Below, in pieces: positions 1 through 64,000 of a stretch of DNA of 64,000 nucleotides. The DNA lies in the NCBI RefSeq assembly GCF_000169175.1, contig NZ_AAWS01000004.1, forward strand, positions 124,001 to 188,000, read 5' to 3'. The stretch is from Microscilla marina ATCC 23134 (GTDB lineage Bacteria > Bacteroidota > Bacteroidia > Cytophagales > Microscillaceae). Each line of letters opens with the position of its first letter. Within the stretch, counting starts at the first letter, position 1. The position numbers were made by a program, and so were the translations under genes. The notes beneath the pieces are model-generated. The model was not told the origin of the DNA. It saw only the letters and a list, made by a program, of their open reading frames with translations, and did not search any database.

Positions 1-1
1 A

Positions 2-70
2 GGCAGTATTGTAGAACAAAACCTAAGCAACATAGACGTGCTCAATCTGGAAGGCGTACGCCATATATAA
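2..70 (+). CDS. C-terminal end of an unidentified protein (cut by window edge)
   Basis: The second reading frame is open from the window edge to a TAA at 68-70 and gives a normal-looking C-terminus (…VEQNLSNIDVLNLEGVRHI). Only 22 residues are visible, too few to name a family. The next gene on the same strand starts 88 bases later, with no clear terminator between them. That this is a real gene end, and not chance, is an inference from amino-acid composition. Confidence 0.4.
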   Translation, partial: GSIVEQNLSNIDVLNLEGVRHI

Positions 71-158
71 AATTATTGCCCGTACGTGTGGGCACTTGTC
101 ACCACCTAATCAAAAACTCACCCAATCACCAACAACCCTAAACGATCAAAACAAGTAA

Positions 159-899
159 ATGTCAGACATACAAGAGACTCACATTCACCCCAGAATAAAA
201 CATATACTCTTTGTAGATATCAAGACCGTCTCGCAAAGCGACAGTTACCATACCCTGCCGCAAAATCTGCAAAAGTTTTGGGATAAAAGATTTGCTTACC
301 GCCGCGACGAAGATCTCAACATCGAGGAGCATTATTTTCAGCAGGCAAGCCTGCAGGCCGAGTTTGGGAAAATCGTGACCATTGGGGTAGGGTATTTTTA
401 TTTAGACGAACATAAGGAAACGGCTTTGAGGGTAAAAGCTTTTGCTGGGGCAGACGAAAAAGGACTTCTGGAAGACTTTAAGGCGTTGATAGATACCAAG
501 TTTACCGATAATTTGGTAATGTGTGCCCACAACGGAAAAGAGTTTGATTATCCTTATTTATGCCGTCGTATGGTTATTCATGGCGTAGAGTTGCCACTTA
601 CGCTCAATTTGCTTCACAAAAAACCCTGGGAAATCCCTCACCTTGATACCTTGGAAATGTGGAAGTTTGGCGATCGCAAACACAAAACATCATTATCTTT
701 GCTTGCCACACTGATGGATATTCCTGAGGTAGAAAATCGGTTAGAAGGGCAAGACATTAACAAGGTTTACCACGAAACCCAGGATATGAAGCAAATTACT
801 CAGGGGTGTATGCGGGATATTGAAATTTTAGCCAAACTTTTCTTGAAGTTAAACCAAATACCCATAAATTTAGAAAATCGTGTCTATAAAATAGATTAA
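159..899 (+). CDS. Predicted 3'-5' exonuclease of the PolB-exonuclease-like family, altered ExoI motif
   Basis: A 246-residue cytoplasmic protein resembling the stand-alone DnaQ-fold exonucleases related to the proofreading domain of DNA polymerase B (DNA_pol_B_exo2 type). The ExoII region is clear (CAHNGKEFDYPYL, N125 and D130), as is the ExoIII region (CMRDIEIL, D220). The ExoI motif normally reads D-x-E, but here it is VDIKTV (D20, K22): the metal-binding glutamate is a lysine, encoded by AAG at 222-224. The rest of the fold looks intact and full length, so this is not simple decay. The protein may have lost nuclease activity or use another acid. No signal peptide. Start is the only ATG at the 5' end. 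The family call is from motif recognition; the inactivity is inferred. Confidence 0.8.
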   Translation: MSDIQETHIHPRIKHILFVDIKTVSQSDSYHTLPQNLQKFWDKRFAYRRDEDLNIEEHYFQQASLQAEFGKIVTIGVGYFYLDEHKETALRVKAFAGADEKGLLEDFKALIDTKFTDNLVMCAHNGKEFDYPYLCRRMVIHGVELPLTLNLLHKKPWEIPHLDTLEMWKFGDRKHKTSLSLLATLMDIPEVENRLEGQDINKVYHETQDMKQITQGCMRDIEILAKLFLKLNQIPINLENRVYKID

Positions 900-1061
900 A
901 GGATAGCTATTAACTAATTTAACACTTTATATGGTTTAAGTGCATTGGTAGCTTTTGCACTACACAAACACACCAAAACATCACGTGAGGGAGGCAAGTG
1001 GGGCAGGTGAAGAAATCAATAACCAGGCACCTTGTATGTGCTATAGACTAATAGAGGGAAT

Positions 1062-2924
1062 ATGTCATCATTTAGCAACGAAGAAGAAAACGAAGTAATT
1101 TTAGATGTTCGAAACCTTGAGGTGAGTTTCTCAACTGATAATGGTATTATCAAAGCAGTAGACAACATCTCTTTTCAAATACCTCGTGGCAAAACACTAG
1201 GTATTGTGGGCGAGTCGGGATCGGGCAAGTCAGTAACCTCGTTGGCTATTATGCGGCTTATTCAAGAGCCTGTAGGTAAAATTACTTCTGGTGAGATATG
1301 GTTTGATTCTCCTACCCTAAAGCGCAAAATTAATTTGGCAAAAGCCACCCCACAAGAAATGCGTGAGATCAGAGGCAAAGACATTGCAATGGTGTTTCAA
1401 GAACCTATGTCCTCGCTCAATCCAGTATATACTTGTGGCAACCAGGTGATGGAAGCCATTTTGTTGCATGAAAATGTCACCAAGAAAGAAGCGTATGATA
1501 AAACCATTGAGCTTTTTAAGAAAGTACGCTTGCCCCGACCGAAGAAGATGTTCAACTCTTACCCTCATGAAATATCGGGAGGGCAAAAACAAAGGGTAAT
1601 GATTTCAATGGCACTGTCGTGCAACCCCCGATTGCTCATTGCTGATGAACCCACCACTGCATTGGATGTAACGGTACAGGCTGCTATTTTAGACCTGCTG
1701 CAGATTTTGCACGAAGACAAAGACGTATCTATCATTTTTATTACCCACGACTTAGGCGTAATTGCCGAAATCGCCGATGATGTAATGGTGATGTACCACG
1801 GGCGAATGATGGAGAAAGACGATGTATGGAATATTTTTGACAATCCTCAACACCCTTACACTAAAGGTTTGTTGGCTTGTCGCCCTCGTTTGGATGTGCA
1901 AATGCGGGTATTGCCAGTGATTGATGACTTTATGGAAGTAACAGAGGATGATTCTATCATAGAAAAGGCCAACCATAAGTATGCATCAGTAGGAGAGGCG
2001 TTGTTGCTTAACTTTGTTACCGAAGATGAGGTAGAAGAGCGCAACCGTGAACTCGCCCAAAAGCCGCCCATTCTGGAAGTAAAAAAGCTCAAAAAATACT
2101 TCCCTGTTCGTAAAGGTCTTTTTCAGAAACGTCCTGCTCCTATCAAGGCAGTAGACGATGTGAGTTTTCAGGTGTACCCTGGTGAAACTATAGGGTTGGT
2201 AGGGGAGTCAGGCTCAGGAAAAACTACCTTGGGACGTACCATTATGCGTTTGATAGAGCCTACTGGCGGGTCAATTATTTTCGAAAATGAGCGCATCAAT
2301 GATTTTAAAGGAAAAAGCATACGCAAACTGCGTCGCGACATGCAAATTATTTTTCAAGACCCTTATTCATCGCTCAATCCACGCATTCCTATAGGAGATG
2401 CCATTTTGGAGCCTATGCGTTTGCATGGCATACTGGCCAACAATCGCCAACGTAAAGACCGGGTGATAGAATTGCTGGAAACAGTGAGCCTCAAACCAGA
2501 GCATTACAACCGATACCCTCACGAGTTTTCGGGTGGGCAACGCCAACGAGTAGTCATTGCCCGCACGCTAAGCCTTAACCCTAAGTTTATTATTTGCGAT
2601 GAGTCAGTGTCAGCGTTAGATGTATCGGTACAGGCACAAGTACTTAATTTATTGAACGAACTCAAAGACAAGTTTAACCTTACTTATGTCTTTATTTCGC
2701 ATGATTTGTCAGTAGTAAAGTTTATGTCTGATCGCCTCATTGTGATGAACCAAGGGAAGATTGTAGAAAGCGACTATGCAGACAATATTTATGACAACCC
2801 TAAAGAGGAATATACCAAAAAACTAATTGAAGCGATTCCTAAGGGCACCCTCGAAGACATTAGAAAAGCACAATTAAGAAGACGCCTGGGTAAGGAGAAG
2901 AAAAATAACAATTCGGCAACTTAG
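1062..2924 (+). CDS. Dipeptide/oligopeptide ABC transporter, fused double ATPase (DppD-DppF type)
   Basis: A 620-residue cytoplasmic protein made of two complete ABC ATPase domains in tandem, as in GsiA/YejF-type fusions that power peptide or glutathione import. Domain 1 has Walker A GESGSGKS (50-57), signature ISGGQKQR (171-178), Walker B LLIADEPTTALD (191-202) and the switch histidine (H229). Domain 2 has Walker A GESGSGKT (381-388), signature FSGGQRQR (489-496) and Walker B FIICDESVSALD (509-520). Each half carries the oligopeptide-type C-terminal region with the NPxxPYT or NPxxEYT motif. No permease or binding-protein genes lie next to it here, so the membrane partners must be encoded elsewhere. 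The substrate cannot be read from the ATPase. Confidence 0.93.
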   Translation: MSSFSNEEENEVILDVRNLEVSFSTDNGIIKAVDNISFQIPRGKTLGIVGESGSGKSVTSLAIMRLIQEPVGKITSGEIWFDSPTLKRKINLAKATPQEMREIRGKDIAMVFQEPMSSLNPVYTCGNQVMEAILLHENVTKKEAYDKTIELFKKVRLPRPKKMFNSYPHEISGGQKQRVMISMALSCNPRLLIADEPTTALDVTVQAAILDLLQILHEDKDVSIIFITHDLGVIAEIADDVMVMYHGRMMEKDDVWNIFDNPQHPYTKGLLACRPRLDVQMRVLPVIDDFMEVTEDDSIIEKANHKYASVGEALLLNFVTEDEVEERNRELAQKPPILEVKKLKKYFPVRKGLFQKRPAPIKAVDDVSFQVYPGETIGLVGESGSGKTTLGRTIMRLIEPTGGSIIFENERINDFKGKSIRKLRRDMQIIFQDPYSSLNPRIPIGDAILEPMRLHGILANNRQRKDRVIELLETVSLKPEHYNRYPHEFSGGQRQRVVIARTLSLNPKFIICDESVSALDVSVQAQVLNLLNELKDKFNLTYVFISHDLSVVKFMSDRLIVMNQGKIVESDYADNIYDNPKEEYTKKLIEAIPKGTLEDIRKAQLRRRLGKEKKNNNSAT

Positions 2925-3216
2925 CAGTTGAATTTATAGTAAGGTTATTGCTATTACTTAGCAGTATGAATAAATATGATGATACCACTGTTTTAACTAT
3001 AAAAAGTGATAATCAGTCGTGGCTTTTGCAAATAAAAAACAATAATTATCAACTCTTTACCCAACTTTTATAAAAAAAAATACGTTACTTTGAAGCATAA
3101 AGCCCCCGCCTTGATAAAAGACAAGTTATATGCTGGTCTTTAGTTAAACTCAATAATCATTTTCCCATCTAACTTAATTATCAATCAACCGATTTTAACA
3201 CAAACAAGAAGAAAGA

Positions 3217-5427
3217 ATGAAAACGAAAAAAAAGAACCCCAAGAAAAAACCAACAAAAAAACTACTAAGCAAACGAAGATTTAAAAGAAGTAAAAAGAAT
3301 ACCCTCACCATTGAACATTTCCAATCTAAGATTTATACAATACTCAATCAAAAGCCAGAGCGCATGCTGGCCATTGAGGACTTGATTGATATGCTGAATG
3401 TTACCACCGAAAAAAACAAAGTAAAGGTCATTGATGCGCTCGAAAAGCTTGCTGACAGCGACCAGATTTTGGTAGACCAGGAAGGCAATGTTCAAGTCTT
3501 GCTAAATATAGTAGAAGGCATTGTTGACTTTGTAAACCCACGGTTTGCGTTTATAGTAAGCGACGAAACCGAAGAAGATACCTGGGTAGACGCAGACAAC
3601 CTACAGTTTGCTTTACACGGCGATCGAGTAAAAGCTCGCCTGTACCCCAATAGCAAGGGCAAACGCACCGAGGGTGAAGTAATGGAAGTGCTGGAGCGCA
3701 AAACCAATGAATTTGTAGGTAAGATCGAGATCAAAGAAAAATATGCTTTTGTGATTGCCGACAACCGTCGCATGCACATGGATATTTTTGTACCACTCAA
3801 AAATACCAACGGCGCCAATAACGGTGACAAGGTGATAGTAGAAGTGCTGGAATGGCACAACGAAAAAAACAGTCCAGTGGCTAAGGTAAAAGAGGTGTTG
3901 GGTGCCCCTGGAGTAAACGAAACCGAAATGCATGCCATTATGGCTGAGTTTGGTCTGGCGCGACACTTTCCGGCGGAGGTGCTCAAAGATGCTGAGAAAA
4001 TCAGAGGACGAATTACCAAAGTAGAAATAAAGAAACGACGTGACATAAGAGAAACGTTGACCTTTACTATTGACCCTGAAAACGCCAAAGATTTTGATGA
4101 CGCCCTGTCTATAAAAAAACTGGATAATGGCAATTGGGAAATAGGAATTCATATTGCAGATGTAACCCATTATGTAAAACCTGACTCAAAGGTAGATAAA
4201 GAAGGGGCGGAGCGAGCTACTTCGGTATATTTGGTAGACCGTGTGGTACCTATGTTGCCAGAGCGTTTGTCTAACGAATTATGTTCTTTGCGCCCTCACG
4301 AAGACAAACTCACTTTTTCGGCAATGTTTGAGCTGGACGAAAATGCCCACGTAATCAAAGAATGGTTTGGTCGTACTGTAATCCACTCCGATCGTCGCTT
4401 TAGCTATGAAGAAGCTCAGGAAGTAATGGATTCGGGCAATGGCGATCATGTAGACGAGTTGCGTACATTGAATGCATTGGCTAAGAAATTGACCGCACAA
4501 CGTTTTGAAAAAGGAGCCATGAGTTTTGAAACCGTAGAGGTGAAATTTAAACTTGATGAAAACGGTACTCCCATAGGTTTGTATACTAAAGAACGCAAAG
4601 ATGCCCATAAATTGATTGAAGAGTTTATGTTGCTTGCCAACCGTAAGGTGGCTGAGTTTGTGTTTAAACTACCAGTAAAGGGTACCAAAGCCGAAAGCAA
4701 TACAATGGTGTATCGTACCCACGATGATCCAAATGTAGAAAAATTGAAAAACTTCTCTGGATTTGCCAAAAAGTTGGGGCACGAAGTAAAGTTGAATGGC
4801 AAGGCAATGACTCGTTCGTTGAACAAGCTAATGACAGACATAGAAGACACACCACAGCAAAATGTGTTGCAAGGGTTGGCTATTCGTACAATGGCCAAGG
4901 CTATTTATACTACCGAAGCTACTGGACACTTTGGGCTGGCTTTTGACCACTATACCCACTTTACCTCACCTATTCGTCGTTATCCTGATATGATGGTGCA
5001 CCGTTTGTTGCAACATTATTTAGACCATGGCAAATCGGTAGATAAAAAGGTGTATGAGAAACTATGTAAACACTCTACCGATATGGAGAAGCGTGCTGCC
5101 GAAGCTGAACGTGCTTCTATCAAATACAAGCAGGTAGAATACATGCAATTACTCAATGACTCTGACAAAGCGTATGATGGTGTAGTAACCGGAGTAACCG
5201 ATTGGGGCATTTATGTAGAAATAGAAGAAACCAAATGCGAAGGCATGATAAGAATGAGCGACTTGGTAGACGATTTTTATCAACTAGATGAAGAGAATTA
5301 CCGAGTGGTAGGCAAACGTACCAAAAACGTGATTATGTTTGGTGACACGATCAAAGTAAGGATTAAAGCTACCGACCTCGAAAAACGCACCATGGACTTA
5401 CTGAAAGTATATGACGATGAAAGCTAA
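3217..5427 (+). CDS. rnr: Ribonuclease R (3'-5' exoribonuclease)
   Basis: A 736-residue RNase II/R family enzyme that degrades structured RNA processively from the 3' end. Order of parts: a very basic N-terminal tail (residues 1-28, mostly Lys/Arg), a winged-helix region (about 30-95), cold-shock OB domains (about 96-230), the RNB catalytic domain with DPENAKDFDDALS (286-298, the metal-binding aspartates), the HFTSPIRRYPD signature towards the end of RNB, and a C-terminal S1 domain (about 645-725). Length and order match RNase R; RNase II is shorter and lacks the basic tail. The gene stands alone between a 290-base leader and a strong terminator. The lysine-rich N-terminus is probably an RNA or ribosome contact (inference). 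Confidence 0.96.
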   Translation: MKTKKKNPKKKPTKKLLSKRRFKRSKKNTLTIEHFQSKIYTILNQKPERMLAIEDLIDMLNVTTEKNKVKVIDALEKLADSDQILVDQEGNVQVLLNIVEGIVDFVNPRFAFIVSDETEEDTWVDADNLQFALHGDRVKARLYPNSKGKRTEGEVMEVLERKTNEFVGKIEIKEKYAFVIADNRRMHMDIFVPLKNTNGANNGDKVIVEVLEWHNEKNSPVAKVKEVLGAPGVNETEMHAIMAEFGLARHFPAEVLKDAEKIRGRITKVEIKKRRDIRETLTFTIDPENAKDFDDALSIKKLDNGNWEIGIHIADVTHYVKPDSKVDKEGAERATSVYLVDRVVPMLPERLSNELCSLRPHEDKLTFSAMFELDENAHVIKEWFGRTVIHSDRRFSYEEAQEVMDSGNGDHVDELRTLNALAKKLTAQRFEKGAMSFETVEVKFKLDENGTPIGLYTKERKDAHKLIEEFMLLANRKVAEFVFKLPVKGTKAESNTMVYRTHDDPNVEKLKNFSGFAKKLGHEVKLNGKAMTRSLNKLMTDIEDTPQQNVLQGLAIRTMAKAIYTTEATGHFGLAFDHYTHFTSPIRRYPDMMVHRLLQHYLDHGKSVDKKVYEKLCKHSTDMEKRAAEAERASIKYKQVEYMQLLNDSDKAYDGVVTGVTDWGIYVEIEETKCEGMIRMSDLVDDFYQLDEENYRVVGKRTKNVIMFGDTIKVRIKATDLEKRTMDLLKVYDDES

Positions 5428-5460
5428 GAGTTGACCTTTAAGGTCAGCTTTTTGTTTTTA
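5428..5460 (+). terminator. Rho-independent terminator of rnr
   Basis: A stem GAGTTGACC / GGTCAGCTT (5428-5436 with 5442-5450, including two G-T pairs) with a 5-base loop, followed by a T-rich run to 5460. It begins directly after the rnr stop codon. Confidence 0.85.
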
Positions 5461-5654
5461 TACTGTACCTTGTTTTCTTTGTGTAGCATACAAACCAATC
5501 CCATGCTATATTATACCCCAATAAGCCTCTTTTTTGCCTCTTATACTGAATCAGAGGGTAAACCCCCTGTTTTAGATGTATCCATTCACCTACCTTTGTT
5601 ATATAAAATCAAATTATTCACCTAAGAACTTGTTTAAAACTAATCAAAGGCACA

Positions 5655-5680
5655 ACCCTCCAAAATCAAACTTGGAGGGT
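5655..5680. other. Isolated 9-bp hairpin in the 5461-5937 gap
   Basis: Perfect arms ACCCTCCAA (5655-5663) and TTGGAGGGT (5672-5680) around an 8-base loop, with no T tract on either side. The rest of 5461-5937 holds no credible gene. A TATATTTG box at 5797-5804 fits the Bacteroidota -7 consensus (TAnnTTTG) and could serve the peptide gene downstream, but no clear -33 TTTG precedes it. Confidence 0.4.
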
Positions 5681-5937
5681 TTGAAAACTTACCGAAGATC
5701 AGGTTCATTATTTAGTAATATTGTGCAATCTTAATAGCCAGTAAGGAATTAAGTGATCAACTGAAATTAAGTTTAACTCACTCATAGTATGATAGTTATA
5801 TTTGTTGTTGCTTGGTCAAGTCAAGTAGTTCTACTGTGATACTGTATGGAGTTAATACAAGTTTACTGGTATTGAGTTGAGCACAAGCTCTCTAAAGATG
5901 GATGTATTAAACAAGTGCTAATAACCAAATTATAACA

Positions 5938-6085
5938 ATGAAAAACCTTAAAAAATTTGAAATGACAAAAGGCGATTTAAAAGCTGTAAAAGGTGGTAGA
6001 AGGTCGTATTGATGAGTCTACTTGCGAGTCACTAGATGGATTTATCATGGTCATTGGCGGAGAAGATCACTGCGTATTTCATTAA
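5938..6085 (+). pseudogene. Double-glycine-leader peptide precursor, core out of frame with leader
   Basis: ATG at 5938 opens a 24-codon frame reading MKNLKKFEMTKGDLKAVKGG followed by RRSY and a stop (6010-6012). This is a typical Bacteroidota double-glycine leader, as found on secreted bacteriocin-like or modified peptides exported by peptidase-containing ABC transporters. In the next forward frame, directly after the GG codons, an open stretch continues to a TAA at 6083-6085. It encodes an acidic, two-cysteine core (IDESTCESLDGFIMVIGG then EDHCVFH) that looks like the natural continuation. One inserted base, two missing bases, or recoding between about 5993 and 6009 would join them. A strong terminator follows 14 bases later, which supports a real short transcript. 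No maturation enzyme or transporter is nearby. Too short for ordinary gene callers. Confidence 0.6.
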
Positions 6086-6098
6086 GCGCCTCAAATTA

Positions 6099-6140
6099 CA
6101 AATCCTCAGAAACCATGTTTTTCTGAGGATTTGCTTTTTT
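6099..6140 (+). terminator. Strong terminator of the leader-peptide gene
   Basis: A perfect 13-bp stem CAAATCCTCAGAA / TTCTGAGGATTTG (6099-6111 with 6121-6133), a 9-base loop, then CTTTTTT. It lies 14 bases after the end of the peptide core frame and only 20 bases from the stop codon of the convergent TPR gene. Confidence 0.9.
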
Positions 6141-6158
6141 ATAAAGACCTACCTATTG

Positions 6159-8294
6159 TCAGGCAGCGTGTGTAACAGTGATCGTAGGGTCAAACATAAT
6201 CATAAACTCATTTAAATCCTGATCAGAGGCAATTTCCAGCTTTTTGCGTAAACGGTATCTTTGCATTTTTACACTATCAGGTGCAATTCCCATCAAATCT
6301 GAAATGTCTTTAGTATTAAGATTGAGTCGTAGCAAAGCACATACTTGTAAATCGTTCTTGGTAAGCGATGGATATTGATACTTTAGTTTTTGGTAAAAGT
6401 CAGGGTGCAGTTGGTCAAACACTTGATGAAAACTTTCCCAATCTTTGTCCATATTGAGGCCTTGATCTATCAAATTTACCAGCTTCTGGCACATCTTTTT
6501 TGCTTTGCTGAAGTTCTTTTGCTGCCGCATTTCATTAATCAAGGTTCTGAGCTGCTTTAATGTCTGGTTTTTTTGCAGCATGTGCAGTGTATGTGTGGTT
6601 ACTTGTTGGTTTCTATAATTAATCTCGTTTTGTAAATTTTTTGTTTCGGCATTTGCCCTTGCTTGTGCTTCTTGCAAACGTGCCCTGGTTTGTTTTTTTA
6701 GATGTTCATGGGCGGTATTCAGTGCTTGATTGAGCGCATTGAGTTGCTGATTATTCTTCTGTTTGCTTCTGTAAAACCTAATCACCACCAATAATAATAA
6801 CAACAATAAAACCAATAGGGCATACGTACTGTTTTGCACTGTTCTACGGTGATTTGTAAGCTCTACAAACAAACTTTTCTCTTGAGCATGTGCCCAATGT
6901 AGCGAGTCTTGCTTTTTTTCGTAGGCATACTTTGTTTTCAGGTGGGCTATTTTTTGTGCATTGCCAATATTCAATAAACTATCCGTCATTTGCTTAAACA
7001 AGTGATAGTCTTGGTATGCACCTTGATAGTTACCCATCGTTTTGTGAATTTTTGCGCGTATTTCGGCTCCTGCCTTTAGCAACTGAGGTTGTTTGGTTTG
7101 CCGGGCAAGGGTTACCCCTTTGTTGGCTTGTGCCAATGCTTGGGAGTATTTTTGCTGGTGATGCAACGCTTTGGCTAAATGCAAAAAAACTTCTGCTATC
7201 AATGGTTGCTCCCCTAGTTTTTGGTACAACTCCAGGGCTTGCCTGAGGTAATTAAATGCTTGCGTATACTTTTTCTGGGTGATCATCAGGTTACCCAACA
7301 AGAGTTTACTGTGGGCTATAGTGCTTTTATCTCCAATTTGAGTGCTCAGTTTCAACGATTTTTGGTAATAAACCAACGCTGTATCATACTGTTGCTGTTT
7401 GTCATAAATACCTCCAATGGCGCTATAACTCTGGGCTACCCCACGCCGATCGTTGAGTTGTTGGTCTACTTTGAGCGACCTGTGAAAGTAAGCAATAGCC
7501 TCGGTATAGTTGAGTTGGTTTTCATATAAAATGCCTATGTTATGGAGCGTTTTTGCAATACCTGGTAAGTGTTTAAGCTTCTCTTTGATACGCAATGATT
7601 TTTGGTAATAAGCTAAAGCTTGGGGGTAGTCACCCAGCGTTTGGAAAGTCAGCGCCAGGTTATTATAGTTAGCTGACATCCCTTTTTGATTGCCGCTTGC
7701 CTGAGCAAAATTCAGGGCTTTTTGGTGGTAGTGCAAAGCTTGTTGAATATTACCCAGGCTTTCGTATACATTGCCAATGTTGCCACAGTATACCCCTATT
7801 CCTTTGGTATCTTTTATCTGCTGAGCTATTTGCAAGGCTTGCTTGTAAGCTTCTAAAGCTGGGTTGTAATTGCCCTGATGTTCTTCAATTGCTCCTAACA
7901 GGTTATAAACATTGCTGTGGTTTTTGAAGTGAGGGTGTTTTTGAACAATCGTTAACATGTGGTGAGCGCGAGCCTTGGCTTTAGCATAATATCCTGTGAA
8001 AAGTAATAACCAACCTATTTGGCTATGTGCTTTGAGTGCTGCTTGTGGGTTATTGGTTTGTTTTGCCAAGTTTAACGCAAGGTTGGCGTACAGTAAAGTT
8101 TGGGTAGAATCGAGCTGATTGCTGTATTCTCTGGCAAGTGTATTATACACCAGTAGCTTTTCTTTATTGTCAGATACATCGTGAAGCTTACGCTTTAACG
8201 AGTCTGTTTTTGTGTGGTTTTGGGCAAAAGTATAGGTCGACAGCAGGAGTAGCCATAAAACCAGCCCAGGCAGTTTATGAAGTAAGTAATACAT
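6159..8294 (-). CDS. TPR-repeat membrane protein with C-terminal LuxR-like HTH
   Basis: A 711-residue protein of a type common in Bacteroidota. It has a signal peptide (about 1-24, ending TYTFAQ), eight to ten tetratricopeptide repeats (about 35-440) in the periplasm, one membrane helix (YALLVLLLLLLLVVIRFY, about 490-510), a coiled-coil segment, and a cytoplasmic C-terminal helix-turn-helix of the LuxR/GerE kind. The HTH includes LTKNDLQVCALLRLNLNTKDI and then SVKMQRYRLRKKL. The layout suggests a one-piece sensor in which the TPR region binds a partner outside and the HTH binds DNA inside. The membrane-bound DNA-binding role is inferred. No partner gene is evident; it faces the small peptide gene tail to tail. 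Confidence 0.85.
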   Translation of the reverse strand: MYYLLHKLPGLVLWLLLLSTYTFAQNHTKTDSLKRKLHDVSDNKEKLLVYNTLAREYSNQLDSTQTLLYANLALNLAKQTNNPQAALKAHSQIGWLLLFTGYYAKAKARAHHMLTIVQKHPHFKNHSNVYNLLGAIEEHQGNYNPALEAYKQALQIAQQIKDTKGIGVYCGNIGNVYESLGNIQQALHYHQKALNFAQASGNQKGMSANYNNLALTFQTLGDYPQALAYYQKSLRIKEKLKHLPGIAKTLHNIGILYENQLNYTEAIAYFHRSLKVDQQLNDRRGVAQSYSAIGGIYDKQQQYDTALVYYQKSLKLSTQIGDKSTIAHSKLLLGNLMITQKKYTQAFNYLRQALELYQKLGEQPLIAEVFLHLAKALHHQQKYSQALAQANKGVTLARQTKQPQLLKAGAEIRAKIHKTMGNYQGAYQDYHLFKQMTDSLLNIGNAQKIAHLKTKYAYEKKQDSLHWAHAQEKSLFVELTNHRRTVQNSTYALLVLLLLLLLVVIRFYRSKQKNNQQLNALNQALNTAHEHLKKQTRARLQEAQARANAETKNLQNEINYRNQQVTTHTLHMLQKNQTLKQLRTLINEMRQQKNFSKAKKMCQKLVNLIDQGLNMDKDWESFHQVFDQLHPDFYQKLKYQYPSLTKNDLQVCALLRLNLNTKDISDLMGIAPDSVKMQRYRLRKKLEIASDQDLNEFMIMFDPTITVTHAA

Positions 8295-8428
8295 GAGTAA
8301 TATAATTAATCGGCGTTGTGGTAGTTAGTAATAGTTTTTGCAAGCAGTTGATTTTTTAGTAAAACAGAAAAAGGTAAAGTGTTCCAAAAGGCGATGTGCT
8401 ATGGAGCAGACGAATTTTATAGTTTTAC

Positions 8429-8634
8429 TTAGGAACATGTTCAAAATACGTGTCGAGATTGAGGGCGTATACTCGAGGCTGGCTGAGGCACTTTTTGCAG
8501 TCGTAGCCATAGCTACGGCGAAAACCGATGGCTGCAGCCCTGCTGCGCCGAGCTCTGCCAAAGGCTAAAAGTAACGAAAATCAGTAAAGAGGATATGTTC
8601 TAAACCGGACAGTTATTGCGATCACGTTCCTTAA
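8429..8634 (+). repeat. Dispersed repeat, family A copy 1 (about 206 bp)
   Basis: Bounded by TTAGGAACATG at the left and CGTTCCTTAA at the right, an imperfect inverted pair. The left ~70 bases and right ~75 bases match family A copy 2 near 51.8 kb with few changes. The middle (about 8498-8570, from GCAGTCGTAGCC to AAAGGC) is absent from copy 2 and instead matches the middle of the family B repeat at 12.5 kb. Open frames here on both strands are by-products of the repeat. Confidence 0.85.
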
Positions 8635-9249
8635 TAATAAGACCAAAGGTAGGTAATTGTACTAATTATTATAAGGCATTGTTTTGCTAAACAAGTGTTG
8701 TGTAAGGAATATAGGGGAAATGCTGCTGTTTATTGGCCGAAAAATGCTCAAGTATAGAATAATCTCTTGTATTGATAATGGTAAAACAAACACCTTCTCT
8801 GGTAATCCCCTGTATCTGTTCATAGCAAATAGATGATTGACTTTAACCTATTCTCTTGTAAAGTCATCAAGACCTGTTTTACCATCAAGCATTGAACAGT
8901 TCAGGTGATGCTGAAGAAGAAACAGATGAACCTTATTTTGAGCAGAGTAAATAGAAGGGTTATGATTGCTTGGATTTGAGTAAGTGGTTTAAAAACAGGT
9001 TGTTATAAAATATTGTATACCTTAAATAACCGAGTTTATCTGAGTGAGAATTGCTTGCCCGATTGATAAACGCTAACATTGCATTGTAAGTAATACAAAT
9101 AGTCTGAAAAATAATTAAGAGTTAAAATTGGTTAGAAAGCTTTGGCAAATAGCTCATAAATATTAACCATAACTTTGGATAGGTAATGTGATAATTATTA
9201 GAATATAGGTAAACTGAGCAAAAACTACATGCCTTATTCAAAGTTTATT
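8635..9249. other. Intergenic stretch without recognised genes
   Basis: AT-rich sequence with no credible coding frame in any direction. A box TAACTTTG at 9170-9177 fits the Bacteroidota -7 promoter consensus and is followed about 75 bases later by the terminator at 9250, so a short untranslated RNA is possible. A TTTG at 9141-9144 is too far upstream (25 bases) for a good -33 element. Confidence 0.3.
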
Positions 9250-9285
9250 AAAAAGCGTAGTCTGTTATAACTACGCTTTTTTTTT
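9250..9285 (+). terminator. Terminator with no assigned gene
   Basis: A perfect 12-bp stem AAAAAGCGTAGT / ACTACGCTTTTT (9250-9261 with 9270-9281), an 8-base loop and a run of T beyond. No coding frame lies immediately upstream on either strand, so it ends an unrecognised transcript. Confidence 0.8.
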
Positions 9286-9375
9286 GTCCAAAAGTATTCC
9301 TTTTATGAATTGATACCGTCCATTGGTGAACAAAAACCACCCTTTAGTAAATTCATCAACTTTATTTTACTTGAA

Positions 9376-9395
9376 ACGTTATACCTTTGTAACGT
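9376..9395 (+). promoter_or_regulatory. Operator-like dyad enclosing a -7 promoter box
   Basis: ACGTTA (9376-9381) and TAACGT (9390-9395) are perfect inverted arms. The eight bases between them are TACCTTTG, an exact TAnnTTTG -7 box. The ATG of the small secreted protein is at 9443. A repressor on this dyad would cover the -7 element; that reading is inferred. Confidence 0.55.
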
Positions 9396-9442
9396 AATAA
9401 AAAAACGTATTTTTTACATTTACTAATAAGGATTGTAATATT

Positions 9443-9769
9443 ATGAAAACACTAAAAATTTTTACTCTTATTGCTTGTGTTGCTGCTTTGGCATCGTTTA
9501 CTATGGCCGATAAAACTCCAGCCAAAGTAGAAAAAAAGGTAGAAACGAATTTTGCTAGCTTTAAGATTGTCAATGATACCGGCATAAAAGTGCGCATTCA
9601 TACAGGATATGGCGTTGTTTCTTTGAACAAACGCGGAGGATCTACTTCTGTGACTTGTCGCCCAGGCAAGAAAGTATATACTGCTCCTCGTGGTAGTAAA
9701 GATAAATTCCTTTTCAAAGTAACTAAAGACATGTGTGGCAAGAGAGTAAAGCTGTCAAAGTATTTATAA
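9443..9769 (+). CDS. Small basic secreted protein of unknown function
   Basis: A 108-residue protein with a clear signal peptide (MKTLKIFTLIACVAALASFTMA, cleavage near residue 22) and a mature part of about 85 residues that is rich in Lys and Arg. It has two cysteines (in SVTCRPG and KDMCGK) that could form one disulfide bond in the periplasm or outside. No domain was recognised. The gene has its own promoter-like dyad and its own terminator, so it is a single-gene unit. The start is fixed by the signal peptide. Confidence 0.75.
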   Translation: MKTLKIFTLIACVAALASFTMADKTPAKVEKKVETNFASFKIVNDTGIKVRIHTGYGVVSLNKRGGSTSVTCRPGKKVYTAPRGSKDKFLFKVTKDMCGKRVKLSKYL

Positions 9770-9792
9770 GCCAGCAAATCAAAATTTTACAC

Positions 9793-9826
9793 AAAGGAGA
9801 ATCTTTACGAAGGTTCTCCTTTTTTA
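9793..9826 (+). terminator. Terminator of the small secreted protein gene
   Basis: Stem AAAGGAGAA / TTCTCCTTT (9793-9801 with 9814-9822), a 12-base loop and a T run. A possible promoter for the next gene overlaps its end: TTGG at 9827-9830, 18 bases, then TATCTTTTG at 9849-9857. Confidence 0.85.
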
Positions 9827-9886
9827 TTGGGTTTAGCCAAGTTTTTGCTATCTTTTGCCCATTCATTTACTTGTATAAATTAGTGT

Positions 9887-11824
9887 ATGGCTTTATCTGA
9901 TACTGAAATTGAAAAACGAAAGGCAGTGATTGCAACAACCCAGGATGAAAATCAAAAAGTAACCCGGATAATAGACCTTGCTTTTGATATTTTGTATCAG
10001 AATAAAGTACCGCAAGCCAATGCTTTGTTAGAAGAAGCAGCATTATTGGCCACACAAATAAAATTTAAAGATGGGTTGGGCAGGGTAAGACTAGGGAAGG
10101 CGGCTATTGCTTATTTTACTGCCAACTACGATGACTCAGCCTTGTACTCTGACCAAGCCATTGAGATATTTCAGCAAACCAACAACAAAGAGTTACTAGC
10201 CGAAACTTATACCAACTTGGGGATGTCACACTGGAGCCAGGGTAGCTATAGCAAAGCCTTGGATTATGTTTTTAAAGGCATACATTTATACCAGGAGTCA
10301 GGCAAAAGTGGTCGCTTGGCCTATGCGCTGTATATGCTGGGGAGTTTTTACTTAGACTTGAACGACCCTGATAACGCAGAAAAAAACTTTTTAGCCTCGC
10401 AAAAAGCCCTTGAAATAGGTGACCCTTATTCTGTGTCAAACGCCCGTAGTTGGATTGGTCTGGCAAACGTAGCTTTTCAGCGCGATCAATACACTCAAGC
10501 TTTAGAATGCCTGGACAAAGCCCTTAAATTACAAGAAGAGTCAAACGACCAGTTTGGCATGTCACGTACTTTCAACGATTTTGGTAAAATATATCGCAAA
10601 CTCAACGATATAGACCAAGCCTACCTTTTTTATGGCAAAAGCCTGAATATTCGCCTACAGGCCACCGACAAACAAGCATTGATTACGACCTACCTCGATT
10701 TGGGAGAGTTTAATTTTGAGCAGCAAGAATATGCGCTTGCGGTTAATTACTTGCAAAATGGACTTAAATGGGCGGAAAAACTGCGGGCCAAGGTGAAAAT
10801 GTACCGAGCGCACCTCTTATTGAGCCAAATTTATGATGTGTTGGAGGAGTATGACAAAGCTTATCACCACCTAAAACAACACAATGAAATCAAGGATAGT
10901 GTAATGGGTAAGGATGCCAATCTGAAAATAAGGAACCTGGAAAGCCAGTTTGCCAAGGAACGCTCAGAAAAAGAAGCAGAAATTTATCGCCTGAAAAATG
11001 TAGAGCTTAAACAGTTGTATGATGAGATCGAGCATAAAAACCAAGCAATTACTGATAGCATTGAATATGCCCGGCGTATTCAGAATGCGATGTTACCTTT
11101 GCACTCCGATTTTTTGACTTACCAGGAATACGCTTTTATTTTCTACAAACCACGCGACATAGTATCAGGCGACTTTTATTGGTTTACCAGCATACCTCAC
11201 CCTGATAATGCCAGTCTGGAATTGATATTTATTGCGGCGGTAGATTGTACCGGACACGGGGTTCCAGGAGCGTTTATGAGCATGATTGGTCATAACTTGC
11301 TCAACAACGTGGTAAAGCAACGTAAAATATATGCTCCTGAAAACATATTGACTAGTTTGCATTTAGGGGTAAAAAAGGCGCTTAAACAAGACCAAAACGA
11401 TAACCAGGATGGAATGGACCTGGCTTTGGTAGTCATAGATGAGCTGGAAGAGTGTATTCATTTTGCGGGTGCCAACAATCCTTTGGTATATGTGCAAAAC
11501 GGGGAGTTGCATCGGATTAAAGGCAACAAGCAAGGCATAGGTGGCGGAAAACATAGACCTACCAAAAAGTTTGATCGCCATACAGTTAGTTTTAAAGATA
11601 CACCAGGCATGTTCTATATTTTTTCAGATGGTTACCAAGACCAGTTTGGCGGAGCAGACAATAAAAAGTTTATGAAACCCCGCTTTCGCCAATTGTTGTT
11701 CGATATTCACCATTTACCTCTGATAGAGCAACGCCAACAGTTAGTTGATACTTTAGAAGACTGGATGGGCAACGAGCCACAGATAGACGATATACTCGTA
11801 ATGGGGCTAAAACTCGGCTATTGA
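9887..11824 (+). CDS. TPR-repeat protein with SpoIIE/PP2C-type phosphatase domain
   Basis: A 645-residue soluble protein. Residues about 40-335 are tetratricopeptide repeats and about 340-395 a coiled coil. About 395-645 is a SpoIIE-like serine phosphatase domain of the kind that often starts SIEYARRIQNAML. Metal-binding positions are visible: SGDFYWF (D429), DCTGHGVPGAFM (D453), GMDLALVV and FSDGYQDQFGG (D581). Such proteins usually dephosphorylate an anti-sigma-factor antagonist or act in partner-switching regulation. No anti-sigma pair is next to it. There is no signal peptide or membrane helix, unlike the many membrane-bound relatives. The phosphatase call is firm; the pathway is not known. 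Confidence 0.9.
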   Translation: MALSDTEIEKRKAVIATTQDENQKVTRIIDLAFDILYQNKVPQANALLEEAALLATQIKFKDGLGRVRLGKAAIAYFTANYDDSALYSDQAIEIFQQTNNKELLAETYTNLGMSHWSQGSYSKALDYVFKGIHLYQESGKSGRLAYALYMLGSFYLDLNDPDNAEKNFLASQKALEIGDPYSVSNARSWIGLANVAFQRDQYTQALECLDKALKLQEESNDQFGMSRTFNDFGKIYRKLNDIDQAYLFYGKSLNIRLQATDKQALITTYLDLGEFNFEQQEYALAVNYLQNGLKWAEKLRAKVKMYRAHLLLSQIYDVLEEYDKAYHHLKQHNEIKDSVMGKDANLKIRNLESQFAKERSEKEAEIYRLKNVELKQLYDEIEHKNQAITDSIEYARRIQNAMLPLHSDFLTYQEYAFIFYKPRDIVSGDFYWFTSIPHPDNASLELIFIAAVDCTGHGVPGAFMSMIGHNLLNNVVKQRKIYAPENILTSLHLGVKKALKQDQNDNQDGMDLALVVIDELEECIHFAGANNPLVYVQNGELHRIKGNKQGIGGGKHRPTKKFDRHTVSFKDTPGMFYIFSDGYQDQFGGADNKKFMKPRFRQLLFDIHHLPLIEQRQQLVDTLEDWMGNEPQIDDILVMGLKLGY

Positions 11825-12433
11825 ATATGCTGAACCACCAAGTCTAGGTTTGTATTGTGTAGTTGATCTACCATAAATTTGCCTGATACAGTGGCATATA
11901 TCTACCTTTTACCTACCCATGGAATACTCTTTCCTGTTATTTTTCCTGCATTATATAGTTCAAGACTCCGCAGTGATTTTAGTCAAAGTTGTTTGCTGGT
12001 TATCAGTTATTGATGAATTTAAAAACTGTTTAATTGGGTGTTTAGGCGTAAAACCGAAACACTTTTAAAAATAAAGTGTGTACGCAATCTTAATATAAAA
12101 TACTGGTTTACAGTATTTAACAAGGTGAACATTTACTCGAATCAGCTATGGACTTCCATCTACCGATTTTATAAACCCTTAAAAATCAATGTATTATAAA
12201 ACAAGTAGCAGGCTTGCAAACCAGCCTAAAGCTAATAGCTAAAGGCTAATAGCTTTAGGCTGTAGAAGCTATGGACTATTGATAGTTGGTAAGAACATCT
12301 ATTGATTTGAGGAGGTCTATCACCAAGCAAGCATTTCTGTTAAAATACTGTTAAGACCTTAAAATCTCCTGATTCTTCAGAATCTCTACAGATTTGCTGC
12401 TTATTTTTGAGTATAAAAAATCATCGCGGCTTC
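11825..12433. other. Intergenic stretch with a 13-bp inverted repeat
   Basis: No credible gene. Arms CAGCCTAAAGCTA (12222-12234) and TAGCTTTAGGCTG (12250-12262) form a perfect 13-bp hairpin. Its loop itself repeats the GCTAATAGCT unit, so two alternative foldings are possible. The role is unknown. Confidence 0.45.
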
Positions 12434-12643
12434 TAAGGAATGGTGAGAAATTAAATTGCTATTCTTGAGGTAGAGGTTTTGTTTTGAGACGAGGCTGTTT
12501 TTTGCACCCATAGCAACGCTACGGGCAAAAACCGATGGCTACAGCTACGCTGTGCCGAGCTCTGCCAAAGGCTAAAAATAACGAAGTATCAAGGCGAAAA
12601 ATCACCTCTCAGAGTGTAAATTTATTTTTGAACAATTCCTAAG
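12434..12643 (+). repeat. Dispersed repeat, family B copy 1 (about 210 bp)
   Basis: Bounded by TAAGGAATGGTG on the left and ACAATTCCTAAG on the right, an imperfect inverted pair. It matches, on the opposite strand, the copy at 30.6-30.8 kb over both ends. Its centre (12506-12580: CCATAGC, GGGCAAAAACCGATGGCT, GCCGAGCTCTGCCAAAGGC) matches the centre of family A copy 1. Confidence 0.85.
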
Positions 12644-12657
12644 ATTAAAACCATACT

Positions 12658-14022
12658 ATGATACTAAAAATGACAAAACTCACTTTTATCTTTAATACCT
12701 TCTTTCTCATTTTGTTTGCTACTATGTGTCTAAAAGCACAAGTTATCCGAGGAACTTTGACAGATTCCAAAACCAAACAACCTGTAGAGTTTGCAGTATT
12801 GGGTTTGTTTCAGGCAGGTGATACCACACAAACTATAGCGGTGGCAACTACTACCTCAGGCATAGGTGGCAAGTTTGCCTTGAACAACCTCAAGTATGGC
12901 AAGTATGACCTGGTAATAAGTATGGTAGGGTATGACAAAAAAACATTGACAAACCTGGTCGTTAGCGCGGCAGCCCCCAACTTGAACTTAAAGGAGGTAG
13001 ACATGTCTTCGTCGGTGCTCAACCTCGACGAAATAGTGGTAAAAGCCAAGCGAGAGTTTATTCAGGCGGATGAAGAAGGCATTACAGTGAAAGCTGATAA
13101 TAATATTTCACAGCAAGGAGGTTCTGCACTTGATATATTAAGAAATATACCTGGGGTAACTGTAGACAACGATGGTAACATTAGCCTAAGAGGAACCAGC
13201 GCCAATATTTTGATCAATGGGCGAAACTCTGCTTTGACAGGAACCTCGCGTGGTGGTGGGTTAGAGTCGCTACCAGCAAGTGCTATCAAAGATATAAACA
13301 TTAGTACCAACCCCTCTGCCAAATACGATGCAGCAGGAGTAGGCGGGGTAATCAATATCCAACTCAAGAAAGGGGTAAAAACCGGACTAAATGCACTAAT
13401 TACCCTGGGAGCCAGCAATCGTGATCGTTACAATGGTTCGCTTCGTCTCAATCGTCGCACCAGCAAGTTTAACTGGTTTGTATCGTATGATGCCCGCCGC
13501 AATGCTCGCCGGGTATGGTTTGACAATGAAACTGATGACTTTACCCGTTCTGACAGACAGAGTGTGATTATACAAGACCGTGATGGTGATCGGGTAGACA
13601 TTAATCATTCAATAAAGTTTGGCACTGACTGGTTTATCAATGATAAAACTACCTTGAGCGTAGAAGGATTGCTAGGTACACAAACCCAGGATGAACCAGA
13701 GTTTTTAGTCAGTCGGTTTGGTACTGACCGTGCTACGCTCGACAGTACAACCCATACATACAATACCGAAAAAGAAGATAATAAAGTGTTTGAGGGGGCT
13801 TTAATCTTTACTAGGAAGTTTGACAAAAAAGGGCAAAAATTAAGTTTCTCGCTGAGCTCAAACTTTGGTACAGAACTGGAAACCCAAGATGTTACTACCA
13901 ATATATTGCAGCTCAATTCTACCAGTGTAGATTCTACTGCGTTGCAGCGGTCTGCCAATAACAACGCAAATAATATTACCAACATCCAGTTAGACTATAT
14001 ACACCCTATAGGCAAAAAATGA
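12658..14022 (+). CDS. TonB-dependent receptor-like outer membrane protein, N-terminal part (frameshifted)
   Basis: 454 residues. Parts: a signal peptide (to about residue 28, MCLKAQ), a CarboxypepD_reg-like domain (about 30-115), a plug domain (about 125-245; LDILRNIPGVTVDNDGNISLRG is typical), and the first strands of an outer-membrane beta-barrel of the OMP_b-brl_3 kind. The frame ends at TGA (14020-14022) in the middle of a barrel strand. The next frame starts at ATG 14019 and continues the same domain, so the two are one gene interrupted by a single base in a run of six A (14014-14019). With seven A the reading would continue GKK-MKIETGYKA in frame. The full protein would be about 815 residues. 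Possible causes are a sequencing error, phase variation or slippage. Confidence 0.85.
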   Translation: MILKMTKLTFIFNTFFLILFATMCLKAQVIRGTLTDSKTKQPVEFAVLGLFQAGDTTQTIAVATTTSGIGGKFALNNLKYGKYDLVISMVGYDKKTLTNLVVSAAAPNLNLKEVDMSSSVLNLDEIVVKAKREFIQADEEGITVKADNNISQQGGSALDILRNIPGVTVDNDGNISLRGTSANILINGRNSALTGTSRGGGLESLPASAIKDINISTNPSAKYDAAGVGGVINIQLKKGVKTGLNALITLGASNRDRYNGSLRLNRRTSKFNWFVSYDARRNARRVWFDNETDDFTRSDRQSVIIQDRDGDRVDINHSIKFGTDWFINDKTTLSVEGLLGTQTQDEPEFLVSRFGTDRATLDSTTHTYNTEKEDNKVFEGALIFTRKFDKKGQKLSFSLSSNFGTELETQDVTTNILQLNSTSVDSTALQRSANNNANNITNIQLDYIHPIGKK

Positions 14023-15101
14023 AGATTGAGACTGGCTACAAAGCCATTATTCGTGATATGAACCTTGACTTTGACCAAGAGATATACGACGAAACAATTC
14101 AAACGTACGTTTTTTCCGATGAACTGAGTAATGAGTTTAAATACGACGAACAAGTGCATGCGGCGTATGTATTATTTAAAGGAAAACTTAAAAAGAAAAT
14201 AGGATTTAATTTTGGTTTACGAGCCGAGCAAGTATACCTCACGGCAAAGTCTGACAATACACAAAACATTGAAAACAACTATTTTAACCTGTTTCCAAGT
14301 GCACGTATTACTTATAGGGTACGCAAAGGAGAGTTTTTCAAGGTAAGCTATAGCAAGCGTATTCGTCGCCCACGTTTTCGCCTGCTTAACCCATTTCGCG
14401 ATATCTCAAACCCTACTCGTATTCGGGTGGGTAACCCCGAACTAGGACCAGAATTGACTCACTCTGCCGAAATAGGGTACAATAAGGTGTGGAGTAAAAT
14501 AAGCTTGATTCCCAGCTTGTTTTATCGACATACAACGAACGTGATACAACGTTTTGCCTCGTTTGATGCCAACTCTGCCTTGGTGTTTCGTCCGGTAAAC
14601 CTGGGGACTGCCACCGACTATGGTATAGAGTTGATTGTTATTGGTAACTTGGTGAAATGGTGGGATTTTAACGCAAGTTATGCTTTTTTTAATCGGGAGA
14701 TTGACGCTAGAAACAGTGAAACAGACCTCATTACCAGTAATACAAGCTGGAATGCAAAATTGCAATCAAACTGGAAGTTGAGCAAAAACACTACCCTACA
14801 GCTTACTGGAAACTATAGAGCCCCTATTATACGAGCGCAAGGAACACGTCAGGCGTTTCACTCTATTGACTTGGGTTTCCGTCACCGTTTTCTTAAAGGC
14901 AGAGCTACTTTCGGCTTAGTTTTGACCGACATTTTCGATACCCGTCAGTTTGGCTTCGCAACCACCACCACTGAATTTACTTCGTCTGGAATATATAAGC
15001 GTGAAAGCCAGATTTTGAGGGCAAGTTTGACCTACCAGATAGGGAAGAGATTTAAAACCAGTATTAAAAAGGGGCGTGGCAATCGTCGTCGCCGTAGGTA
15101 G
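14019..15101 (+). CDS. TonB-dependent receptor-like outer membrane protein, C-terminal part (frameshifted)
   Basis: 360 residues of outer-membrane beta-barrel in the -1 frame relative to the upstream part, overlapping it by four bases (ATGA). It has no signal peptide, so it could not reach the outer membrane by itself. Typical OMP_b-brl_3 strands are visible (FNFGLRAEQVYL, FPSARITYRV, RRPRFRLLNPF, NPELGPELTHSAEIGY). The last residues are very basic (KKGRGNRRRRR) instead of the usual aromatic C-terminal strand end. That tail may be an extension after the barrel. The ligand is unknown, and no SusD partner follows. Confidence 0.82.
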   Translation: MKIETGYKAIIRDMNLDFDQEIYDETIQTYVFSDELSNEFKYDEQVHAAYVLFKGKLKKKIGFNFGLRAEQVYLTAKSDNTQNIENNYFNLFPSARITYRVRKGEFFKVSYSKRIRRPRFRLLNPFRDISNPTRIRVGNPELGPELTHSAEIGYNKVWSKISLIPSLFYRHTTNVIQRFASFDANSALVFRPVNLGTATDYGIELIVIGNLVKWWDFNASYAFFNREIDARNSETDLITSNTSWNAKLQSNWKLSKNTTLQLTGNYRAPIIRAQGTRQAFHSIDLGFRHRFLKGRATFGLVLTDIFDTRQFGFATTTTEFTSSGIYKRESQILRASLTYQIGKRFKTSIKKGRGNRRRRR

Positions 15102-15170
15102 CCTGTTTCGCCAGCTGTGATATGTTCTTAAACCCAACATAGGGTAGGTGATCATTTACTAAAATATAAG

Positions 15171-15205
15171 ACGTTGTGACTTCGAGTGGCAACGTTTTTT
15201 CTTTT
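15171..15205 (+). terminator. Terminator of the split receptor gene
   Basis: Stem ACGTTG / CAACGT (15171-15176 with 15190-15195) around a GC-containing 13-base loop, followed by TTTTTTCTTTT, about 70 bases after the stop codon. Confidence 0.65.
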
Positions 15206-15384
15206 ACCATAGGATGAGTGTCCTATATTTTTTATTTTACTACGATCAAACCCTTAACTCAAGCAAAAAATTTCGTAGTAGTTATTTTAGCCCTGTTCTT
15301 AATTATAATGGTTCGCTTTTGACTAACCGAGCTCAACAAAGTGATATGCTTTTGATTGGGGATTTATAACTAACATAAAATAAG

Positions 15385-15510
15385 TGTGTTGTATATCTGT
15401 GAATCGAGTCTATTTCTAAATCCGATTCATCGAGGTGGCTTGCTGTGATGAGCTCAGCATAGTTAAACAGGAGGTAGCACCCGGTATTTAAGGACTTGCG
15501 CCTGTCGTTG
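15385..15510 (+). repeat. Dispersed repeat, family C copy 1
   Basis: Blocks shared with the reverse-strand copy at about 28.0-28.17 kb, in the same order: CTGTGAA-CGA near 15398, CTGTGATGAGCTCA followed by AGTTAAACAGG (15442-15471), TTAAGGACTTG (15488-15498) and CCTGTCG (15501-15507). The bases between the blocks differ. It fills most of the 15206-15558 gap ahead of the AraC gene; nothing else was recognised there. Confidence 0.7.
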
Positions 15511-15558
15511 TTCAAGGTATTACCGTTGAGCGTATTACTATCAAACTAATTTTTGTGT

Positions 15559-16560
15559 ATGCAATCCAACTCTTTTTCAGTAGACTCACCTCAAAACTGG
15601 CTTGTCCAGATGGCAGAAATTTTTGAAACCAAAGTAGTGGATAATCAAATTAATATTCCTGAGCACCTGGGGCATGGGTCTATACAAATGCATTGTTTTT
15701 CGGCAGAGCTAAATTTGTCAGTGCAACAAATCTATTTAGACAAACCTCTCCGTATTTCGCGCAAGGCAGCGCCCAGAAAGGATATTTTACCCATTGTATT
15801 TCATTACTCCAAGGCTGGGGTAGACCATATACATCTTGCCGCCGAAGAAAAGAAAACCTTGGGAAGGTTCAGCCCACAAGGGATAATGATTCCTGCCCAC
15901 GAGCAAGACAGTATTGTAGAATTTCCTTCTAATGAAGAAATTATAACTATTGCTGTGGTAGTGAGCCGTCGTTGGATCATTGAATATATGCAAAACATAC
16001 CGGGCAAAGAAGCCGAAAATCTGGTAAGCCTGTTTGCTTGTCAAAAACAGTTTTGTATTTATGAAACGCTTAACCAGGCAATGGAGAAAGCTATAGAAGA
16101 AATTATTCAATGTGACTATGCCGAACCAGTCACGGGTTTGTTCTTGCAAGCAAAAACAATTGAGCTATTGGCGTTATTTTTTGATAAACTGGCACAACGT
16201 GAAACAACTGATGGGTTTTATAACCTGAATCAAACCGATGTCGCGTCCTTGTTTGCAGTAAAGAAAATATTGATGGATAACCTTGAAAACCCGCCAACTA
16301 TTTTGTGGTTATCGCGAGAGGTAGGTATGAGTGAAAGTAAACTCAAAAAAACTTTTAAGCAAGTGTTTGGTCATAGCATATACCAGTATGCTTTGTATAA
16401 TAGAATGGAAAAAGCCAAGGAGTTATTAGAGTCACGTCAATATAACGTATCAGAAGTAGGAGGATTGGTGGGGTATTCTAATCTGGCGCACTTTGCCAGG
16501 GCATTCAAAAAACAATATTCTGTAGCCCCAAAACAATATTTGCAAAAATTTAGGAGATAA
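15559..16560 (+). CDS. AraC-family transcriptional regulator
   Basis: 333 residues from the ATG at 15559; an upstream TTG at 15553 is in frame but less likely. The N-terminal two thirds is a ligand-sensing region of the type common in Bacteroidota AraC proteins, with no enzyme motif. The last ~100 residues hold two helix-turn-helix motifs (LWLSREVGMSESKLKKTFKQ, then VGGLVGYSNLAHFARAFKKQ) and the usual ending SVAPKQYLQ. It is related in layout to the AraC protein at 34.5 kb. No clear operon partner: the split receptor lies upstream and a long repeat region downstream. A target cannot be named. Confidence 0.9.
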   Translation: MQSNSFSVDSPQNWLVQMAEIFETKVVDNQINIPEHLGHGSIQMHCFSAELNLSVQQIYLDKPLRISRKAAPRKDILPIVFHYSKAGVDHIHLAAEEKKTLGRFSPQGIMIPAHEQDSIVEFPSNEEIITIAVVVSRRWIIEYMQNIPGKEAENLVSLFACQKQFCIYETLNQAMEKAIEEIIQCDYAEPVTGLFLQAKTIELLALFFDKLAQRETTDGFYNLNQTDVASLFAVKKILMDNLENPPTILWLSREVGMSESKLKKTFKQVFGHSIYQYALYNRMEKAKELLESRQYNVSEVGGLVGYSNLAHFARAFKKQYSVAPKQYLQKFRR

Positions 16561-17195
16561 GGAATAATAAAAAATTAAATTTTGTTATAAAAAATATAAC
16601 CTTCTTAAATTCTTTCTCGTAATATAAATCAAATACAATTTTATTATTGTCAGATGAATAACTTCTCAAACATACCGCTCATTTCTTTCTACACTCGTAG
16701 TTCTTGGTGCTGGTTATTAACCTACCAAAACTTGTTTGAGTAATACTCTCCTCTTGTAATCAATTCTTTTTAATAATCTTACTACATACTTTCCTTATAC
16801 AGGTCTGGTTCATGTATGCCTATACACAATTGTGCATGCCTGAATTTGAACTCACCTGAATAAACTCAATGCTATCTATATACATTTATACTTATTTGTA
16901 TATATGTAGTCGAGCCTATCAATAAACTTCGATTGATAAGTTTAAATTGAAGCAACACTATAAATGCTGGTTTACCACCTTTATAACGCTTTTGTATTGT
17001 ATGTTTAAAATCAATTGAACTGTTTTTATTGTTCAATTGATAAATATGTCTGCCTGATTAATATCATAATTTAGATTTTCAGATAAATATTTTTGAGAAA
17101 GTGATATGGATACCAAGATAAGTATCAATAATAGTTCGTGAAATATAGTCATTACACGAAACTGAATGCATAATCTATACTCACCCGAAAAATCA
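16561..17195. other. AT-rich intergenic stretch with an 11-bp hairpin
   Basis: No confident gene. The clearest structure is a perfect inverted repeat ATCAATTGAAC / GTTCAATTGAT (17010-17020 with 17031-17041) around a T-rich 10-base loop. It could terminate transcription from either side. Confidence 0.45.
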
Positions 17196-18472
17196 TAAGA
17201 AGTAGGAAATAATTGACTAATTAATAGAAAGTAAACTGTGGTCAAACCAAGGAAAGTAAGTGCCGTGAAAAACCTAACTAAAACCTGAAAATCAAGGAAA
17301 TAAGTGATCAACTAATAGAAAGCAAAATGTGATCAAACTAAGGAAAATAAGTGACAAACTAATTTAAAGTAAAACGATCAAACTGAGGAAAGTAAGTGAT
17401 ATGAAAAACCTAACTAAAACCTGAAAATCAAGGAAATAAGTGATCAACTAACAGAAAGTAAACCGTGATCAAACCAAGGAAAATAAGTGATGTAGAAAAC
17501 CTAACTAAAAAACTAAAAATCAAGGAGATAAGTGACAAACTAATAGAAAGTAAACCGTGATCAAACCAAGGAAAATAAGTGACGTGAAAAACCTAACTAA
17601 AACCTGAGTATCAAGGAAATAAGTGATCAACTAATAGAAAGCAAAATGTGATCAAACTAAGGAAAATAAGTGACAAACTAATTTAAAGTAAATCGTGATC
17701 AAACTGAGGAAAATAAGTGATATGAAAAACCTAAAAATCAAGGAAATAAGTGATCAACTAATAGAAAGCAAAATGTGATCAAACTAAGGAAAATAAGTGA
17801 CAAACTAATTTAAAGTAAACCGTGATCAAACTGAGGAAAATAAGTGATATGAAAAACCTAACTAAAACCTGAAAATCAAGGAAATAAGTGATCAACTAAT
17901 AGAAAGCAAAATGTGATCAAACTAAGGAAAATAAGTGACAAACTAATTTAAAGTAAACCGTGATCAAACTGAGGAAAACAAGTGATATGAAAAACCTAAC
18001 TAAAACCTGAAAACCAAGGAAATAAGTGATCAACTAATAGAAAGTAAAATGTGATCAAACTAAGGAAAATAAGTGACAAACTAATTTAAAGTAAACCGTG
18101 ATCAAACTGAGGAAAACAAGTGATATGAAAAACCTAACTAAAACCTGAAAACCAAGGACATAAGTGATCAACTAATAGAAAGTAAAATGTGATCAAACTA
18201 AGGAAAATAAGTGACATGAAAAACCTAACTAAAACCTGAAAATCAAGGAAATAAGTGTCAAATAAGGAAAATAAGTAACGTGAAAAACCTAACTAAAAAC
18301 CAAGGAAGTAAGTGTCAAGTAATGAAAATAAGTGACAAACTAATTTAAAGTAAAACGATCAAACTGAGGAAAACAAGTGATATGAAAAACCTAATTAAAA
18401 AAATGAACACCAAGGAAGTAAGTGTCAAATAAGGAAAATAGTGATTCAAACACCTAACTAATCAAAATTACC
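17196..18472 (+). repeat. Higher-order tandem repeat array (three unit types, 138-bp period)
   Basis: About 28 head-to-tail units, nearly all ending GGAAAATAAGTGA or a close variant. Unit a (47 bp) begins TCAACTAATAGAAAG, unit b (47 bp) begins CAAACTAATTTAAAG, and unit c (44 bp) begins TATGAAAAACCTAACTAAAA. They repeat in the order a-b-c, giving a 138-bp period, with a units starting at 17308, 17627, 17754, 17892 and 18030; the 17627 period is 127 bp because its c unit lost 11 bp. Both edges are degenerate, while the centre (17754-18167) is nearly uniform, as expected from unequal crossover. Palindromic TGATCA recurs through a and b units. Unlike CRISPR, there are no unique spacers. No long coding frame runs through it. 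Confidence 0.95.
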
Positions 18473-18493
18473 CTAAATAGAATAGTTAACTTT

Positions 18494-18531
18494 ACAACGC
18501 AAGATAAACTTTATCATGCGTTGTTTTTTTT
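18494..18531 (+). terminator. Strong terminator just after the tandem array
   Basis: Arms ACAACGCA-A-GATAAA (18494-18508) and TTTATC-A-TGCGTTGT (18510-18524) pair with one A-A mismatch, followed by eight T. It points to a transcript reading rightward out of the array, although no protein gene precedes it. Confidence 0.85.
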
Positions 18532-18870
18532 GCTTTAGAGGAAAGCTTCAACTATTTAAGGTGCAAAAATCAAGTCAATAAAGATTTACTTCAATTTGCA
18601 TTGTGTTCTGTTTTTATACTTGTCTGAACATTGTGTACTTGGGGCTTTTTTATATATGCAGATATAAGAAATATATACATTGGCAAAAAAAGTAAATTAC
18701 TTAAAAATAGACCACACCACCTTACACCTACCCCTTTTGCCCTATGACACTTGTCTTGTTAACAAGGACAAAACTTACATATACAATAAACTACCCTATA
18801 TCTATTGTGAAGCACTTTGTTTTTTGTAATTTTAGTTAAAAGCAGCAAGCCAGTACGATTCAATGGTTTT

Positions 18871-18933
18871 ATTGTCAGGTAGTTGTGTGCCAAGCAAGGT
18901 AAATACATCATCTTGCAAGGCACCTGATACAAT
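18871..18933 (+). promoter_or_regulatory. Long stem-loop in the leader of the macroglobulin gene
   Basis: GTGCC-AA-GCAAG (18887-18898) pairs with CTTGC-AA-GGCAC (18912-18923), a symmetric stem. Outside it, ATTG-TCAG (18871-18878) can pair with CTGATACAAT (18924-18933) with bulges. The hairpin ends 60 bases before the ATG. CACCTGAT is also repeated directly (18921 and 18938). It resembles an RNA control element but matches no riboswitch I know. The remainder of 18532-18870 is AT-rich with nothing recognised. Confidence 0.5.
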
Positions 18934-18992
18934 GAGACACCTGATGAAATAATGGCTATTTTGCTGTAAAAATCACCTAAACTATTCTCATT

Positions 18993-21900
18993 ATGCATTA
19001 TACGAAAACTATAAGGCGTTTATTCCTGAGTGCCCTGGTCTTGTTGGCGCTTAGCTATTGGCAGGTGCCTGAAGTACATGCCCAAAAAGCTTATAACAGT
19101 CGCTGGGACAAGGTAAACGGATTTTTGAAAAAGAAATTACCCAAATCAGCCCTCAAGGAAGTAGACGGCATTTATACGCAAGCCAAAAAAGACAAAAATT
19201 CAGCACAACTTATCAAAGCCATTGTACATAAATTAAAGTATGTGGTAATGGTAGAAGAAAATGATTTGGTAAAAAGCCTGACCGATTTGCAAACTGAGGT
19301 AAAAAATGCGGAGTTTCCGGTAAAACCCATGTTACACTCTATGTTGGGGCAGGTCTACTGGCAATATTATCGCCGCAACCGTTGGCGTTACAATAACCGT
19401 ACTGCCACTTCCAAAGATTTTGCTCAGGCTGATCTGAACACTTGGGACTTACGAAAAATTACTGAAGAAACGATGCATCAATACAAGCTTTCGCTGAAAG
19501 ATGCTGAGAAGCTTAAAAAAGTGAAAGTAGACATTTACGACGAAATTATTGTAAAAGGTCACACAGAGCAACGCAAACTTCGCCCTACTTTGTATGATTT
19601 TCTTGCCCATCGAGCCATTAACTTTTTCAAAAGCTCGGAACCTAACCTCACCAAGCCTGCCTATCAGTTTACCCTGAACAAACCTGAGTACTTGCAGGAT
19701 GCAGTAGGTTTTGCTAAAATGAAAATAGAGTCACGTGATACTACTTCGTATAAGTATTACGCCTTGACTATTTTGCAAGACTTGATCAAGTTTCACCAAA
19801 ACGACAAAGACTTGTCATCGCTAGTAGATGCCGACCTTGCCCGCTTAAAGTTTGTGTACAACCACTTAAGTACTACCATCAAAAAAGACTTGTATCGTGA
19901 AGCGTTGGAGCGTTTAGAAAAACGCAGCATTAAGTTTCCTATTTCTACGGAAGTGACTTATGCCATTGCCAATATTTATTACCAACAAGGCAGGAGCCAC
20001 AACCCTTTGCGACTGGACAAAAAGAAATGGAAGCTAAAAACAGCCATTGAAATATGCGATAAAGCAATTGCTCGTTTTCCTAAATCGCGGGGGGCTCAAC
20101 AATGTAAAAACCTGAAAATAAGAATATTCAGCAAGAGCGTAAGCTTGCAAACTGAGCGAGTAAATGTACCTGAACAACCTTTTAGGGTAAGTATACAATA
20201 CAAAAACACTGACCAAATGCATTGGCGGGTATATAAGGTAGACTTAGACTGGCTGCAAAAAACTTATCTTGCCTGTAACCCCAAAAGCCACGCTCAAGCT
20301 TGTTTTTTAGAAGCCACCTATCAACTAACCCCTTTGCATAGCTGGAGCACCAAGTTGCCAGATGATAAAGATTACCAAATGCATCGTTTAGAAACCAAGG
20401 TTCCAGCGTTGCCTTTGGGCAATTATATGTTAGTGGCAAGTGTATCGCCTAATTTTGAAACTAAGGGCAATGCAGTGGCAAGTGATTTAGTGACAGTAAG
20501 TAGCTTAAGTTATATCAACCGCAGTCTTCGCTATAAAGGCATTAGTCAGGTATATGTTTTGGATAGAACATCCGGTAAGCCTGTGGCAGGGGTAAAGACT
20601 ACCTTGAAAGTACGTCGTTATGACAACAAAAAACGAGCGTATTTGATAGAAACCGGAGGTGTTTTTACATCAAATAAAGAAGGGTATGTAGAAATACCCT
20701 ATGTTGATAATTACTATAAACGTAATTTTTGGCTGGAGTTTGAAAAAGGCAAAGACTGGCTGTCTACCCTTGACCTGAACTCATACAAATACAAATCGCG
20801 TTATGGCAACTTGTATCGCTATAAATATACCGATAGTAAACGCACCTACACCAAAACTTTTTTCTTTTTAGATCGAAAGATTTACCGCCCAGGGCAAACA
20901 GTTTATTTCAAGGGGTTGGTTTTAAACACAGACGGAGACAAGCATGACATTAAGGCAAACTACAAAACAACAGTAACTTTATATGATGTGAATGGTCAAA
21001 AGGCTGGTAAGCTTAACCTAACCACCAATGAGTTTGGAACATTTAACGGTTCATTTATAGCACCTAATAAAGGCTTGAATGGCAATATGCGCATCAAAGA
21101 TGCACACGGAAGCATTAGTTTTTCGGTAGAAGACTACAAGCGCCCTAAGTTTGAAGTAAGCTTTAAGCCAGTAAAAGGGAGTTTTAAGATAAATGATATG
21201 GTAACGGTTACAGGCAAAGCCAAGGCATATTCGGGAGCTAATATTGACGGGGCTGAGGTAACATACCGCGTGGTGCGTAAAGCGAGTTTTCCAAGATGGT
21301 ACTACTACTATTATGGTTATTCGCCATCTTCGCCTAGTATGCAAATTACCAAAGGAACTGCTACCACCAATGCTCAAGGCGAGTTTGAGGTAAAGTTTAA
21401 GGCTATTCCAGACTTAAGTGTAGGCAAAGAAACAGACCCTACTTTTACTTATTGGGTGTATGCCGATGTAACCGACATGAATGGCGAAACCCATAGCAGT
21501 AGCACTACTGCATCGGTGGGGTATCGTTCGCTCAAAGTAAGTGTATCTGTGGGATCACAGGTAAACCAAAGCAAAAAAGCTGCTTGGAAAATTAATACCA
21601 AAAATCTCAATGGACAGTTTCAGGCAGCCAGTGGTACCATTACTATTCATCAGCTTCGGCAGCCCGAAAGAGTGTTGCGGGTACGTAAATGGGCGCAGCC
21701 TAACAAATTTATACATTCACCCACAGAGTGGGAAAAGTGGTTTCCGAACGACTTGTACCGCAATGAAAACAATCAGTACAAGTGGAAGAAAGAAAAAGAG
21801 GTATGGAACGCAAAATTTGCCACCAAAGAAAAAGACAAAGCCAGCCGTTTGCTGAATATTACCAACATAGCTAAATGGAAACAAGGGGCTTATGTATTGG

Positions 21901-24900
21901 AAATAAAAGCTAAAGACGCGCAAGGTAAAGAGGTAAAATCAGTAAGGTATTTTACAGTCTATAATCCTAAGTCTAAAAGTATACCTACCAACCAGGTGCT
22001 TTATTTCAAAACTGAAAAGACGAAGGCAGAACCCGGCGAAAAAGCCCAAATATTGTTAGGGTCGGCAACTAAAGGAGTGCAGGTATTGTACGAAATAGAG
22101 CACAATAACAAGATTGTGGCAAAGCGGTGGTTAAAACTGAGTAAAAGCCAAAAAATGATAGAGGTACCCGTGAAAGAGGAGTATCGGGGAAACTTTGGTG
22201 TACACTTTACTTTTGTAAAAAACAACCGTTGGTACCATCGTGATGAGACAGTGTATGTACCACGCACCAACAAAGAGCTGGACATTAGTTTTGAAACTTT
22301 CCGAAACAAACTTAAGCCAGGAGAGAAAGAAGAATGGCGGATAAAGATTGCAGGTAAAAAAGGGGATAAAGTAGCCGCTGAAATGGTTGCTACCTTGTAT
22401 GATGCCTCCTTAGATGTTTTCCGTGCCAATGCATTTAGTTTTGGCATTTATAACTCTTATTATGCCCGTATGCGCTGGGACAGCCGTGGGGGATTTGTTA
22501 TCAGTAACTTTAATGTGTATGCACGCGATTGGAATGATCGTACGAAATATGTGAAATCTAAAAATTATGATTACCTCAATTGGTTTGGGTATTCGTATGG
22601 TCGTCGCAAGTATTATGACCGTCACCGTTTTAGAAAAGAAAAAAGTAGTGCAGGCAATACATCGACTCCGACAAAAGTAATGGAGGAAGTGAACGATGTA
22701 GCTGTGCCTAGCCCTAAAATGGCAGTAGCGACCAGGGCAAGCAAGAGTAAAGTTGTAGTAGCGGACAAGCAACAAAGTGTTCCTGTGGTTAAAAAAGCCG
22801 CTGGAGGTAGTGGGGGTAGTCTGGATCAAGTAAAGGCACGGACTAATTTCAACGAAACAGCTTTCTTTTACCCCAGTCTGCGCACCAATGAAAAAGGCGA
22901 AATCATTGTGAAGTTTACAGTGCCTGAGGCGCTTACCAAGTGGAAAATGAGAGGGTTTGCCCATACCAAAGACCTGAAGTATGGCTTTGCCAGCAATGAA
23001 TTGGTGACCCAAAAAGAATTGATGGTGGTACCTAATGCTCCTCGTTTCTTCCGCGAAAGCGATCAAATGACCTTGATGTCTAAAATCTCTAATGTATCGG
23101 AAAAAGATTTGACAGGATCGGCGCAACTGTTTTTGTTTGATGCCATTACTAACAAACCGATTGATAAGCTATTGGGCAACACCAATGCAAAGCTTAACTT
23201 TCAGGCGAAAGCCGAGCAGAGTACGGTGGTAAAGTGGAAACTAAAAATACCTGTGGGTGTGCAAGCAATTACTTATAGAGTGGTGGCAAAAGCAGGTAAA
23301 TTCTCAGATGGAGAAGAAATGACTTTGCCCGTATTGACCAATCGTATGTTGGTGACCGAAACAATGCCTTTGCCTATTCGCAGCAATCAAACCAAAACTT
23401 TTGAGTTGAAAAAACTGATGGCAAGTGGCAAGTCTAAAACCTTGAAGCACCATAAATACACCCTTGAGTTTACTTCTAACCCGGCTTGGTATGCTATTCA
23501 GGCACTGCCTTATTTGATGGAGTTTCCGCACGAATGTGCTGAACAAACCTTTAGTCGTTTTTATGCCAACAGTATTGCGGCACATGTGGCTAATTCAAGC
23601 CCGAAAATCAAGAAAGTGTTTGATACCTGGAAAAATATCCAACCAGATGCTTTGTTGAGTAACCTGGAGAAAAACCAAGAGCTTAAGTCATTGATTTTGA
23701 GTGAAACCCCGTGGGTAATGAACTCAAAGAGCGAGTCGGAGCGCAAACGTCGTTTGGGGGTACTGTTTGACCTGAACCGAATGGCAAATGAGCTGGAAAA
23801 AGCCTTGGCCAAACTTATCAAAAAGCAAAAAAGCGATGGTGCCTGGGCTTGGTTTGATGGAGGTTACCCTGATCGTTATATTACCCAGCACATTGCCACC
23901 GGTATGGGGCATTTAGATAATCTGGGAGTAAAAAAGGTGAGAGAAGACAAAAAAGCCTGGAGAATGACTACCAAGGCTATTCAGTTTTTAGATCGAAAAA
24001 TTTATGATGACCACGAAGAACTGAAGCGTTTGGCACGTAAGGGCTTGTTGAAGCTGAAAGATGATCATTTGGGTTATATGCAAATGCAGTATTTGTATAT
24101 GCGTAGTTTCTTTAAAGATGTAAAACTGAACAAAGATTATCAAAAAGCTTTTGATTACTACTTTGGTCAAGCCAAAAAGTATTGGACCAAAAAGAGTTTA
24201 TATATGCAAGGTATGTTGGCGCTTGGGTTGTTTCGTTACGACGAAAAGCCAGTACCAATGGCTATTGTGAAGTCGCTAAAAGAGCGAGCTTTGCACAACG
24301 ATGAAATGGGCATGTATTGGAAACAAACTGGGGGTTATTACTGGTATCAAGCACCTATTGAGACTCAAGCTTTGATGGTTGAAGTATTTGATGAAGTAGC
24401 AAAAGACCAAAAGGCAGTAGACGATTTGCGTACGTTCTTGCTAAAGTCTAAGCAAACTCAAGACTGGAAAACAACTAGAGCCACTACCGAGGCTTGTTAT
24501 GCTTTATTGTTGCGAGGTAGTAATTGGCTAACCAGCGAAAAGCAGGTAGAAATAACCGTAGGTGGACAAAAGGTAAATCCATTTGATGAAAGTAGTCCTG
24601 CTAAGGTAGAAGCAGGTACTGGCTATTTCAAAAAGTCGTGGAACGCAGACAATATTACCGCTGACATGGGTAAAGTAACTGTGGCTAAAAAAGACAAAGG
24701 CGTTGCCTGGGGTGCGGTTTACTGGCAGTATTTTGAGCAACTAGACAAGATCACAACAGCTAAAACTCCATTAGCATTGAAAAAGCAATTGTTTTTGCAA
24801 AAAATGTCAGATGCCGGACCAGTAATTTCACCGATCAAGGCAAACACTAAGGTAAAAGTAGGTGATTTGATCAAGGTACGCATTGAGCTAAGGGTAGACC

Positions 24901-25193
24901 GATTGATGGAGTATGTGCACATGAAGGATATGCGAGCGGCTGGATTAGAGCCTGTAAACACCATTTCGCGTTATAAGTGGCAAGATGGTTTGGGGTATTA
25001 TGAAAGCACACGCGATGCGGCGACTCATTTCTTTTTTGGGGCATTGCCCAAAGGGGTATATGTGTTTGAGTATGCCTTGAGGGTAAGTCACGCAGGAGAT
25101 TTCTCAAATGGGGTGACTACCATTCAGTGTATGTATGCTCCCGAATTTGCCAGCCACTCAGAAGGAGTACGGGTAAAGTTTGAAGAGAAGTAA
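18993..25193 (+). CDS. Alpha-2-macroglobulin family protein with thioester motif
   Basis: 2066 residues with a signal peptide (about 1-31, ending EVHAQ) and no lipobox, so it is exported but probably not a lipoprotein. Residues about 50-370 form a helical N-terminal region. Macroglobulin MG2-type domains follow (YRPGQTVYFKG near 631), a long disordered stretch with a Gly-rich patch near 1270, the A2M domain (about 1285-1400, FFYPSLRTNEKGEI), and the thioester region ECAEQTFSR. There C1515 and Q1518 would form the internal thioester; an alpha-alpha toroid follows. Such proteins trap proteases by covalent capture. The usual penicillin-binding-protein partner (pbpC) is absent, as is common in Bacteroidota. 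Single-gene unit with a structured leader and a terminator. Confidence 0.92.
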   Translation: MHYTKTIRRLFLSALVLLALSYWQVPEVHAQKAYNSRWDKVNGFLKKKLPKSALKEVDGIYTQAKKDKNSAQLIKAIVHKLKYVVMVEENDLVKSLTDLQTEVKNAEFPVKPMLHSMLGQVYWQYYRRNRWRYNNRTATSKDFAQADLNTWDLRKITEETMHQYKLSLKDAEKLKKVKVDIYDEIIVKGHTEQRKLRPTLYDFLAHRAINFFKSSEPNLTKPAYQFTLNKPEYLQDAVGFAKMKIESRDTTSYKYYALTILQDLIKFHQNDKDLSSLVDADLARLKFVYNHLSTTIKKDLYREALERLEKRSIKFPISTEVTYAIANIYYQQGRSHNPLRLDKKKWKLKTAIEICDKAIARFPKSRGAQQCKNLKIRIFSKSVSLQTERVNVPEQPFRVSIQYKNTDQMHWRVYKVDLDWLQKTYLACNPKSHAQACFLEATYQLTPLHSWSTKLPDDKDYQMHRLETKVPALPLGNYMLVASVSPNFETKGNAVASDLVTVSSLSYINRSLRYKGISQVYVLDRTSGKPVAGVKTTLKVRRYDNKKRAYLIETGGVFTSNKEGYVEIPYVDNYYKRNFWLEFEKGKDWLSTLDLNSYKYKSRYGNLYRYKYTDSKRTYTKTFFFLDRKIYRPGQTVYFKGLVLNTDGDKHDIKANYKTTVTLYDVNGQKAGKLNLTTNEFGTFNGSFIAPNKGLNGNMRIKDAHGSISFSVEDYKRPKFEVSFKPVKGSFKINDMVTVTGKAKAYSGANIDGAEVTYRVVRKASFPRWYYYYYGYSPSSPSMQITKGTATTNAQGEFEVKFKAIPDLSVGKETDPTFTYWVYADVTDMNGETHSSSTTASVGYRSLKVSVSVGSQVNQSKKAAWKINTKNLNGQFQAASGTITIHQLRQPERVLRVRKWAQPNKFIHSPTEWEKWFPNDLYRNENNQYKWKKEKEVWNAKFATKEKDKASRLLNITNIAKWKQGAYVLEIKAKDAQGKEVKSVRYFTVYNPKSKSIPTNQVLYFKTEKTKAEPGEKAQILLGSATKGVQVLYEIEHNNKIVAKRWLKLSKSQKMIEVPVKEEYRGNFGVHFTFVKNNRWYHRDETVYVPRTNKELDISFETFRNKLKPGEKEEWRIKIAGKKGDKVAAEMVATLYDASLDVFRANAFSFGIYNSYYARMRWDSRGGFVISNFNVYARDWNDRTKYVKSKNYDYLNWFGYSYGRRKYYDRHRFRKEKSSAGNTSTPTKVMEEVNDVAVPSPKMAVATRASKSKVVVADKQQSVPVVKKAAGGSGGSLDQVKARTNFNETAFFYPSLRTNEKGEIIVKFTVPEALTKWKMRGFAHTKDLKYGFASNELVTQKELMVVPNAPRFFRESDQMTLMSKISNVSEKDLTGSAQLFLFDAITNKPIDKLLGNTNAKLNFQAKAEQSTVVKWKLKIPVGVQAITYRVVAKAGKFSDGEEMTLPVLTNRMLVTETMPLPIRSNQTKTFELKKLMASGKSKTLKHHKYTLEFTSNPAWYAIQALPYLMEFPHECAEQTFSRFYANSIAAHVANSSPKIKKVFDTWKNIQPDALLSNLEKNQELKSLILSETPWVMNSKSESERKRRLGVLFDLNRMANELEKALAKLIKKQKSDGAWAWFDGGYPDRYITQHIATGMGHLDNLGVKKVREDKKAWRMTTKAIQFLDRKIYDDHEELKRLARKGLLKLKDDHLGYMQMQYLYMRSFFKDVKLNKDYQKAFDYYFGQAKKYWTKKSLYMQGMLALGLFRYDEKPVPMAIVKSLKERALHNDEMGMYWKQTGGYYWYQAPIETQALMVEVFDEVAKDQKAVDDLRTFLLKSKQTQDWKTTRATTEACYALLLRGSNWLTSEKQVEITVGGQKVNPFDESSPAKVEAGTGYFKKSWNADNITADMGKVTVAKKDKGVAWGAVYWQYFEQLDKITTAKTPLALKKQLFLQKMSDAGPVISPIKANTKVKVGDLIKVRIELRVDRLMEYVHMKDMRAAGLEPVNTISRYKWQDGLGYYESTRDAATHFFFGALPKGVYVFEYALRVSHAGDFSNGVTTIQCMYAPEFASHSEGVRVKFEEK

Positions 25194-25228
25194 ATATTGT
25201 TGTAAAAGCAACAGAACACATAAATATG

Positions 25229-25262
25229 AACCACTCAAGGCTTGAGCTTTGAGTGGTTTTTT
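25229..25262 (+). terminator. Terminator of the macroglobulin gene
   Basis: Stem AACCACTCAA / TTGAGTGGTT (25229-25238 with 25249-25258) with loop GGCTTGAGCT, then TTTT. Its sequence is closely related to the terminator at 50290-50325. Confidence 0.9.
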
Positions 25263-25408
25263 ATGGTCAATATAGGGTTATTCTGTTCAATGTATGATGA
25301 ATAAACCTTGATTTGGACATATTATATTGCAAAAGAGATGGAAGACTATAGTGAGGCAATTGTTCTGCTATGTGAGGGGGTATTTTCAGAACAATTGACC
25401 CAATGAAA

Positions 25409-26323
25409 CTATTTACCCCAAGCAAATTTTATTTCCTTCCCTTTCACAAAAAAGTTCTTGATTTTGCCATTGACAGTCATTTTCATCCTATCAGTAATCT
25501 TGAATGTGACCACTTGCCCTTGGATGTGAGTAATGATGCCTTTGCCTATCACCAACCAATAAGACATAGAGGTATTGCCCAATTTTTTTTTGTAAAATCG
25601 GCTGATATTTCCAGCTACACCTACTTTTAGGCTTGAGGGTATGTTTGGAGAGTATACGGTCAGTTGGTTGCCTGCAAGTTTTACAATGGTTGCCATTGTT
25701 TCTGGTTTACCAACTACAGCAGAAGTTTTTTTAGGTGTATTGGCAATGCTTGATGTAATACGTTTCTTTTCGCTGGCGACCAATGTTTGGTTAATGGTTT
25801 TTGGGGCTTTTCTCCAGCCAAACTCAGATACAGGGTATCCTATCACCAACAATTGTTTGTCGGTCACTCGAGCATTGAGTTGCTTCCCTTTTTTCTCAAA
25901 GCGGTAACAAGTACTTGAGCCGCTTTTCCAAACATTTATCAATTGCCATTGTGCTTTTGATATGTGTTTGAGAGTTGTTTGAATACGGTCGCTTTCATCT
26001 TTGAAGTTGAAAAGTGAAATGCCTTGGCATATATTCTGAGCATTGCATTTAAACTTAAGGTTGGCGCCTTTGGCATCTTCATAATCTATGGGTTTGCCAT
26101 TGCCCCAACCCCTAATAAGGGTAAGAGTTGCTAGTTTTTGCTTAATAAAGCGTTTATTCTTGCCAATAAATTGATAAATGTTTTCAGGAGCTTGGGCATA
26201 TAGGCTACCCACAAACAACGACAACAGAGCAATAAGTACAGTTTTTTTTATCTTATTTTGAGCTAAGTTTTGTAACTGTTTTGATTTACAATCTATACGC
26301 CTTGTAGTATTTGATTGACTCAA
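25409..26323 (-). CDS. Secreted protein of unknown function
   Basis: 304 residues. A hydrophobic signal segment (KTVLIALLSLFVGSLYAQ) lies unusually far in, at about residues 28-45, because the only possible start before it is a TTG codon at 26321-26323; no ATG or GTG is available. The mature part is basic, with two halves joined by a linker rich in Ser, Thr and Lys (about 190-210). The first half has a Cys pair (FKCNAQNICQG); no domain was recognised. It lies 35 bases after the LRR gene on the same strand, so the two are probably co-transcribed. Confidence 0.7.
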   Translation of the reverse strand: MSQSNTTRRIDCKSKQLQNLAQNKIKKTVLIALLSLFVGSLYAQAPENIYQFIGKNKRFIKQKLATLTLIRGWGNGKPIDYEDAKGANLKFKCNAQNICQGISLFNFKDESDRIQTTLKHISKAQWQLINVWKSGSSTCYRFEKKGKQLNARVTDKQLLVIGYPVSEFGWRKAPKTINQTLVASEKKRITSSIANTPKKTSAVVGKPETMATIVKLAGNQLTVYSPNIPSSLKVGVAGNISRFYKKKLGNTSMSYWLVIGKGIITHIQGQVVTFKITDRMKMTVNGKIKNFFVKGKEIKFAWGK

Positions 26324-26358
26324 AGTTAAGCGCTTAAGAACGATTCTTAAAATAGCAT

Positions 26359-27165
26359 CTAATAAGGAGGGGCAATAAAAATATTTACATTTCTATCTAT
26401 TTTTTTATACCATACATTTAATTGTATTTTTTTGATGAAAGACAGTTCTTTTACTGTTTTAGGGTGTTTTCCTAACCTTTTCATATATACAGTAAGTTTT
26501 TCGAGTTGCTTCATTTGAGATAAAATCTGTATGTTCTCATCATTTGATAAGTCTAGAGTTATAGTAAGCTCTTTTAATTTAATAAAGGACAGGGGTAATT
26601 TAATAGAGCGATTGCCAACGATGTCTAATGAGTATAGGTTAGATAGTTCACAGATGTTTTTAGGAAAATAACGAACTCTACCTAAGCCTAACGATAGGAA
26701 TTCAAGTTTTTTTAGTTCCTTAATCCTACTGGAAATGTATCTTATTCGATGAAAAGACAGAGTTAAATGCAGCAGATTTTTAAAATTAAACAAATACTCA
26801 GGTAAATAGGGGTCAAGTCCCCAAAGGTCAAGAGCCTGAATATGGTAAAAATCTTTTAAACAAGGATAAGATCTTCCTGTGTAAAGACCTAATCCGTTCA
26901 AGTTTTTTAAACCACAAAACTCATTATCTTTGACAAGTGCCCTAATACCATAGAGATAGCGTAAATTGGTATATTTGGGTATTTGTGCAATAGTTTCGGG
27001 GCTCTTATAAACAAAATATAGTACTTTGTCAGGTGAAGTTTTAGTAGGGTCAGGTAGTTTCCTCAAACTATCTAACTCATTCATTAAACTAAGGTACTCT
27101 TGCGATTGAGCGTAACTTGACTGCAAACAACTGAAAACCACAAGGAGGCATAAAATTCTTTTCAT
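26359..27165 (-). CDS. Secreted leucine-rich-repeat protein
   Basis: 268 residues with a signal peptide (MKRILCLLVVFSCLQSSYAQ) and about six leucine-rich repeats (residues about 80-250) with the spacing L-x-x-L-x-L and hydrophobic positions (KNLLHLTLSFHRIRYIS, KKLEFLSLGLGRVRYFP, SNLYSLDIVGN). Bacterial LRR proteins of this sort usually bind other proteins on the cell surface or in the periplasm. The partner is unknown. It sits between the PAP2-like gene (76 bases upstream) and the secreted-protein gene (35 bases downstream), all on the minus strand. Confidence 0.82.
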   Translation of the reverse strand: MKRILCLLVVFSCLQSSYAQSQEYLSLMNELDSLRKLPDPTKTSPDKVLYFVYKSPETIAQIPKYTNLRYLYGIRALVKDNEFCGLKNLNGLGLYTGRSYPCLKDFYHIQALDLWGLDPYLPEYLFNFKNLLHLTLSFHRIRYISSRIKELKKLEFLSLGLGRVRYFPKNICELSNLYSLDIVGNRSIKLPLSFIKLKELTITLDLSNDENIQILSQMKQLEKLTVYMKRLGKHPKTVKELSFIKKIQLNVWYKKIDRNVNIFIAPPY

Positions 27166-27241
27166 AAGCTATAGATCTGATGTTTATGAATCTATACTTA
27201 GGAAATGGGGCATAAATGGAGAATATCGGAAGTTGTACAGA

Positions 27242-27823
27242 TCACACTAAATAATAAAAACTGAAAATAAGCCCAGTGCCTACGCTCATGGCAAATCCTG
27301 AGATAATTTCGGGCAAGGTATGTTTGTGTAGGTAATAACGCGACCACGCCACCAAAACGGCAAAGCCCAAGGCAAAGTAAGCAATGGTAGGGTAGCCCTG
27401 TAATAAAAACGAAAAAGTAAGCCCAATACCCATCATGTGGGCGCTGGTTTTGTGCACCACAAAGTTAACCGCAAAGGCAAGTACACATAACAGCAATAAA
27501 AACACAAAAGAGGAGAAGAGTATTCTGGGAGCTTCAATAGCATAAAAAAGTGCACATGCAGCCATTAATGAAAACATACCCACCGTGTATACTTGCTTAC
27601 GCTGACTGCGTACCTCTACGCTCATGTTAGTAATCTTCTTACGCATAATTTGTACTATTACATAAGAAGATGGAATAAGCACCAGAAAGAAAAAAGCAAA
27701 TAGCGTCCAGTAGATAGAGTCTTGAAGTGGCAGTGTGAGGCGTAACACCATAAAGGTAGTCACAATGGCCAGGTTATACGGAAACAGTATAACTGAAATG
27801 TACTTTGCAGTTTTTTGTTTCAT
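27242..27823 (-). CDS. PAP2-like integral membrane protein
   Basis: 193 residues with about six hydrophobic helices. The C-terminal third carries a PAP2/acid-phosphatase-like pattern: KTSAHMMGIG in place of PSGH, and WSRYYLHKHTLPEIISG, which fits SR-x5-H-x3 with Glu where the family usually has Asp. This Bacteroidota subgroup is normally annotated as phosphatase PAP2 family, with lipid phosphates as the likely substrate. The degenerate motif makes activity uncertain. Likely first gene of the minus-strand group leading to the LRR protein. Confidence 0.72.
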   Translation of the reverse strand: MKQKTAKYISVILFPYNLAIVTTFMVLRLTLPLQDSIYWTLFAFFFLVLIPSSYVIVQIMRKKITNMSVEVRSQRKQVYTVGMFSLMAACALFYAIEAPRILFSSFVFLLLLCVLAFAVNFVVHKTSAHMMGIGLTFSFLLQGYPTIAYFALGFAVLVAWSRYYLHKHTLPEIISGFAMSVGTGLIFSFYYLV

Positions 27824-28004
27824 CAGATGAGTTCATTAGTAGATTTGTTGATGGCTTAAATATACCTGTTTCTTGCTGAACTACTGCACCTGTGGGGTGT
27901 ATTAGCATAAACTTAATGATTTGGTAATTTTTTTAAATAGGGGAGGAGCTATGACTATGAAAAAGTTCTTAGCTTTAAGTTTTTAAGACTATTTGGAGTA
28001 CATA

Positions 28005-28170
28005 GCCTCGACAGGGGGCAAGCTTTAAGCGACAAGTCCTTAGATACCGATGAATATCGGTGCCCCGCAAGCGGGATGTCGGCATAGCCTCCACTAGGGA
28101 AACCCTGTTTAACTGCGTTGAGCTCATCACAGCAAATTGCTGTAGATTCGGTTCACAGGTAACTACACTT
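28005..28170 (-). repeat. Dispersed repeat, family C copy 2
   Basis: Reverse-strand relative of the repeat at 15.4-15.5 kb. The block 28104-28132 (reverse complement CTGTGATGAGCTCA, then AGTTAAACAGG) is the best conserved, with a TAAGGACTTG block (28033-28042) and a CCTGTCG block (28009-28015). This copy has extra sequence between blocks that can form two hairpins: ACCGAT/ATCGGT (28046-28061) and CCCGC/GCGGG (28063-28074). It occupies most of the 27824-28231 gap; no gene was seen there. Confidence 0.7.
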
Positions 28171-28231
28171 TTGTATCACGTTGATTTTCAGCGGCTTACA
28201 AAAAGCGTAGTTAAAAGGTAATGAAAATAGT

Positions 28232-28259
28232 AAACGCCAGGAGTACTTCTGGCGTTTAT
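28232..28259 (-). terminator. Terminator of the large hydrolase-like gene
   Basis: A perfect 10-bp stem TAAACGCCAG / CTGGCGTTTA (28232-28241 with 28250-28259) placed 6 bases past the stop codon of the minus-strand gene, with TATTTTC beyond on that strand. Confidence 0.75.
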
Positions 28260-28265
28260 TATGAT

Positions 28266-30599
28266 TTAAAGCATTTCTTGAATTGCTTTCAAACTGACTT
28301 CTTCTTCAAAATAATTGAGATGGTGACAAGCCACTTGAGTTACTTCTACTTGGGTGTTTTTACCTAGACTTTTCATAGAGGTAAAATCTACAATCATATC
28401 GTTTGCCTCGCCTGCATTGACAAAAGTACCTACACTTTTATACATCTGTTCTTTAAACTTAGAGAAGTTGCTACCCTCGGTGGGTTCATAGTTGCGTACA
28501 TCGCCCGCTAAAACCAAGTAGGGAATACCACTGTCATCGCTATTGTTCAAATCTCGGATAAAAGAGGAGCCCTCTTGCATTTCGGCAAGGGTAGTAGTGA
28601 GCTGTTTGCTTTGTTTCATTATGTTTTTAATCGTTTTAAGTAAGCCTCCTGCCCAGGCTGCCAATGGTGATAGTATGTTGAGGGTAAGCCCCAGTGCTAT
28701 AGTAGCAAATTTACGTGCGGTTTCTATATTGCCCAATACCGAACCTTGGTTGGGAGGCCCCACCAAAATCATTCGGTCTACCAACTCATGCCCTTTGCGT
28801 TGTTCTACCATCCAACGAGCTACCAAACACCCCATTCCTTGCGCCAAAACGTGCAACTCTTTGCCATCCTCTTTTTTAAAGCCTACCCGGTCAAGTTGAT
28901 CTTTCAACGACCACGAAATATCATCACGAATAGACGAATTCAGGTTTTCATAGTCAAAGCTCAGTACCAGGTCATACCCTTTGTCAGCAATCATATCTTT
29001 TACACCAATCGCCATTTCTTCGGTATCTCCAATGATGCCATGAATGAGGAGCAATACTTTATTGGCTGACTTTACCTTTTCGGTAATATCATCATTATCT
29101 TTATGTCGTTTAATTTGCGTTCGCCCATTCTTAGTGGGGGCATTCAGGTATTCTACCCAGGCAAGTTGGTAAAGCTTATCAGGGTGGCGTTTTAACGCAA
29201 TTTTAAAAAAGGCAAGCTTGAGTGACTTCCCCAAACTACGATGATCTTCTTCTTGTTCTGGAAGGGCATTGATGGTAATTAAAGTGTGCCCCTCTGCATC
29301 AGTGTCAACTTCGCCTACTGTCAGCAACTGTGCTCCGTCATAAGTCAACGGCAATAACAACTCATCTTCGTCAATGCTTTCACGAAGCATTATTTTCAAG
29401 GGGTGGTTGGCAAGTGCTTCGTTGCCCTGAATGTTATTAAACTCTAGTATATGATTGCCCCTTGGCGACCCGCCAAAGTCTACGATAGTGCCCGTTTGTT
29501 TTTCCAGTATTACAGGCAATACATCCATATAACTGGCACTGCGACTGCCGGGGTTGGGTGTGCTTAATTTCAGGTCAGCCGATAAGTAACTATTCCCCTT
29601 GATGATTAGTTTGTCATTATCAACAAGTTTAACCTCGCCTGTTCCTAGTTTGGCGCGTTGGCGTATAGTATGTATGGTAATGGTTTTGGTAAACCAGTTA
29701 CTTTCCTGCTCAAATAGAGTAAACGTTTGGTCAGTGTTTTTCAAGCTGTTGGCATTGCCTGAGTGTACATACCCTATATCAATTGGCGCTTGTTCTAGCA
29801 CAGACCCATCTAAACGCTGGGTACTTACCAATAACTTAAAAGTCATTGTACTCTCATTAGAAAAGTATTCATCTAAACCTTCGTGATATGCGATTTTATT
29901 TTCTTCTTCATTGTAGCTTTCCAGCCAGGTTTTTTGAGTTTCCAGAATAGTGGCGTGGTGAGTGTTGGCTTCAAAGTATTGACTGGTAAGCAGCGCCACC
30001 TCATAGTTTTCGTCGAGGTAAATAAGAGAAAAGTACAAGCCTTGGTCAGTATGATTGCTCACCCTAAGGTCAAACTCAGTGCCTTGCCATTCACCATCTA
30101 CTTTTCTAAAATGGGTAATAATTTCTTCTCCTTCCAGAATATTTCCTTGGGCATCGTAGTAAGCAAAATCTATTTGATCGGGGGCTAATTGAGTGGGGGT
30201 ATTTTTTAACCCTCTGACTTGTTCCCATTTACTAATGTTGTCCAGAATTTTCAGCAAACCTTGTACTTGGTTTGAGTCATAGTAAGATTTTATACCTTGA
30301 ACTACCCGGTTATTTTCGTCTAACAAATACATAGACTGTTGGTCTGCTACCAAATGATACGTCCCTGCTTTGGGAGTAAGTAGATTACCCGCTTTATCTA
30401 GCACCGACACTTTCGAGAAATATTGAATGTGAGGATGGGCTATCTGTATAGCATACCCTTCATTTTTATCGCTTCTTACTAATTCGAAATGCGCAGATTG
30501 ATGGGTTAACATTGCTTTTTGGAGCGCATCATATCCTGCTTGGTTGCCATACACCGATACATTGATAGATACTATTGGAGGTTTAAGGAAATCAGTCAT
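28266..30599 (-). CDS. Large protein with C-terminal alpha/beta-hydrolase fold, nucleophile serine replaced
   Basis: 777 residues, no signal peptide. The first ~500 residues are acidic and beta-rich, with no family I can name. Residues about 505-777 are an alpha/beta-hydrolase (lipase-like) domain: strand plus oxyanion loop VLLLIHGIIG, then the nucleophile elbow. The elbow of this group usually reads AHSMGG or AHSRGG, but here it is LAQGMGCLVARW. The serine position is Gly588 and the preceding His is Gln. The C-terminal histidine region (ACHHLNYF) remains. The protein is probably not an active lipase and may be a binding or scaffold form (inference). Related proteins often occur with CHAT-type proteases; none is here. 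A family B repeat lies 10 bases upstream of the start. Confidence 0.75.
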   Translation of the reverse strand: MTDFLKPPIVSINVSVYGNQAGYDALQKAMLTHQSAHFELVRSDKNEGYAIQIAHPHIQYFSKVSVLDKAGNLLTPKAGTYHLVADQQSMYLLDENNRVVQGIKSYYDSNQVQGLLKILDNISKWEQVRGLKNTPTQLAPDQIDFAYYDAQGNILEGEEIITHFRKVDGEWQGTEFDLRVSNHTDQGLYFSLIYLDENYEVALLTSQYFEANTHHATILETQKTWLESYNEEENKIAYHEGLDEYFSNESTMTFKLLVSTQRLDGSVLEQAPIDIGYVHSGNANSLKNTDQTFTLFEQESNWFTKTITIHTIRQRAKLGTGEVKLVDNDKLIIKGNSYLSADLKLSTPNPGSRSASYMDVLPVILEKQTGTIVDFGGSPRGNHILEFNNIQGNEALANHPLKIMLRESIDEDELLLPLTYDGAQLLTVGEVDTDAEGHTLITINALPEQEEDHRSLGKSLKLAFFKIALKRHPDKLYQLAWVEYLNAPTKNGRTQIKRHKDNDDITEKVKSANKVLLLIHGIIGDTEEMAIGVKDMIADKGYDLVLSFDYENLNSSIRDDISWSLKDQLDRVGFKKEDGKELHVLAQGMGCLVARWMVEQRKGHELVDRMILVGPPNQGSVLGNIETARKFATIALGLTLNILSPLAAWAGGLLKTIKNIMKQSKQLTTTLAEMQEGSSFIRDLNNSDDSGIPYLVLAGDVRNYEPTEGSNFSKFKEQMYKSVGTFVNAGEANDMIVDFTSMKSLGKNTQVEVTQVACHHLNYFEEEVSLKAIQEML

Positions 30600-30609
30600 A
30601 TATTCTTTG

Positions 30610-30787
30610 TTAAGGAATTGTTCAAAAATAAATTTACACTCTGAGAGGTGATTTATTGCCTTGATGCTTCGTTATTTTTAGCCATCGGTTTTTGCCCGTA
30701 GCGCTGCTATGGGCAAAAAAATAGCCTCGTCTCAAAACAAAACCTCTACCTCAAGAATGGTAATTTAATTTCTCACCATTCCTAAGG
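30610..30787 (-). repeat. Dispersed repeat, family B copy 2 (about 178 bp)
   Basis: The reverse complement matches the repeat at 12434-12643 along its length, including both TAAGGAAT-type ends. It lacks a 33-base piece of the centre; the missing piece is flanked by GGCT in the full copy. Sequence from 30788 to 31143 is AT-rich with no gene seen. Confidence 0.88.
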
Positions 30788-31143
30788 GTTGAAGTTTAAT
30801 CTTTAATTTATTTTTCATAAGCTTTTAATTTAGCCCAACCCAAGGGTTTTGTCTTGCAGAATACTCCATACAACATACAAATAGTTTTTTGTTTACCTTG
30901 TTGATGAGAGTATGAGTAGTTTGTTTCTTTGATGCGGTTAAACTGTTGCTATGTAATTTAAAAATAATTTCTAAAAACAGGGAACACAAGCTTTAATAAT
31001 TTGACAGATGTAAAGCAGTGTTTGGCTAATACCTAAAAAAAACGGGTTTTTTCTAACAAAAACACAGGCGATAAGTTTCCATTTTGTCATCAAGCAAACT
31101 ATTTTCGCCAACACTACACATATACATTATGATTGTTGACCTT

Positions 31144-32115
31144 ATGGATATAAAGACGTTACAAACTGATATTCACACTGCTTTGGCTGGCTTACAATAC
31201 GGCGAGCACCCCGTAGAACTCTATGAACCAATTCGTTATATTATGAGTTTGGGTGGCAAGCGTATGCGCCCTTTGTTGGTATTGTTAGGGTACTCTTTGT
31301 TTGATGACAACCACCAAAAAGCAATGAATGCTGCTTTGTCGGTAGAGGTGTTTCATAACTTTACATTGGTGCACGACGACATCATGGATGAGGCCCCTTT
31401 ACGCAGAGGCAAGCCTACCATCCACCAAAAGTGGAACACAAACACAGGCATACTATCAGGCGATGTAATGTTGGTGCAGGCGTATGAGCTATTGCTTGAC
31501 ATAGACAGTGCCCATTTAAAACGAGTCATAGGCAAGTTTAACCGATGTGCTGCTGAAGTGTGCGAAGGGCAACAGTTAGACATGAACTTCGAGCATATTG
31601 ATGCAGTGCCTGAAGCTGATTATTTGAATATGATCAGGCTCAAAACAGCCGTATTGTTAGGCTATAGCCTGGAACTGGGTGGTATTGTAGCCAATGCCAA
31701 CAAAGTAGCTGCTGATTTGCTCAATGGGTTTGGGGTAAACATTGGAGTGGGGTTTCAGTTAATGGATGACTTGCTGGATGTCTATGCCGATGCAGCTAAG
31801 TTTGGCAAACAGGTGGGGGGCGATATTATTGCCAATAAAAAAACTTTTTTGCTAATTAATGCCCTCAAACTCGCTGAAGGCAAAACCAAACAAGCGCTGG
31901 AACGCTGGCTAAGTTTGACTGAGTTTGACAAAGCTGAAAAGGTGCAAGCGGTGACCGAAATTTATAACCATTTAGGGATCAAAGCACTGACCGAAGCTAA
32001 AATGAACGAGTATTTCGACATGGGTTTACAGCAGTTAGATGCTATTGAGGCAAACGAGACCGCCAAAGCTGCTTTACGTGCTTTTACGGTACAATTGATG
32101 AACCGTGATAGGTAA
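31144..32115 (+). CDS. Polyprenyl (farnesyl/geranylgeranyl-type) diphosphate synthase
   Basis: 323 residues from ATG 31144 (MDIKTLQTDI, the usual start in relatives); an in-frame ATG at 31129 and a TTG at 31084 are alternatives. Class I trans-prenyltransferase that joins isopentenyl diphosphate to an allylic diphosphate. Both aspartate-rich motifs are present: VHDDIMDEAPLRRG (first DDxxD) and GFQLMDDLLDVYAD (second), with the GGKRMRP motif near residue 39. Chain length cannot be read reliably. Rhomboid protease follows after 46 bases on the same strand. Cytosolic; supplies quinone side chains or other isoprenoids. Confidence 0.92.
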   Translation: MDIKTLQTDIHTALAGLQYGEHPVELYEPIRYIMSLGGKRMRPLLVLLGYSLFDDNHQKAMNAALSVEVFHNFTLVHDDIMDEAPLRRGKPTIHQKWNTNTGILSGDVMLVQAYELLLDIDSAHLKRVIGKFNRCAAEVCEGQQLDMNFEHIDAVPEADYLNMIRLKTAVLLGYSLELGGIVANANKVAADLLNGFGVNIGVGFQLMDDLLDVYADAAKFGKQVGGDIIANKKTFLLINALKLAEGKTKQALERWLSLTEFDKAEKVQAVTEIYNHLGIKALTEAKMNEYFDMGLQQLDAIEANETAKAALRAFTVQLMNRDR

Positions 32116-32161
32116 CAGGGGTTGTGAAGTTTGCGTACCATGATAAAAACCAATATAACTT

Positions 32162-32821
32162 ATGAATGATTTTGTGAAACCTGATGGTAACATCTACTTA
32201 TCAGTAATTATAATTGCCATCACGGTAGGAATCAGCCTATATGCTGATAAAAACCGTTTGTTTAAATCTAAGTGGATTTTTAACCCTTATATAATTGAAT
32301 CACGCAAAGAATATTATCGTTTTTTATCTTCCGGTTTTATTCACGGAGGCAGCACCCACTTGCTGTTCAACATGCTTACCCTATTCTTTTTTGCCCGCCA
32401 GGTAGAGCTTATTTATGGGGCGGTTTTTCCAGGGTATGGTAGCATTATGTTTGTGGTCATTTATTTGGCTGGAATCATCATTGCGAGCATCCCTGCTTAT
32501 GTCAAGCACCGAGGCAACCCGGCTTACAATGCCTTGGGTGCGTCAGGGGGCGTGTCTACCATTGTGTTTGTGTCTATCTTATGCCTGCCCACCAGCAATA
32601 TAGGTTTTCTCTTGCTGCCATTTGTGTCCTTTCCAGCGTTTTTTCTAGGCATTGCCTACTTGTTATACTCTTATTATATGGCAAAAAACTCAAACGATAA
32701 CATTGGGCATGAAGCACACTTGTTTGGTGCCTTGTTTGGCATAGCCACTACTATAGCTTTTGTGCCGGGTGTAGTTCCGCGTTTTTTCGAGGCTATAGCC
32801 AATTGGAAGGGATTTTTTTAG
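32162..32821 (+). CDS. Rhomboid family intramembrane serine protease
   Basis: 219 residues, six membrane helices. Typical rhomboid features: HLLFNMLTLFFF in helix 2, the catalytic serine in LGASGGV (S128), and the catalytic histidine in AHLFGALFG (H186). The extended L1 region between helices 1 and 2 is present. Substrates are unknown. It follows the prenyl synthase gene closely and may be co-transcribed, without an obvious functional link. Confidence 0.93.
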   Translation: MNDFVKPDGNIYLSVIIIAITVGISLYADKNRLFKSKWIFNPYIIESRKEYYRFLSSGFIHGGSTHLLFNMLTLFFFARQVELIYGAVFPGYGSIMFVVIYLAGIIIASIPAYVKHRGNPAYNALGASGGVSTIVFVSILCLPTSNIGFLLLPFVSFPAFFLGIAYLLYSYYMAKNSNDNIGHEAHLFGALFGIATTIAFVPGVVPRFFEAIANWKGFF

Positions 32822-33018
32822 TGGAAACTTATTGCCAATAGCCATTGTTTTTCCGTTAATAATTGTATATTTTAGGTTTTACGCTAAAATCCATAGAAAA
32901 ATTGGTTAAAAATTGTAAACCCCAATATTTTTTAACGTATTAGTAAGGGAGTTTGCAATAAATAGTCTCCCAAGTTTTGGTGTATGGTTTTGATCAAAGA
33001 CCAGGCGCATTTTAAGGG

Positions 33019-33059
33019 AATAGCAGCGCTATTGCCGCAAGATGCAACGAAGCATTTGG
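33019..33059 (+). other. Two short hairpins in the 32822-33140 gap
   Basis: AATAGC-AGC-GCTATT (33019-33033) followed by ATGC-AACGAA-GCAT (33042-33055). The surrounding ~120 bases are more GC-rich than the flanks and non-coding, so a structured element or decayed repeat is possible. No gene was seen in this gap. Confidence 0.3.
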
Positions 33060-33140
33060 ACAAAAAAAACGCCAGAAATGGGTAGCTTATTTTTTGTATG
33101 CTCCCTAAACACGGTTGGACTCTAAAAATTACCTGGCTAT

Positions 33141-33380
33141 ATGACGATACTTGTATATTTTATTGTTTGTTTATTTTGTTTTTCTCTCATTACCTGGGTA
33201 ATGGTACGCTCTATTATACGTCGCGATGGTTACCCACCCAACAATGATGATGATGGTGGAATGCCGGGTGGCAATGATTTCCCTATCATAGGTTTGCCCC
33301 CAGGTGGTAATATAGAAGACTTATTGGTAGATCGCTGGCACGACGATGTGGTATCGCCTTCAAGCAAACCCAGTTTTTAG
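33141..33380 (+). CDS. Small membrane-anchored acidic protein of unknown function
   Basis: 79 residues. One membrane helix (ILVYFIVCLFCFSLITWVMV, about 3-22), then Arg-Arg and a cytoplasmic or periplasmic tail rich in Asp, Asn, Gly and Pro (NNDDDGGMPGGN, then LPPGGN). No family was recognised, but the amphipathic layout and the terminator 32 bases downstream support a real gene. Confidence 0.6.
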   Translation: MTILVYFIVCLFCFSLITWVMVRSIIRRDGYPPNNDDDGGMPGGNDFPIIGLPPGGNIEDLLVDRWHDDVVSPSSKPSF

Positions 33381-33411
33381 CACCCATTTGTCTGTCAGGT
33401 GTACAAAATTT

Positions 33412-33454
33412 AAAAGCCCTATTAGATTCATTAGAACCTGATAAGGCTTTTTTT
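33412..33454 (+). terminator. Terminator of the small membrane protein gene
   Basis: A stem of about 18 bp with two mismatches between AAAAGCCCTATTAGATTC (33412-33429) and GAACCTGATAAGGCTTTT (33434-33451), followed by further T. Confidence 0.8.
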
Positions 33455-33560
33455 ATGTTCTCTCAAAAAATACTTATTTGCCTGGCTTGAGTACTGTTAT
33501 TCAGCACACCTACCTGTGTAGCACTGGTACCTAAGACCTAATTTTAAACATAAGCCCTAA

Positions 33561-34268
33561 TTAGCCAATTTTAAAATGTCCTATCTTTACCATTTCCTGA
33601 GGTTGAGCAATATTTATAAAATAGTTACCCACTGGAGGTACCCCTTGGGTAAAATGGTGTAGCTCATTAGCAAGAAATACCTTTGGGTGCCATTGCTCTA
33701 TTTTTTTCAAATCATCGATAGCCCATTTGAGCGGCAGGTTGGGTGTATTATAAGCCACTTTGTTCATGACCTCTGGGTGTATCACCTCCAGCAAAATTTC
33801 GCAAGAGCTAAAGTGACGACATATATGTTGTAGCAAGGCTTTGATCTTATGCTCAGGGTAATACATGGCTAGCCCCTCGATAATGAGAAGGGTAGATGCT
33901 TGAGAAGGTAAGTGACGAAACAAACCTTTGCTAAATATATTACCTGAAATAAGTTTATACCTTTCATTGGTTCCGAAAAACGTTTGCCGTAGTTCTATCG
34001 TATCGGGTACATCTATATCATACCAAGTGATCAGCCCATTGTCTAGGCGAAAAAAACGATTGTCTAGCCCAGCTCCCAGATTAATGATTGTACCTTGAGG
34101 GTGAGCTTGAATAAATGTTTTGACAGCTTGGTCTATGGTATCAGGGTTAAGCGTGACTCCTAGTTGAGCTGCCAATGTGTTGTCATAGTGAGGGGTAGTG
34201 GCAGGCAAACCATAGCCCTGTAAAGTGGGCTGCCATTTTTGTTGTAATTGTTTATTGTTTTGGAGCAT
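33561..34268 (-). CDS. Class I SAM-dependent methyltransferase, leucine carboxyl methyltransferase/TcmP type
   Basis: 235 residues from ATG 34268; a TTG at 34316 would add 16 residues (MHYSDKRLFPIQQKIH). The SAM-binding motif IINLGAGLDNRFFRLD and the following WYDIDVPDTIELR are characteristic of the LCM/TcmP group, as is LLIIEGLAMYYPE. These enzymes O-methylate carboxyl or hydroxyl groups of proteins or polyketides; the substrate here is unknown. The protein is slightly shorter than most of the family. It diverges from the AraC gene at 34463, which might control it. Confidence 0.85.
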   Translation of the reverse strand: MLQNNKQLQQKWQPTLQGYGLPATTPHYDNTLAAQLGVTLNPDTIDQAVKTFIQAHPQGTIINLGAGLDNRFFRLDNGLITWYDIDVPDTIELRQTFFGTNERYKLISGNIFSKGLFRHLPSQASTLLIIEGLAMYYPEHKIKALLQHICRHFSSCEILLEVIHPEVMNKVAYNTPNLPLKWAIDDLKKIEQWHPKVFLANELHHFTQGVPPVGNYFINIAQPQEMVKIGHFKIG

Positions 34269-34383
34269 GTGTATCTTTTGTTGTATGGGAAATAACCGTT
34301 TATCAGAATAGTGCAAATGTTACCTGAGGATTTTTTGATAATAAGGAGTTTAACTTCTTTATTTGCAAAACTATCTTAAAACT

Positions 34384-34400
34384 CGTAAAAACTGTTTACG
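34384..34400 (+). promoter_or_regulatory. Palindromic operator candidate before the AraC gene
   Basis: CGTAAA-AACTG-TTTACG is a perfect 6-6 dyad with a 5-base spacer, 62 bases before the AraC start and about 115 bases before the divergent methyltransferase start. It is a candidate shared or autoregulatory site. Confidence 0.5.
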
Positions 34401-34462
34401 TTAAACGGATTACCAATTACGGTATCAGGATTTTTTACCCCCATAACCAATGATTTACCCCC

Positions 34463-35461
34463 ATGAAACTGAGTTTGCAAATAGATAATGCCGATCAAAG
34501 CAGACATGAGCTTGAGCTACCATTGATTCCATTGACCGACTCAAAGGTGTATCGTGATGAAGGTCACATGGATATTGGTTTTGGCAAAGGGCATTTTCAG
34601 CAAGTAAACATGGGAGGTATCTATATTTTTTGGGGAGACTTTACCATTGCCCAAAACCTGAGAATTAAAGGAACTACTGATATGACGTCAGTAGGAATGA
34701 GTTTTCATTTGAAAGGTGACCTTAAAGGCAAAATGGAAGGCCTGGGAGATGAGATTCTGGTGCGTGCCAACGAACAAATGCTGTGTTATACTCCAGTGAA
34801 TAGTAGTACTTATGATTTTTTGGGCAAACAAACCTATAGTACTTTCGACGTGAATTTTTCATTGGCTTACTTCGAACAACTAGTCATTCGTTATCCTGAT
34901 TTACTCACCGACTTTTATGAAAAGGTGATTAAACAGGAGCCTATTGTGTTAGGAGGGGGGAATATGCCCATAACCCCAGAGATGCGCATGATTATTCATG
35001 AGCTTATGCACCAACCCAAAGACCGCACCTTGCGCCGAATATTTGTAGAGGCAAAAGTACTTGAGTTGTTGGCTTTACAGGTAGAGTTTTCACAACATAG
35101 AAATACCTCCGCCATTAAAACTAAAACCATTATTAACTCCAGCCAGGATTTGCGCAAAATACACGAAGCCAAAGAGATTTTATTGGCAAGAGCCGACAAC
35201 CCTCCTACTATTTATGAACTGGCAAAAATGGTAGGTACCAATGACTTTAAGTTAAAGAAAGGCTTCAAAGAAGTTTTTAACAATACAGTGTTTGGTTTTC
35301 TGCTTGACTTTAAAATGGAGAAAGCCCGCAAACTATTGCGTTATACGAACAAAACCACTACCGAAATAGCACACCTTTTAGGCTACAGCCACCCCGGACA
35401 CTTCACCAATGCTTTTAAGAAAAAATTTGGCGTAACTCCCAGTGCTTTACGGAGAGCTTGA
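34463..35461 (+). CDS. AraC-family transcriptional regulator
   Basis: 332 residues. The C-terminal ~100 residues form the double helix-turn-helix (IYELAKMVGTNDFKLKKGFK and IAHLLGYSHPGHFTNAFKKK) ending GVTPSALR. The N-terminal part is a sensor region without a named domain. It has the same layout as the AraC protein at 15.6 kb, with low apparent identity outside the HTH. It is divergent from the methyltransferase gene with a perfect dyad between them. A role in secondary metabolite or stress control is possible but cannot be shown. Confidence 0.9.
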   Translation: MKLSLQIDNADQSRHELELPLIPLTDSKVYRDEGHMDIGFGKGHFQQVNMGGIYIFWGDFTIAQNLRIKGTTDMTSVGMSFHLKGDLKGKMEGLGDEILVRANEQMLCYTPVNSSTYDFLGKQTYSTFDVNFSLAYFEQLVIRYPDLLTDFYEKVIKQEPIVLGGGNMPITPEMRMIIHELMHQPKDRTLRRIFVEAKVLELLALQVEFSQHRNTSAIKTKTIINSSQDLRKIHEAKEILLARADNPPTIYELAKMVGTNDFKLKKGFKEVFNNTVFGFLLDFKMEKARKLLRYTNKTTTEIAHLLGYSHPGHFTNAFKKKFGVTPSALRRA

Positions 35462-35672
35462 TGAATTAGAGGTTTATTGAAGGCATACATTCTACTTCTA
35501 CCCTTTATTTTTGTTATTGTTTGCCCTTGTTTTTTAATACCTGTCTAACCCGTCTGTCAGTCATTTTTTAAGTTTTCACCAAAAAAATATCCATGATGAT
35601 GGCCAATAAGTGTATATAAAAATAAGAGTGATCATCATATACACTCCTATCACTTTATTCGAATAATTTTGA

Positions 35673-36596
35673 ATGGTTATGACTAAACTAAGAGTAGCAT
35701 TAATGAGTGTCCTGTTGTTGGCAGGAGTAAGCGTTGGGTATACCCAGTCATCAAATTTATCTCATAAAAAGGCGCTGGAAATCCAGAAAAGAACTTTATT
35801 GGTACCAGTAGCTGCGAAAAAATCAAAAAATGATGAGATTTTTGAACAGCTGGTAAAAAAATACTGGAAGTTTAATGAAAAAATAGAATTTGTCCCCTAT
35901 AAAAAGGCGGATGCAATGGTGAAAAAAAATAAGGAAAAATATGCTGTTCTAGGGTACAGTTTATTCGTAGATAGAACCACCACCAGAAAACGAAATCCTG
36001 CATATAATGGAATGAATAGTAAGTACAATAAAGGATCTTATATCTCTAATACCATTCAAACTTTGGTGGTATGGCTGACCGATAAAAAAGGAACAATTAA
36101 AGTCAACTTGTCGAGAAAATATTCATTAGAGCGTAACACCATTTACGGTTTGCAGCACCTGCAGTACTTGTTAAATTATTTGGTAGCTGACCCTAAGCAT
36201 AAAAGCCTGATGACTTTTTACAAGCGTCAGATCAAAAAAAACGCACCTGAACTTAAGCAAAAAACATTGTTGATAGATGAAAAATTACTGGCTAAGAAGC
36301 TAAAAAGAGCCAAGGTTAAAGATTACTACCCATACCCTCATAAAATAGTAAAAACGGGAGAAGTAGAACAAGCATTGAAAGAACAAAATACAGACTATGC
36401 GTTGATCCATATTGCCAGTATCGACTATGGGCAAGGAGCTATGCATATTCACTTTGTTTCAAACGCTGCTACAGGTAAAATTTATTTGTATTTAGCTGCC
36501 AAGGTAGGGATGCCATCTATTGCTGGTATCAAGCTTCATAACAATCGCAATATTGGTAAAAAACAACTTAAAAAATACGCTAAACGTGTGAAATAA
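35673..36596 (+). CDS. Secreted protein of unknown function
   Basis: 307 residues with a signal peptide (MTKLRVALMSVLLLAGVSVGYTQ). The ATG at 35679 is an equally good start. The mature protein is strongly basic, many lysines, without cysteines or a recognised domain; alternating beta and helix patterns suggest one folded globular body. It is transcribed towards thiL and shares a bidirectional terminator with it. Confidence 0.7.
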   Translation: MVMTKLRVALMSVLLLAGVSVGYTQSSNLSHKKALEIQKRTLLVPVAAKKSKNDEIFEQLVKKYWKFNEKIEFVPYKKADAMVKKNKEKYAVLGYSLFVDRTTTRKRNPAYNGMNSKYNKGSYISNTIQTLVVWLTDKKGTIKVNLSRKYSLERNTIYGLQHLQYLLNYLVADPKHKSLMTFYKRQIKKNAPELKQKTLLIDEKLLAKKLKRAKVKDYYPYPHKIVKTGEVEQALKEQNTDYALIHIASIDYGQGAMHIHFVSNAATGKIYLYLAAKVGMPSIAGIKLHNNRNIGKKQLKKYAKRVK

Positions 36597-36602
36597 CAAC
36601 AG

Positions 36603-36647
36603 ATACAAAAGCCTGGTTTGTGTAAAAAGCAAACCAGGTTTTTGTAT
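36603..36647. terminator. Bidirectional terminator between the secreted-protein gene and thiL
   Basis: Arms ATACAAAA-g-CCTGGTTTG (36603-36620) and CAAACCAGG-t-TTTTGTAT (36630-36647): 17 pairs with one mismatch. A and T tracts lie on both sides, and it is placed between two convergent stop codons (36596 and 36657). Confidence 0.92.
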
Positions 36648-36656
36648 GATTGATCG

Positions 36657-37700
36657 TTAAAAATGTTTCCATCCTTGCGCACTGATAGGGATAATCTGCT
36701 CTCCTTTAGTTTTAAGTACAACCCCCTTTTCTTTGGGCAGAATATAACCGATTTCTATGATTTCAGCACTTTGTTTTACCTTGTCATAATCACTTTGTTT
36801 TACAGTAAACAACAGCTCATAATCTTCGCCTCCATTGAGTATCGACGTAGTAGGGTCAATGTTGAGCTCTACTGAGGTGTCATAAGTTACTTTGGCTATA
36901 GGCAAATATTCTTCGTATAAAATTGCCCCTACACCCGACTGAGTACATAAATGCATCAATTCAGAAGCCAACCCATCCGAAATATCAATCATAGAGGTAG
37001 GCTTGAGTCCTACATCCTTCATATCATAAACTAAGTCTGTACGTGCTTCAGGTTTTAGTTGACGGCGTACAATGTAATCTTTGCCATCAAGCTCTGGTTG
37101 CATGTCAGGATTTACCATAAACACCTGTTTTTCGCGTTCGAGCACTTGCAATCCCATATATGCACCACCCAAGTCACCACTTACACAAATGAGCTCATTT
37201 TCCTGGGCACCTTTGCGGTATACCACCTCGTCTTTGGCTACTTCGCCAATGGCTGTGATCGAGATCACCAAACCGGCACGGGTAGAAGTAGTATCGCCTC
37301 CTACTAAATCTATATTATAGTTGCGGCAAGCCTGCTTGATGCCTGCATACAACTCATCGATCGCCTCCAAAGGAAAACGATTGCTTAGACCCAGGCTTAC
37401 TGTAAATTGTTTAGGTCTGCCATTCATGGCAGCTATGTCAGATACGTTTACGGCCACTGCCTTGTAACCCAGGTGTTTAAGAGGTACATAGCTCAAGTCA
37501 AAATGAATGCCTTCCACTAGCATATCAGTAGCTACCAAAGTATACATATCAGCCCCCGTATCAATCACAGCGGCATCGTCTCCTATGCCCAATACACTCT
37601 CTTTGTGTTGGGGGGCAAATTGTTGTTGGATACGGTGAATCAACCCAAATTCACCCAAATCCTTCAATTCTGTTCTTTGTTGCTCAGTTTTCTTTTGCAT
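36657..37700 (-). CDS. thiL: Thiamine-monophosphate kinase
   Basis: 347 residues. Converts thiamine monophosphate to thiamine diphosphate with ATP in the cytosol. Typical ThiL features of the AIR-synthase-like fold: GEFGLIHRIQ at the N-terminus, GIGDDAAVID (metal and ATP), TDMLVEGIHFDL, VNVSDIAAMNG, and DLVGGDTT in the central region, then SMIDISDGLASEL and NGGEDYELLFTV. Length fits the family. No TPP riboswitch was recognised upstream, and no other thiamine gene is adjacent. Confidence 0.96.
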   Translation of the reverse strand: MQKKTEQQRTELKDLGEFGLIHRIQQQFAPQHKESVLGIGDDAAVIDTGADMYTLVATDMLVEGIHFDLSYVPLKHLGYKAVAVNVSDIAAMNGRPKQFTVSLGLSNRFPLEAIDELYAGIKQACRNYNIDLVGGDTTSTRAGLVISITAIGEVAKDEVVYRKGAQENELICVSGDLGGAYMGLQVLEREKQVFMVNPDMQPELDGKDYIVRRQLKPEARTDLVYDMKDVGLKPTSMIDISDGLASELMHLCTQSGVGAILYEEYLPIAKVTYDTSVELNIDPTTSILNGGEDYELLFTVKQSDYDKVKQSAEIIEIGYILPKEKGVVLKTKGEQIIPISAQGWKHF

Positions 37701-37974
37701 GCTGCAAAGTTAGTAATTTTTTAGAGCTTAATTTTTTTACTTGCCTCCTCCTTTGTAAGCTTTTGGAGTGTCTTAGGTATAAAATGCTTTTGGGTGGAAG
37801 GAAACATTGGTTAAACGTGTTTTTTGTGTAAAGGCAACGATAGTCTGGTGAAAGTAATAGGTGATATACAGCATTGCAGCAAAACGTGATTAAATAAAAT
37901 TTTATATGGATAAAAAAGGTCAGTGCAATAAAATAGCATAGCATCGTTTGTCAAATACAATAATATTTATTTTC

Positions 37975-38021
37975 TTAGTTAATAAACTAACCTGATAGTT
38001 TGTAAACTAAAATTTTAGTTT
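37975..38021 (+). promoter_or_regulatory. Three phased TAGTTT/AAACTA operators over the blaI-like promoter
   Basis: Site 1 is TTAGTT-AATA-AACTAA (37975-37990), site 2 is TAGTTT-GT-AAACTA (37996-38009), and site 3 is the perfect 18-bp palindrome AAACTAAAATTTTAGTTT (38004-38021), which shares a half-site with site 2. Their centres are 20 and 10 bp apart, whole helical turns. They overlap the -33 box. BlaI/MecI/CopY repressors bind dyads of this size, so autoregulation is a reasonable inference. The rest of the 37701-38062 gap holds no gene. Confidence 0.7.
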
Positions 38022-38029
38022 TATATTTA
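37999..38029 (+). promoter_or_regulatory. Promoter of the blaI-like gene
   Basis: A -33 box TTTG (37999-38002), 19 bases, then TATATTTA (38022-38029), one base off the Bacteroidota -7 consensus TAnnTTTG. Transcription would start near 38036, about 27 bases before the ATG. The -33 box is inside operator site 2. Confidence 0.6.
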
Positions 38030-38062
38030 CACCTATTCTATCATTTTTTGCGCAAAAAAACA

Positions 38063-38482
38063 ATGAAAACAAAAAACCAAAACTCAATGAAAGAGCTTAC
38101 AAAAGCTGAAGAACAAGTGATGCAGGTTTTGTGGAAACTTAAAAAAGCTTTTGTAAAGGATATTATTGACCACTTGCCCTTAAAAGACGGGAAACCATTG
38201 GCCTATAATACCGTTTCTACAATTATTCGTATTCTGGAGAAAAAAAAGTTTGTAGGTTATAAGGCTTATGGCAAAACCCACGAATACTACCCATTGGTTG
38301 ACAAGAGCAACTACAGCAATTTTTACCTGAATAGTTTCATAGGAAGGTACTTTGGGGGATCTTTTGAAAAAATGGTGTCCTTCTTTGTAAAACAAAATAA
38401 TGTAGACCTCAATAACTTTGAAGAGTTGATGAAGTATGCCGAAGAGCACGAAGTAAGCAGCCAAGGAGAAAAAAGTAAGTAA
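38063..38482 (+). CDS. BlaI/MecI/CopY-family transcriptional repressor
   Basis: 139 residues from ATG 38063; a TTG at 38048 is in frame but improbable. A winged-helix domain at about 10-85 (LTKAEEQVMQVLWKLKKAFV, then YNTVSTIIRILEKKKFVGY) is typical of the family, followed by a dimerisation tail. In this system, the repressor is cut or released when the membrane metalloprotease encoded downstream is activated. Three phased palindromes lie over its own promoter. 135 bases separate it from the M56 gene. Confidence 0.93.
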   Translation: MKTKNQNSMKELTKAEEQVMQVLWKLKKAFVKDIIDHLPLKDGKPLAYNTVSTIIRILEKKKFVGYKAYGKTHEYYPLVDKSNYSNFYLNSFIGRYFGGSFEKMVSFFVKQNNVDLNNFEELMKYAEEHEVSSQGEKSK

Positions 38483-38617
38483 TCAAATAATTTCATCAGG
38501 TTTTTTAATATACAAATACAGCGCGTTCATCAAGCACAGCCTATCAAAGATTATATCTGTTTGGGTTGTATCATTACAAGACGTGAGCACATTAATTTTA
38601 CACTAACTTCGTAATCA

Positions 38618-39817
38618 ATGTCCAATTATTTAGCAGAATCGTCGGTTTGTCTTATTCTTTTTTATGCAGTGTATTATTTCTTTTTGAGAAATGACACTTT
38701 CTTTCAACGCAATCGATTTTACTTGCTGTTTTCATCAATGATAGCCCTGTTAATTCCTTTGATGGAGTTTAATTTTTCTCAGCAAGCTTCCCCAAATGTA
38801 GCCGTTACACTTAAAACTATTTCGGTAAGTGCTACCGCTGTTGAGCACACTATACAGTCTAAGGTTACCTGGAGCATAAGTGCCCTGCTAATGAGTGTAT
38901 ATTTGCTGGTTTGCTTATTAGTGGCTACTCGTTTTGGCTTGAGAATGTATCGTCTTGTTCAGATTATTCGCAGGAGTAAAATACAAGTACGTACAGACCA
39001 TAAGTGGATCAATACGCAGGGAAAACTGCCTACTTTCTCGTTTATGCGTTATTTATTTTGGGACAACACCAAGGAGCTAACACCAGCTGAGAGAAAAAAA
39101 ATTATTAACCATGAATTAACCCATATCAGAGATTTACATAGTTGGGATGTGATGTATATGGAGTTGGTAAAAATTATCTTTTGGTTTAACCCCGTAGTGT
39201 ATTTTTATGACAGGTCACTGAAATACCACCACGAGTTTATAGCCGATGCAGCTGTACTCAAAGAGACCTCTACCAAAGATTATGGTAAGTTGCTTGTGCA
39301 GTCTTTGTTCAAACAAATGAACTTGCATTTGGCGCATAACTTTAACCAAATAGAGATCAAACGCAGGCTGGTAATGATGGAAAAGTTGCGTACACCTGGT
39401 TATAAGTTTCTGAAAGTGTTTTTGCTATTGCCGTTGTTGGCGTTGGTATTATTTGCATTTTCAAATGGATCACCAGGGGCAAAGTTTACCGCACCAGTAA
39501 ATGAAAATTATCGTTTTGCTTCAGTGGAGGGTGGTTTAGACTTGTTTTACCAAAAAATGAGTAAAGAAATCAAGTATCCAATAGACGCAAAGCGTAAAGG
39601 TATAGAAGGTAGGGTATTTGTTCAATTTAAAATTATGGCCAATGGTCAACTGAGCCAATTCAAAATACTCAAAGGCCTGAGCAAAGCTTGTGACAAAGAG
39701 GCAATAAGGGCTATTAAAGCAGTGCCAGCTAACTGGTTGCCCGCAAAAATGGATGGACAACAAATTGGACAGAAAATAACTATTCCAGTGATGTTTTCGC
39801 TGGAACAAAACAAATAA
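38618..39817 (+). CDS. BlaR1-like M56 membrane metalloprotease with C-terminal TonB domain
   Basis: 399 residues. Four membrane helices (about 5-22, 33-50, 88-106 and 270-285) surround an M56 peptidase domain with the zinc motif HELTH (165-169) and the downstream HHEFIADAAV. After the last helix there is a periplasmic TonB C-terminal domain (about 310-397, VFVQFKIMANGQL, ending KITIPVMF) instead of the penicillin-binding domain of BlaR1. The likely role is to sense an envelope signal and inactivate the upstream repressor. What the TonB domain touches is unknown. Followed at 30-90 bases by a TonB-like N-terminal protein. Confidence 0.9.
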   Translation: MSNYLAESSVCLILFYAVYYFFLRNDTFFQRNRFYLLFSSMIALLIPLMEFNFSQQASPNVAVTLKTISVSATAVEHTIQSKVTWSISALLMSVYLLVCLLVATRFGLRMYRLVQIIRRSKIQVRTDHKWINTQGKLPTFSFMRYLFWDNTKELTPAERKKIINHELTHIRDLHSWDVMYMELVKIIFWFNPVVYFYDRSLKYHHEFIADAAVLKETSTKDYGKLLVQSLFKQMNLHLAHNFNQIEIKRRLVMMEKLRTPGYKFLKVFLLLPLLALVLFAFSNGSPGAKFTAPVNENYRFASVEGGLDLFYQKMSKEIKYPIDAKRKGIEGRVFVQFKIMANGQLSQFKILKGLSKACDKEAIRAIKAVPANWLPAKMDGQQIGQKITIPVMFSLEQNK

Positions 39818-39907
39818 GAGCAGGACTCACTTTAAGTCTTTTTTAACGTGAAAGCCCAAGCCGATTTGAAATATACGATAAGCAATCACTCAAATCCTCA
39901 AAAAATT

Positions 39908-40228
39908 ATGGAGTTTAAGAAAAACCCTCGTGTAGACATTCATCAAAAACGCACCTTGTTTTTTAATATAGGTTTAGTCATTGCTTTATTTATTGTCAAC
40001 TCAGCATTTGAGTGGACTACCTATGATAAAGCTTCTCGTATAGACCTTGAAGTGAACAAGGCAGAAATAAATAATTTTGATGCTACTCAGGTGATTATCA
40101 GGGAAGTTAAACCCCCTGCTCCTGTAATAAAACCAGTAGCACCTGCCGCCAAGCAAAATACATTGGCAGAAGAAATGGAAGAAATAGAAATTGCAGTAGA
40201 TTTAACCGTAGATTTAAATCTACCTTAA
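39908..40228 (+). CDS. Short TonB-like protein lacking the C-terminal TonB domain
   Basis: 106 residues from ATG 39908; an in-frame GTG at 39848 would add 20. It opens MEFKKNPRVDIHQKRTLFF, the conserved start of Bacteroidota TonB/energy-transducer proteins, followed by one membrane helix (NIGLVIALFIVNSAFEW) and a short Pro-Ala-Lys stretch (KPPAPVIKPVAPAAK). It ends in an acidic tail where a full TonB would have its ~90-residue C-terminal domain. No remnant of that domain is present before the terminator. The domain occurs instead at the end of the upstream M56 protein, so the two genes together hold the parts of one TonB. Confidence 0.75.
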   Translation: MEFKKNPRVDIHQKRTLFFNIGLVIALFIVNSAFEWTTYDKASRIDLEVNKAEINNFDATQVIIREVKPPAPVIKPVAPAAKQNTLAEEMEEIEIAVDLTVDLNLP

Positions 40229-40252
40229 TTAAACATCATAGTAATAATATGC

Positions 40253-40275
40253 AAGCGGCTTTTGCCGCTTTTTTT
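40253..40275 (+). terminator. Terminator of the blaI-M56-TonB-like cluster
   Basis: Stem AAGCGGC / GCCGCTT (40253-40259 with 40264-40270), a 4-base loop and a T7 run. In the following gap (to 40632) no gene was seen. TTAGTTAGTA (40294-40303) and its exact reverse complement (40386-40395) lie 82 bases apart and resemble half-sites of the blaI operators. Confidence 0.9.
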
Positions 40276-40632
40276 ATGGAGAAATGTATAGGTTTAGTTA
40301 GTAACGTACACTTTGTAAAATATGATTTATACAATTATTTTCCTTTTTAGTATTATTTGTAATAAGAAATTATATTTTTGTATTATACTAACTAATATTT
40401 AAAATATATTAATCTTATGAAGTTTTCCGCGCTCCCTTCTCAGCATTGGCTAATGTACCTCACACTGCCTCATTTTAATACCCCATAAATTAATCATCAG
40501 TTTTCCTGTTCTTTTTTACGCTGGTTTTGAAAGTACCATTTTCAAAACACAGCCTTGCTATGCCCCTGCCTAAGTAAAACAGGACACTACAATCTGCATA
40601 TTTTAATACTCATATATATTACACTTATAAAA

Positions 40633-42345
40633 ATGAAAAATGTAAAACTACTGCAATGGGTTCTCATTGCAATGTTGATCTCACAAACTGTGGTGGGTCA
40701 ATCTACCCCGCCTAGTCGTTTGGATATAATGAAACACTGGGCTCCCCAAATATTTCAAGATACCCGCAACGATAAAGTTGGATTAAAAGTTGGGTTTTGG
40801 TGGGTTTGGTCACATCAATACTATCAAGGGCATGACTTTATCATCAAGTATGACTATGACAAAGACTGGAACCTTGACAACAATCGCTCAATGGCGGCTA
40901 CCAATAGTTATAATCCCAACCTGATTGCCAGTGTTTATGGAAATTATGCCGAAACTGATACCCATATTTTCATAGAGTATGGTTTTTATCACGCTTATGA
41001 CGATGCCATCATCAAGGCTGATAGACACTTGCACGATTGGGAAGGAGCCACAGTATGTATTCAGAAAGATGGTACACCTTATGGTAAGTTTAGAGCCATG
41101 ACCACCATTTATCATAGTGAAGGAAAGCGTTATACAGCAAACCAAATCGCTTTTAACGGAAGCCACCCTCAGGTATATGTGTCATCTAATGGCGATGTAA
41201 TCAATAGTTGTTTTGATACAGGTGCTCATGGGCATGGGGTAGAGGCATACCGTGCTGGGCAACACTGCACAGGCAGCGATGCCATAGTATATAACATAGG
41301 TGATGTAGGGCAGGCACCTGTACATACAGGTGGAGGTGCTTTCAAGCATCACTATAATTATAGCCTGGTAGACAAAGAAGAACTGGTGACAAAAGGAGTA
41401 AGGGGGGCAAGTCACGATTTTGCTTCAGACTTTGCCAACAAATTTTCTTTCTTGAAAACCGAAGCTGCTTACAGCTACAATTATGTTTATCATCCATACC
41501 GTGGAGCCAAGTCATTGTCTGGCTTTCAGACCAAACAGATTGGTTCTTCAACTAAACCCAGTTATGCTTATGCCTACAAAGGCGTGTATACAGTGGTAGG
41601 AGCAGGTGATGATATTTGGAATGCCAGTGATCAGTTTCGTTATGTATACCAACCTATCAATGGCGATGTAGAGATAACTATCCGTGTGTACGATTTGCAG
41701 GAAAATATAGACAACTGGGCAAAAGCAGGCATTATGATCCGTGAAACCTTGGCGGCTAACTCTAAACATGCTTATGCCTTATTATCATCTGCCAATGGAA
41801 CGAACTTTCAGAGTCGTACCAGTACTGGTGCAGGAAGCATCCACAACTCAAGAATAGAACAATACCAACAGGTATGGCTAAAGCTCAAAAGGGCTGGCAA
41901 CTTGTTTACAGCCCATTACTCTACCAATGGTTCAGGGTGGAGTTTTTTAGGACAGCAATACATTGCTATGAACTCACAAGCTTATGTAGGGTTGGCGGTT
42001 ACCTCACACAATACAGACAGACAATGTGTAGCCGTATTTGACCAATTGCAGATCAGTACAAGTAAAGGGGCGTTATTGCGTAAGAGTCAGCACTTAGAGG
42101 GAGAAACATCGCCAAACACATTAAGTATCTACTCGCACCAAAACAAATTATACGTCAGAGCAAACGGCACCGATGTAAGCGGGAGCCAAGTGTTGTTATA
42201 CACTTTGTTGGGGCAAAAAGTGTGGAGGTCAAGCTTAAGTAAAAATGCTCTTCAGCACTTTGTTTTGCACTTAAAGCCTGGAATATACTTGGCAAAAGTA
42301 CAATCGTCCAACGGTGTAGTGGTTCAAAAAATAGTGATAGAATAA
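40633..42345 (+). CDS. Type IX-secreted protein with NPP1/Vps62-like and beta-sandwich domains
   Basis: 570 residues from ATG 40633; upstream in-frame codons lack a signal. Signal peptide to about residue 23 (TVVGQ). Residues about 30-290 hold the motif RHLHDWEGATV and later His-rich segments. HDWE is the heart of the GHRHDWE motif of necrosis-inducing (NPP1/NLP) proteins and is also seen in Vps62-like domains; membership is a tentative inference. Residues about 310-475 form a DUF1349/LamG-like beta-sandwich (IWNASDQFRYVYQP, WAKAGIMIRE). The last ~75 residues are a type A type IX sorting domain (LSIYSHQNKLYV, GIYLAKVQ, VVQKIVIE). It is exported through the outer membrane, possibly to act on polymers or host membranes. 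Confidence 0.75.
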   Translation: MKNVKLLQWVLIAMLISQTVVGQSTPPSRLDIMKHWAPQIFQDTRNDKVGLKVGFWWVWSHQYYQGHDFIIKYDYDKDWNLDNNRSMAATNSYNPNLIASVYGNYAETDTHIFIEYGFYHAYDDAIIKADRHLHDWEGATVCIQKDGTPYGKFRAMTTIYHSEGKRYTANQIAFNGSHPQVYVSSNGDVINSCFDTGAHGHGVEAYRAGQHCTGSDAIVYNIGDVGQAPVHTGGGAFKHHYNYSLVDKEELVTKGVRGASHDFASDFANKFSFLKTEAAYSYNYVYHPYRGAKSLSGFQTKQIGSSTKPSYAYAYKGVYTVVGAGDDIWNASDQFRYVYQPINGDVEITIRVYDLQENIDNWAKAGIMIRETLAANSKHAYALLSSANGTNFQSRTSTGAGSIHNSRIEQYQQVWLKLKRAGNLFTAHYSTNGSGWSFLGQQYIAMNSQAYVGLAVTSHNTDRQCVAVFDQLQISTSKGALLRKSQHLEGETSPNTLSIYSHQNKLYVRANGTDVSGSQVLLYTLLGQKVWRSSLSKNALQHFVLHLKPGIYLAKVQSSNGVVVQKIVIE

Positions 42346-42352
42346 TCAAAAT

Positions 42353-42387
42353 ATATGGTTGGATAGTGCAAGACTATCCAACCATAT
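42353..42387. terminator. Bidirectional terminator between convergent genes
   Basis: A perfect 15-bp stem ATATGGTTGGATAGT / ACTATCCAACCATAT with a 5-base loop, 7 bases past the upstream stop and 16 bases before the convergent stop codon. It has no long T tract but is placed exactly between both genes. Confidence 0.8.
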
Positions 42388-42403
42388 CATTTAATAAAAC
42401 GTG

Positions 42404-43408
42404 TTATACTTCAATCACGAGTTTACCCAACTGTTTGCCTTCATGCATTTCATCAAAAGCACTTACTACCTCATTTAATGGACGAGTTGAGCTAATCATA
42501 GGTATTATTTTATGATCGCTAACAAACTGTACCATCGCTTCAAACTCTTGGTCATTGCCCATTGTAGAACCTTTGATGTTTGCCTGCGCAAACCAAAAAC
42601 GGGGCAATTGCAAAGTAACCTTAGTGCCTGCGGTACCCCCATATACCACCAAAGTTCCGGCAAGATTCAGGCTTTTAGCCAAAGCTTCAAACCCTTTGCC
42701 TCCTCCACTGTCTATAATTACGTCAAAGTTACCCCCAGCCTGTTTTACCAAACTCTTTTCCCATTTATCTTCCTTATAGTTGGCTGTTCCGTCTGCTCCG
42801 GTGGCTTTCATTTTTTCCAGTTTTTCATCACTACCTGAGGTTACAAATACTTTGCACCCCAGTGCTTTGGCAAACTGAAAAGCAAACTGTGAGACGCCTC
42901 CACCAATACCAGTTACCAATACCCTGTGTTTGGGTTTGGCTTCCCCCTTGGTAAATACTGCCCGATAAGCTGTAAGAGCGGCTAAAGGCAATGCAGCAGC
43001 TTGTGCAGCGCTTAGGTGAGCAGGTTTTTTGTGTAGACGATGGGTAGGTATTACTACATACTCAGCTAGAGTGCCATCGGTAGGCATACCCAAAATAGAA
43101 TAGTTAAATGACTGAAAGCGAGGATCATCGCCCCAGTTTACATTGGGATTCATAATGACTTCTTTGCCTACCCAGGTTTGATCAGCGTCATCGTGTACTT
43201 TTTCTACTACACCACAACCATCAGACCCCAGTATGGAAGGGTACTTTAAGCCTGGATACATTCCAATTCTACTCCATTGATCACGGTGGTTAAGTGCCGC
43301 TGCTTTTATTTTTATCAATGCTTCACCTGCTTTGGGTTCGGGTACTGGTACCGATTGCAGTTCTATTTTTTCGTTTTCTACCAGTACCAGTGCTTGCATA
43401 TTTGCCAT
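42404..43408 (-). CDS. Zinc-binding dehydrogenase/quinone oxidoreductase (MDR superfamily)
   Basis: 334 residues from ATG 43408 (MANMQALVLV); a longer upstream frame adds 24 residues without family likeness. Medium-chain reductase layout: a GroES-like N-terminal domain (about 25-130, LNHRDQWSRIGMYPG, LGSDGCGVV), then a Rossmann domain with VTGIGGGVSQFAFQFAKALG (NADPH binding) and YGGTAG. The cysteine and histidine zinc ligands of alcohol dehydrogenases are not conserved, so a zinc-free quinone-reductase type is likely. Substrate unknown. Confidence 0.88.
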   Translation of the reverse strand: MANMQALVLVENEKIELQSVPVPEPKAGEALIKIKAAALNHRDQWSRIGMYPGLKYPSILGSDGCGVVEKVHDDADQTWVGKEVIMNPNVNWGDDPRFQSFNYSILGMPTDGTLAEYVVIPTHRLHKKPAHLSAAQAAALPLAALTAYRAVFTKGEAKPKHRVLVTGIGGGVSQFAFQFAKALGCKVFVTSGSDEKLEKMKATGADGTANYKEDKWEKSLVKQAGGNFDVIIDSGGGKGFEALAKSLNLAGTLVVYGGTAGTKVTLQLPRFWFAQANIKGSTMGNDQEFEAMVQFVSDHKIIPMISSTRPLNEVVSAFDEMHEGKQLGKLVIEV

Positions 43409-43559
43409 ATTAATTTTTTGATTAAAACTAATCAACCCTATAGGTTGCCGATTTGTTTTTCTGTGTTTAATTTCAGGCAAGGTATTAAAAAATGCCGAAA
43501 CACACAGGGGTATATTTTATGCCTTTTTTGTATCAAAGCAAACCAAGATACTGAAAGTT

Positions 43560-44042
43560 ATGAACACAGAAATCCAACGAATCAAACATGCTTTTAAAAT
43601 GGAATACAATGGATCACCTTGGCATGGTAGCTCATTGCTTGAGTTGCTCAAGGGGGTAGACTACTTGCAGGCAAGGAACCGAATTTTCCCTAATAGCCAT
43701 TCTATTTGGGAATTAGTACAACATATATATAATTGGCGGGAGTTTGTTGTAAAAAAAATGGAAGGAGACAGTGAATTTGATATTGTATTAAATACAACGC
43801 ACGATTGGGCAAGTATTCAGGTACCTACAGAAGAGGCATGGCAAAAGCTGCTATCTCAATTGGCAGAGAGCCAGCAAATGATTGTAGAAATGCTGGGTGG
43901 TTGGCTCGACGACCAACTCAACGACCAAGTGCCAGGGAAGGATTATACTTATTACACTTTATTGCATGGCATGATCAAACATGATATTTACCATGCTGGG
44001 CAAATAGCGATGACTCGTAAAATGTTAACCATAGGAGGATAG
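43560..44042 (+). CDS. DinB-family metal-binding four-helix protein
   Basis: 160 residues. DinB/YfiT-like four-helix bundle with the three expected histidines: one in SIWELVQHIYNW (helix 2) and two in HGMIKHDIYHAGQI (C-terminal helix). Members are thiol transferases or hydrolases for bacillithiol-like cofactors, or have unknown function. It ends one base away from the end of the convergent Fur-family gene. Confidence 0.88.
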   Translation: MNTEIQRIKHAFKMEYNGSPWHGSSLLELLKGVDYLQARNRIFPNSHSIWELVQHIYNWREFVVKKMEGDSEFDIVLNTTHDWASIQVPTEEAWQKLLSQLAESQQMIVEMLGGWLDDQLNDQVPGKDYTYYTLLHGMIKHDIYHAGQIAMTRKMLTIGG

Positions 44043-44043
44043 C

Positions 44044-44541
44044 TTAGGCATCAGAGGGTATTTGGGGTGTTGTATTGGCAGAAGCTGCTTTTTTTTGTTC
44101 GCAGGCTTCACAAATACCTCTAAAAACCAAGGTATGGTAGGCTATGTCAAATTTATATATATCTTCTACCATTTGTTGGATATTTTGCAAACGCGGGTCA
44201 CAAAACTCAAAAATCTGCTTGCATTCTATACACACCAAATGGTCGTGTTGACGGTATTGGTATGCTTTCTCATACACCGAAAAATTAGCCCCAAAATGAT
44301 GACGTTTTACCAATCCACATTCTATCAATAGCTCTAATGTGTTGTATACAGTAGCTCTGCTTACTCTATAGTTTTTCTCTTTCATATTTACATACAGAGA
44401 GTAAGCATCAAAGTGTTCAATGTTGTATATTTCTTCTAAAATGGCAAACCTTTCCTGAGTTTTACGCATTTGCTTTTTTTCAAGAAAATCGGTGAAAATT
44501 TGTTTGACTTCTTGTTGATTTTGAGCGGAGGAATGAGTCAT
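44044..44541 (-). CDS. Fur-family metal- or peroxide-responsive repressor
   Basis: 165 residues. An N-terminal winged helix (about 15-90, [31 protein letters not shown]) is followed by the dimerisation domain with metal sites ([19 protein letters not shown]) and two Cys-x-x-Cys pairs (CIEC and CEAC) that bind structural zinc. This pattern fits Fur or PerR; an exact subtype cannot be fixed. A PerR-like dyad lies upstream. Tail to tail with dinB, with one base between stop codons. Confidence 0.92.
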
Positions 44542-44588
44542 TGTGTTTATGTTGATTTAGAATGTAAAACTACAAAAATATATTTATT

Positions 44589-44601
44589 TAGACTAATTCT
44601 A
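44589..44601 (-). promoter_or_regulatory. PerR/Fur-box-like dyad before the Fur-family gene
   Basis: TAGACTAATTCTA: five of six base pairs around a central A are symmetric, 48 bases upstream of the start codon. It resembles a degenerate PerR box, suggesting autoregulation. Weak evidence. Confidence 0.35.
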
Positions 44602-44690
44602 TATAATATAGGAAAAGTTTCACTTAAACCAAACCCCCATTTGTACAGTTAACATAGTATATTTATTAATGAGCAAAAAATAATGATTAC

Positions 44691-45656
44691 ATGCTTGCAG
44701 AAGAAGTTATAGGACAACATAAAACTCGAAACCAACTGCATACACTGATACTTTTTGTTAGTATGCTGAGCTTAATAGCATTGCTGGGGTATTTATTGGC
44801 AGGGCAATTGGGAGTTATTGCTTCAGTTATTATGGGCATTCTCTTAATGGCGTTGGCTCCTGGTATTTCACCTGCTTTAATTTTACGCATGTACAAAGCC
44901 CGTCCAATTGACCCCTACAACGCCCCTAACTTGCATAAAATAGTGCAAGTATTGGCCAAAAGAGCAAAACTAAAGGCCGTGCCTAAGCTATACTATGTAC
45001 CTAGCACTATGATGAATGCTTTTGCGGTGGGTACCCCCCAAAGTGCCCATATTGCAGTAACTGATGGACTACTAAAAACTTTGAACTTAAGAGAGTTAGC
45101 CGGAGTGTTGGCGCATGAAGTAAGCCATATAAGCAATAATGATATGCGTGTAATGAGTGTGGCCGATATGATGAGTCGCCTTACTGGGTTGCTGTCCAAT
45201 ATTGGACAAATCCTACTTATTATCAATTTACCCTTATTATTGGTAGGTGAAGTAGGAGTTTCCTGGTGGGCAATTTTATTGCTTATATTTGCATCTCCTC
45301 TGGTAGGTTTGCTTCAGTTAGCTTTGTCGCGTACCAGAGAGTTTAACGCTGATTTGCACGCAGCATTGCTTACCGATGATCCCATGGGTTTGGCACTTGC
45401 CCTAAAAAAAGTAGCGTATTACAGTAGTAATCTGCTTCGGCAAATTATTGTACCAGGCTATAAAGTACGAGAGCCCTCTATTTTTAGAAGCCACCCCAAT
45501 ACTGAAGAGCGAATAGCCCGCTTACAGGCAATGGAAGATAAAGGGGAACCCGTCTTTCAGTTATCTGAAGAAGAAGCCTCTCGTGTGCTGTTTGAAAAGT
45601 ATGCCCACATGCTGGCCTCTCGCCCCCGTTGGCGACCTGGTGGATTTTGGTATTAG
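44691..45656 (+). CDS. htpX: M48-family membrane zinc protease (HtpX-like)
   Basis: 321 residues. Two N-terminal membrane helices (about 17-35 and 40-57), the zinc motif HEVSH (142-146) on the cytoplasmic face, two further helices (about 170-215), then the third ligand in SRTREFNADLHAA and the usual C-terminal SHPNTEERIARL. HtpX helps to degrade misfolded membrane proteins. Family assignment is firm; equivalence to E. coli HtpX is likely but not certain. Confidence 0.9.
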   Translation: MLAEEVIGQHKTRNQLHTLILFVSMLSLIALLGYLLAGQLGVIASVIMGILLMALAPGISPALILRMYKARPIDPYNAPNLHKIVQVLAKRAKLKAVPKLYYVPSTMMNAFAVGTPQSAHIAVTDGLLKTLNLRELAGVLAHEVSHISNNDMRVMSVADMMSRLTGLLSNIGQILLIINLPLLLVGEVGVSWWAILLLIFASPLVGLLQLALSRTREFNADLHAALLTDDPMGLALALKKVAYYSSNLLRQIIVPGYKVREPSIFRSHPNTEERIARLQAMEDKGEPVFQLSEEEASRVLFEKYAHMLASRPRWRPGGFWY

Positions 45657-45665
45657 CAGACCAGG

Positions 45666-46580
45666 TTACTTGTTGGCAAATACTTGCTTGAGCTTATTTA
45701 CATTTTCATTGTCCACAGTCAAGTGTACATCTCGCTGTGGAAACGCTATAGTAATGCTTACTTCACGGAAAAGCTGGTCGATAATAAATCTCAAGTCACT
45801 TTTTACAATTTCGATATCCCAAGTGTTGGCTGTCCAAAAGTGCAACTCAAAGTTGAGGCTATTGTCGCCAAAGTCTTTGAAAAGTACATAAGGTTTTTCA
45901 AGCTTGGGGTGTAGCTCTGTGTCTATGACTATGTCTTGGTGGGCATAAGCAGACTGGATTAATTTTTCTTTGACTAACTCTACATTAGACCCATAAGCTA
46001 CTCCTACAGTAATTTGAAAGCGAGTAGCAGCACTATGGTTGCTGCTCCAGTTAATCACATTGTCAGAAATAAACTTAGAGTTAGGTACAATGATTTCTAT
46101 CGAATCGCGGGTTTCTACAGTAGAGGTGCGAATGCCAATAGAGTTGATGCGACCTACAGTAGAGTGCATTTCTACCATATCGCCTACTTTTACTCTGCCC
46201 TCAAACAAAATAATTAGTCCTGAAATAAGGTCGTTGGCGATTTGTTGCAAACCAAACCCAATACCTACAAACAATGCTGTAGACCCAGCAAAAATAGCTG
46301 AACCAATGTGCAGTCGATTGAGCATAATAGAAATGGCAATGGTATAAATCACGTATTTGGTGATTTGTAAAATGGCAAATCGTTTCCCACTATCTATAGA
46401 CTTGACTTTTGCTAAACGACGTTCTAACAGCCTTTTTGTGATAGAGATGAGTAGTCGGGCACTGGCATAAATAATAATTAATACGAATAAGTCTACAAGA
46501 ATACGGCTGACTGTTAAGTCTTTGTAGCCTGGAATGGGGGTATAGTTGAGAAAATCCTGAAAGTTGGCTAAAATACTCAT
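45666..46580 (-). CDS. Small-conductance mechanosensitive channel (MscS family)
   Basis: 304 residues from ATG 46580 (MSILANFQDF); a longer frame to 46709 adds 43 residues that do not look like protein of this family. Three membrane helices at about 25-45, 75-92 and 98-125, the pore helix region GSTALFVGIGFGLQQIAND, then the beta domain (EGRVKVGDMVEM, GIRTSTVETRDSIEIIVPNS) and a C-terminal alpha/beta domain. Releases solutes upon osmotic downshift. Convergent with the M48 protease gene. Confidence 0.92.
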   Translation of the reverse strand: MSILANFQDFLNYTPIPGYKDLTVSRILVDLFVLIIIYASARLLISITKRLLERRLAKVKSIDSGKRFAILQITKYVIYTIAISIMLNRLHIGSAIFAGSTALFVGIGFGLQQIANDLISGLIILFEGRVKVGDMVEMHSTVGRINSIGIRTSTVETRDSIEIIVPNSKFISDNVINWSSNHSAATRFQITVGVAYGSNVELVKEKLIQSAYAHQDIVIDTELHPKLEKPYVLFKDFGDNSLNFELHFWTANTWDIEIVKSDLRFIIDQLFREVSITIAFPQRDVHLTVDNENVNKLKQVFANK

Positions 46581-46801
46581 AGAGGCGGTGTCATTTTGTA
46601 TAATGGTGATGTGTCTGATATGCACCAAATTTGATAAAAATGGGCATAGTACATTGAAGTTGCTGTTTATAAGGGGTAACCCAAAAAGCAACCTATTGTT
46701 TGAGTACATTTGTTGTGCTCAAGTACTCTTCATACAATATTTGCCAGTAGGCAAGGTGTATAATAATTTATTATGGCTATTAACTCTGAGGCATAAAAAT
46801 A

Positions 46802-46831
46802 AAAAAGCCTGAAACAAAGTTCAGGCTTTTT
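46802..46831. terminator. Terminator of the pyrophosphatase gene (bidirectional)
   Basis: A perfect 12-bp stem AAAAAGCCTGAA / TTCAGGCTTTTT with a 6-base loop and A/T tracts on both sides, 65 bases past the minus-strand stop codon. The remainder of the 46581-46896 gap contains nothing else recognised. Confidence 0.9.
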
Positions 46832-46896
46832 AAAAAAAATGTATGAATGATGTAATAAAATCCCTTAAAATAAGGACTTTATGCTATAAGATAGGC

Positions 46897-49224
46897 TTAT
46901 TGTGCCACTTTAGCTACTGGGTATTTTTTTACATCATCTTTTTTCAAAACGATTTCTTTTTTGATTTCAGGTTTTACCTGGGCTGTTTTCTTAGCACTGG
47001 TAGTTGCCAAGTAAGGAGCAATTACCAAAGCGACCACTGACATTAACTTAAGCAAGATGTTCAATGAAGGTCCAGAAGTATCTTTAAAAGGATCACCTAC
47101 AGTATCGCCTACTACAGCGGCTTTATGAGGATCAGACCCTTTATAGAACATTTGATCTTTACCTTGTACCTTTATTTTTACCCCTTCTTCAAACATTTTC
47201 TTGGCGTTATCCCAGGCACCACCAGCGTTAGACTGGAAGATGGCCATCAATACTCCTGCTACAGTCACACCAGCCAATAGACCTCCTAACATTTGAGGGT
47301 CACGTCCGGCAAACTTAGCACCAAAACCAATAAGAATAGGGGCAAAGATGGCTACTATGCCAGGCATTACCATTTGTCTGATAGATGATTGAGTTGAAAT
47401 AGCCACACACTTGTCAAACTCCGCCACACCATCTGCTTTTTCAAAAGTTTCTCTGTCTTTTTCATCCCAATCTTTCATTTCTTTGCCTTCGTTTTTACGC
47501 ATTACACTAAGCGCAGCTTTGAGGGCAGGAATATCTTTAAATTGACGACGTACCTCTTCAATCATAGCCATAGCAGCTTTACCCACTGCTTGCATAGCCA
47601 TAGCCGAGAATAAGAATGGTAACATTCCTCCAATGAATAAGCCCGCCATTACATCAGGGCGAGAAACATCAATGATACCAATACCCGCAGTTACTTTAAA
47701 TGCACTAAACAAAGCCAAGGCAGTCAAGGCAGCAGAACCAATGGCAAAACCTTTACCAATGGCAGCAGTAGTATTACCTACAGCATCCAGTTTATCTGTT
47801 CTTTGGCGAACTTCTTTTGGCAACTCACTCATTTCAGCAATACCACCTGCATTGTCAGAAATAGGTCCGTAAGCATCTACTGCTAACTGAATACCAGTGT
47901 TGGCTAACATACCTACCGCAGCAATGGCAATGCCATACAAGTTGGCCAATTCATAAGCACCAATTACAGCAGCTGCAATAATAATGATAGGAATAGCTGT
48001 AGAGTACATACCTACGCCCAAACCAGCAATAATATTAGTAGCAGCGCCTGTAGATGATTGTTGTACAATTGACTTTACAGGGCCAGTACCAGTGCCTGTG
48101 TAGTGTTCAGTGATCAGGCCAATAAATAAACCAGCCAAAGCACCTATGATTGTAGCAAAAAATACGTTCGTAGAGGTATAAGTGAATTCTGCAGCCCCAA
48201 ACCCTGTAGTCCACTGGGCAGGCAATACGTTGGTAATAAGGAAATAAGATAAAACAATCAAAATGCCCGTAGAGCCAAACTCACCAATATTAAGCGCACG
48301 TTGTGGGTTTCCTCCTTCTTTTACTCTTACCATAAAGGTTCCAATAATAGAAGTAATAATACCCAAGCCAGCCAGCATCAAAGGCAATAACACTGCAGAT
48401 AAACCCCCAAAACTATCGCCAAAGCCAGCAGGAGAGATAAAAGCAACTCCTAATACCATAGTACCAATAATAGAACCTATATAAGATTCAAATAAGTCGG
48501 CACCCATTCCAGCTACATCCCCCACATTATCACCTACATTGTCTGCAATGGTGGCAGGGTTCAAAGGGTGATCCTCAGGAATACCAGCTTCTACTTTACC
48601 TACCAAGTCAGCCCCTACATCGGCAGCTTTAGTATAAATACCTCCCGCTACACGAGCAAATAATGCAATAGAAGAGGCACCAAAAGAAAATCCTGTCAAT
48701 ACATTGATTACCACAGTTAATACTTCAGCTTTGTTGGCAGCTGCTCCTACATTCCATACCATAAAATAAACAGCGAACAAAGAGCCTAATCCTAAAAGAG
48801 CCAGACCAACTACCCCCAGTCCCATTACAGAACCTCCGGTGAAAGCGATTTTTAAGGCGTGACTTAAACCAGTACGAGCAGCGTTGGTGGTACGAACATT
48901 TGCTTTGGTAGCTACACGCATGCCTATAAACCCTGCCAATGCTGAACATACAGCACCTATAACAAAAGACAAAGCAATAAGTGGCGAACTACCTGCTGGA
49001 GCAGTTATTCCTAAGACAATGGCTACTCCTATTACAAAAATTGCCAATACTTTATATTCAGCTTTAAGGAAAGCCATAGCTCCAGTAGCAATATTCTTAG
49101 CTATACGTTTCATCTTGTCAGTGCCTTCGTCTTGCTTGGATACCCAGGCAGACCTAAGAAATGTGAAGAGCAACGCCACAAGTCCGAGTAAAGGGACGGT
49201 AAATATTATGTATTCGGGTTTCAT
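46897..49224 (-). CDS. hppA: Membrane-bound ion-pumping pyrophosphatase (K+-dependent type)
   Basis: 775 residues with about 16 membrane helices. Hydrolyses pyrophosphate and pumps H+ or Na+ across the inner membrane. The active-site signature is intact: [19 protein letters not shown], then [18 protein letters not shown] and [16 protein letters not shown], and near the C-terminus [17 protein letters not shown]. The motif [10 protein letters not shown] has Ala where K+-independent enzymes carry Lys, pointing to the K+-dependent class. After the last helix there is an extra tail of about 33 residues, very rich in Lys and Val, not usual in the family. Start is the ATG at 49224; a -7 box candidate (CAAATATA on the plus strand, 49283-49290) is upstream. 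Confidence 0.96.
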
Positions 49225-49760
49225 GTAAATTCTTTTATTTTTTCGGTATTACTTATACTAAATATAATATTAATGAAGGCGCAAATATAGAATAGTAATT
49301 CAAAAAAATGGTATACTAACATACTAAAAATGAGATTTTTTCGTAGTCTGCCATTACTGAAAATCGTTTTTTACCTAGTTTTTTTTGGGTAAAATCATTG
49401 ATCTGCAAAATTTTCCATCTTCTAAATACTCAAATCTTAAAATATTATATACTCCTTGTTATTGTTAAGGAATGTATGGGATAAGTACAATTTTGTGTTG
49501 TTTAGAGACTTGAGCCATGGCGCCTTCATCAAATAATATTTTGCTACATCTAAAACTGCATTTAGTCGCTTTTATGGCTTATTTAGTCGAATAATAGTGA
49601 CTGTTGATGTGGTGAAGCCGTTTGGGGAAATGAACAGTGTGACAGAGAGCAGTGGTGATGGAATAATTAAATTTTACAATTCATCACCCAAAAAATGATT
49701 GCATTTTATTCATGTTTTCTGTACAACTTATTAAAAGTATTCACTATTTTTAAAATACTC

Positions 49761-49768
49761 TAAATTTG
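49761..49768 (+). promoter_or_regulatory. -7 promoter box candidate for the Spy-like gene
   Basis: TAAATTTG matches TAnnTTTG exactly, 31 bases before the ATG. No matching TTTG at -33. The 49225-49799 gap otherwise holds no gene. Confidence 0.35.
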
Positions 49769-49799
49769 ATTGAATTTATACTCTAAACCTTATCGAACA

Positions 49800-50270
49800 A
49801 TGACAAATAAAAAAACACTCATCACATTATTGGTATTACTTACATTTGTAGTAGGTAATGTAATGGCCCAAGGACGCAAAGGAAAAGGTAAATGGAAAAA
49901 GAAAAGTGCAGAAGAAAGAGCTACTTTATTGACCAAACGAATGACTGGTCCTTTGAAGCTGACTGCCGACCAGCAAACCAAAGCGAAAGCGATTCACTTA
50001 ACGGCTGAGAATCAGATGACAACATTGCGTGCTGATAAAAAAGCAGGTAAGTTGACTAAAGAAGATGCCAAAGCTAAAAGAAAGGAAATTAACAAAACGC
50101 GTCGTCAAGGCATCAAAGGTTTGCTTGATGACCAGCAAAAAAAGAGATACAAGAAATGGCGTAAAAACAGAAACCGAAAAGGCAGACGTAAAGGTAAAGG
50201 AAAGAAGGGCAAAGTAGGCAATGATAATGACAACGATAACGATAGTGACGATGACAACGGAGGAAAATAA
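49800..50270 (+). CDS. Small secreted, highly basic Spy/LTXXQ-like protein
   Basis: 156 residues from ATG 49800; an upstream in-frame start at 49770 adds 10 residues. Signal peptide (MTNKKTLITLLVLLTFVVGNVMAQ). A helical region (about 35-115) contains two LTXXQ-like pieces, LKLTADQQTKAKAI and GLLDDQQKKRYKKW, as in Spy/CpxP periplasmic chaperones. It then becomes extremely basic (KNRNRKGRRKGKGKKGK) and ends in an Asp-Asn repeat (NDNDNDNDSDDDN). This charge block structure is unusual and suggests binding to polyanions or metals; both ideas are inference. Confidence 0.75.
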   Translation: MTNKKTLITLLVLLTFVVGNVMAQGRKGKGKWKKKSAEERATLLTKRMTGPLKLTADQQTKAKAIHLTAENQMTTLRADKKAGKLTKEDAKAKRKEINKTRRQGIKGLLDDQQKKRYKKWRKNRNRKGRRKGKGKKGKVGNDNDNDNDSDDDNGGK

Positions 50271-50289
50271 ACGTTGATAATATTCAAAC

Positions 50290-50325
50290 AAAAACCACTT
50301 GAAGCTTGAGCCTCAAGTGGTTTTT
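50290..50325 (+). terminator. Terminator of the Spy-like gene
   Basis: A 13-bp stem AAAAACCACTTGA / TCAAGTGGTTTTT (50290-50302 with 50313-50325), loop AGCTTGAGCC. The loop and lower stem match the terminator at 25229-25262. Confidence 0.92.
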
Positions 50326-50418
50326 GTCTTTATAATGCTTGGTAATGTGATGTAAAATGGAAAAAATCAAGTAATCTAACAAAAGGTGATACTTGCTTGT
50401 TGAGTTGTGTAGTTTTAA

Positions 50419-51483
50419 CTATAAACTAGGACAAGGTAAGCCTCCACTGAGTTTTCTTTTAACCCCCCACTTTTCGGATGATATAAAGTTAATACGCAAA
50501 GAAATTTCGTGCACCCCAGTAGTAGCAGCGTTAGTAAGCTTAGAAATAGTAAAATCATAGCTGTAGCCCAACGAAAAGTTTCTAAGCCTAAGCCCTGCCA
50601 TGGCAATTAGTGATTCGTTGTTAGACACCAACTGATCCACCTTTTTGATAGGTAAACCACGATAAAACAAACCTAATGTAAAAGGTGAGTAGGTCCAGTA
50701 AACACCAGCATCTAATTGATCAAAGCCTCCCTGATGTTTGTATAATATGGTAGGGCTGATACTCATTTCTCTATAGCCAGAACGGTACTTATCGCGCCAG
50801 TTATCCGATTCTCCAATAGGTATTTTTACTCCAGCTTGTAATGTATACCTGATAGGCAGCCTGGATTCTCCTTCGGCATTTGCCAAAAAGCTTTGGTTAG
50901 GACGGGTAAGGTTATGGGCAGAAAAGCCTAACCACATGTACTCATCGTACAACAATGCACCAGCTGCTACATTGGCATAATTAACGCCACCTACAGCCGT
51001 AGTAGGATCATTACTGGTGGTTGATATTATTCCGTTATTATCAAACTGATCGCCAAAAGTAAGGTTAGACACACTACTTCTTAGCACATAAGATCCTTGC
51101 AAACCCATTCGCAGCATTTTTGGCATTTCTATCCCAAACAACCACCATTGTCCCAAGTCCATTTCATAAGCATATTGTAAACCCACATCTTGTGTAGCTG
51201 TACCTCCATTACTTATCTCGTCATAGGTGTATATAAGCCCTATACTACTATTGAAGTTTTCAAAATAATGGTCAAAAGACCCAGAGTAAGTAGTAAAAGA
51301 GGCATCTAAACCTTGCCATTGACGGCGGTAGTTAAGCACCAAACGAGGTGTGTGATCTGACCCGGCAAATGCAGGGTTGATATACAGCGGTGCAGCATAA
51401 TACTGAGAAAACTGGGCATCTTGTGCCTGTGCTTTACACAGTATTAGCAACATAAAAATCAAAAATGTACACCTTTTTAACAT
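50419..51483 (-). CDS. PorP/SprF-family type IX secretion outer membrane protein
   Basis: 354 residues from ATG 51483; a GTG at 51489 is in frame. Signal peptide (MLKRCTFLIFMLLILCKAQAQ) and a beta-barrel with the family opening AQFSQYYAAPLYINPAFAGS, followed by RLVLNYRRQWQGLDASFTTYSGSFDH. PorP/SprF proteins hold large surface proteins or gliding adhesins exported by the type IX system at the outer membrane. The usual partner (a very long adhesin with type B sorting domain) is not next to it, so this is an orphan copy. Confidence 0.93.
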   Translation of the reverse strand: MLKRCTFLIFMLLILCKAQAQDAQFSQYYAAPLYINPAFAGSDHTPRLVLNYRRQWQGLDASFTTYSGSFDHYFENFNSSIGLIYTYDEISNGGTATQDVGLQYAYEMDLGQWWLFGIEMPKMLRMGLQGSYVLRSSVSNLTFGDQFDNNGIISTTSNDPTTAVGGVNYANVAAGALLYDEYMWLGFSAHNLTRPNQSFLANAEGESRLPIRYTLQAGVKIPIGESDNWRDKYRSGYREMSISPTILYKHQGGFDQLDAGVYWTYSPFTLGLFYRGLPIKKVDQLVSNNESLIAMAGLRLRNFSLGYSYDFTISKLTNAATTGVHEISLRINFISSEKWGVKRKLSGGLPCPSL

Positions 51484-51723
51484 AAGCACTTTTTATTTTT
51501 AATATAGTAATATTTTTGATTGCTTGAATTTGGGTAATTCCTGAGGTATGAGCGTTTGTTTAATGTTTTATAAAATGGGCTAAAAAAGTGATTTTCAGGT
51601 GCTGACACCAAGCAGTACTTTTACCTGTCACTTTGGTTAAGAGCAAAGGTATACTTAGTCAGTTCAACAACTTGTACTATTTAACTCCAGAGAAAAACTT
51701 AAGCTCCTACTAGAAAATATAGC

Positions 51724-51919
51724 TAAGGAACAATGTTCAAAATAAGTGTCGAGATTGAGGTCATAAACTCAAGGCTGACTGAGGCACTTTTTGCGGGCAA
51801 GGCAACATCCGGGGGATGTTGAGCCAGACCGTGGGACGGTACCACGGACAATAAAAGTAACGAAAGTCAGGAAAGAGGATATGTTCTAAACCGGACAGTT
51901 ATTGCGATCACGTTCCTAA
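51724..51919 (+). repeat. Dispersed repeat, family A copy 2 (about 196 bp)
   Basis: Ends match the copy at 8.4-8.6 kb: TAAGGAACAATGTTCAAAAT on the left, AGAGGATATGTTCTAAACCG and CGATCACGTTCCTAA on the right. Between GAGGCACTTTTTGC (ends 51798) and AAAAGTAACGAAA (from 51853) the centre is replaced by a different module. That module can form two hairpins: CAACATCC/GGATGTTG (51804-51822) and CCGTGG/CCACGG (51829-51847). It fills most of the 51490-51921 gap and ends at the birA stop codon; no gene was seen in the rest. Confidence 0.88.
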
Positions 51920-51921
51920 AC

Positions 51922-52680
51922 TTAGTAAATAAAAGCTATTTCTTTAAAATTATAAGCTTTTACTTCTTGTGTTTCACCCTCTACCAGTAAACGACCATAT
52001 TCATCAATTCCTACAATTTTTCCTTCAAATAAAACGTCGCTTTTAAAAGTATATTTCTTGTTGCATCTAAATAAACAACCTAAATACTCATTTTTCAAGT
52101 CATTCACCTGGTATTGCCTCAGTCTCAGGTACGTTTCTTCTATAGATTTCAACAATTTGGGTATCAATTCTTCTAATGAATAATGTTGTCCAGTTAGAAG
52201 TTTTAACGAGGAAGCCTTTGGGGTTTGAAACCCCCCTTGGTTAATGTTGAGTCCTATACCTATAATTGCATGTTCTATGTACTGTCCTTTAATGACGTTT
52301 TCAATCAGAATTCCCCCTAACTTATAATGTTTATACAAGATATCATTAGGCCATTTGATTTTTAATTCGTCATCTAGATATTGATTTAAAAAATTGTATA
52401 TGCCTAGTGAAATGGCTATATTCAAGTGAAATTGTTCACTTATTTTTAGAAAAGTCGGACATAATACAATAGACAATGTCATGTTTTGATAAGGCTCCGA
52501 TTCCCAACGATTCCCCATTTGTCCCCTCCCCGCAGTTTGCTCCGAAGTAAGGATGACTGTCCCCTCAACAACTCTCTCTTTTGCTGCCAAATTGCGAGCA
52601 TAAGTGTTAGTTGAGTGACAGGTTGGCAGGTGTATGACAGGTTTACCTACGAATAATGTATTGAGTGTAAGGTTATGCAA
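51922..52680 (-). CDS. birA: Biotin--[acetyl-CoA-carboxylase] ligase
   Basis: 252 residues, starting with TTG (52678-52680). The upstream codons reach a stop without any ATG, and relatives begin at the same place (TLFVGKPVIHLPTCHSTN). It lacks the N-terminal HTH of E. coli BirA, as usual in this phylum. The biotin-binding motif GRGQMGNRW is present, with KWPNDI and GGILIE as in the family, and a small SH3-like C-terminal domain. Divergent from rsfS with only 39 bases between them. A family A repeat abuts its 3' end. Confidence 0.95.
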   Translation of the reverse strand: MHNLTLNTLFVGKPVIHLPTCHSTNTYARNLAAKERVVEGTVILTSEQTAGRGQMGNRWESEPYQNMTLSIVLCPTFLKISEQFHLNIAISLGIYNFLNQYLDDELKIKWPNDILYKHYKLGGILIENVIKGQYIEHAIIGIGLNINQGGFQTPKASSLKLLTGQHYSLEELIPKLLKSIEETYLRLRQYQVNDLKNEYLGCLFRCNKKYTFKSDVLFEGKIVGIDEYGRLLVEGETQEVKAYNFKEIAFIY

Positions 52681-52719
52681 ATATTTTTTGTAATTTTATG
52701 GCAAAATTAACTATAAAGG

Positions 52720-53121
52720 ATGAAAATAACTAAAGTAGAGCTTAGTTCTAAGGAATTAAGCAAAATTGTAGTAGAAGGGATGTTGGAAAAGAAGGCGTTG
52801 GACGTGGTGGTGCTAGATCTAAAGAAAATCAATCAATCAATAGCTGACTACTTTGTCATTTGTTCTGGGAACACTGTAAATCAGGTAGATGCAATAAGTG
52901 AATCAATTGAAGAAGTAGTGTATAAGCATATTCAGGAGAACCCCTGGCACAAAGAAGGCAAGGATAACAAGGAATGGATTTTGATGGACTACGTGAACGT
53001 TGTGGCGCATGTATTTCGTAAAGACAGACGAGACTTTTATGCATTGGAAGATTTGTGGGGGGATGCAATTGTTACGAAGATTGACCCTGATAATGACCCA
53101 AACAATATATATAATTATTAA
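52720..53121 (+). CDS. rsfS: Ribosome silencing factor
   Basis: 133 residues, Iojap/RsfS family. Binds ribosomal protein L14 and stops joining of ribosomal subunits in starvation. Family signs: ALDVVVLDLKKINQSIADYFVICSGN and later WILMDYVNVVAHVF with RDFYALEDLWGDA. An SD-like AAGGA precedes the ATG. First gene of a same-strand group rsfS-ftsH-LUD-lpxH-like with 36 and 10 bases between the first genes. Confidence 0.95.
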   Translation: MKITKVELSSKELSKIVVEGMLEKKALDVVVLDLKKINQSIADYFVICSGNTVNQVDAISESIEEVVYKHIQENPWHKEGKDNKEWILMDYVNVVAHVFRKDRRDFYALEDLWGDAIVTKIDPDNDPNNIYNY

Positions 53122-53157
53122 GTTAATTAATATCCAATAATGAGGATGTAAAAAACA

Positions 53158-55248
53158 ATGAGCAAAAACAATAATCAAAAAAAGAAAAAGCTAACTCCCA
53201 ATAACAATAAGACACCCCAAAGGTCAGGCTATCAGTTTTGGTTGATTACGGTGTTGATTATTCTTATTGCAGGAATTGCCTATTTCAGTAAAAGTAGTTC
53301 GGCTATAGAAATTACTAATCTGAAATTTGATAAAATATTAAGACAAGGTGATGTAGCCAAAGTTGTTGTTGTTAATAAAGAAATTGTAGAGGTAACGCTT
53401 AAAGCCGATTCTCTTAAAAAATATGATAAGCTTTTAAAAGAACAACGCTCACCCTTAGGGTCAGGTCGTGGACCACACTTCAAGTTTCACATTTTATCTG
53501 GCGAATCTTTCGAAAAACGTTTCAGAGAGGTGCAGGATGAAATGATAGCAAGTCAGCAAATTGCTGAAAGCGAACGCATAGGTTATGAGTCAAAGCAAGA
53601 CTCAGACTTCACTGGTTTTATCCTCAATTGGGGGTTCCTGTTTTTAATGCTGTTTGGTTTGTGGTTTTTAATGCGTCGTATGACTGGCGGTGGTGGTCCA
53701 GGTGGACAAATTTTTAACATTGGTAAGTCTAGAGCTGCCTTATTTGACGCCGAAAATCGGGTAAAGATTACCTTTAGCGATGTTGCTGGGTTGGAAGAAG
53801 CCAAAGAAGAGGTAAAAGAAATTGTAGATTTCTTGAAGCACCCCACCAAATATACCAGCTTGGGTGGTAAAATACCCAAAGGCGCTTTGTTAGTAGGCCC
53901 TCCTGGTACTGGTAAAACCCTGTTAGCAAAAGCAGTGGCAGGCGAGGCTGGTGTGCCATTTTTTAGTTTGTCAGGTTCCGACTTTGTAGAAATGTTTGTA
54001 GGAGTAGGAGCTGCACGAGTGCGTGATTTGTTTAAACAAGCTAAAGAAAAAGCACCTTGTATTGTCTTTATAGATGAGATTGACGCTATTGGACGTTCAC
54101 GTGGGCGTGGACAAATGCCAGGGTCAAACGATGAAAGAGAAAATACCTTGAACTCGTTATTGGTTGAAATGGATGGTTTTTCTACCGATTCAGGGGTGAT
54201 TATATTGGCGGCTACCAACCGTCCCGATGTTTTAGATTCTGCTCTGATGCGCCCCGGACGATTTGATCGTCAGGTGTCTATTGATAAACCTGATATTATT
54301 GGTCGTGAGGCTATTTTCAAAGTACACTTGAATCCTTTGAAACTGTCTGATGATGTGGATTCGAAAAAACTAGCTGCTCAAACTCCTGGTTTTGCTGGTG
54401 CAGAGATAGCCAATGTTTGTAACGAAAGTGCTTTAATTGCTGCCCGTAAAGATAAAAAGGCAGTAACTATGCAAGACTTTCAAGATGCCATTGACCGGGT
54501 AATTGGTGGTTTGGAAAAGAAAAACAAGCTTATCTCACCTAGTGAGAAAAAAATTGTAGCTTATCACGAAGCTGGACACGCAGTAGCAGGATGGTTTCTA
54601 GAGCACGCCGATCCGTTGGTAAAAGTAAGTATTGTGCCTCGAGGAATCGCGGCTTTAGGGTATGCTCAGTACCTGCCTCGTGAACAATTCCTGCATACCA
54701 AAGAGCAATTGATGGACGAGATGTGTATGACATTAGGTGGACGTGCTGCTGAAGACCTGGTGTTTGGCAGAGTATCAACGGGTGCTTTAAGCGACCTGGA
54801 GCGCATCACTAAGATGGCTTATGGAATTGTGACAGTATATGGTATGAATGATAAAATAGGCAATGTCTCTTTTTATGATTCTAAATCAAATTCTGAATAT
54901 TCTTTTACCAAGCCTTACTCAGACGATACGGCTAAAACTATTGACGAGGAAGTAAGAAACTTGATTGCTGAATGTTATGACAGAACCAAGGCTTTGCTTA
55001 CTAATAAAAAGGATAAGTTAGAGATTATAGCTCAGGAGTTATTGTCTAAGGAAATTATTTTTCAAAATGACTTGGAAAGACTGATTGGTAAAAGACCTTT
55101 TGAGAACGAAACTTCTTATGAGACCTACACCAAACACACCAATGGGCAGCATGATGATAAAAAAGAAGGTGAGAGTAAGATCGTCAATGAAGTAGTGCAG
55201 GAGAAAAAAGTAGACGAAGATGATCAACAATCGGATAATAAAGAATAA
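53158..55248 (+). CDS. ftsH: ATP-dependent zinc metalloprotease FtsH
   Basis: 696 residues. A lysine-rich start ([15 protein letters not shown]), two membrane helices (about 25-43 and 143-165) around a periplasmic domain, an AAA domain with Walker A GPPGTGKT (near 243) and Walker [13 protein letters not shown], the second region of homology [20 protein letters not shown], and the M41 protease domain with HEAGH (near 468) and [11 protein letters not shown]. The last ~40 residues are acidic and repetitive. Membrane-bound quality-control protease, hexameric. Position after rsfS is typical of Bacteroidota. Confidence 0.97.
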
Positions 55249-55258
55249 ATAATATATT

Positions 55259-55906
55259 TTGAGTGCGCGAGAGAATATTTTAAGCCGTATAAAACAAGCA
55301 CTAAAAACCCCTACCAAAAATCCAATGCCTAAACCGGATTTTTCGGTAGGGGTTTATACAAAGTCGCAAGAAGAGTATCCAGAAGTGATTTTTGCTGAAA
55401 ACTTTAAGCAAAATAATGGAGATTTTTATTATTGCGAAAGTACAGAGATGTTTGTTGACACCCTAAAACATGTATTAACTCAACGAGATGAGGAAAATAT
55501 ATATGTATGGGAACGTGATTTGCAAAAAATAGTAGAGGCAGGAGACATTAAGTTTACTTATGATGACACTGATTTTTTGCGTGCAGAAATAGGCATTACT
55601 TCTTGTGAGGCATTGATTGCCCGAACCGGTAGTGTGTTGATTTCTTCGCGTCAAACAAGTGGCCGTAGACTCTCTATTTATCCTCCTGTACACATAGTAG
55701 TAGCGTATGCATCTCAATTAGTTTATGGAGTTAGAGAGGGATTGGCTTTGATGAGCGATAAGTATAGTCAAGGCGTTTTGCCTTCTATGATTAGCCTCAC
55801 TACTGGCCCCAGCCGTACCGCTGATATTGAAAAAACCCTGGTATTGGGTGCCCACGGTCCAAAAGAAATCATATTATTTTTTATTGATGACAACTCTGAC
55901 CACTGA
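55259..55906 (+). CDS. LUD-domain (LutC/YkgG-like) protein
   Basis: 215 residues with a TTG start at 55259, giving MSARENILSRIKQAL, which matches the usual beginning of the family; there is no ATG nearby. LUD domain with ITSCEALIARTGSVLIS and LTTGPSRTADIEKTLVLGAHGPKE, the family signature. LutC is part of the lactate dehydrogenase LutABC, but this single gene between ftsH and a lipid gene is a conserved Bacteroidota arrangement without LutA or LutB, so its job is uncertain. It overlaps the next gene by 20 bases, suggesting translational coupling. Confidence 0.88.
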   Translation: MSARENILSRIKQALKTPTKNPMPKPDFSVGVYTKSQEEYPEVIFAENFKQNNGDFYYCESTEMFVDTLKHVLTQRDEENIYVWERDLQKIVEAGDIKFTYDDTDFLRAEIGITSCEALIARTGSVLISSRQTSGRRLSIYPPVHIVVAYASQLVYGVREGLALMSDKYSQGVLPSMISLTTGPSRTADIEKTLVLGAHGPKEIILFFIDDNSDH

Positions 55907-56696
55907 TTTCCAAATAGAATCGGGTAAAAAAGTGTTTTTTGCTTCCGATTTTCATTTAGGAACACCTACCTATGAGCAAAGCCGTATACGTGAGTACAAA
56001 ATTGTAAAATGGTTGCGTTCAATTCAAGCAGAAGCCAGTGCAGTTTTTTTAGTAGGCGATATATTTGACTTTTGGTTTGAGTATAAGCGTGCCATTCCTA
56101 AGGGGTTTGCCCGTTTGCAGGGCACCTTAGCCGAATTTACTGATAGTGGTATTCCAGTAGTATTTTTTACTGGTAATCATGACTTGTGGATGTTTGACTA
56201 CTTTACTCAAGAGCTAGGCGTAGATGTATACCACCAGCCACAGGTATGGACAATTAATCAAAAGAAGTTTTATGTAGGTCATGGAGACGGACTAGGGCCG
56301 GGAGATCATACTTATAAACGTTTAAAAAAAGTATTTACCAATAAATTTGCACAATGGTTGTTTGCAAGGCTGCACCCTAATTTCGGGATAGGGCTGGCTG
56401 ATAGGTGGTCAAAAAAAAGTCGGGCAACCAATATGAAAAAAGACGACCAGTTTTTTGGTGAAGATGAATGGTTGTGGCAATATGCCAAAGAGCTTGAAAA
56501 AACGATACACCACGATTATTATATTTTTGGTCACCGTCATTTACCCTTAGACCTCCCAGTAAACGAAAATAGTCGTTACATCAATTTAGGAGAGTGGTTG
56601 CATTTTCAAACTTATGCTTGTTTTGATGGTACAAATGTGGTTTTAGAGGCCTTTGAAAAAGATTTACCTGGTGTATACCTATCAGATTTGACTTAA
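55887..56696 (+). CDS. UDP-2,3-diacylglucosamine diphosphatase-like metallophosphoesterase
   Basis: 269 residues from ATG 55887 (MTTLTTDFQIESGKKVFFASD); an upstream in-frame start would add 20 residues. LpxH-type calcineurin-like phosphoesterase with all metal motifs: SDFHLG, GDIFDFWFE, TGNHDLWMFD, HGDGLGPGD, and FGHRHLPL. LpxH removes UMP from UDP-2,3-diacylglucosamine in lipid A synthesis at the inner membrane. The long DLWMFDYF segment and overall spacing fit the LpxH/LpxH2 group of Bacteroidota. Starts inside the upstream LUD gene. Confidence 0.87.
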   Translation: MTTLTTDFQIESGKKVFFASDFHLGTPTYEQSRIREYKIVKWLRSIQAEASAVFLVGDIFDFWFEYKRAIPKGFARLQGTLAEFTDSGIPVVFFTGNHDLWMFDYFTQELGVDVYHQPQVWTINQKKFYVGHGDGLGPGDHTYKRLKKVFTNKFAQWLFARLHPNFGIGLADRWSKKSRATNMKKDDQFFGEDEWLWQYAKELEKTIHHDYYIFGHRHLPLDLPVNENSRYINLGEWLHFQTYACFDGTNVVLEAFEKDLPGVYLSDLT

Positions 56697-56707
56697 AACA
56701 ATAGTAT

Positions 56708-57556
56708 ATGGTGTTTCACAAGAGAAAAAGAGTATACCTATTGTGCTTTTTATTGGGTCAGTTTGGTGTGTTGGCACCCATACAAGCTCAAACTTACCAG
56801 TTAACCAAAAAACTACCACTCAATAATATCATACATGCCACTTTTGACCGTAAAAAAAATATATATGTAGCAGATGCTGATGGAAATGTAATTCAGTTTG
56901 ACTCTACAGCAAAAAAAGTAAATATCTATTCACCCGAAAAACTAGGGGTCATTACCTCAATGGTCACCTCTCAGACCCTACAACTATTTTTATTTTATCA
57001 AGATTTTCAGGAATATGTTATCCTGGATCGTTTCCTGAATGAAATAACCCGCCAGAGTATTGCACTTCCTACCGTGGGTTATGTAAAACAAGCTGCATTG
57101 GCCAGTGACAATAATGTCTGGATTTTTGACGAAGGGGATATGAGTATTAAAAAGTACAATCCCAAAATCAATAAAATCATTGCCCACACCTCACTTGACT
57201 TATCCTTAGGGGTAAAGCTTAATGAGGTGATACACTTACAAGAACATGAAAACCTGTTGTACCTTTTTGAAAAAACTACAGGCATTTGGGTATTTGACAA
57301 TTTGGGCAGCTTTAAAAAAAGACTGCCTTATTTAAACCTACAAAGTTTTAGTTTAGCCAGGAGTTATTTGTATTGGTGGAAAAACAAAAAACTTACTAAA
57401 ATAAATATCTACAATAAGCAAGAACAGCCAGTGAGCATTACGCTTGATAATGTACCTAAAGTGCAGAAAAGCCGTTTATTAACCCCTTTTATTACTTCTT
57501 CTTTATTATTCATTGTTACCTCTTCCCAACTATTAATCTACCAAAAAAACAAATAG
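56708..57556 (+). CDS. Secreted protein of unknown function, beta-propeller-like
   Basis: 282 residues with a signal peptide (to about 28, APIQAQ). Repeating segments of about 40 residues with a beta pattern and Asp-Gly or Asn turns (NIYVADADGNVIQFDS, NVWIFDEGDMSIKKYNP, GIWVFDNLGSF) suggest six or so blades of a beta-propeller. No catalytic residues recognised. Eleven bases after the lpxH-like gene, so it is probably the last gene of that operon. Confidence 0.75.
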   Translation: MVFHKRKRVYLLCFLLGQFGVLAPIQAQTYQLTKKLPLNNIIHATFDRKKNIYVADADGNVIQFDSTAKKVNIYSPEKLGVITSMVTSQTLQLFLFYQDFQEYVILDRFLNEITRQSIALPTVGYVKQAALASDNNVWIFDEGDMSIKKYNPKINKIIAHTSLDLSLGVKLNEVIHLQEHENLLYLFEKTTGIWVFDNLGSFKKRLPYLNLQSFSLARSYLYWWKNKKLTKINIYNKQEQPVSITLDNVPKVQKSRLLTPFITSSLLFIVTSSQLLIYQKNK

Positions 57557-57955
57557 CATCAAGCGCTTAATGTAAGTTGGCTATTGGTATAGTACAGCTT
57601 ATATTTACTGTAATAACCATCCTCACTTTGAGTGTTTCTCCCGAGTATACCTACCCCCTTGTATCTTCCGATTCTACGTAAAGTAAAGTGTATTTTATAA
57701 CTATATTGCTTATTAGCCAAATATAATTTTTCCATGACCCTTTATTTCTTTATTTGTACCTAATAAAATGTTTTTTGGTAATGACTGAATGATTTGTACT
57801 GATTCTCCTTGGTTTTTATTATATGTAATATTTGAAAAGTTCAATATTTTTTATGCAGCTAAGAGCTTTTTAACATTATGTTTGGATAATCGCTCAGATA
57901 TTACCTAGCTTAGAAACGACACTTATTTATTTTTTTATGACTAACCCTCATTTAT
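57557..57955. other. Leader and promoter region of the SusC-SusD operon
   Basis: No gene. TATGTTTG at 57877-57884 fits the -7 consensus TAnnTTTG and lies about 70 bases before the susC-like ATG. No TTTG at -33, so it may need an activator. No terminator for the preceding gene was recognised. Confidence 0.35.
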
Positions 57956-60900
57956 ATGAAAAAACAATTACTATTCACTTTTACCCTTGTTTTACTGGTT
58001 GTTTTTGAGTTGACGGCTCAAAGCAGAACTGTTTCTGGTAAAGTAACTGACGTCAACACTGGTGAAGGGCTACCAGGGGTAAATGTGGTTGTGAAAGGCA
58101 CAACTCAAGGAACTGCCACTAATATTGACGGTTCTTTTACCTTAAGTATCCCTCAAGACGCGATATTGGTGTTTTCGTATGTAGGTATGGAAACCCAGGA
58201 AGTAGCCACCAATGGTAAAACCAACTTTGATATTAAGATGTCAGAAACATCTCTTTCTGAAGTGGTAGTGACGGCGTCAGGCATCGAAAAGAAAAAAAAA
58301 GCCTTAGGGTATGCGGTATCTACTATTGATGGGAGCAAAATTCAGGAAAAACCTGAAAGTGATATTGGACGCATACTAAGGGGCAAAGTAGCCGGTATGG
58401 ATGTTACTCAAACCAGTGGTATGTCTGGTGCAGGTACCAACATTGTTATGCGTGGTTATACCTCTATTAGTGGCTCAAATCAACCCTTATTTGTTGTAGA
58501 TGGGGTACCGTTTGATAGCCAAACCAATACACAAGGCAACTTTCAGGATGGGCAAACGCAATCGAGTCGCTTCTTAGACCTTGACCCCAATAACATTGAG
58601 AGTGTAAACGTACTCAAAGGATTGAGCGCCACTGTATTGTATGGCGATCGTGGTCGTAATGGGGTTATTCTGATTACTACCAACACCGGAAGCAGCAGAA
58701 AAGCGGCCAGAAAAGCAGAAATCACTTTAACTCAATCTGTCTTTGCTACCCAAATTGCATCACTGCCCGACTATCAGGATAACTATGGAGGTGGTTTTTA
58801 CCAAAACTTTGGATTTTTCTTTAGTAACTGGGGACCAGAGTTTAGCGAAATTAATACAGTAGCTCACCCATATTCAAAGTTTAGCGATGCGAGCTTAAGG
58901 GCGGCTTTTCCTGAATTTCAGGGAAAACAATATGAGTACAAAGCTTATAACAGCGTACCCCGCTTTTTCCGTACTGGTGTCACAGCTTCTACATCTTTAA
59001 GTATCAGAGGCGGTGGCCCTAAAACTAGCTACAGTGTAAGTTATGGTTATTATGATGACAAAGGTTTTACACCAGGTAACAACCTGATTCGCAATAACTT
59101 TAGCTTTGGAGGAAGAACTACTCTAGCCAATAATATTACAGTTGGGGCAACTTTGAATTACACTACTACAAAGTATGAAACGCCCCCTACTGCATCTAGC
59201 CAGGGAAGTAACCCAGTGAGTCCTTCGATCTTTGGTAACATTTTTTATACGCCCATAAGTGTAGACCTGATGGGGCTGCCATATCAAAATCCTATTACAG
59301 GTGGAAGTGTATATTACCGTAGCGGTAATGACATTCAAAACCCTCGTTGGACCTTGGAAAATGCATTTGCTTCTCAAGTAGTAGATCGTTTTTTTGGGCA
59401 AATCAATGCTACCTATAAGTTTAATGACCACCTAAACCTCATGTATCGCATAGGCATTGACCAGTATACCGAGCAAAATGCGGGTGGACAGCACAAAGGT
59501 GGAGTAGTCACGGGTTTTCAGAATGGCTTCTATAATACTTATTCTATAGTAAACCGCATCATTAACCACGACTTGATCCTTTCTTACAATAAGAGCCTGA
59601 CAGAAGACATTGAGTTAGATGCTATTTTGGGGTTCAACGCTCGTAGAGATGCGTTAGATCGTCAGGGTGTATTCAGTGTCAACCAATCGGTGTTTGGCAT
59701 TTTCCGTCACTTTAATTTTGACACCCAAACATCTAATCAGTTTACCAGAGACGAAAACCGCTTGGGAGCCTATTTGCAGGCTAATTTTAGTTACAAAAAC
59801 TATTTATTCTTGAATTTGGTAGGCAGAAACGACTGGGCAAATACTTTAGAAACAAAAAATCAAAGTATATTCTATCCAGGGGTTAGTTTGGCGGTTGATT
59901 TAACCTCTGCCATCAGTGCGTTACAAGAAAGTACCATTTTGAGCTATTTAAAATTACGTGTAGGGTACGGTTCTTCTGCCAATTTCCCCACTGCTTATTC
60001 TACCAGAAATACCCTTGGACTTTCTACCAGAGCTTTTCAGCAAAACGATGGTACTTTGATACAAAGCAATTCGGTAGCCAATCGCTTGGCCAACCCTGAC
60101 CTTAAGCCCGAAAGACTAAGCGAGCTTGAAGTGGGCGTTGAGACTCAGTTGTTCAAAAATAAAGTGGGTCTTGAAGTTTCTTTGTTTCAAAAGCGAACCA
60201 CTAACTTATTGAACCAAACCCAACTGTTAGACCCCGCAGGCGGTTATACGGTACAAGCCACCAATGCAGGTGAAATAAAAGTAGAAGGAATCGAGTTGGA
60301 GGCAAGTATTAAAGTTTTATCTGTTGGGGGCTTCCGTTGGGATGTTTCGGGGGTACTTACAGCAATGAAAAACACGGTAGTGTCGCTTGCTCCTGGACAA
60401 GACCAGGTAATTATTGCTGGTTTTACTAACCGTGGTAACCTGGCCCGTCCAGGTCAACCATTTGGGGCATTGTTTGGCACCAAAGTGCAAAGAACAAATG
60501 GGCAATATACTGTAGCAAGTGATGGTACTTATGTAATTGACCCTACAGCTGGTGTAATTGGCAATCCACAACCAGACTTTACAAGTTCTTTGACAAATAC
60601 TTTGTCCTGGAATGGGATTACCCTAAGCTTTGAATGGCAATACCAGGGGGGAGGCAATATTCTCTCTTTAACTGCCGCTACTTTGTTAGCCCGTGGCATG
60701 ACCGAAGGTACCAACTTTGACCGCCGTCAGACATTTATATTGCCTGGGGTGTTAGCCTCAGATGCTGCCAAACAAAACAATATACAAATAGCAGCTACTG
60801 ATATGTATTTCAATGTATTGGGTTTGGGGGCAGATGAATTTAAAGTGTTCGATGCCACTCATTTACGCTTGAATGAAGTATCTCTTTCTTATACCCTGCC

Positions 60901-61108
60901 CAAGGCTTTGATTGAAAAGACGCCTTTTGGAATGGTTCAATTTACGCTTTCTGGTTACAATTTGTGGTACAATGCTTTCAACTTTCCGAAAGGTACCAAT
61001 GTAGACCCTAACTCTTTGGGTACTGGGGTAGGCAATGGACGTGGAATTGAGTTCCTGGCTTCACCATCTGCCAAACGGTTTGGAGGAAGCTTAAAACTCA
61101 CTTTTTAA
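57956..61108 (+). CDS. SusC/RagA-family TonB-linked outer membrane transporter
   Basis: 1050 residues. Signal peptide (to about 22, ELTAQ), CarboxypepD_reg-like domain (about 24-100, GKVTDVNTGEGLPGVNVVVKG), plug domain (about 110-220, with GRILRGKVAGMDVTQTSG and SVNVLKGLSATVLYGDRG), then a 22-strand barrel. No N-terminal STN signalling domain, so no anti-sigma link is expected. SusC-type channels import oligomers in an SusD-capped complex, driven by TonB. The paired SusD follows after 34 bases. No glycoside hydrolase or peptidase is in view, so the nutrient is not known. Confidence 0.96.
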   Translation: MKKQLLFTFTLVLLVVFELTAQSRTVSGKVTDVNTGEGLPGVNVVVKGTTQGTATNIDGSFTLSIPQDAILVFSYVGMETQEVATNGKTNFDIKMSETSLSEVVVTASGIEKKKKALGYAVSTIDGSKIQEKPESDIGRILRGKVAGMDVTQTSGMSGAGTNIVMRGYTSISGSNQPLFVVDGVPFDSQTNTQGNFQDGQTQSSRFLDLDPNNIESVNVLKGLSATVLYGDRGRNGVILITTNTGSSRKAARKAEITLTQSVFATQIASLPDYQDNYGGGFYQNFGFFFSNWGPEFSEINTVAHPYSKFSDASLRAAFPEFQGKQYEYKAYNSVPRFFRTGVTASTSLSIRGGGPKTSYSVSYGYYDDKGFTPGNNLIRNNFSFGGRTTLANNITVGATLNYTTTKYETPPTASSQGSNPVSPSIFGNIFYTPISVDLMGLPYQNPITGGSVYYRSGNDIQNPRWTLENAFASQVVDRFFGQINATYKFNDHLNLMYRIGIDQYTEQNAGGQHKGGVVTGFQNGFYNTYSIVNRIINHDLILSYNKSLTEDIELDAILGFNARRDALDRQGVFSVNQSVFGIFRHFNFDTQTSNQFTRDENRLGAYLQANFSYKNYLFLNLVGRNDWANTLETKNQSIFYPGVSLAVDLTSAISALQESTILSYLKLRVGYGSSANFPTAYSTRNTLGLSTRAFQQNDGTLIQSNSVANRLANPDLKPERLSELEVGVETQLFKNKVGLEVSLFQKRTTNLLNQTQLLDPAGGYTVQATNAGEIKVEGIELEASIKVLSVGGFRWDVSGVLTAMKNTVVSLAPGQDQVIIAGFTNRGNLARPGQPFGALFGTKVQRTNGQYTVASDGTYVIDPTAGVIGNPQPDFTSSLTNTLSWNGITLSFEWQYQGGGNILSLTAATLLARGMTEGTNFDRRQTFILPGVLASDAAKQNNIQIAATDMYFNVLGLGADEFKVFDATHLRLNEVSLSYTLPKALIEKTPFGMVQFTLSGYNLWYNAFNFPKGTNVDPNSLGTGVGNGRGIEFLASPSAKRFGGSLKLTF

Positions 61109-61142
61109 TCAATGCTATTTAAGAAAGAAAAATTTATAGAAA

Positions 61143-62879
61143 ATGAATCTAAAACTAACCTCTTTTATATATACTTTGGTGATGCTGCTGGTGTGCTCTT
61201 GTGAGACATTAGACATTAACCCAAAAAATAACCCAAATGCATTGGCACCCAATGCCATAGAACCAGACTTACTACTCAACAGTGTACAGTTGGGCATGGC
61301 TAATGTATTCAATGAATTGAGCAACGAGGGGTCAGAGCTCACACGTATGACTCATATGTTTGGACCATTATATAACAACGCCTACACGCCCGAAAACCTT
61401 GACGGAGAGTGGACTTCTTTTTATGCAGGTCTGTTGGCTGATGTCGAAGCGTTGATTCCAGCAGCAACTGAGAAAGAATTATTTACTCACGTTGCTATTG
61501 CTAAAATTGCCAAGGCGTATGCTTATACAACATTGGTAGACTTTTTTGGAGATGTCCCTTTTGCCGAAGCAATCAAGGGCAATGAAGGAAATACCAACCC
61601 AAAAAGAGATGCTTCAGCTGATATTTACAAGGCTTGCGAGGTATTGTTAGACGAAGCACTGGCTGATTTTGATAAAACATCTATACTGCCTGGCAACGAC
61701 CTGTTTTTTGGTGGCAACACTACAGATAATGTCGCTAAGTGGAGAAAGCTCATCAATACATTAAAATTTAGAATGTACGTACAAGTAAGTGCTTCAAGCA
61801 CCGACCCTTTTGGGGGAGCGGTAGCCAAAGCACAAGCACTGGCCAATGATGCTTCCTTGATCAGTAGCGAGGCAGATGATTTTGCTTTTACTTATGGTAC
61901 CAACCTGGCAAATCCTGATAGTCGCCACCCATCATACAGAGGCGATTACGACAACGGAGCCAGTGTGTATCAATCTATTGGATATATGCACAGGTTTACT
62001 GCTGCTTTTGCCGGGGCTAATTTAGACGATCCTCGCCTTCGTTATTACTTTTATCGGCAGGAAACCACCAACACTACCGATGTAAATGAAAAACGTTGTG
62101 TAACTCAAGATAAGCCCAGTCATTTTGCTGCCAGCGACGTGTTTTGTCAACTTACTGGACCTGGTGTCGGCTATTGGGGGCGTGACCACGGCGATGCAGC
62201 GGGTATTCCACCCGATGGTTTGCTAAGAACCATATATGGAGTATACCCAGTAGGTGGCAAGTTTGATTACAGTCAAGACACAAGGGGGCGACAAGGCTCT
62301 GGGGCAGGTGGTTATGGCATTGCACCTATTATGTTGTCGTCTTTTGTTGACTTCTTAAGAGCAGAAGCAGCGATTACAATGGGAACCGGTGAAGATGCAA
62401 GGGCATTATTTGAAAAAGGGATGAGAGCTTCTATTGCCAAAACAATCTCTTTTGGAACACGAGATGTTGATTATAATAAAGTGTTGTTGAACGAGATAGA
62501 TGACCCAAATACCAAAGAAGATGATGGCCCTGATACCTCTCCAAAACAAAAGTATGAACCAAGTACTACTGCTATTAACAACTATGTAAATGCTTTATTG
62601 GCTGGCTATGACAACCCGGCAAGTTTGGGCTACACCAACCCACTTGATGTGGTGGTTTCAGAATTTTATAAAGCCGCCTATGGCAACGGAATAGACATTT
62701 ACAATGCGTTTCGTCGTACTGGTTTTCCCTCACGCTTGCAACCAACTTTGATTGAAGGCTCAGGCGAAAACGGTGCCTTGATGTTTTACCCAGCTGTGTA
62801 CATCAATACTAACTCCAACGCTGTACAAAGAGTTTTTGGCGAAAAAGTTTTTTGGCAAACCCTGAGTGGTCTAAAGTAA
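61143..62879 (+). CDS. SusD/RagB-family outer membrane lipoprotein
   Basis: 578 residues with lipobox VCSC near residue 18-21. The opening ETLDINPKNNPNALAPNAIE and DLLLNSVQLGMANVFNELS belongs to the SusD-like_2 subgroup, as does AKIAKAYAYTTLVDFFGDVPFAEA. Helical TPR-like fold that forms the lid of the SusC channel on the cell surface. Follows the SusC-like gene by 34 bases. Length is slightly above the subgroup average. Confidence 0.95.
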   Translation: MNLKLTSFIYTLVMLLVCSCETLDINPKNNPNALAPNAIEPDLLLNSVQLGMANVFNELSNEGSELTRMTHMFGPLYNNAYTPENLDGEWTSFYAGLLADVEALIPAATEKELFTHVAIAKIAKAYAYTTLVDFFGDVPFAEAIKGNEGNTNPKRDASADIYKACEVLLDEALADFDKTSILPGNDLFFGGNTTDNVAKWRKLINTLKFRMYVQVSASSTDPFGGAVAKAQALANDASLISSEADDFAFTYGTNLANPDSRHPSYRGDYDNGASVYQSIGYMHRFTAAFAGANLDDPRLRYYFYRQETTNTTDVNEKRCVTQDKPSHFAASDVFCQLTGPGVGYWGRDHGDAAGIPPDGLLRTIYGVYPVGGKFDYSQDTRGRQGSGAGGYGIAPIMLSSFVDFLRAEAAITMGTGEDARALFEKGMRASIAKTISFGTRDVDYNKVLLNEIDDPNTKEDDGPDTSPKQKYEPSTTAINNYVNALLAGYDNPASLGYTNPLDVVVSEFYKAAYGNGIDIYNAFRRTGFPSRLQPTLIEGSGENGALMFYPAVYINTNSNAVQRVFGEKVFWQTLSGLK

Positions 62880-62894
62880 AATTGACAAACAGAC

Positions 62895-62937
62895 CCCACC
62901 TTGGGTATATGCCCAAAGTTCAATGCCTCAGGGTGGG
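62895..62937 (+). promoter_or_regulatory. Intercistronic hairpins after the susD-like gene
   Basis: CCCACC (62895-62900) can pair with GGTGGG (62932-62937), enclosing TTGGG-TATATG-CCCAA (62901-62916). There is no T tract, so it looks like an RNA-stability or attenuation element between genes, not a terminator. Confidence 0.45.
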
Positions 62938-62954
62938 TTCATAGCAAAAAAGAC

Positions 62955-63902
62955 ATGAAAAAAATTATATATAGCTTTTTATCCCTTGTTGCATTAGCAA
63001 CTTTGATGAGTTCGTGTAGAAAAAATGTCAGCCCTCTTCCTGAGGCCAGGGCGGGGGCAATGGTATTGCTAGAGGCTGTAAACTCTTCTTTGTTTGACGT
63101 ACAAGACCTGCCCAACGCGAGGTATACAGGTACCTTGAGAGACCCACGCGGGAATGTAGCATCCATGGAGGTTTATGCGAAAATTACTCGATCCACCACG
63201 GCGTTTTCAGAACTGAAGTTTGTCAAAAGCATTACCAATGTAAACGGTGATTTTGAGATTACGGCTTCAGAGGTGGCAATAGCCGTGGGTACTATAGTTG
63301 ATACGTTAAAGGCAGGAGCTACCGATGATCAAACGATCAACTTAACCAGTGCTACTGATTTACAGGCAGGCGATAAAATTGACTTTATAAATCGGGTAAA
63401 AGACAAAGAGGGTGTAGAACATCAAATATCAGACATTAGCCAAAACCTCAATGGCAATGTGGGGCAAAGGTCTGCCTATGATTTTACTACCTTTGTTTCT
63501 TGTCCTTTTGTAGCAGCCAATGTAGTGGGTACCTACAGCGTAGTAGACGATCCGTTTGGTGCGGGTTTAAACAATGCCACCAGAAAGATTACCATTGAGC
63601 CTGGTTCAGGAGCAGATAAATTTATTATCAAGGATATTTTTGGACATTTTGCCGCAGGCGGAGCAAAAGAAGATAATAATTATGACGTGGTAGTGGGTGT
63701 AAACGCCGCCACAGGAGAAGTTACTGTTGAAAAGCAACATGCCTGGGACCCAGCCTTGATTAATTTGACCACTACTGATGGCACAGTCGAAGGAGCAGGT
63801 TTTGTGCTTACTTGTACAGGAGCTATTCGGCTCACACTTACACATCGGGTAAGTACCAGTACCTACCCTAATACTTATGTGTATAATTTGCAAAAAGACT
63901 AA
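62955..63902 (+). CDS. Surface lipoprotein of the SusC-SusD operon, SusE/F-like position
   Basis: 315 residues from ATG 62955; an upstream start at 62901 lies inside the intercistronic hairpin. Lipoprotein signal (IYSFLSLVALATLMSSC, Cys near residue 21). The mature part is beta-rich, with immunoglobulin-like strands (YTGTLRDPRGNVASMEVYA) and an ending similar to the DUF1735/SusE group (VVGTYSVVDDPFG, ITIEPGSGADKFIIKDIFG). Third gene in the operon; such proteins add binding sites at the SusC-SusD complex. No enzymatic motif. A terminator follows. Confidence 0.82.
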   Translation: MKKIIYSFLSLVALATLMSSCRKNVSPLPEARAGAMVLLEAVNSSLFDVQDLPNARYTGTLRDPRGNVASMEVYAKITRSTTAFSELKFVKSITNVNGDFEITASEVAIAVGTIVDTLKAGATDDQTINLTSATDLQAGDKIDFINRVKDKEGVEHQISDISQNLNGNVGQRSAYDFTTFVSCPFVAANVVGTYSVVDDPFGAGLNNATRKITIEPGSGADKFIIKDIFGHFAAGGAKEDNNYDVVVGVNAATGEVTVEKQHAWDPALINLTTTDGTVEGAGFVLTCTGAIRLTLTHRVSTSTYPNTYVYNLQKD

Positions 63903-63928
63903 CCAAGCAATTACTTGAACATACAAAT

Positions 63929-63965
63929 AAAAAACCACCTGAATCTTTACTTTAGGTGGTTTTTT
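63929..63965 (+). terminator. Terminator of the SusC-SusD-lipoprotein operon
   Basis: Stem AAAAAACCACCT / AGGTGGTTTTTT (63929-63940 with 63954-63965), a 13-base loop. It has the same AACCAC/GTGGTT base as the terminators at 25.2 and 50.3 kb. Confidence 0.92.
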
Positions 63966-64000
63966 ATGTCTTACCCTTTATTGTCCTTCTTTCGGTTTTT

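What the first reader, a model, noticed from the sequence alone, without database searches (positions are those of the whole stretch)
17196..18472. 1.3-kb higher-order tandem array of three related 44-47 bp units
Units a, b and c diverged from one ancestor (common ending GGAAAATAAGTGA) and then were amplified together as a 138-bp a-b-c period: four consecutive periods in 17627-18167 and an older one from 17308. This satellite-like, two-level organisation is rare in bacteria. Both edges are decayed and the centre is homogenised, which implies continuing unequal exchange. Regular TGATCA palindromes about every half period offer repeated protein-binding or Dam sites.
Basis: seen in the sequence. 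Interest (0 to 1): 0.85.

Follow-up and report, generated by a model that had tools for sequence, protein, structure and literature searches.

The report
Nested intergenic minisatellite in Microscilla
A 1.3-kb stretch of non-coding DNA between two genes of a marine bacterium is a real repeat-within-repeat array that has been rebuilt differently in a sister species, and it most likely reflects ordinary repeat turnover rather than a special function.

Summary
The array is real: 27 parsed units of three types (a 47 bp, b 47 or 45 bp, c 44 bp), with a 138-bp a-b-c period run four times at 17627-18167. Units a and b, and the second half of c, derive from one ~22-25-bp element. One locus was found in its 9.77-Mb genome. 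A congener ('Uncultured Microscilla sp.') carries the array at the same place, between an araC-type and an alpha-2-macroglobulin gene, but its centre is a 92-bp a-c period with its own variants, while a shared b variant sits near the edges. So the array predates the species split and turns over in concert. It is not a rarity in this genus: 15 arrays of 150 bp or more without an open frame in 1.2 Mb of this genome and 5 (4 clustered) in 0.4 Mb of the congener, against 1 microsatellite in 0.8 Mb of three other Cytophagales. No evidence for function held up: TGATCA is a by-product of unit junctions, the array folds worse than chance, no promoter was found, and upstream folding is ordinary for this genome. 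Best reading: a complex intergenic minisatellite evolving by slippage or unequal exchange.

The parts
15553..16560 (+). araC-type regulator gene upstream of the array
   Evidence: Pfam HTH_18 E 2.7e-21 and HTH_AraC E 3.7e-12; ortholog G001:C161:17597-18604 at 95% DNA identity
16561..17195 (+). unique intergenic stretch between araC and the array; 573 of 599 aligned bases identical in the congener up to 17160
   Evidence: matched in this genome and the congener, and otherwise only by three stretches of 30-41 bases among 37 genomes (up to 15 candidates scored per genome)
17196..18472 (+). whole array: 27 parsed units of types a (47 bp), b (47 or 45 bp) and c (44 bp)
17214..17626 (+). left, more diverged part, unit order a c a b c a c b c; the 45-bp b variant at 17355-17399 recurs at 18336-18380 and near both edges in the congener, with one base differing among copies
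17627..18167 (+). four consecutive a-b-c periods of 138 bp (one shortened by an 11-bp deletion in c)
   Evidence: (138-bp period, 93% matches), lag identity 0.83 at 138 against 0.57 at 47
18168..18472 (+). right part: an intact a and c, then decayed units; its outer end aligns with the right edge of the congener's array
18494..18532 (+). intrinsic-terminator-like hairpin with T run, just after the array on the + strand, conserved in the congener
   Evidence: 8 + 5 pairs; minimum free energy -16.1 kcal/mol, z -2.66, 5 of 200 shuffles as good, for 18472-18545; conservation; not found by the simple terminator scan
18993..25193 (+). alpha-2-macroglobulin-family gene downstream of the array
   Evidence: Pfam A2M, MG2, A2M_BRD, bMG10; ortholog on G001:C249

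Best explanation
It is a locus-specific, non-coding, nested (higher-order) minisatellite. A ~22-25-bp element was duplicated and diverged into 44-47-bp units a, b and c before the two Microscilla species split (inferred from shared unit types and the shared 45-bp b variant). In each lineage a multi-unit block was then amplified and spread through the centre, a-b-c (138 bp) here and a-c (92 bp) in the congener (shown), while units at the edges exchange less and decay (shown as a pattern). The process is most likely slipped-strand mispairing at replication and/or unequal homologous exchange between sister copies (inferred). The array sits in a roomy spacer after an araC-type gene and before a terminator-like hairpin, where length change is probably tolerated (inferred). 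No selected function is needed.
For: Array and its levels. Same place in the congener with a different homogenised period; species-specific c units (3 of 2000 shuffles) and a units (20 of 2000). Neighbouring periods share a variant (GGAAAACAAG in b at 17939 and 18077, and again in b at 18336, and nowhere else in the array), as copying by block would give. A second array (L077:16418-17003) and its ortholog (L185) show the same pattern: mean unit identity 0.925 and 0.989 within species, 0.858 between, 4 complete units each. Arrays are common in the sampled parts of both genomes. The longest stop-free run in the array is 54 codons.
Against: b units do not separate by species (113 of 2000 shuffles; identity between species 0.930, within this genome 0.923). 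At the second locus the ranges overlap (highest between species 0.927, lowest within this genome 0.875; no shuffle test). Neutrality is not shown: the ~22-bp second half is kept in a, b and c. For the a consensus it differs between species at 2 of 22 positions against 4 of 25 in the first half, too few to decide. Copy number in the congener is unknown because its contigs break inside the array. Slippage and unequal exchange are not told apart.
Confidence: 0.77

Rival explanations
1. A protein-binding array: the ~22-bp element repeated at mostly 22/25/44-bp steps is a set of operator-like sites, perhaps for the adjacent AraC-type regulator (AraC proteins bind direct repeats about 21 bp apart; recalled), acting as a titration or silencing platform.
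For: The second-half element is shared by all three unit types and present in both species; an araC-type gene is adjacent; the second species-comparable array also follows a gene with an AraC-type domain (HTH_18 E 3.3e-18; distance 108 bp).
Against: The 22-bp core is absent elsewhere in the window at 3 mismatches, including upstream of araC and of the downstream gene; of 16 genome-wide hits to its 15-bp core at up to 1 mismatch 12 lie in the array and 4 are scattered single sites. The second array has 125-136-bp units of unrelated sequence. TGATCA and GATC are not enriched in the sampled genome. Only two arrays were checked for an AraC-type neighbour.
Confidence: 0.11
2. A transcribed element: the + strand from araC or from the intergenic stretch through the array makes a long non-coding RNA or 3' UTR with a repeated unstructured tail, ended by the 18494-18532 hairpin.
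For: Terminator-like hairpin after the array, conserved. The stretch 16565-17165 folds better than shuffles (z -3.95), and its species differences break fewer pairs on + than chance (5 against 9.0, P 0.04; pairs kept 10 against 7.3, P 0.13), not on - (11 against 12.2, P 0.37).
Against: Other intergenic stretches of this genome fold as well: 48 sampled of 146 have mean z -1.79, sd 2.04, and 6 of 48 lie below -4.47, the better of the two 400-base pieces of this stretch (the other is -2.53); its - strand folds equally well (z -3.79). None of 147 consensus pairs shows a change on both sides (two sequences only). The array folds worse than shuffles (whole array z +3.1 on + and +3.6 on -; two periods). 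No TTG-N17-23-TAnnTTTG promoter on either strand of 16401-18992 (motif recalled); sigma-70-like sites no more than in shuffles, 14 against 15.7. Rfam: two matches for 15000-20000, both under gathering score and lying at the start of araC.
Confidence: 0.09
3. Assembly artefact: the array is a mis-assembled single or few units.
For: Repeats of this kind are hard to assemble; the congener's assembly breaks inside the array.
Against: Another species' assembly has several units at the same place with its own sequence, and many units in the window differ, which gives anchors. The exact number of near-identical core periods could still be wrong.
Confidence: 0.03

Closest known systems
Wolbachia VNTR-141 and VNTR-105 intergenic loci (PMC3287509; passages and section 11 read)
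   Same: Intergenic tandem arrays with ~100-140-bp periods that hold internal repeats; the authors propose slippage and possibly concerted evolution.
   Different: Wolbachia periods carry hairpins and are 98-99% identical within and between strains; here the units do not fold better than chance, three diverged unit types alternate, and the period itself differs between species.
TAACTGA heptamer arrays of marine Beggiatoaceae, also in some Bacteroidetes (PMC4679880; abstract and passages read)
   Same: Intergenic direct repeats in marine bacteria, many loci in the Beggiatoaceae draft genome.
   Different: Seven-base units, in that genome mostly just before start codons. The array here has 44-47-bp units, no TAACTGA (TAAGTGA 20 times), and lies 521 bp before the next ORF.
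Other arrays of the same genome, e.g. L080:5141-6929 and L077:16418-17003
   Same: Non-coding; alternating unit types (L080) or concerted change between species (L077).
   Different: L080's family is dispersed; the window array was found at one locus only.
Eukaryotic higher-order satellite (e.g. alpha satellite; recalled)
   Same: Monomers diverged, then amplified as multimers; edges more diverged than centre.
   Different: 1.3 kb and one locus; no link to chromosome segregation was seen or tested.

Membership tests
Bacterial intergenic minisatellite / VNTR | Head-to-tail non-coding units of 10-500 bp above chance | tested here: met
Bacterial intergenic minisatellite / VNTR | Copy-number difference between isolates of one species | not testable with these tools
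   one genome per species held; the congener's array is broken by contig ends
Higher-order repeat array | Multimer copies more alike than the monomers inside them | tested here: met
   lag identity 0.83 at 138, 0.58 at 91, 0.57 at 47; TRF 93% matches for period 138 against 69% for period 47
Concertedly evolving array | Units more alike within than between species at one orthologous locus | tested here: met
   met for c and a units, not for b units
CRISPR array | Constant repeats separated by unrelated spacers | tested here: not met
   the array parses into related units with only short skipped stretches; cas genes were not searched for
Plasmid iteron origin | ~20-bp iterons beside a replication-initiator gene | tested here: inconclusive
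   22-25-bp sub-units exist, but the adjacent genes scanned are araC-type, TonB-receptor and alpha-2-macroglobulin genes and no plasmid record matches 16560-18990; genes further off were not scanned for initiators
Dispersed mobile repeat | Copies at other loci of the genome | tested here: not met
   one locus by DNA search (11 of 84 candidates scored), 4 scattered single 15-bp sites by pattern, 0 other loci in 1.26 Mb by blastn
Structured non-coding RNA family (Rfam) | Match above gathering score | tested here: not met
   15000-20000 only

The most novel reading that the evidence does not exclude
Microscilla maintains a genus-wide set of nested intergenic arrays that are actively amplified and homogenised, locus by locus, faster than the flanking genes change, either by an unusual recombination or replication property of these cells or because arrays with a kept core element are selected as protein-binding platforms, perhaps for AraC-type regulators encoded next to them; the window array would be one of the cleanest cases.
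Probability: 0.12. Interest if true: 0.6.

Novelty: new member of a known kind. Interest (0 to 1): 0.33.

Why it matters
It gives a clear two-species view of higher-order repeat formation in a bacterium: the same locus amplified as a-b-c in one species and as a-c in the other, with a shared variant near the edges. The wider point is that this genus looks unusually rich in such arrays, which could make it a bacterial model for satellite-like turnover. The single array has no shown effect on the cell.

Tried and rejected
Coding: the longest stop-free run in any frame of the array is 54 codons; one 92-codon ORF on - (17033-17311) reaches 116 bases into the left edge and was not pursued. Bent DNA: the AA signal peaks at 11.45 bp, half of the ~23-bp sub-unit, not at 10.5 bp. 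Structured RNA in the array: folds worse than shuffles on both strands. A special structured RNA upstream: first looked promising but is ordinary against 48 sampled of 146 candidate intergenic stretches. Unusual conservation upstream: 95.7% is above fourfold sites of four neighbouring genes (75-86%), but two other nearby spacers reach 95.0 and 97.6% while three lie at 84.6-90.7%, so it is not special. Dam or palindrome role. Gene-orientation preference of arrays: of 16 arrays 12 had both neighbours called, 9 co-directional, 1 convergent, 2 divergent, against 157, 47 and 65 of 269 spacers of 300 bp or more; no clear preference. The weak match in G034 lies in a stretch that looks like ribosomal-protein genes (my reading, no scan) and is taken as chance. 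Two viral contigs each hold one exact match to a degenerate 20-base pattern, taken as chance and not read. Plasmid and phage records: no match for 16560-18990. Papers: eight searches; no listed title or abstract start describes this array; only PMC3287509 and PMC4679880 were opened, in part.

Rows dropped and limits. The unit comparison used 23 of 27 parsed units of this genome (left out: those at 17214, 18279, 18381 and 18430) and 10 of 14 of the congener (left out: those at L022 325, 372, 493 and 542), because they are mosaic or decayed. The genome sample is 60 stretches of 20 kb (1.2 of 9.77 Mb), mostly adjoining, on ten contigs, not drawn at random. In 'non-coding' means that no frame is open across the array; 2 of the 15 loci overlap an ORF of 100 aa or more. 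4 of the congener's 5 arrays lie within about 14 kb of one contig (C6), so its density is a rough figure. Controls were 20, 10 and 10 stretches of three other genomes, the congener's sample 20 stretches. The DNA searches score only part of their first-look candidates (11 of 84 in this genome; 40 of 71).

Full report
What is there. TRF reports a 138-bp period at 17528-18216 (5.1 copies, 93% matches) and weaker 91- and 47-bp periods. A parse into the three unit types gives -acabcacbcabcabcabcabcac-cbc-c, 27 units. Four a-b-c periods run from 17627 to 18167; one c there has lost 11 bp. The identity of the stretch 17528-18216 with itself is 0.83 at lag 138 but 0.57 at lag 47, so the trimer is the amplified unit. 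Below this lies a further level: a and b each split into halves of 25 and 22 bp that resemble each other (z 3.7 for a, 3.4 for b), and the second half of c resembles the second halves of a and b (z 5.4 and 5.2), while the first half of c resembles none of the other five halves (z between -1.6 and 0.2).

Corrections to the description. Unit c ends one A short of the stated common ending. The period from 17308 is not plainly older: its a and c equal the core consensus. TGATCA falls at 25/47/66-bp steps, three per full period.

Where it lies. Upstream is an araC-type gene (15553-16560), downstream an alpha-2-macroglobulin-family gene (18993-25193), both on +. A terminator-like hairpin follows the array at 18494-18532. 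One locus was found in the genome: one match by DNA search over 9.77 Mb (11 of 84 first-look candidates scored), and of 16 hits to the 15-bp core with up to one mismatch 12 are in the array and 4 are scattered single sites.

The sister species. Of 37 genomes searched, 3 gave matches: this genome, one congener (G001) and one weak match taken as chance. Contigs of the same lengths as the congener's bear the title 'Uncultured Microscilla sp.'; that the window itself is Microscilla is inferred from this kinship, and no name was given for it. The congener has the same flanking genes (araC 95.0% and the first 3 kb of the downstream gene 92.8% identical). Its contig C161 ends and C249 begins inside the array. 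Its centre repeats c-a in a 92-bp period with its own fixed changes, while a 45-bp b variant is found near both its edges and, with one base differing, at 17355 and 18336 in the window. Mean unit identities within this genome, within G001 and between them: c 0.868, 0.991, 0.818; a 0.964, 0.986, 0.883; b 0.923, 1.000, 0.930. Label shuffles reaching the observed contrast: 3, 20 and 113 of 2000. So c and a evolve in concert and b does not show it. The units left out are listed under Tried and rejected.

Not alone. TRF on 1.2 Mb of this genome outside the window found 15 array loci of 150 bp or more with no frame open across them, 12.5 per Mb; the congener had 5 in 0.4 Mb, 4 of them clustered on one contig; three other Cytophagales had 0 in 0.4 Mb, 0 in 0.2 Mb, and 1 (a 7-bp microsatellite) in 0.2 Mb. 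One of these, at L080:5141-6929, mixes 117-119-bp and 163-173-bp units. A search with it and its flanks gave 127 matches in this genome and 32 in the congener; these counts include the locus itself and at least 7 listed matches in each genome to flanking sequence. Another, at L077:16418-17003, has an ortholog in the congener with a concerted pattern (0.925 and 0.989 within, 0.858 between, with overlapping ranges) and likewise follows an AraC-type gene. Of 16 arrays compared by blastn with the 1.26-Mb sample, 4, the window's among them, had no other locus there. Arrays of this kind are thus a feature of this genus in the parts sampled rather than of this locus alone.

Function. Nothing tested points clearly to one. 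The array folds worse than shuffled sequence (z +3.1 and +3.6), no Bacteroidetes-type promoter was found by pattern, and TGATCA is a by-product of unit junctions with no enrichment outside the array. The upstream spacer folds well, and its species differences lean towards keeping + strand pairs (5 broken, 9.0 expected, P 0.04), but spacers of this genome commonly fold as well, so I give this little weight. The kept second-half element, and the AraC-type gene beside both arrays that were compared between species, are the best arguments for a binding role; the differences are too few and the arrays too few to test it.

Conclusion. A complex intergenic minisatellite with three levels, older than the species split, amplified differently in each species. 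Wolbachia VNTR-141 is a published precedent for an intergenic period of about this size with internal repeats, and its authors propose the same kinds of process (section 11). New here, as far as the eight paper searches show, are the particular array, the two-species record of different higher-order periods at one locus, and the sign that the genus is rich in such arrays.

Noticed in passing
L080:5141-6929 (G000:C3, about 125100-126930): A 1.8-kb array of mixed 117-119- and 163-173-bp units; related sequence recurs at many places in both Microscilla genomes, often in regular steps that suggest further arrays (its 127 and 32 matches include the locus itself and flanking sequence).
   Followed up: partly
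L157:4090-4647 and 8749-9491 (G001:C6): Arrays of 32-bp units, the second followed by an array with a 91-bp period, among genes of which three scanned are histidine-kinase-like; a search with 8200-10000, flanks included, gave 84 and 119 matches on both strands in the two genomes.
   Followed up: partly
L077:16418-17003 and L185:1900-2600: A second array after an AraC-type gene; a unit from each species folds into a strong hairpin (-22.3 and -22.9 kcal/mol), and the units differ by fixed changes between the two species.
   Followed up: partly
window 12658-14022 and 14019-15101: A TonB-receptor-like gene read as two overlapping ORFs (454 and 360 aa; Pfam plug and beta-barrel) where the congener has one ORF of 815 aa: a frameshift or a sequencing error. 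Described only.
   Followed up: no
window 11825-12657: Spacer of 833 bp against 290 bp in the congener; it holds an 18-bp inverted repeat, 94% complementary (12222-12262), that resembles words in the dispersed arrays by eye.
   Followed up: partly
G000 sample (1.26 Mb): GATC occurs at 0.78 of expectation.
   Followed up: no
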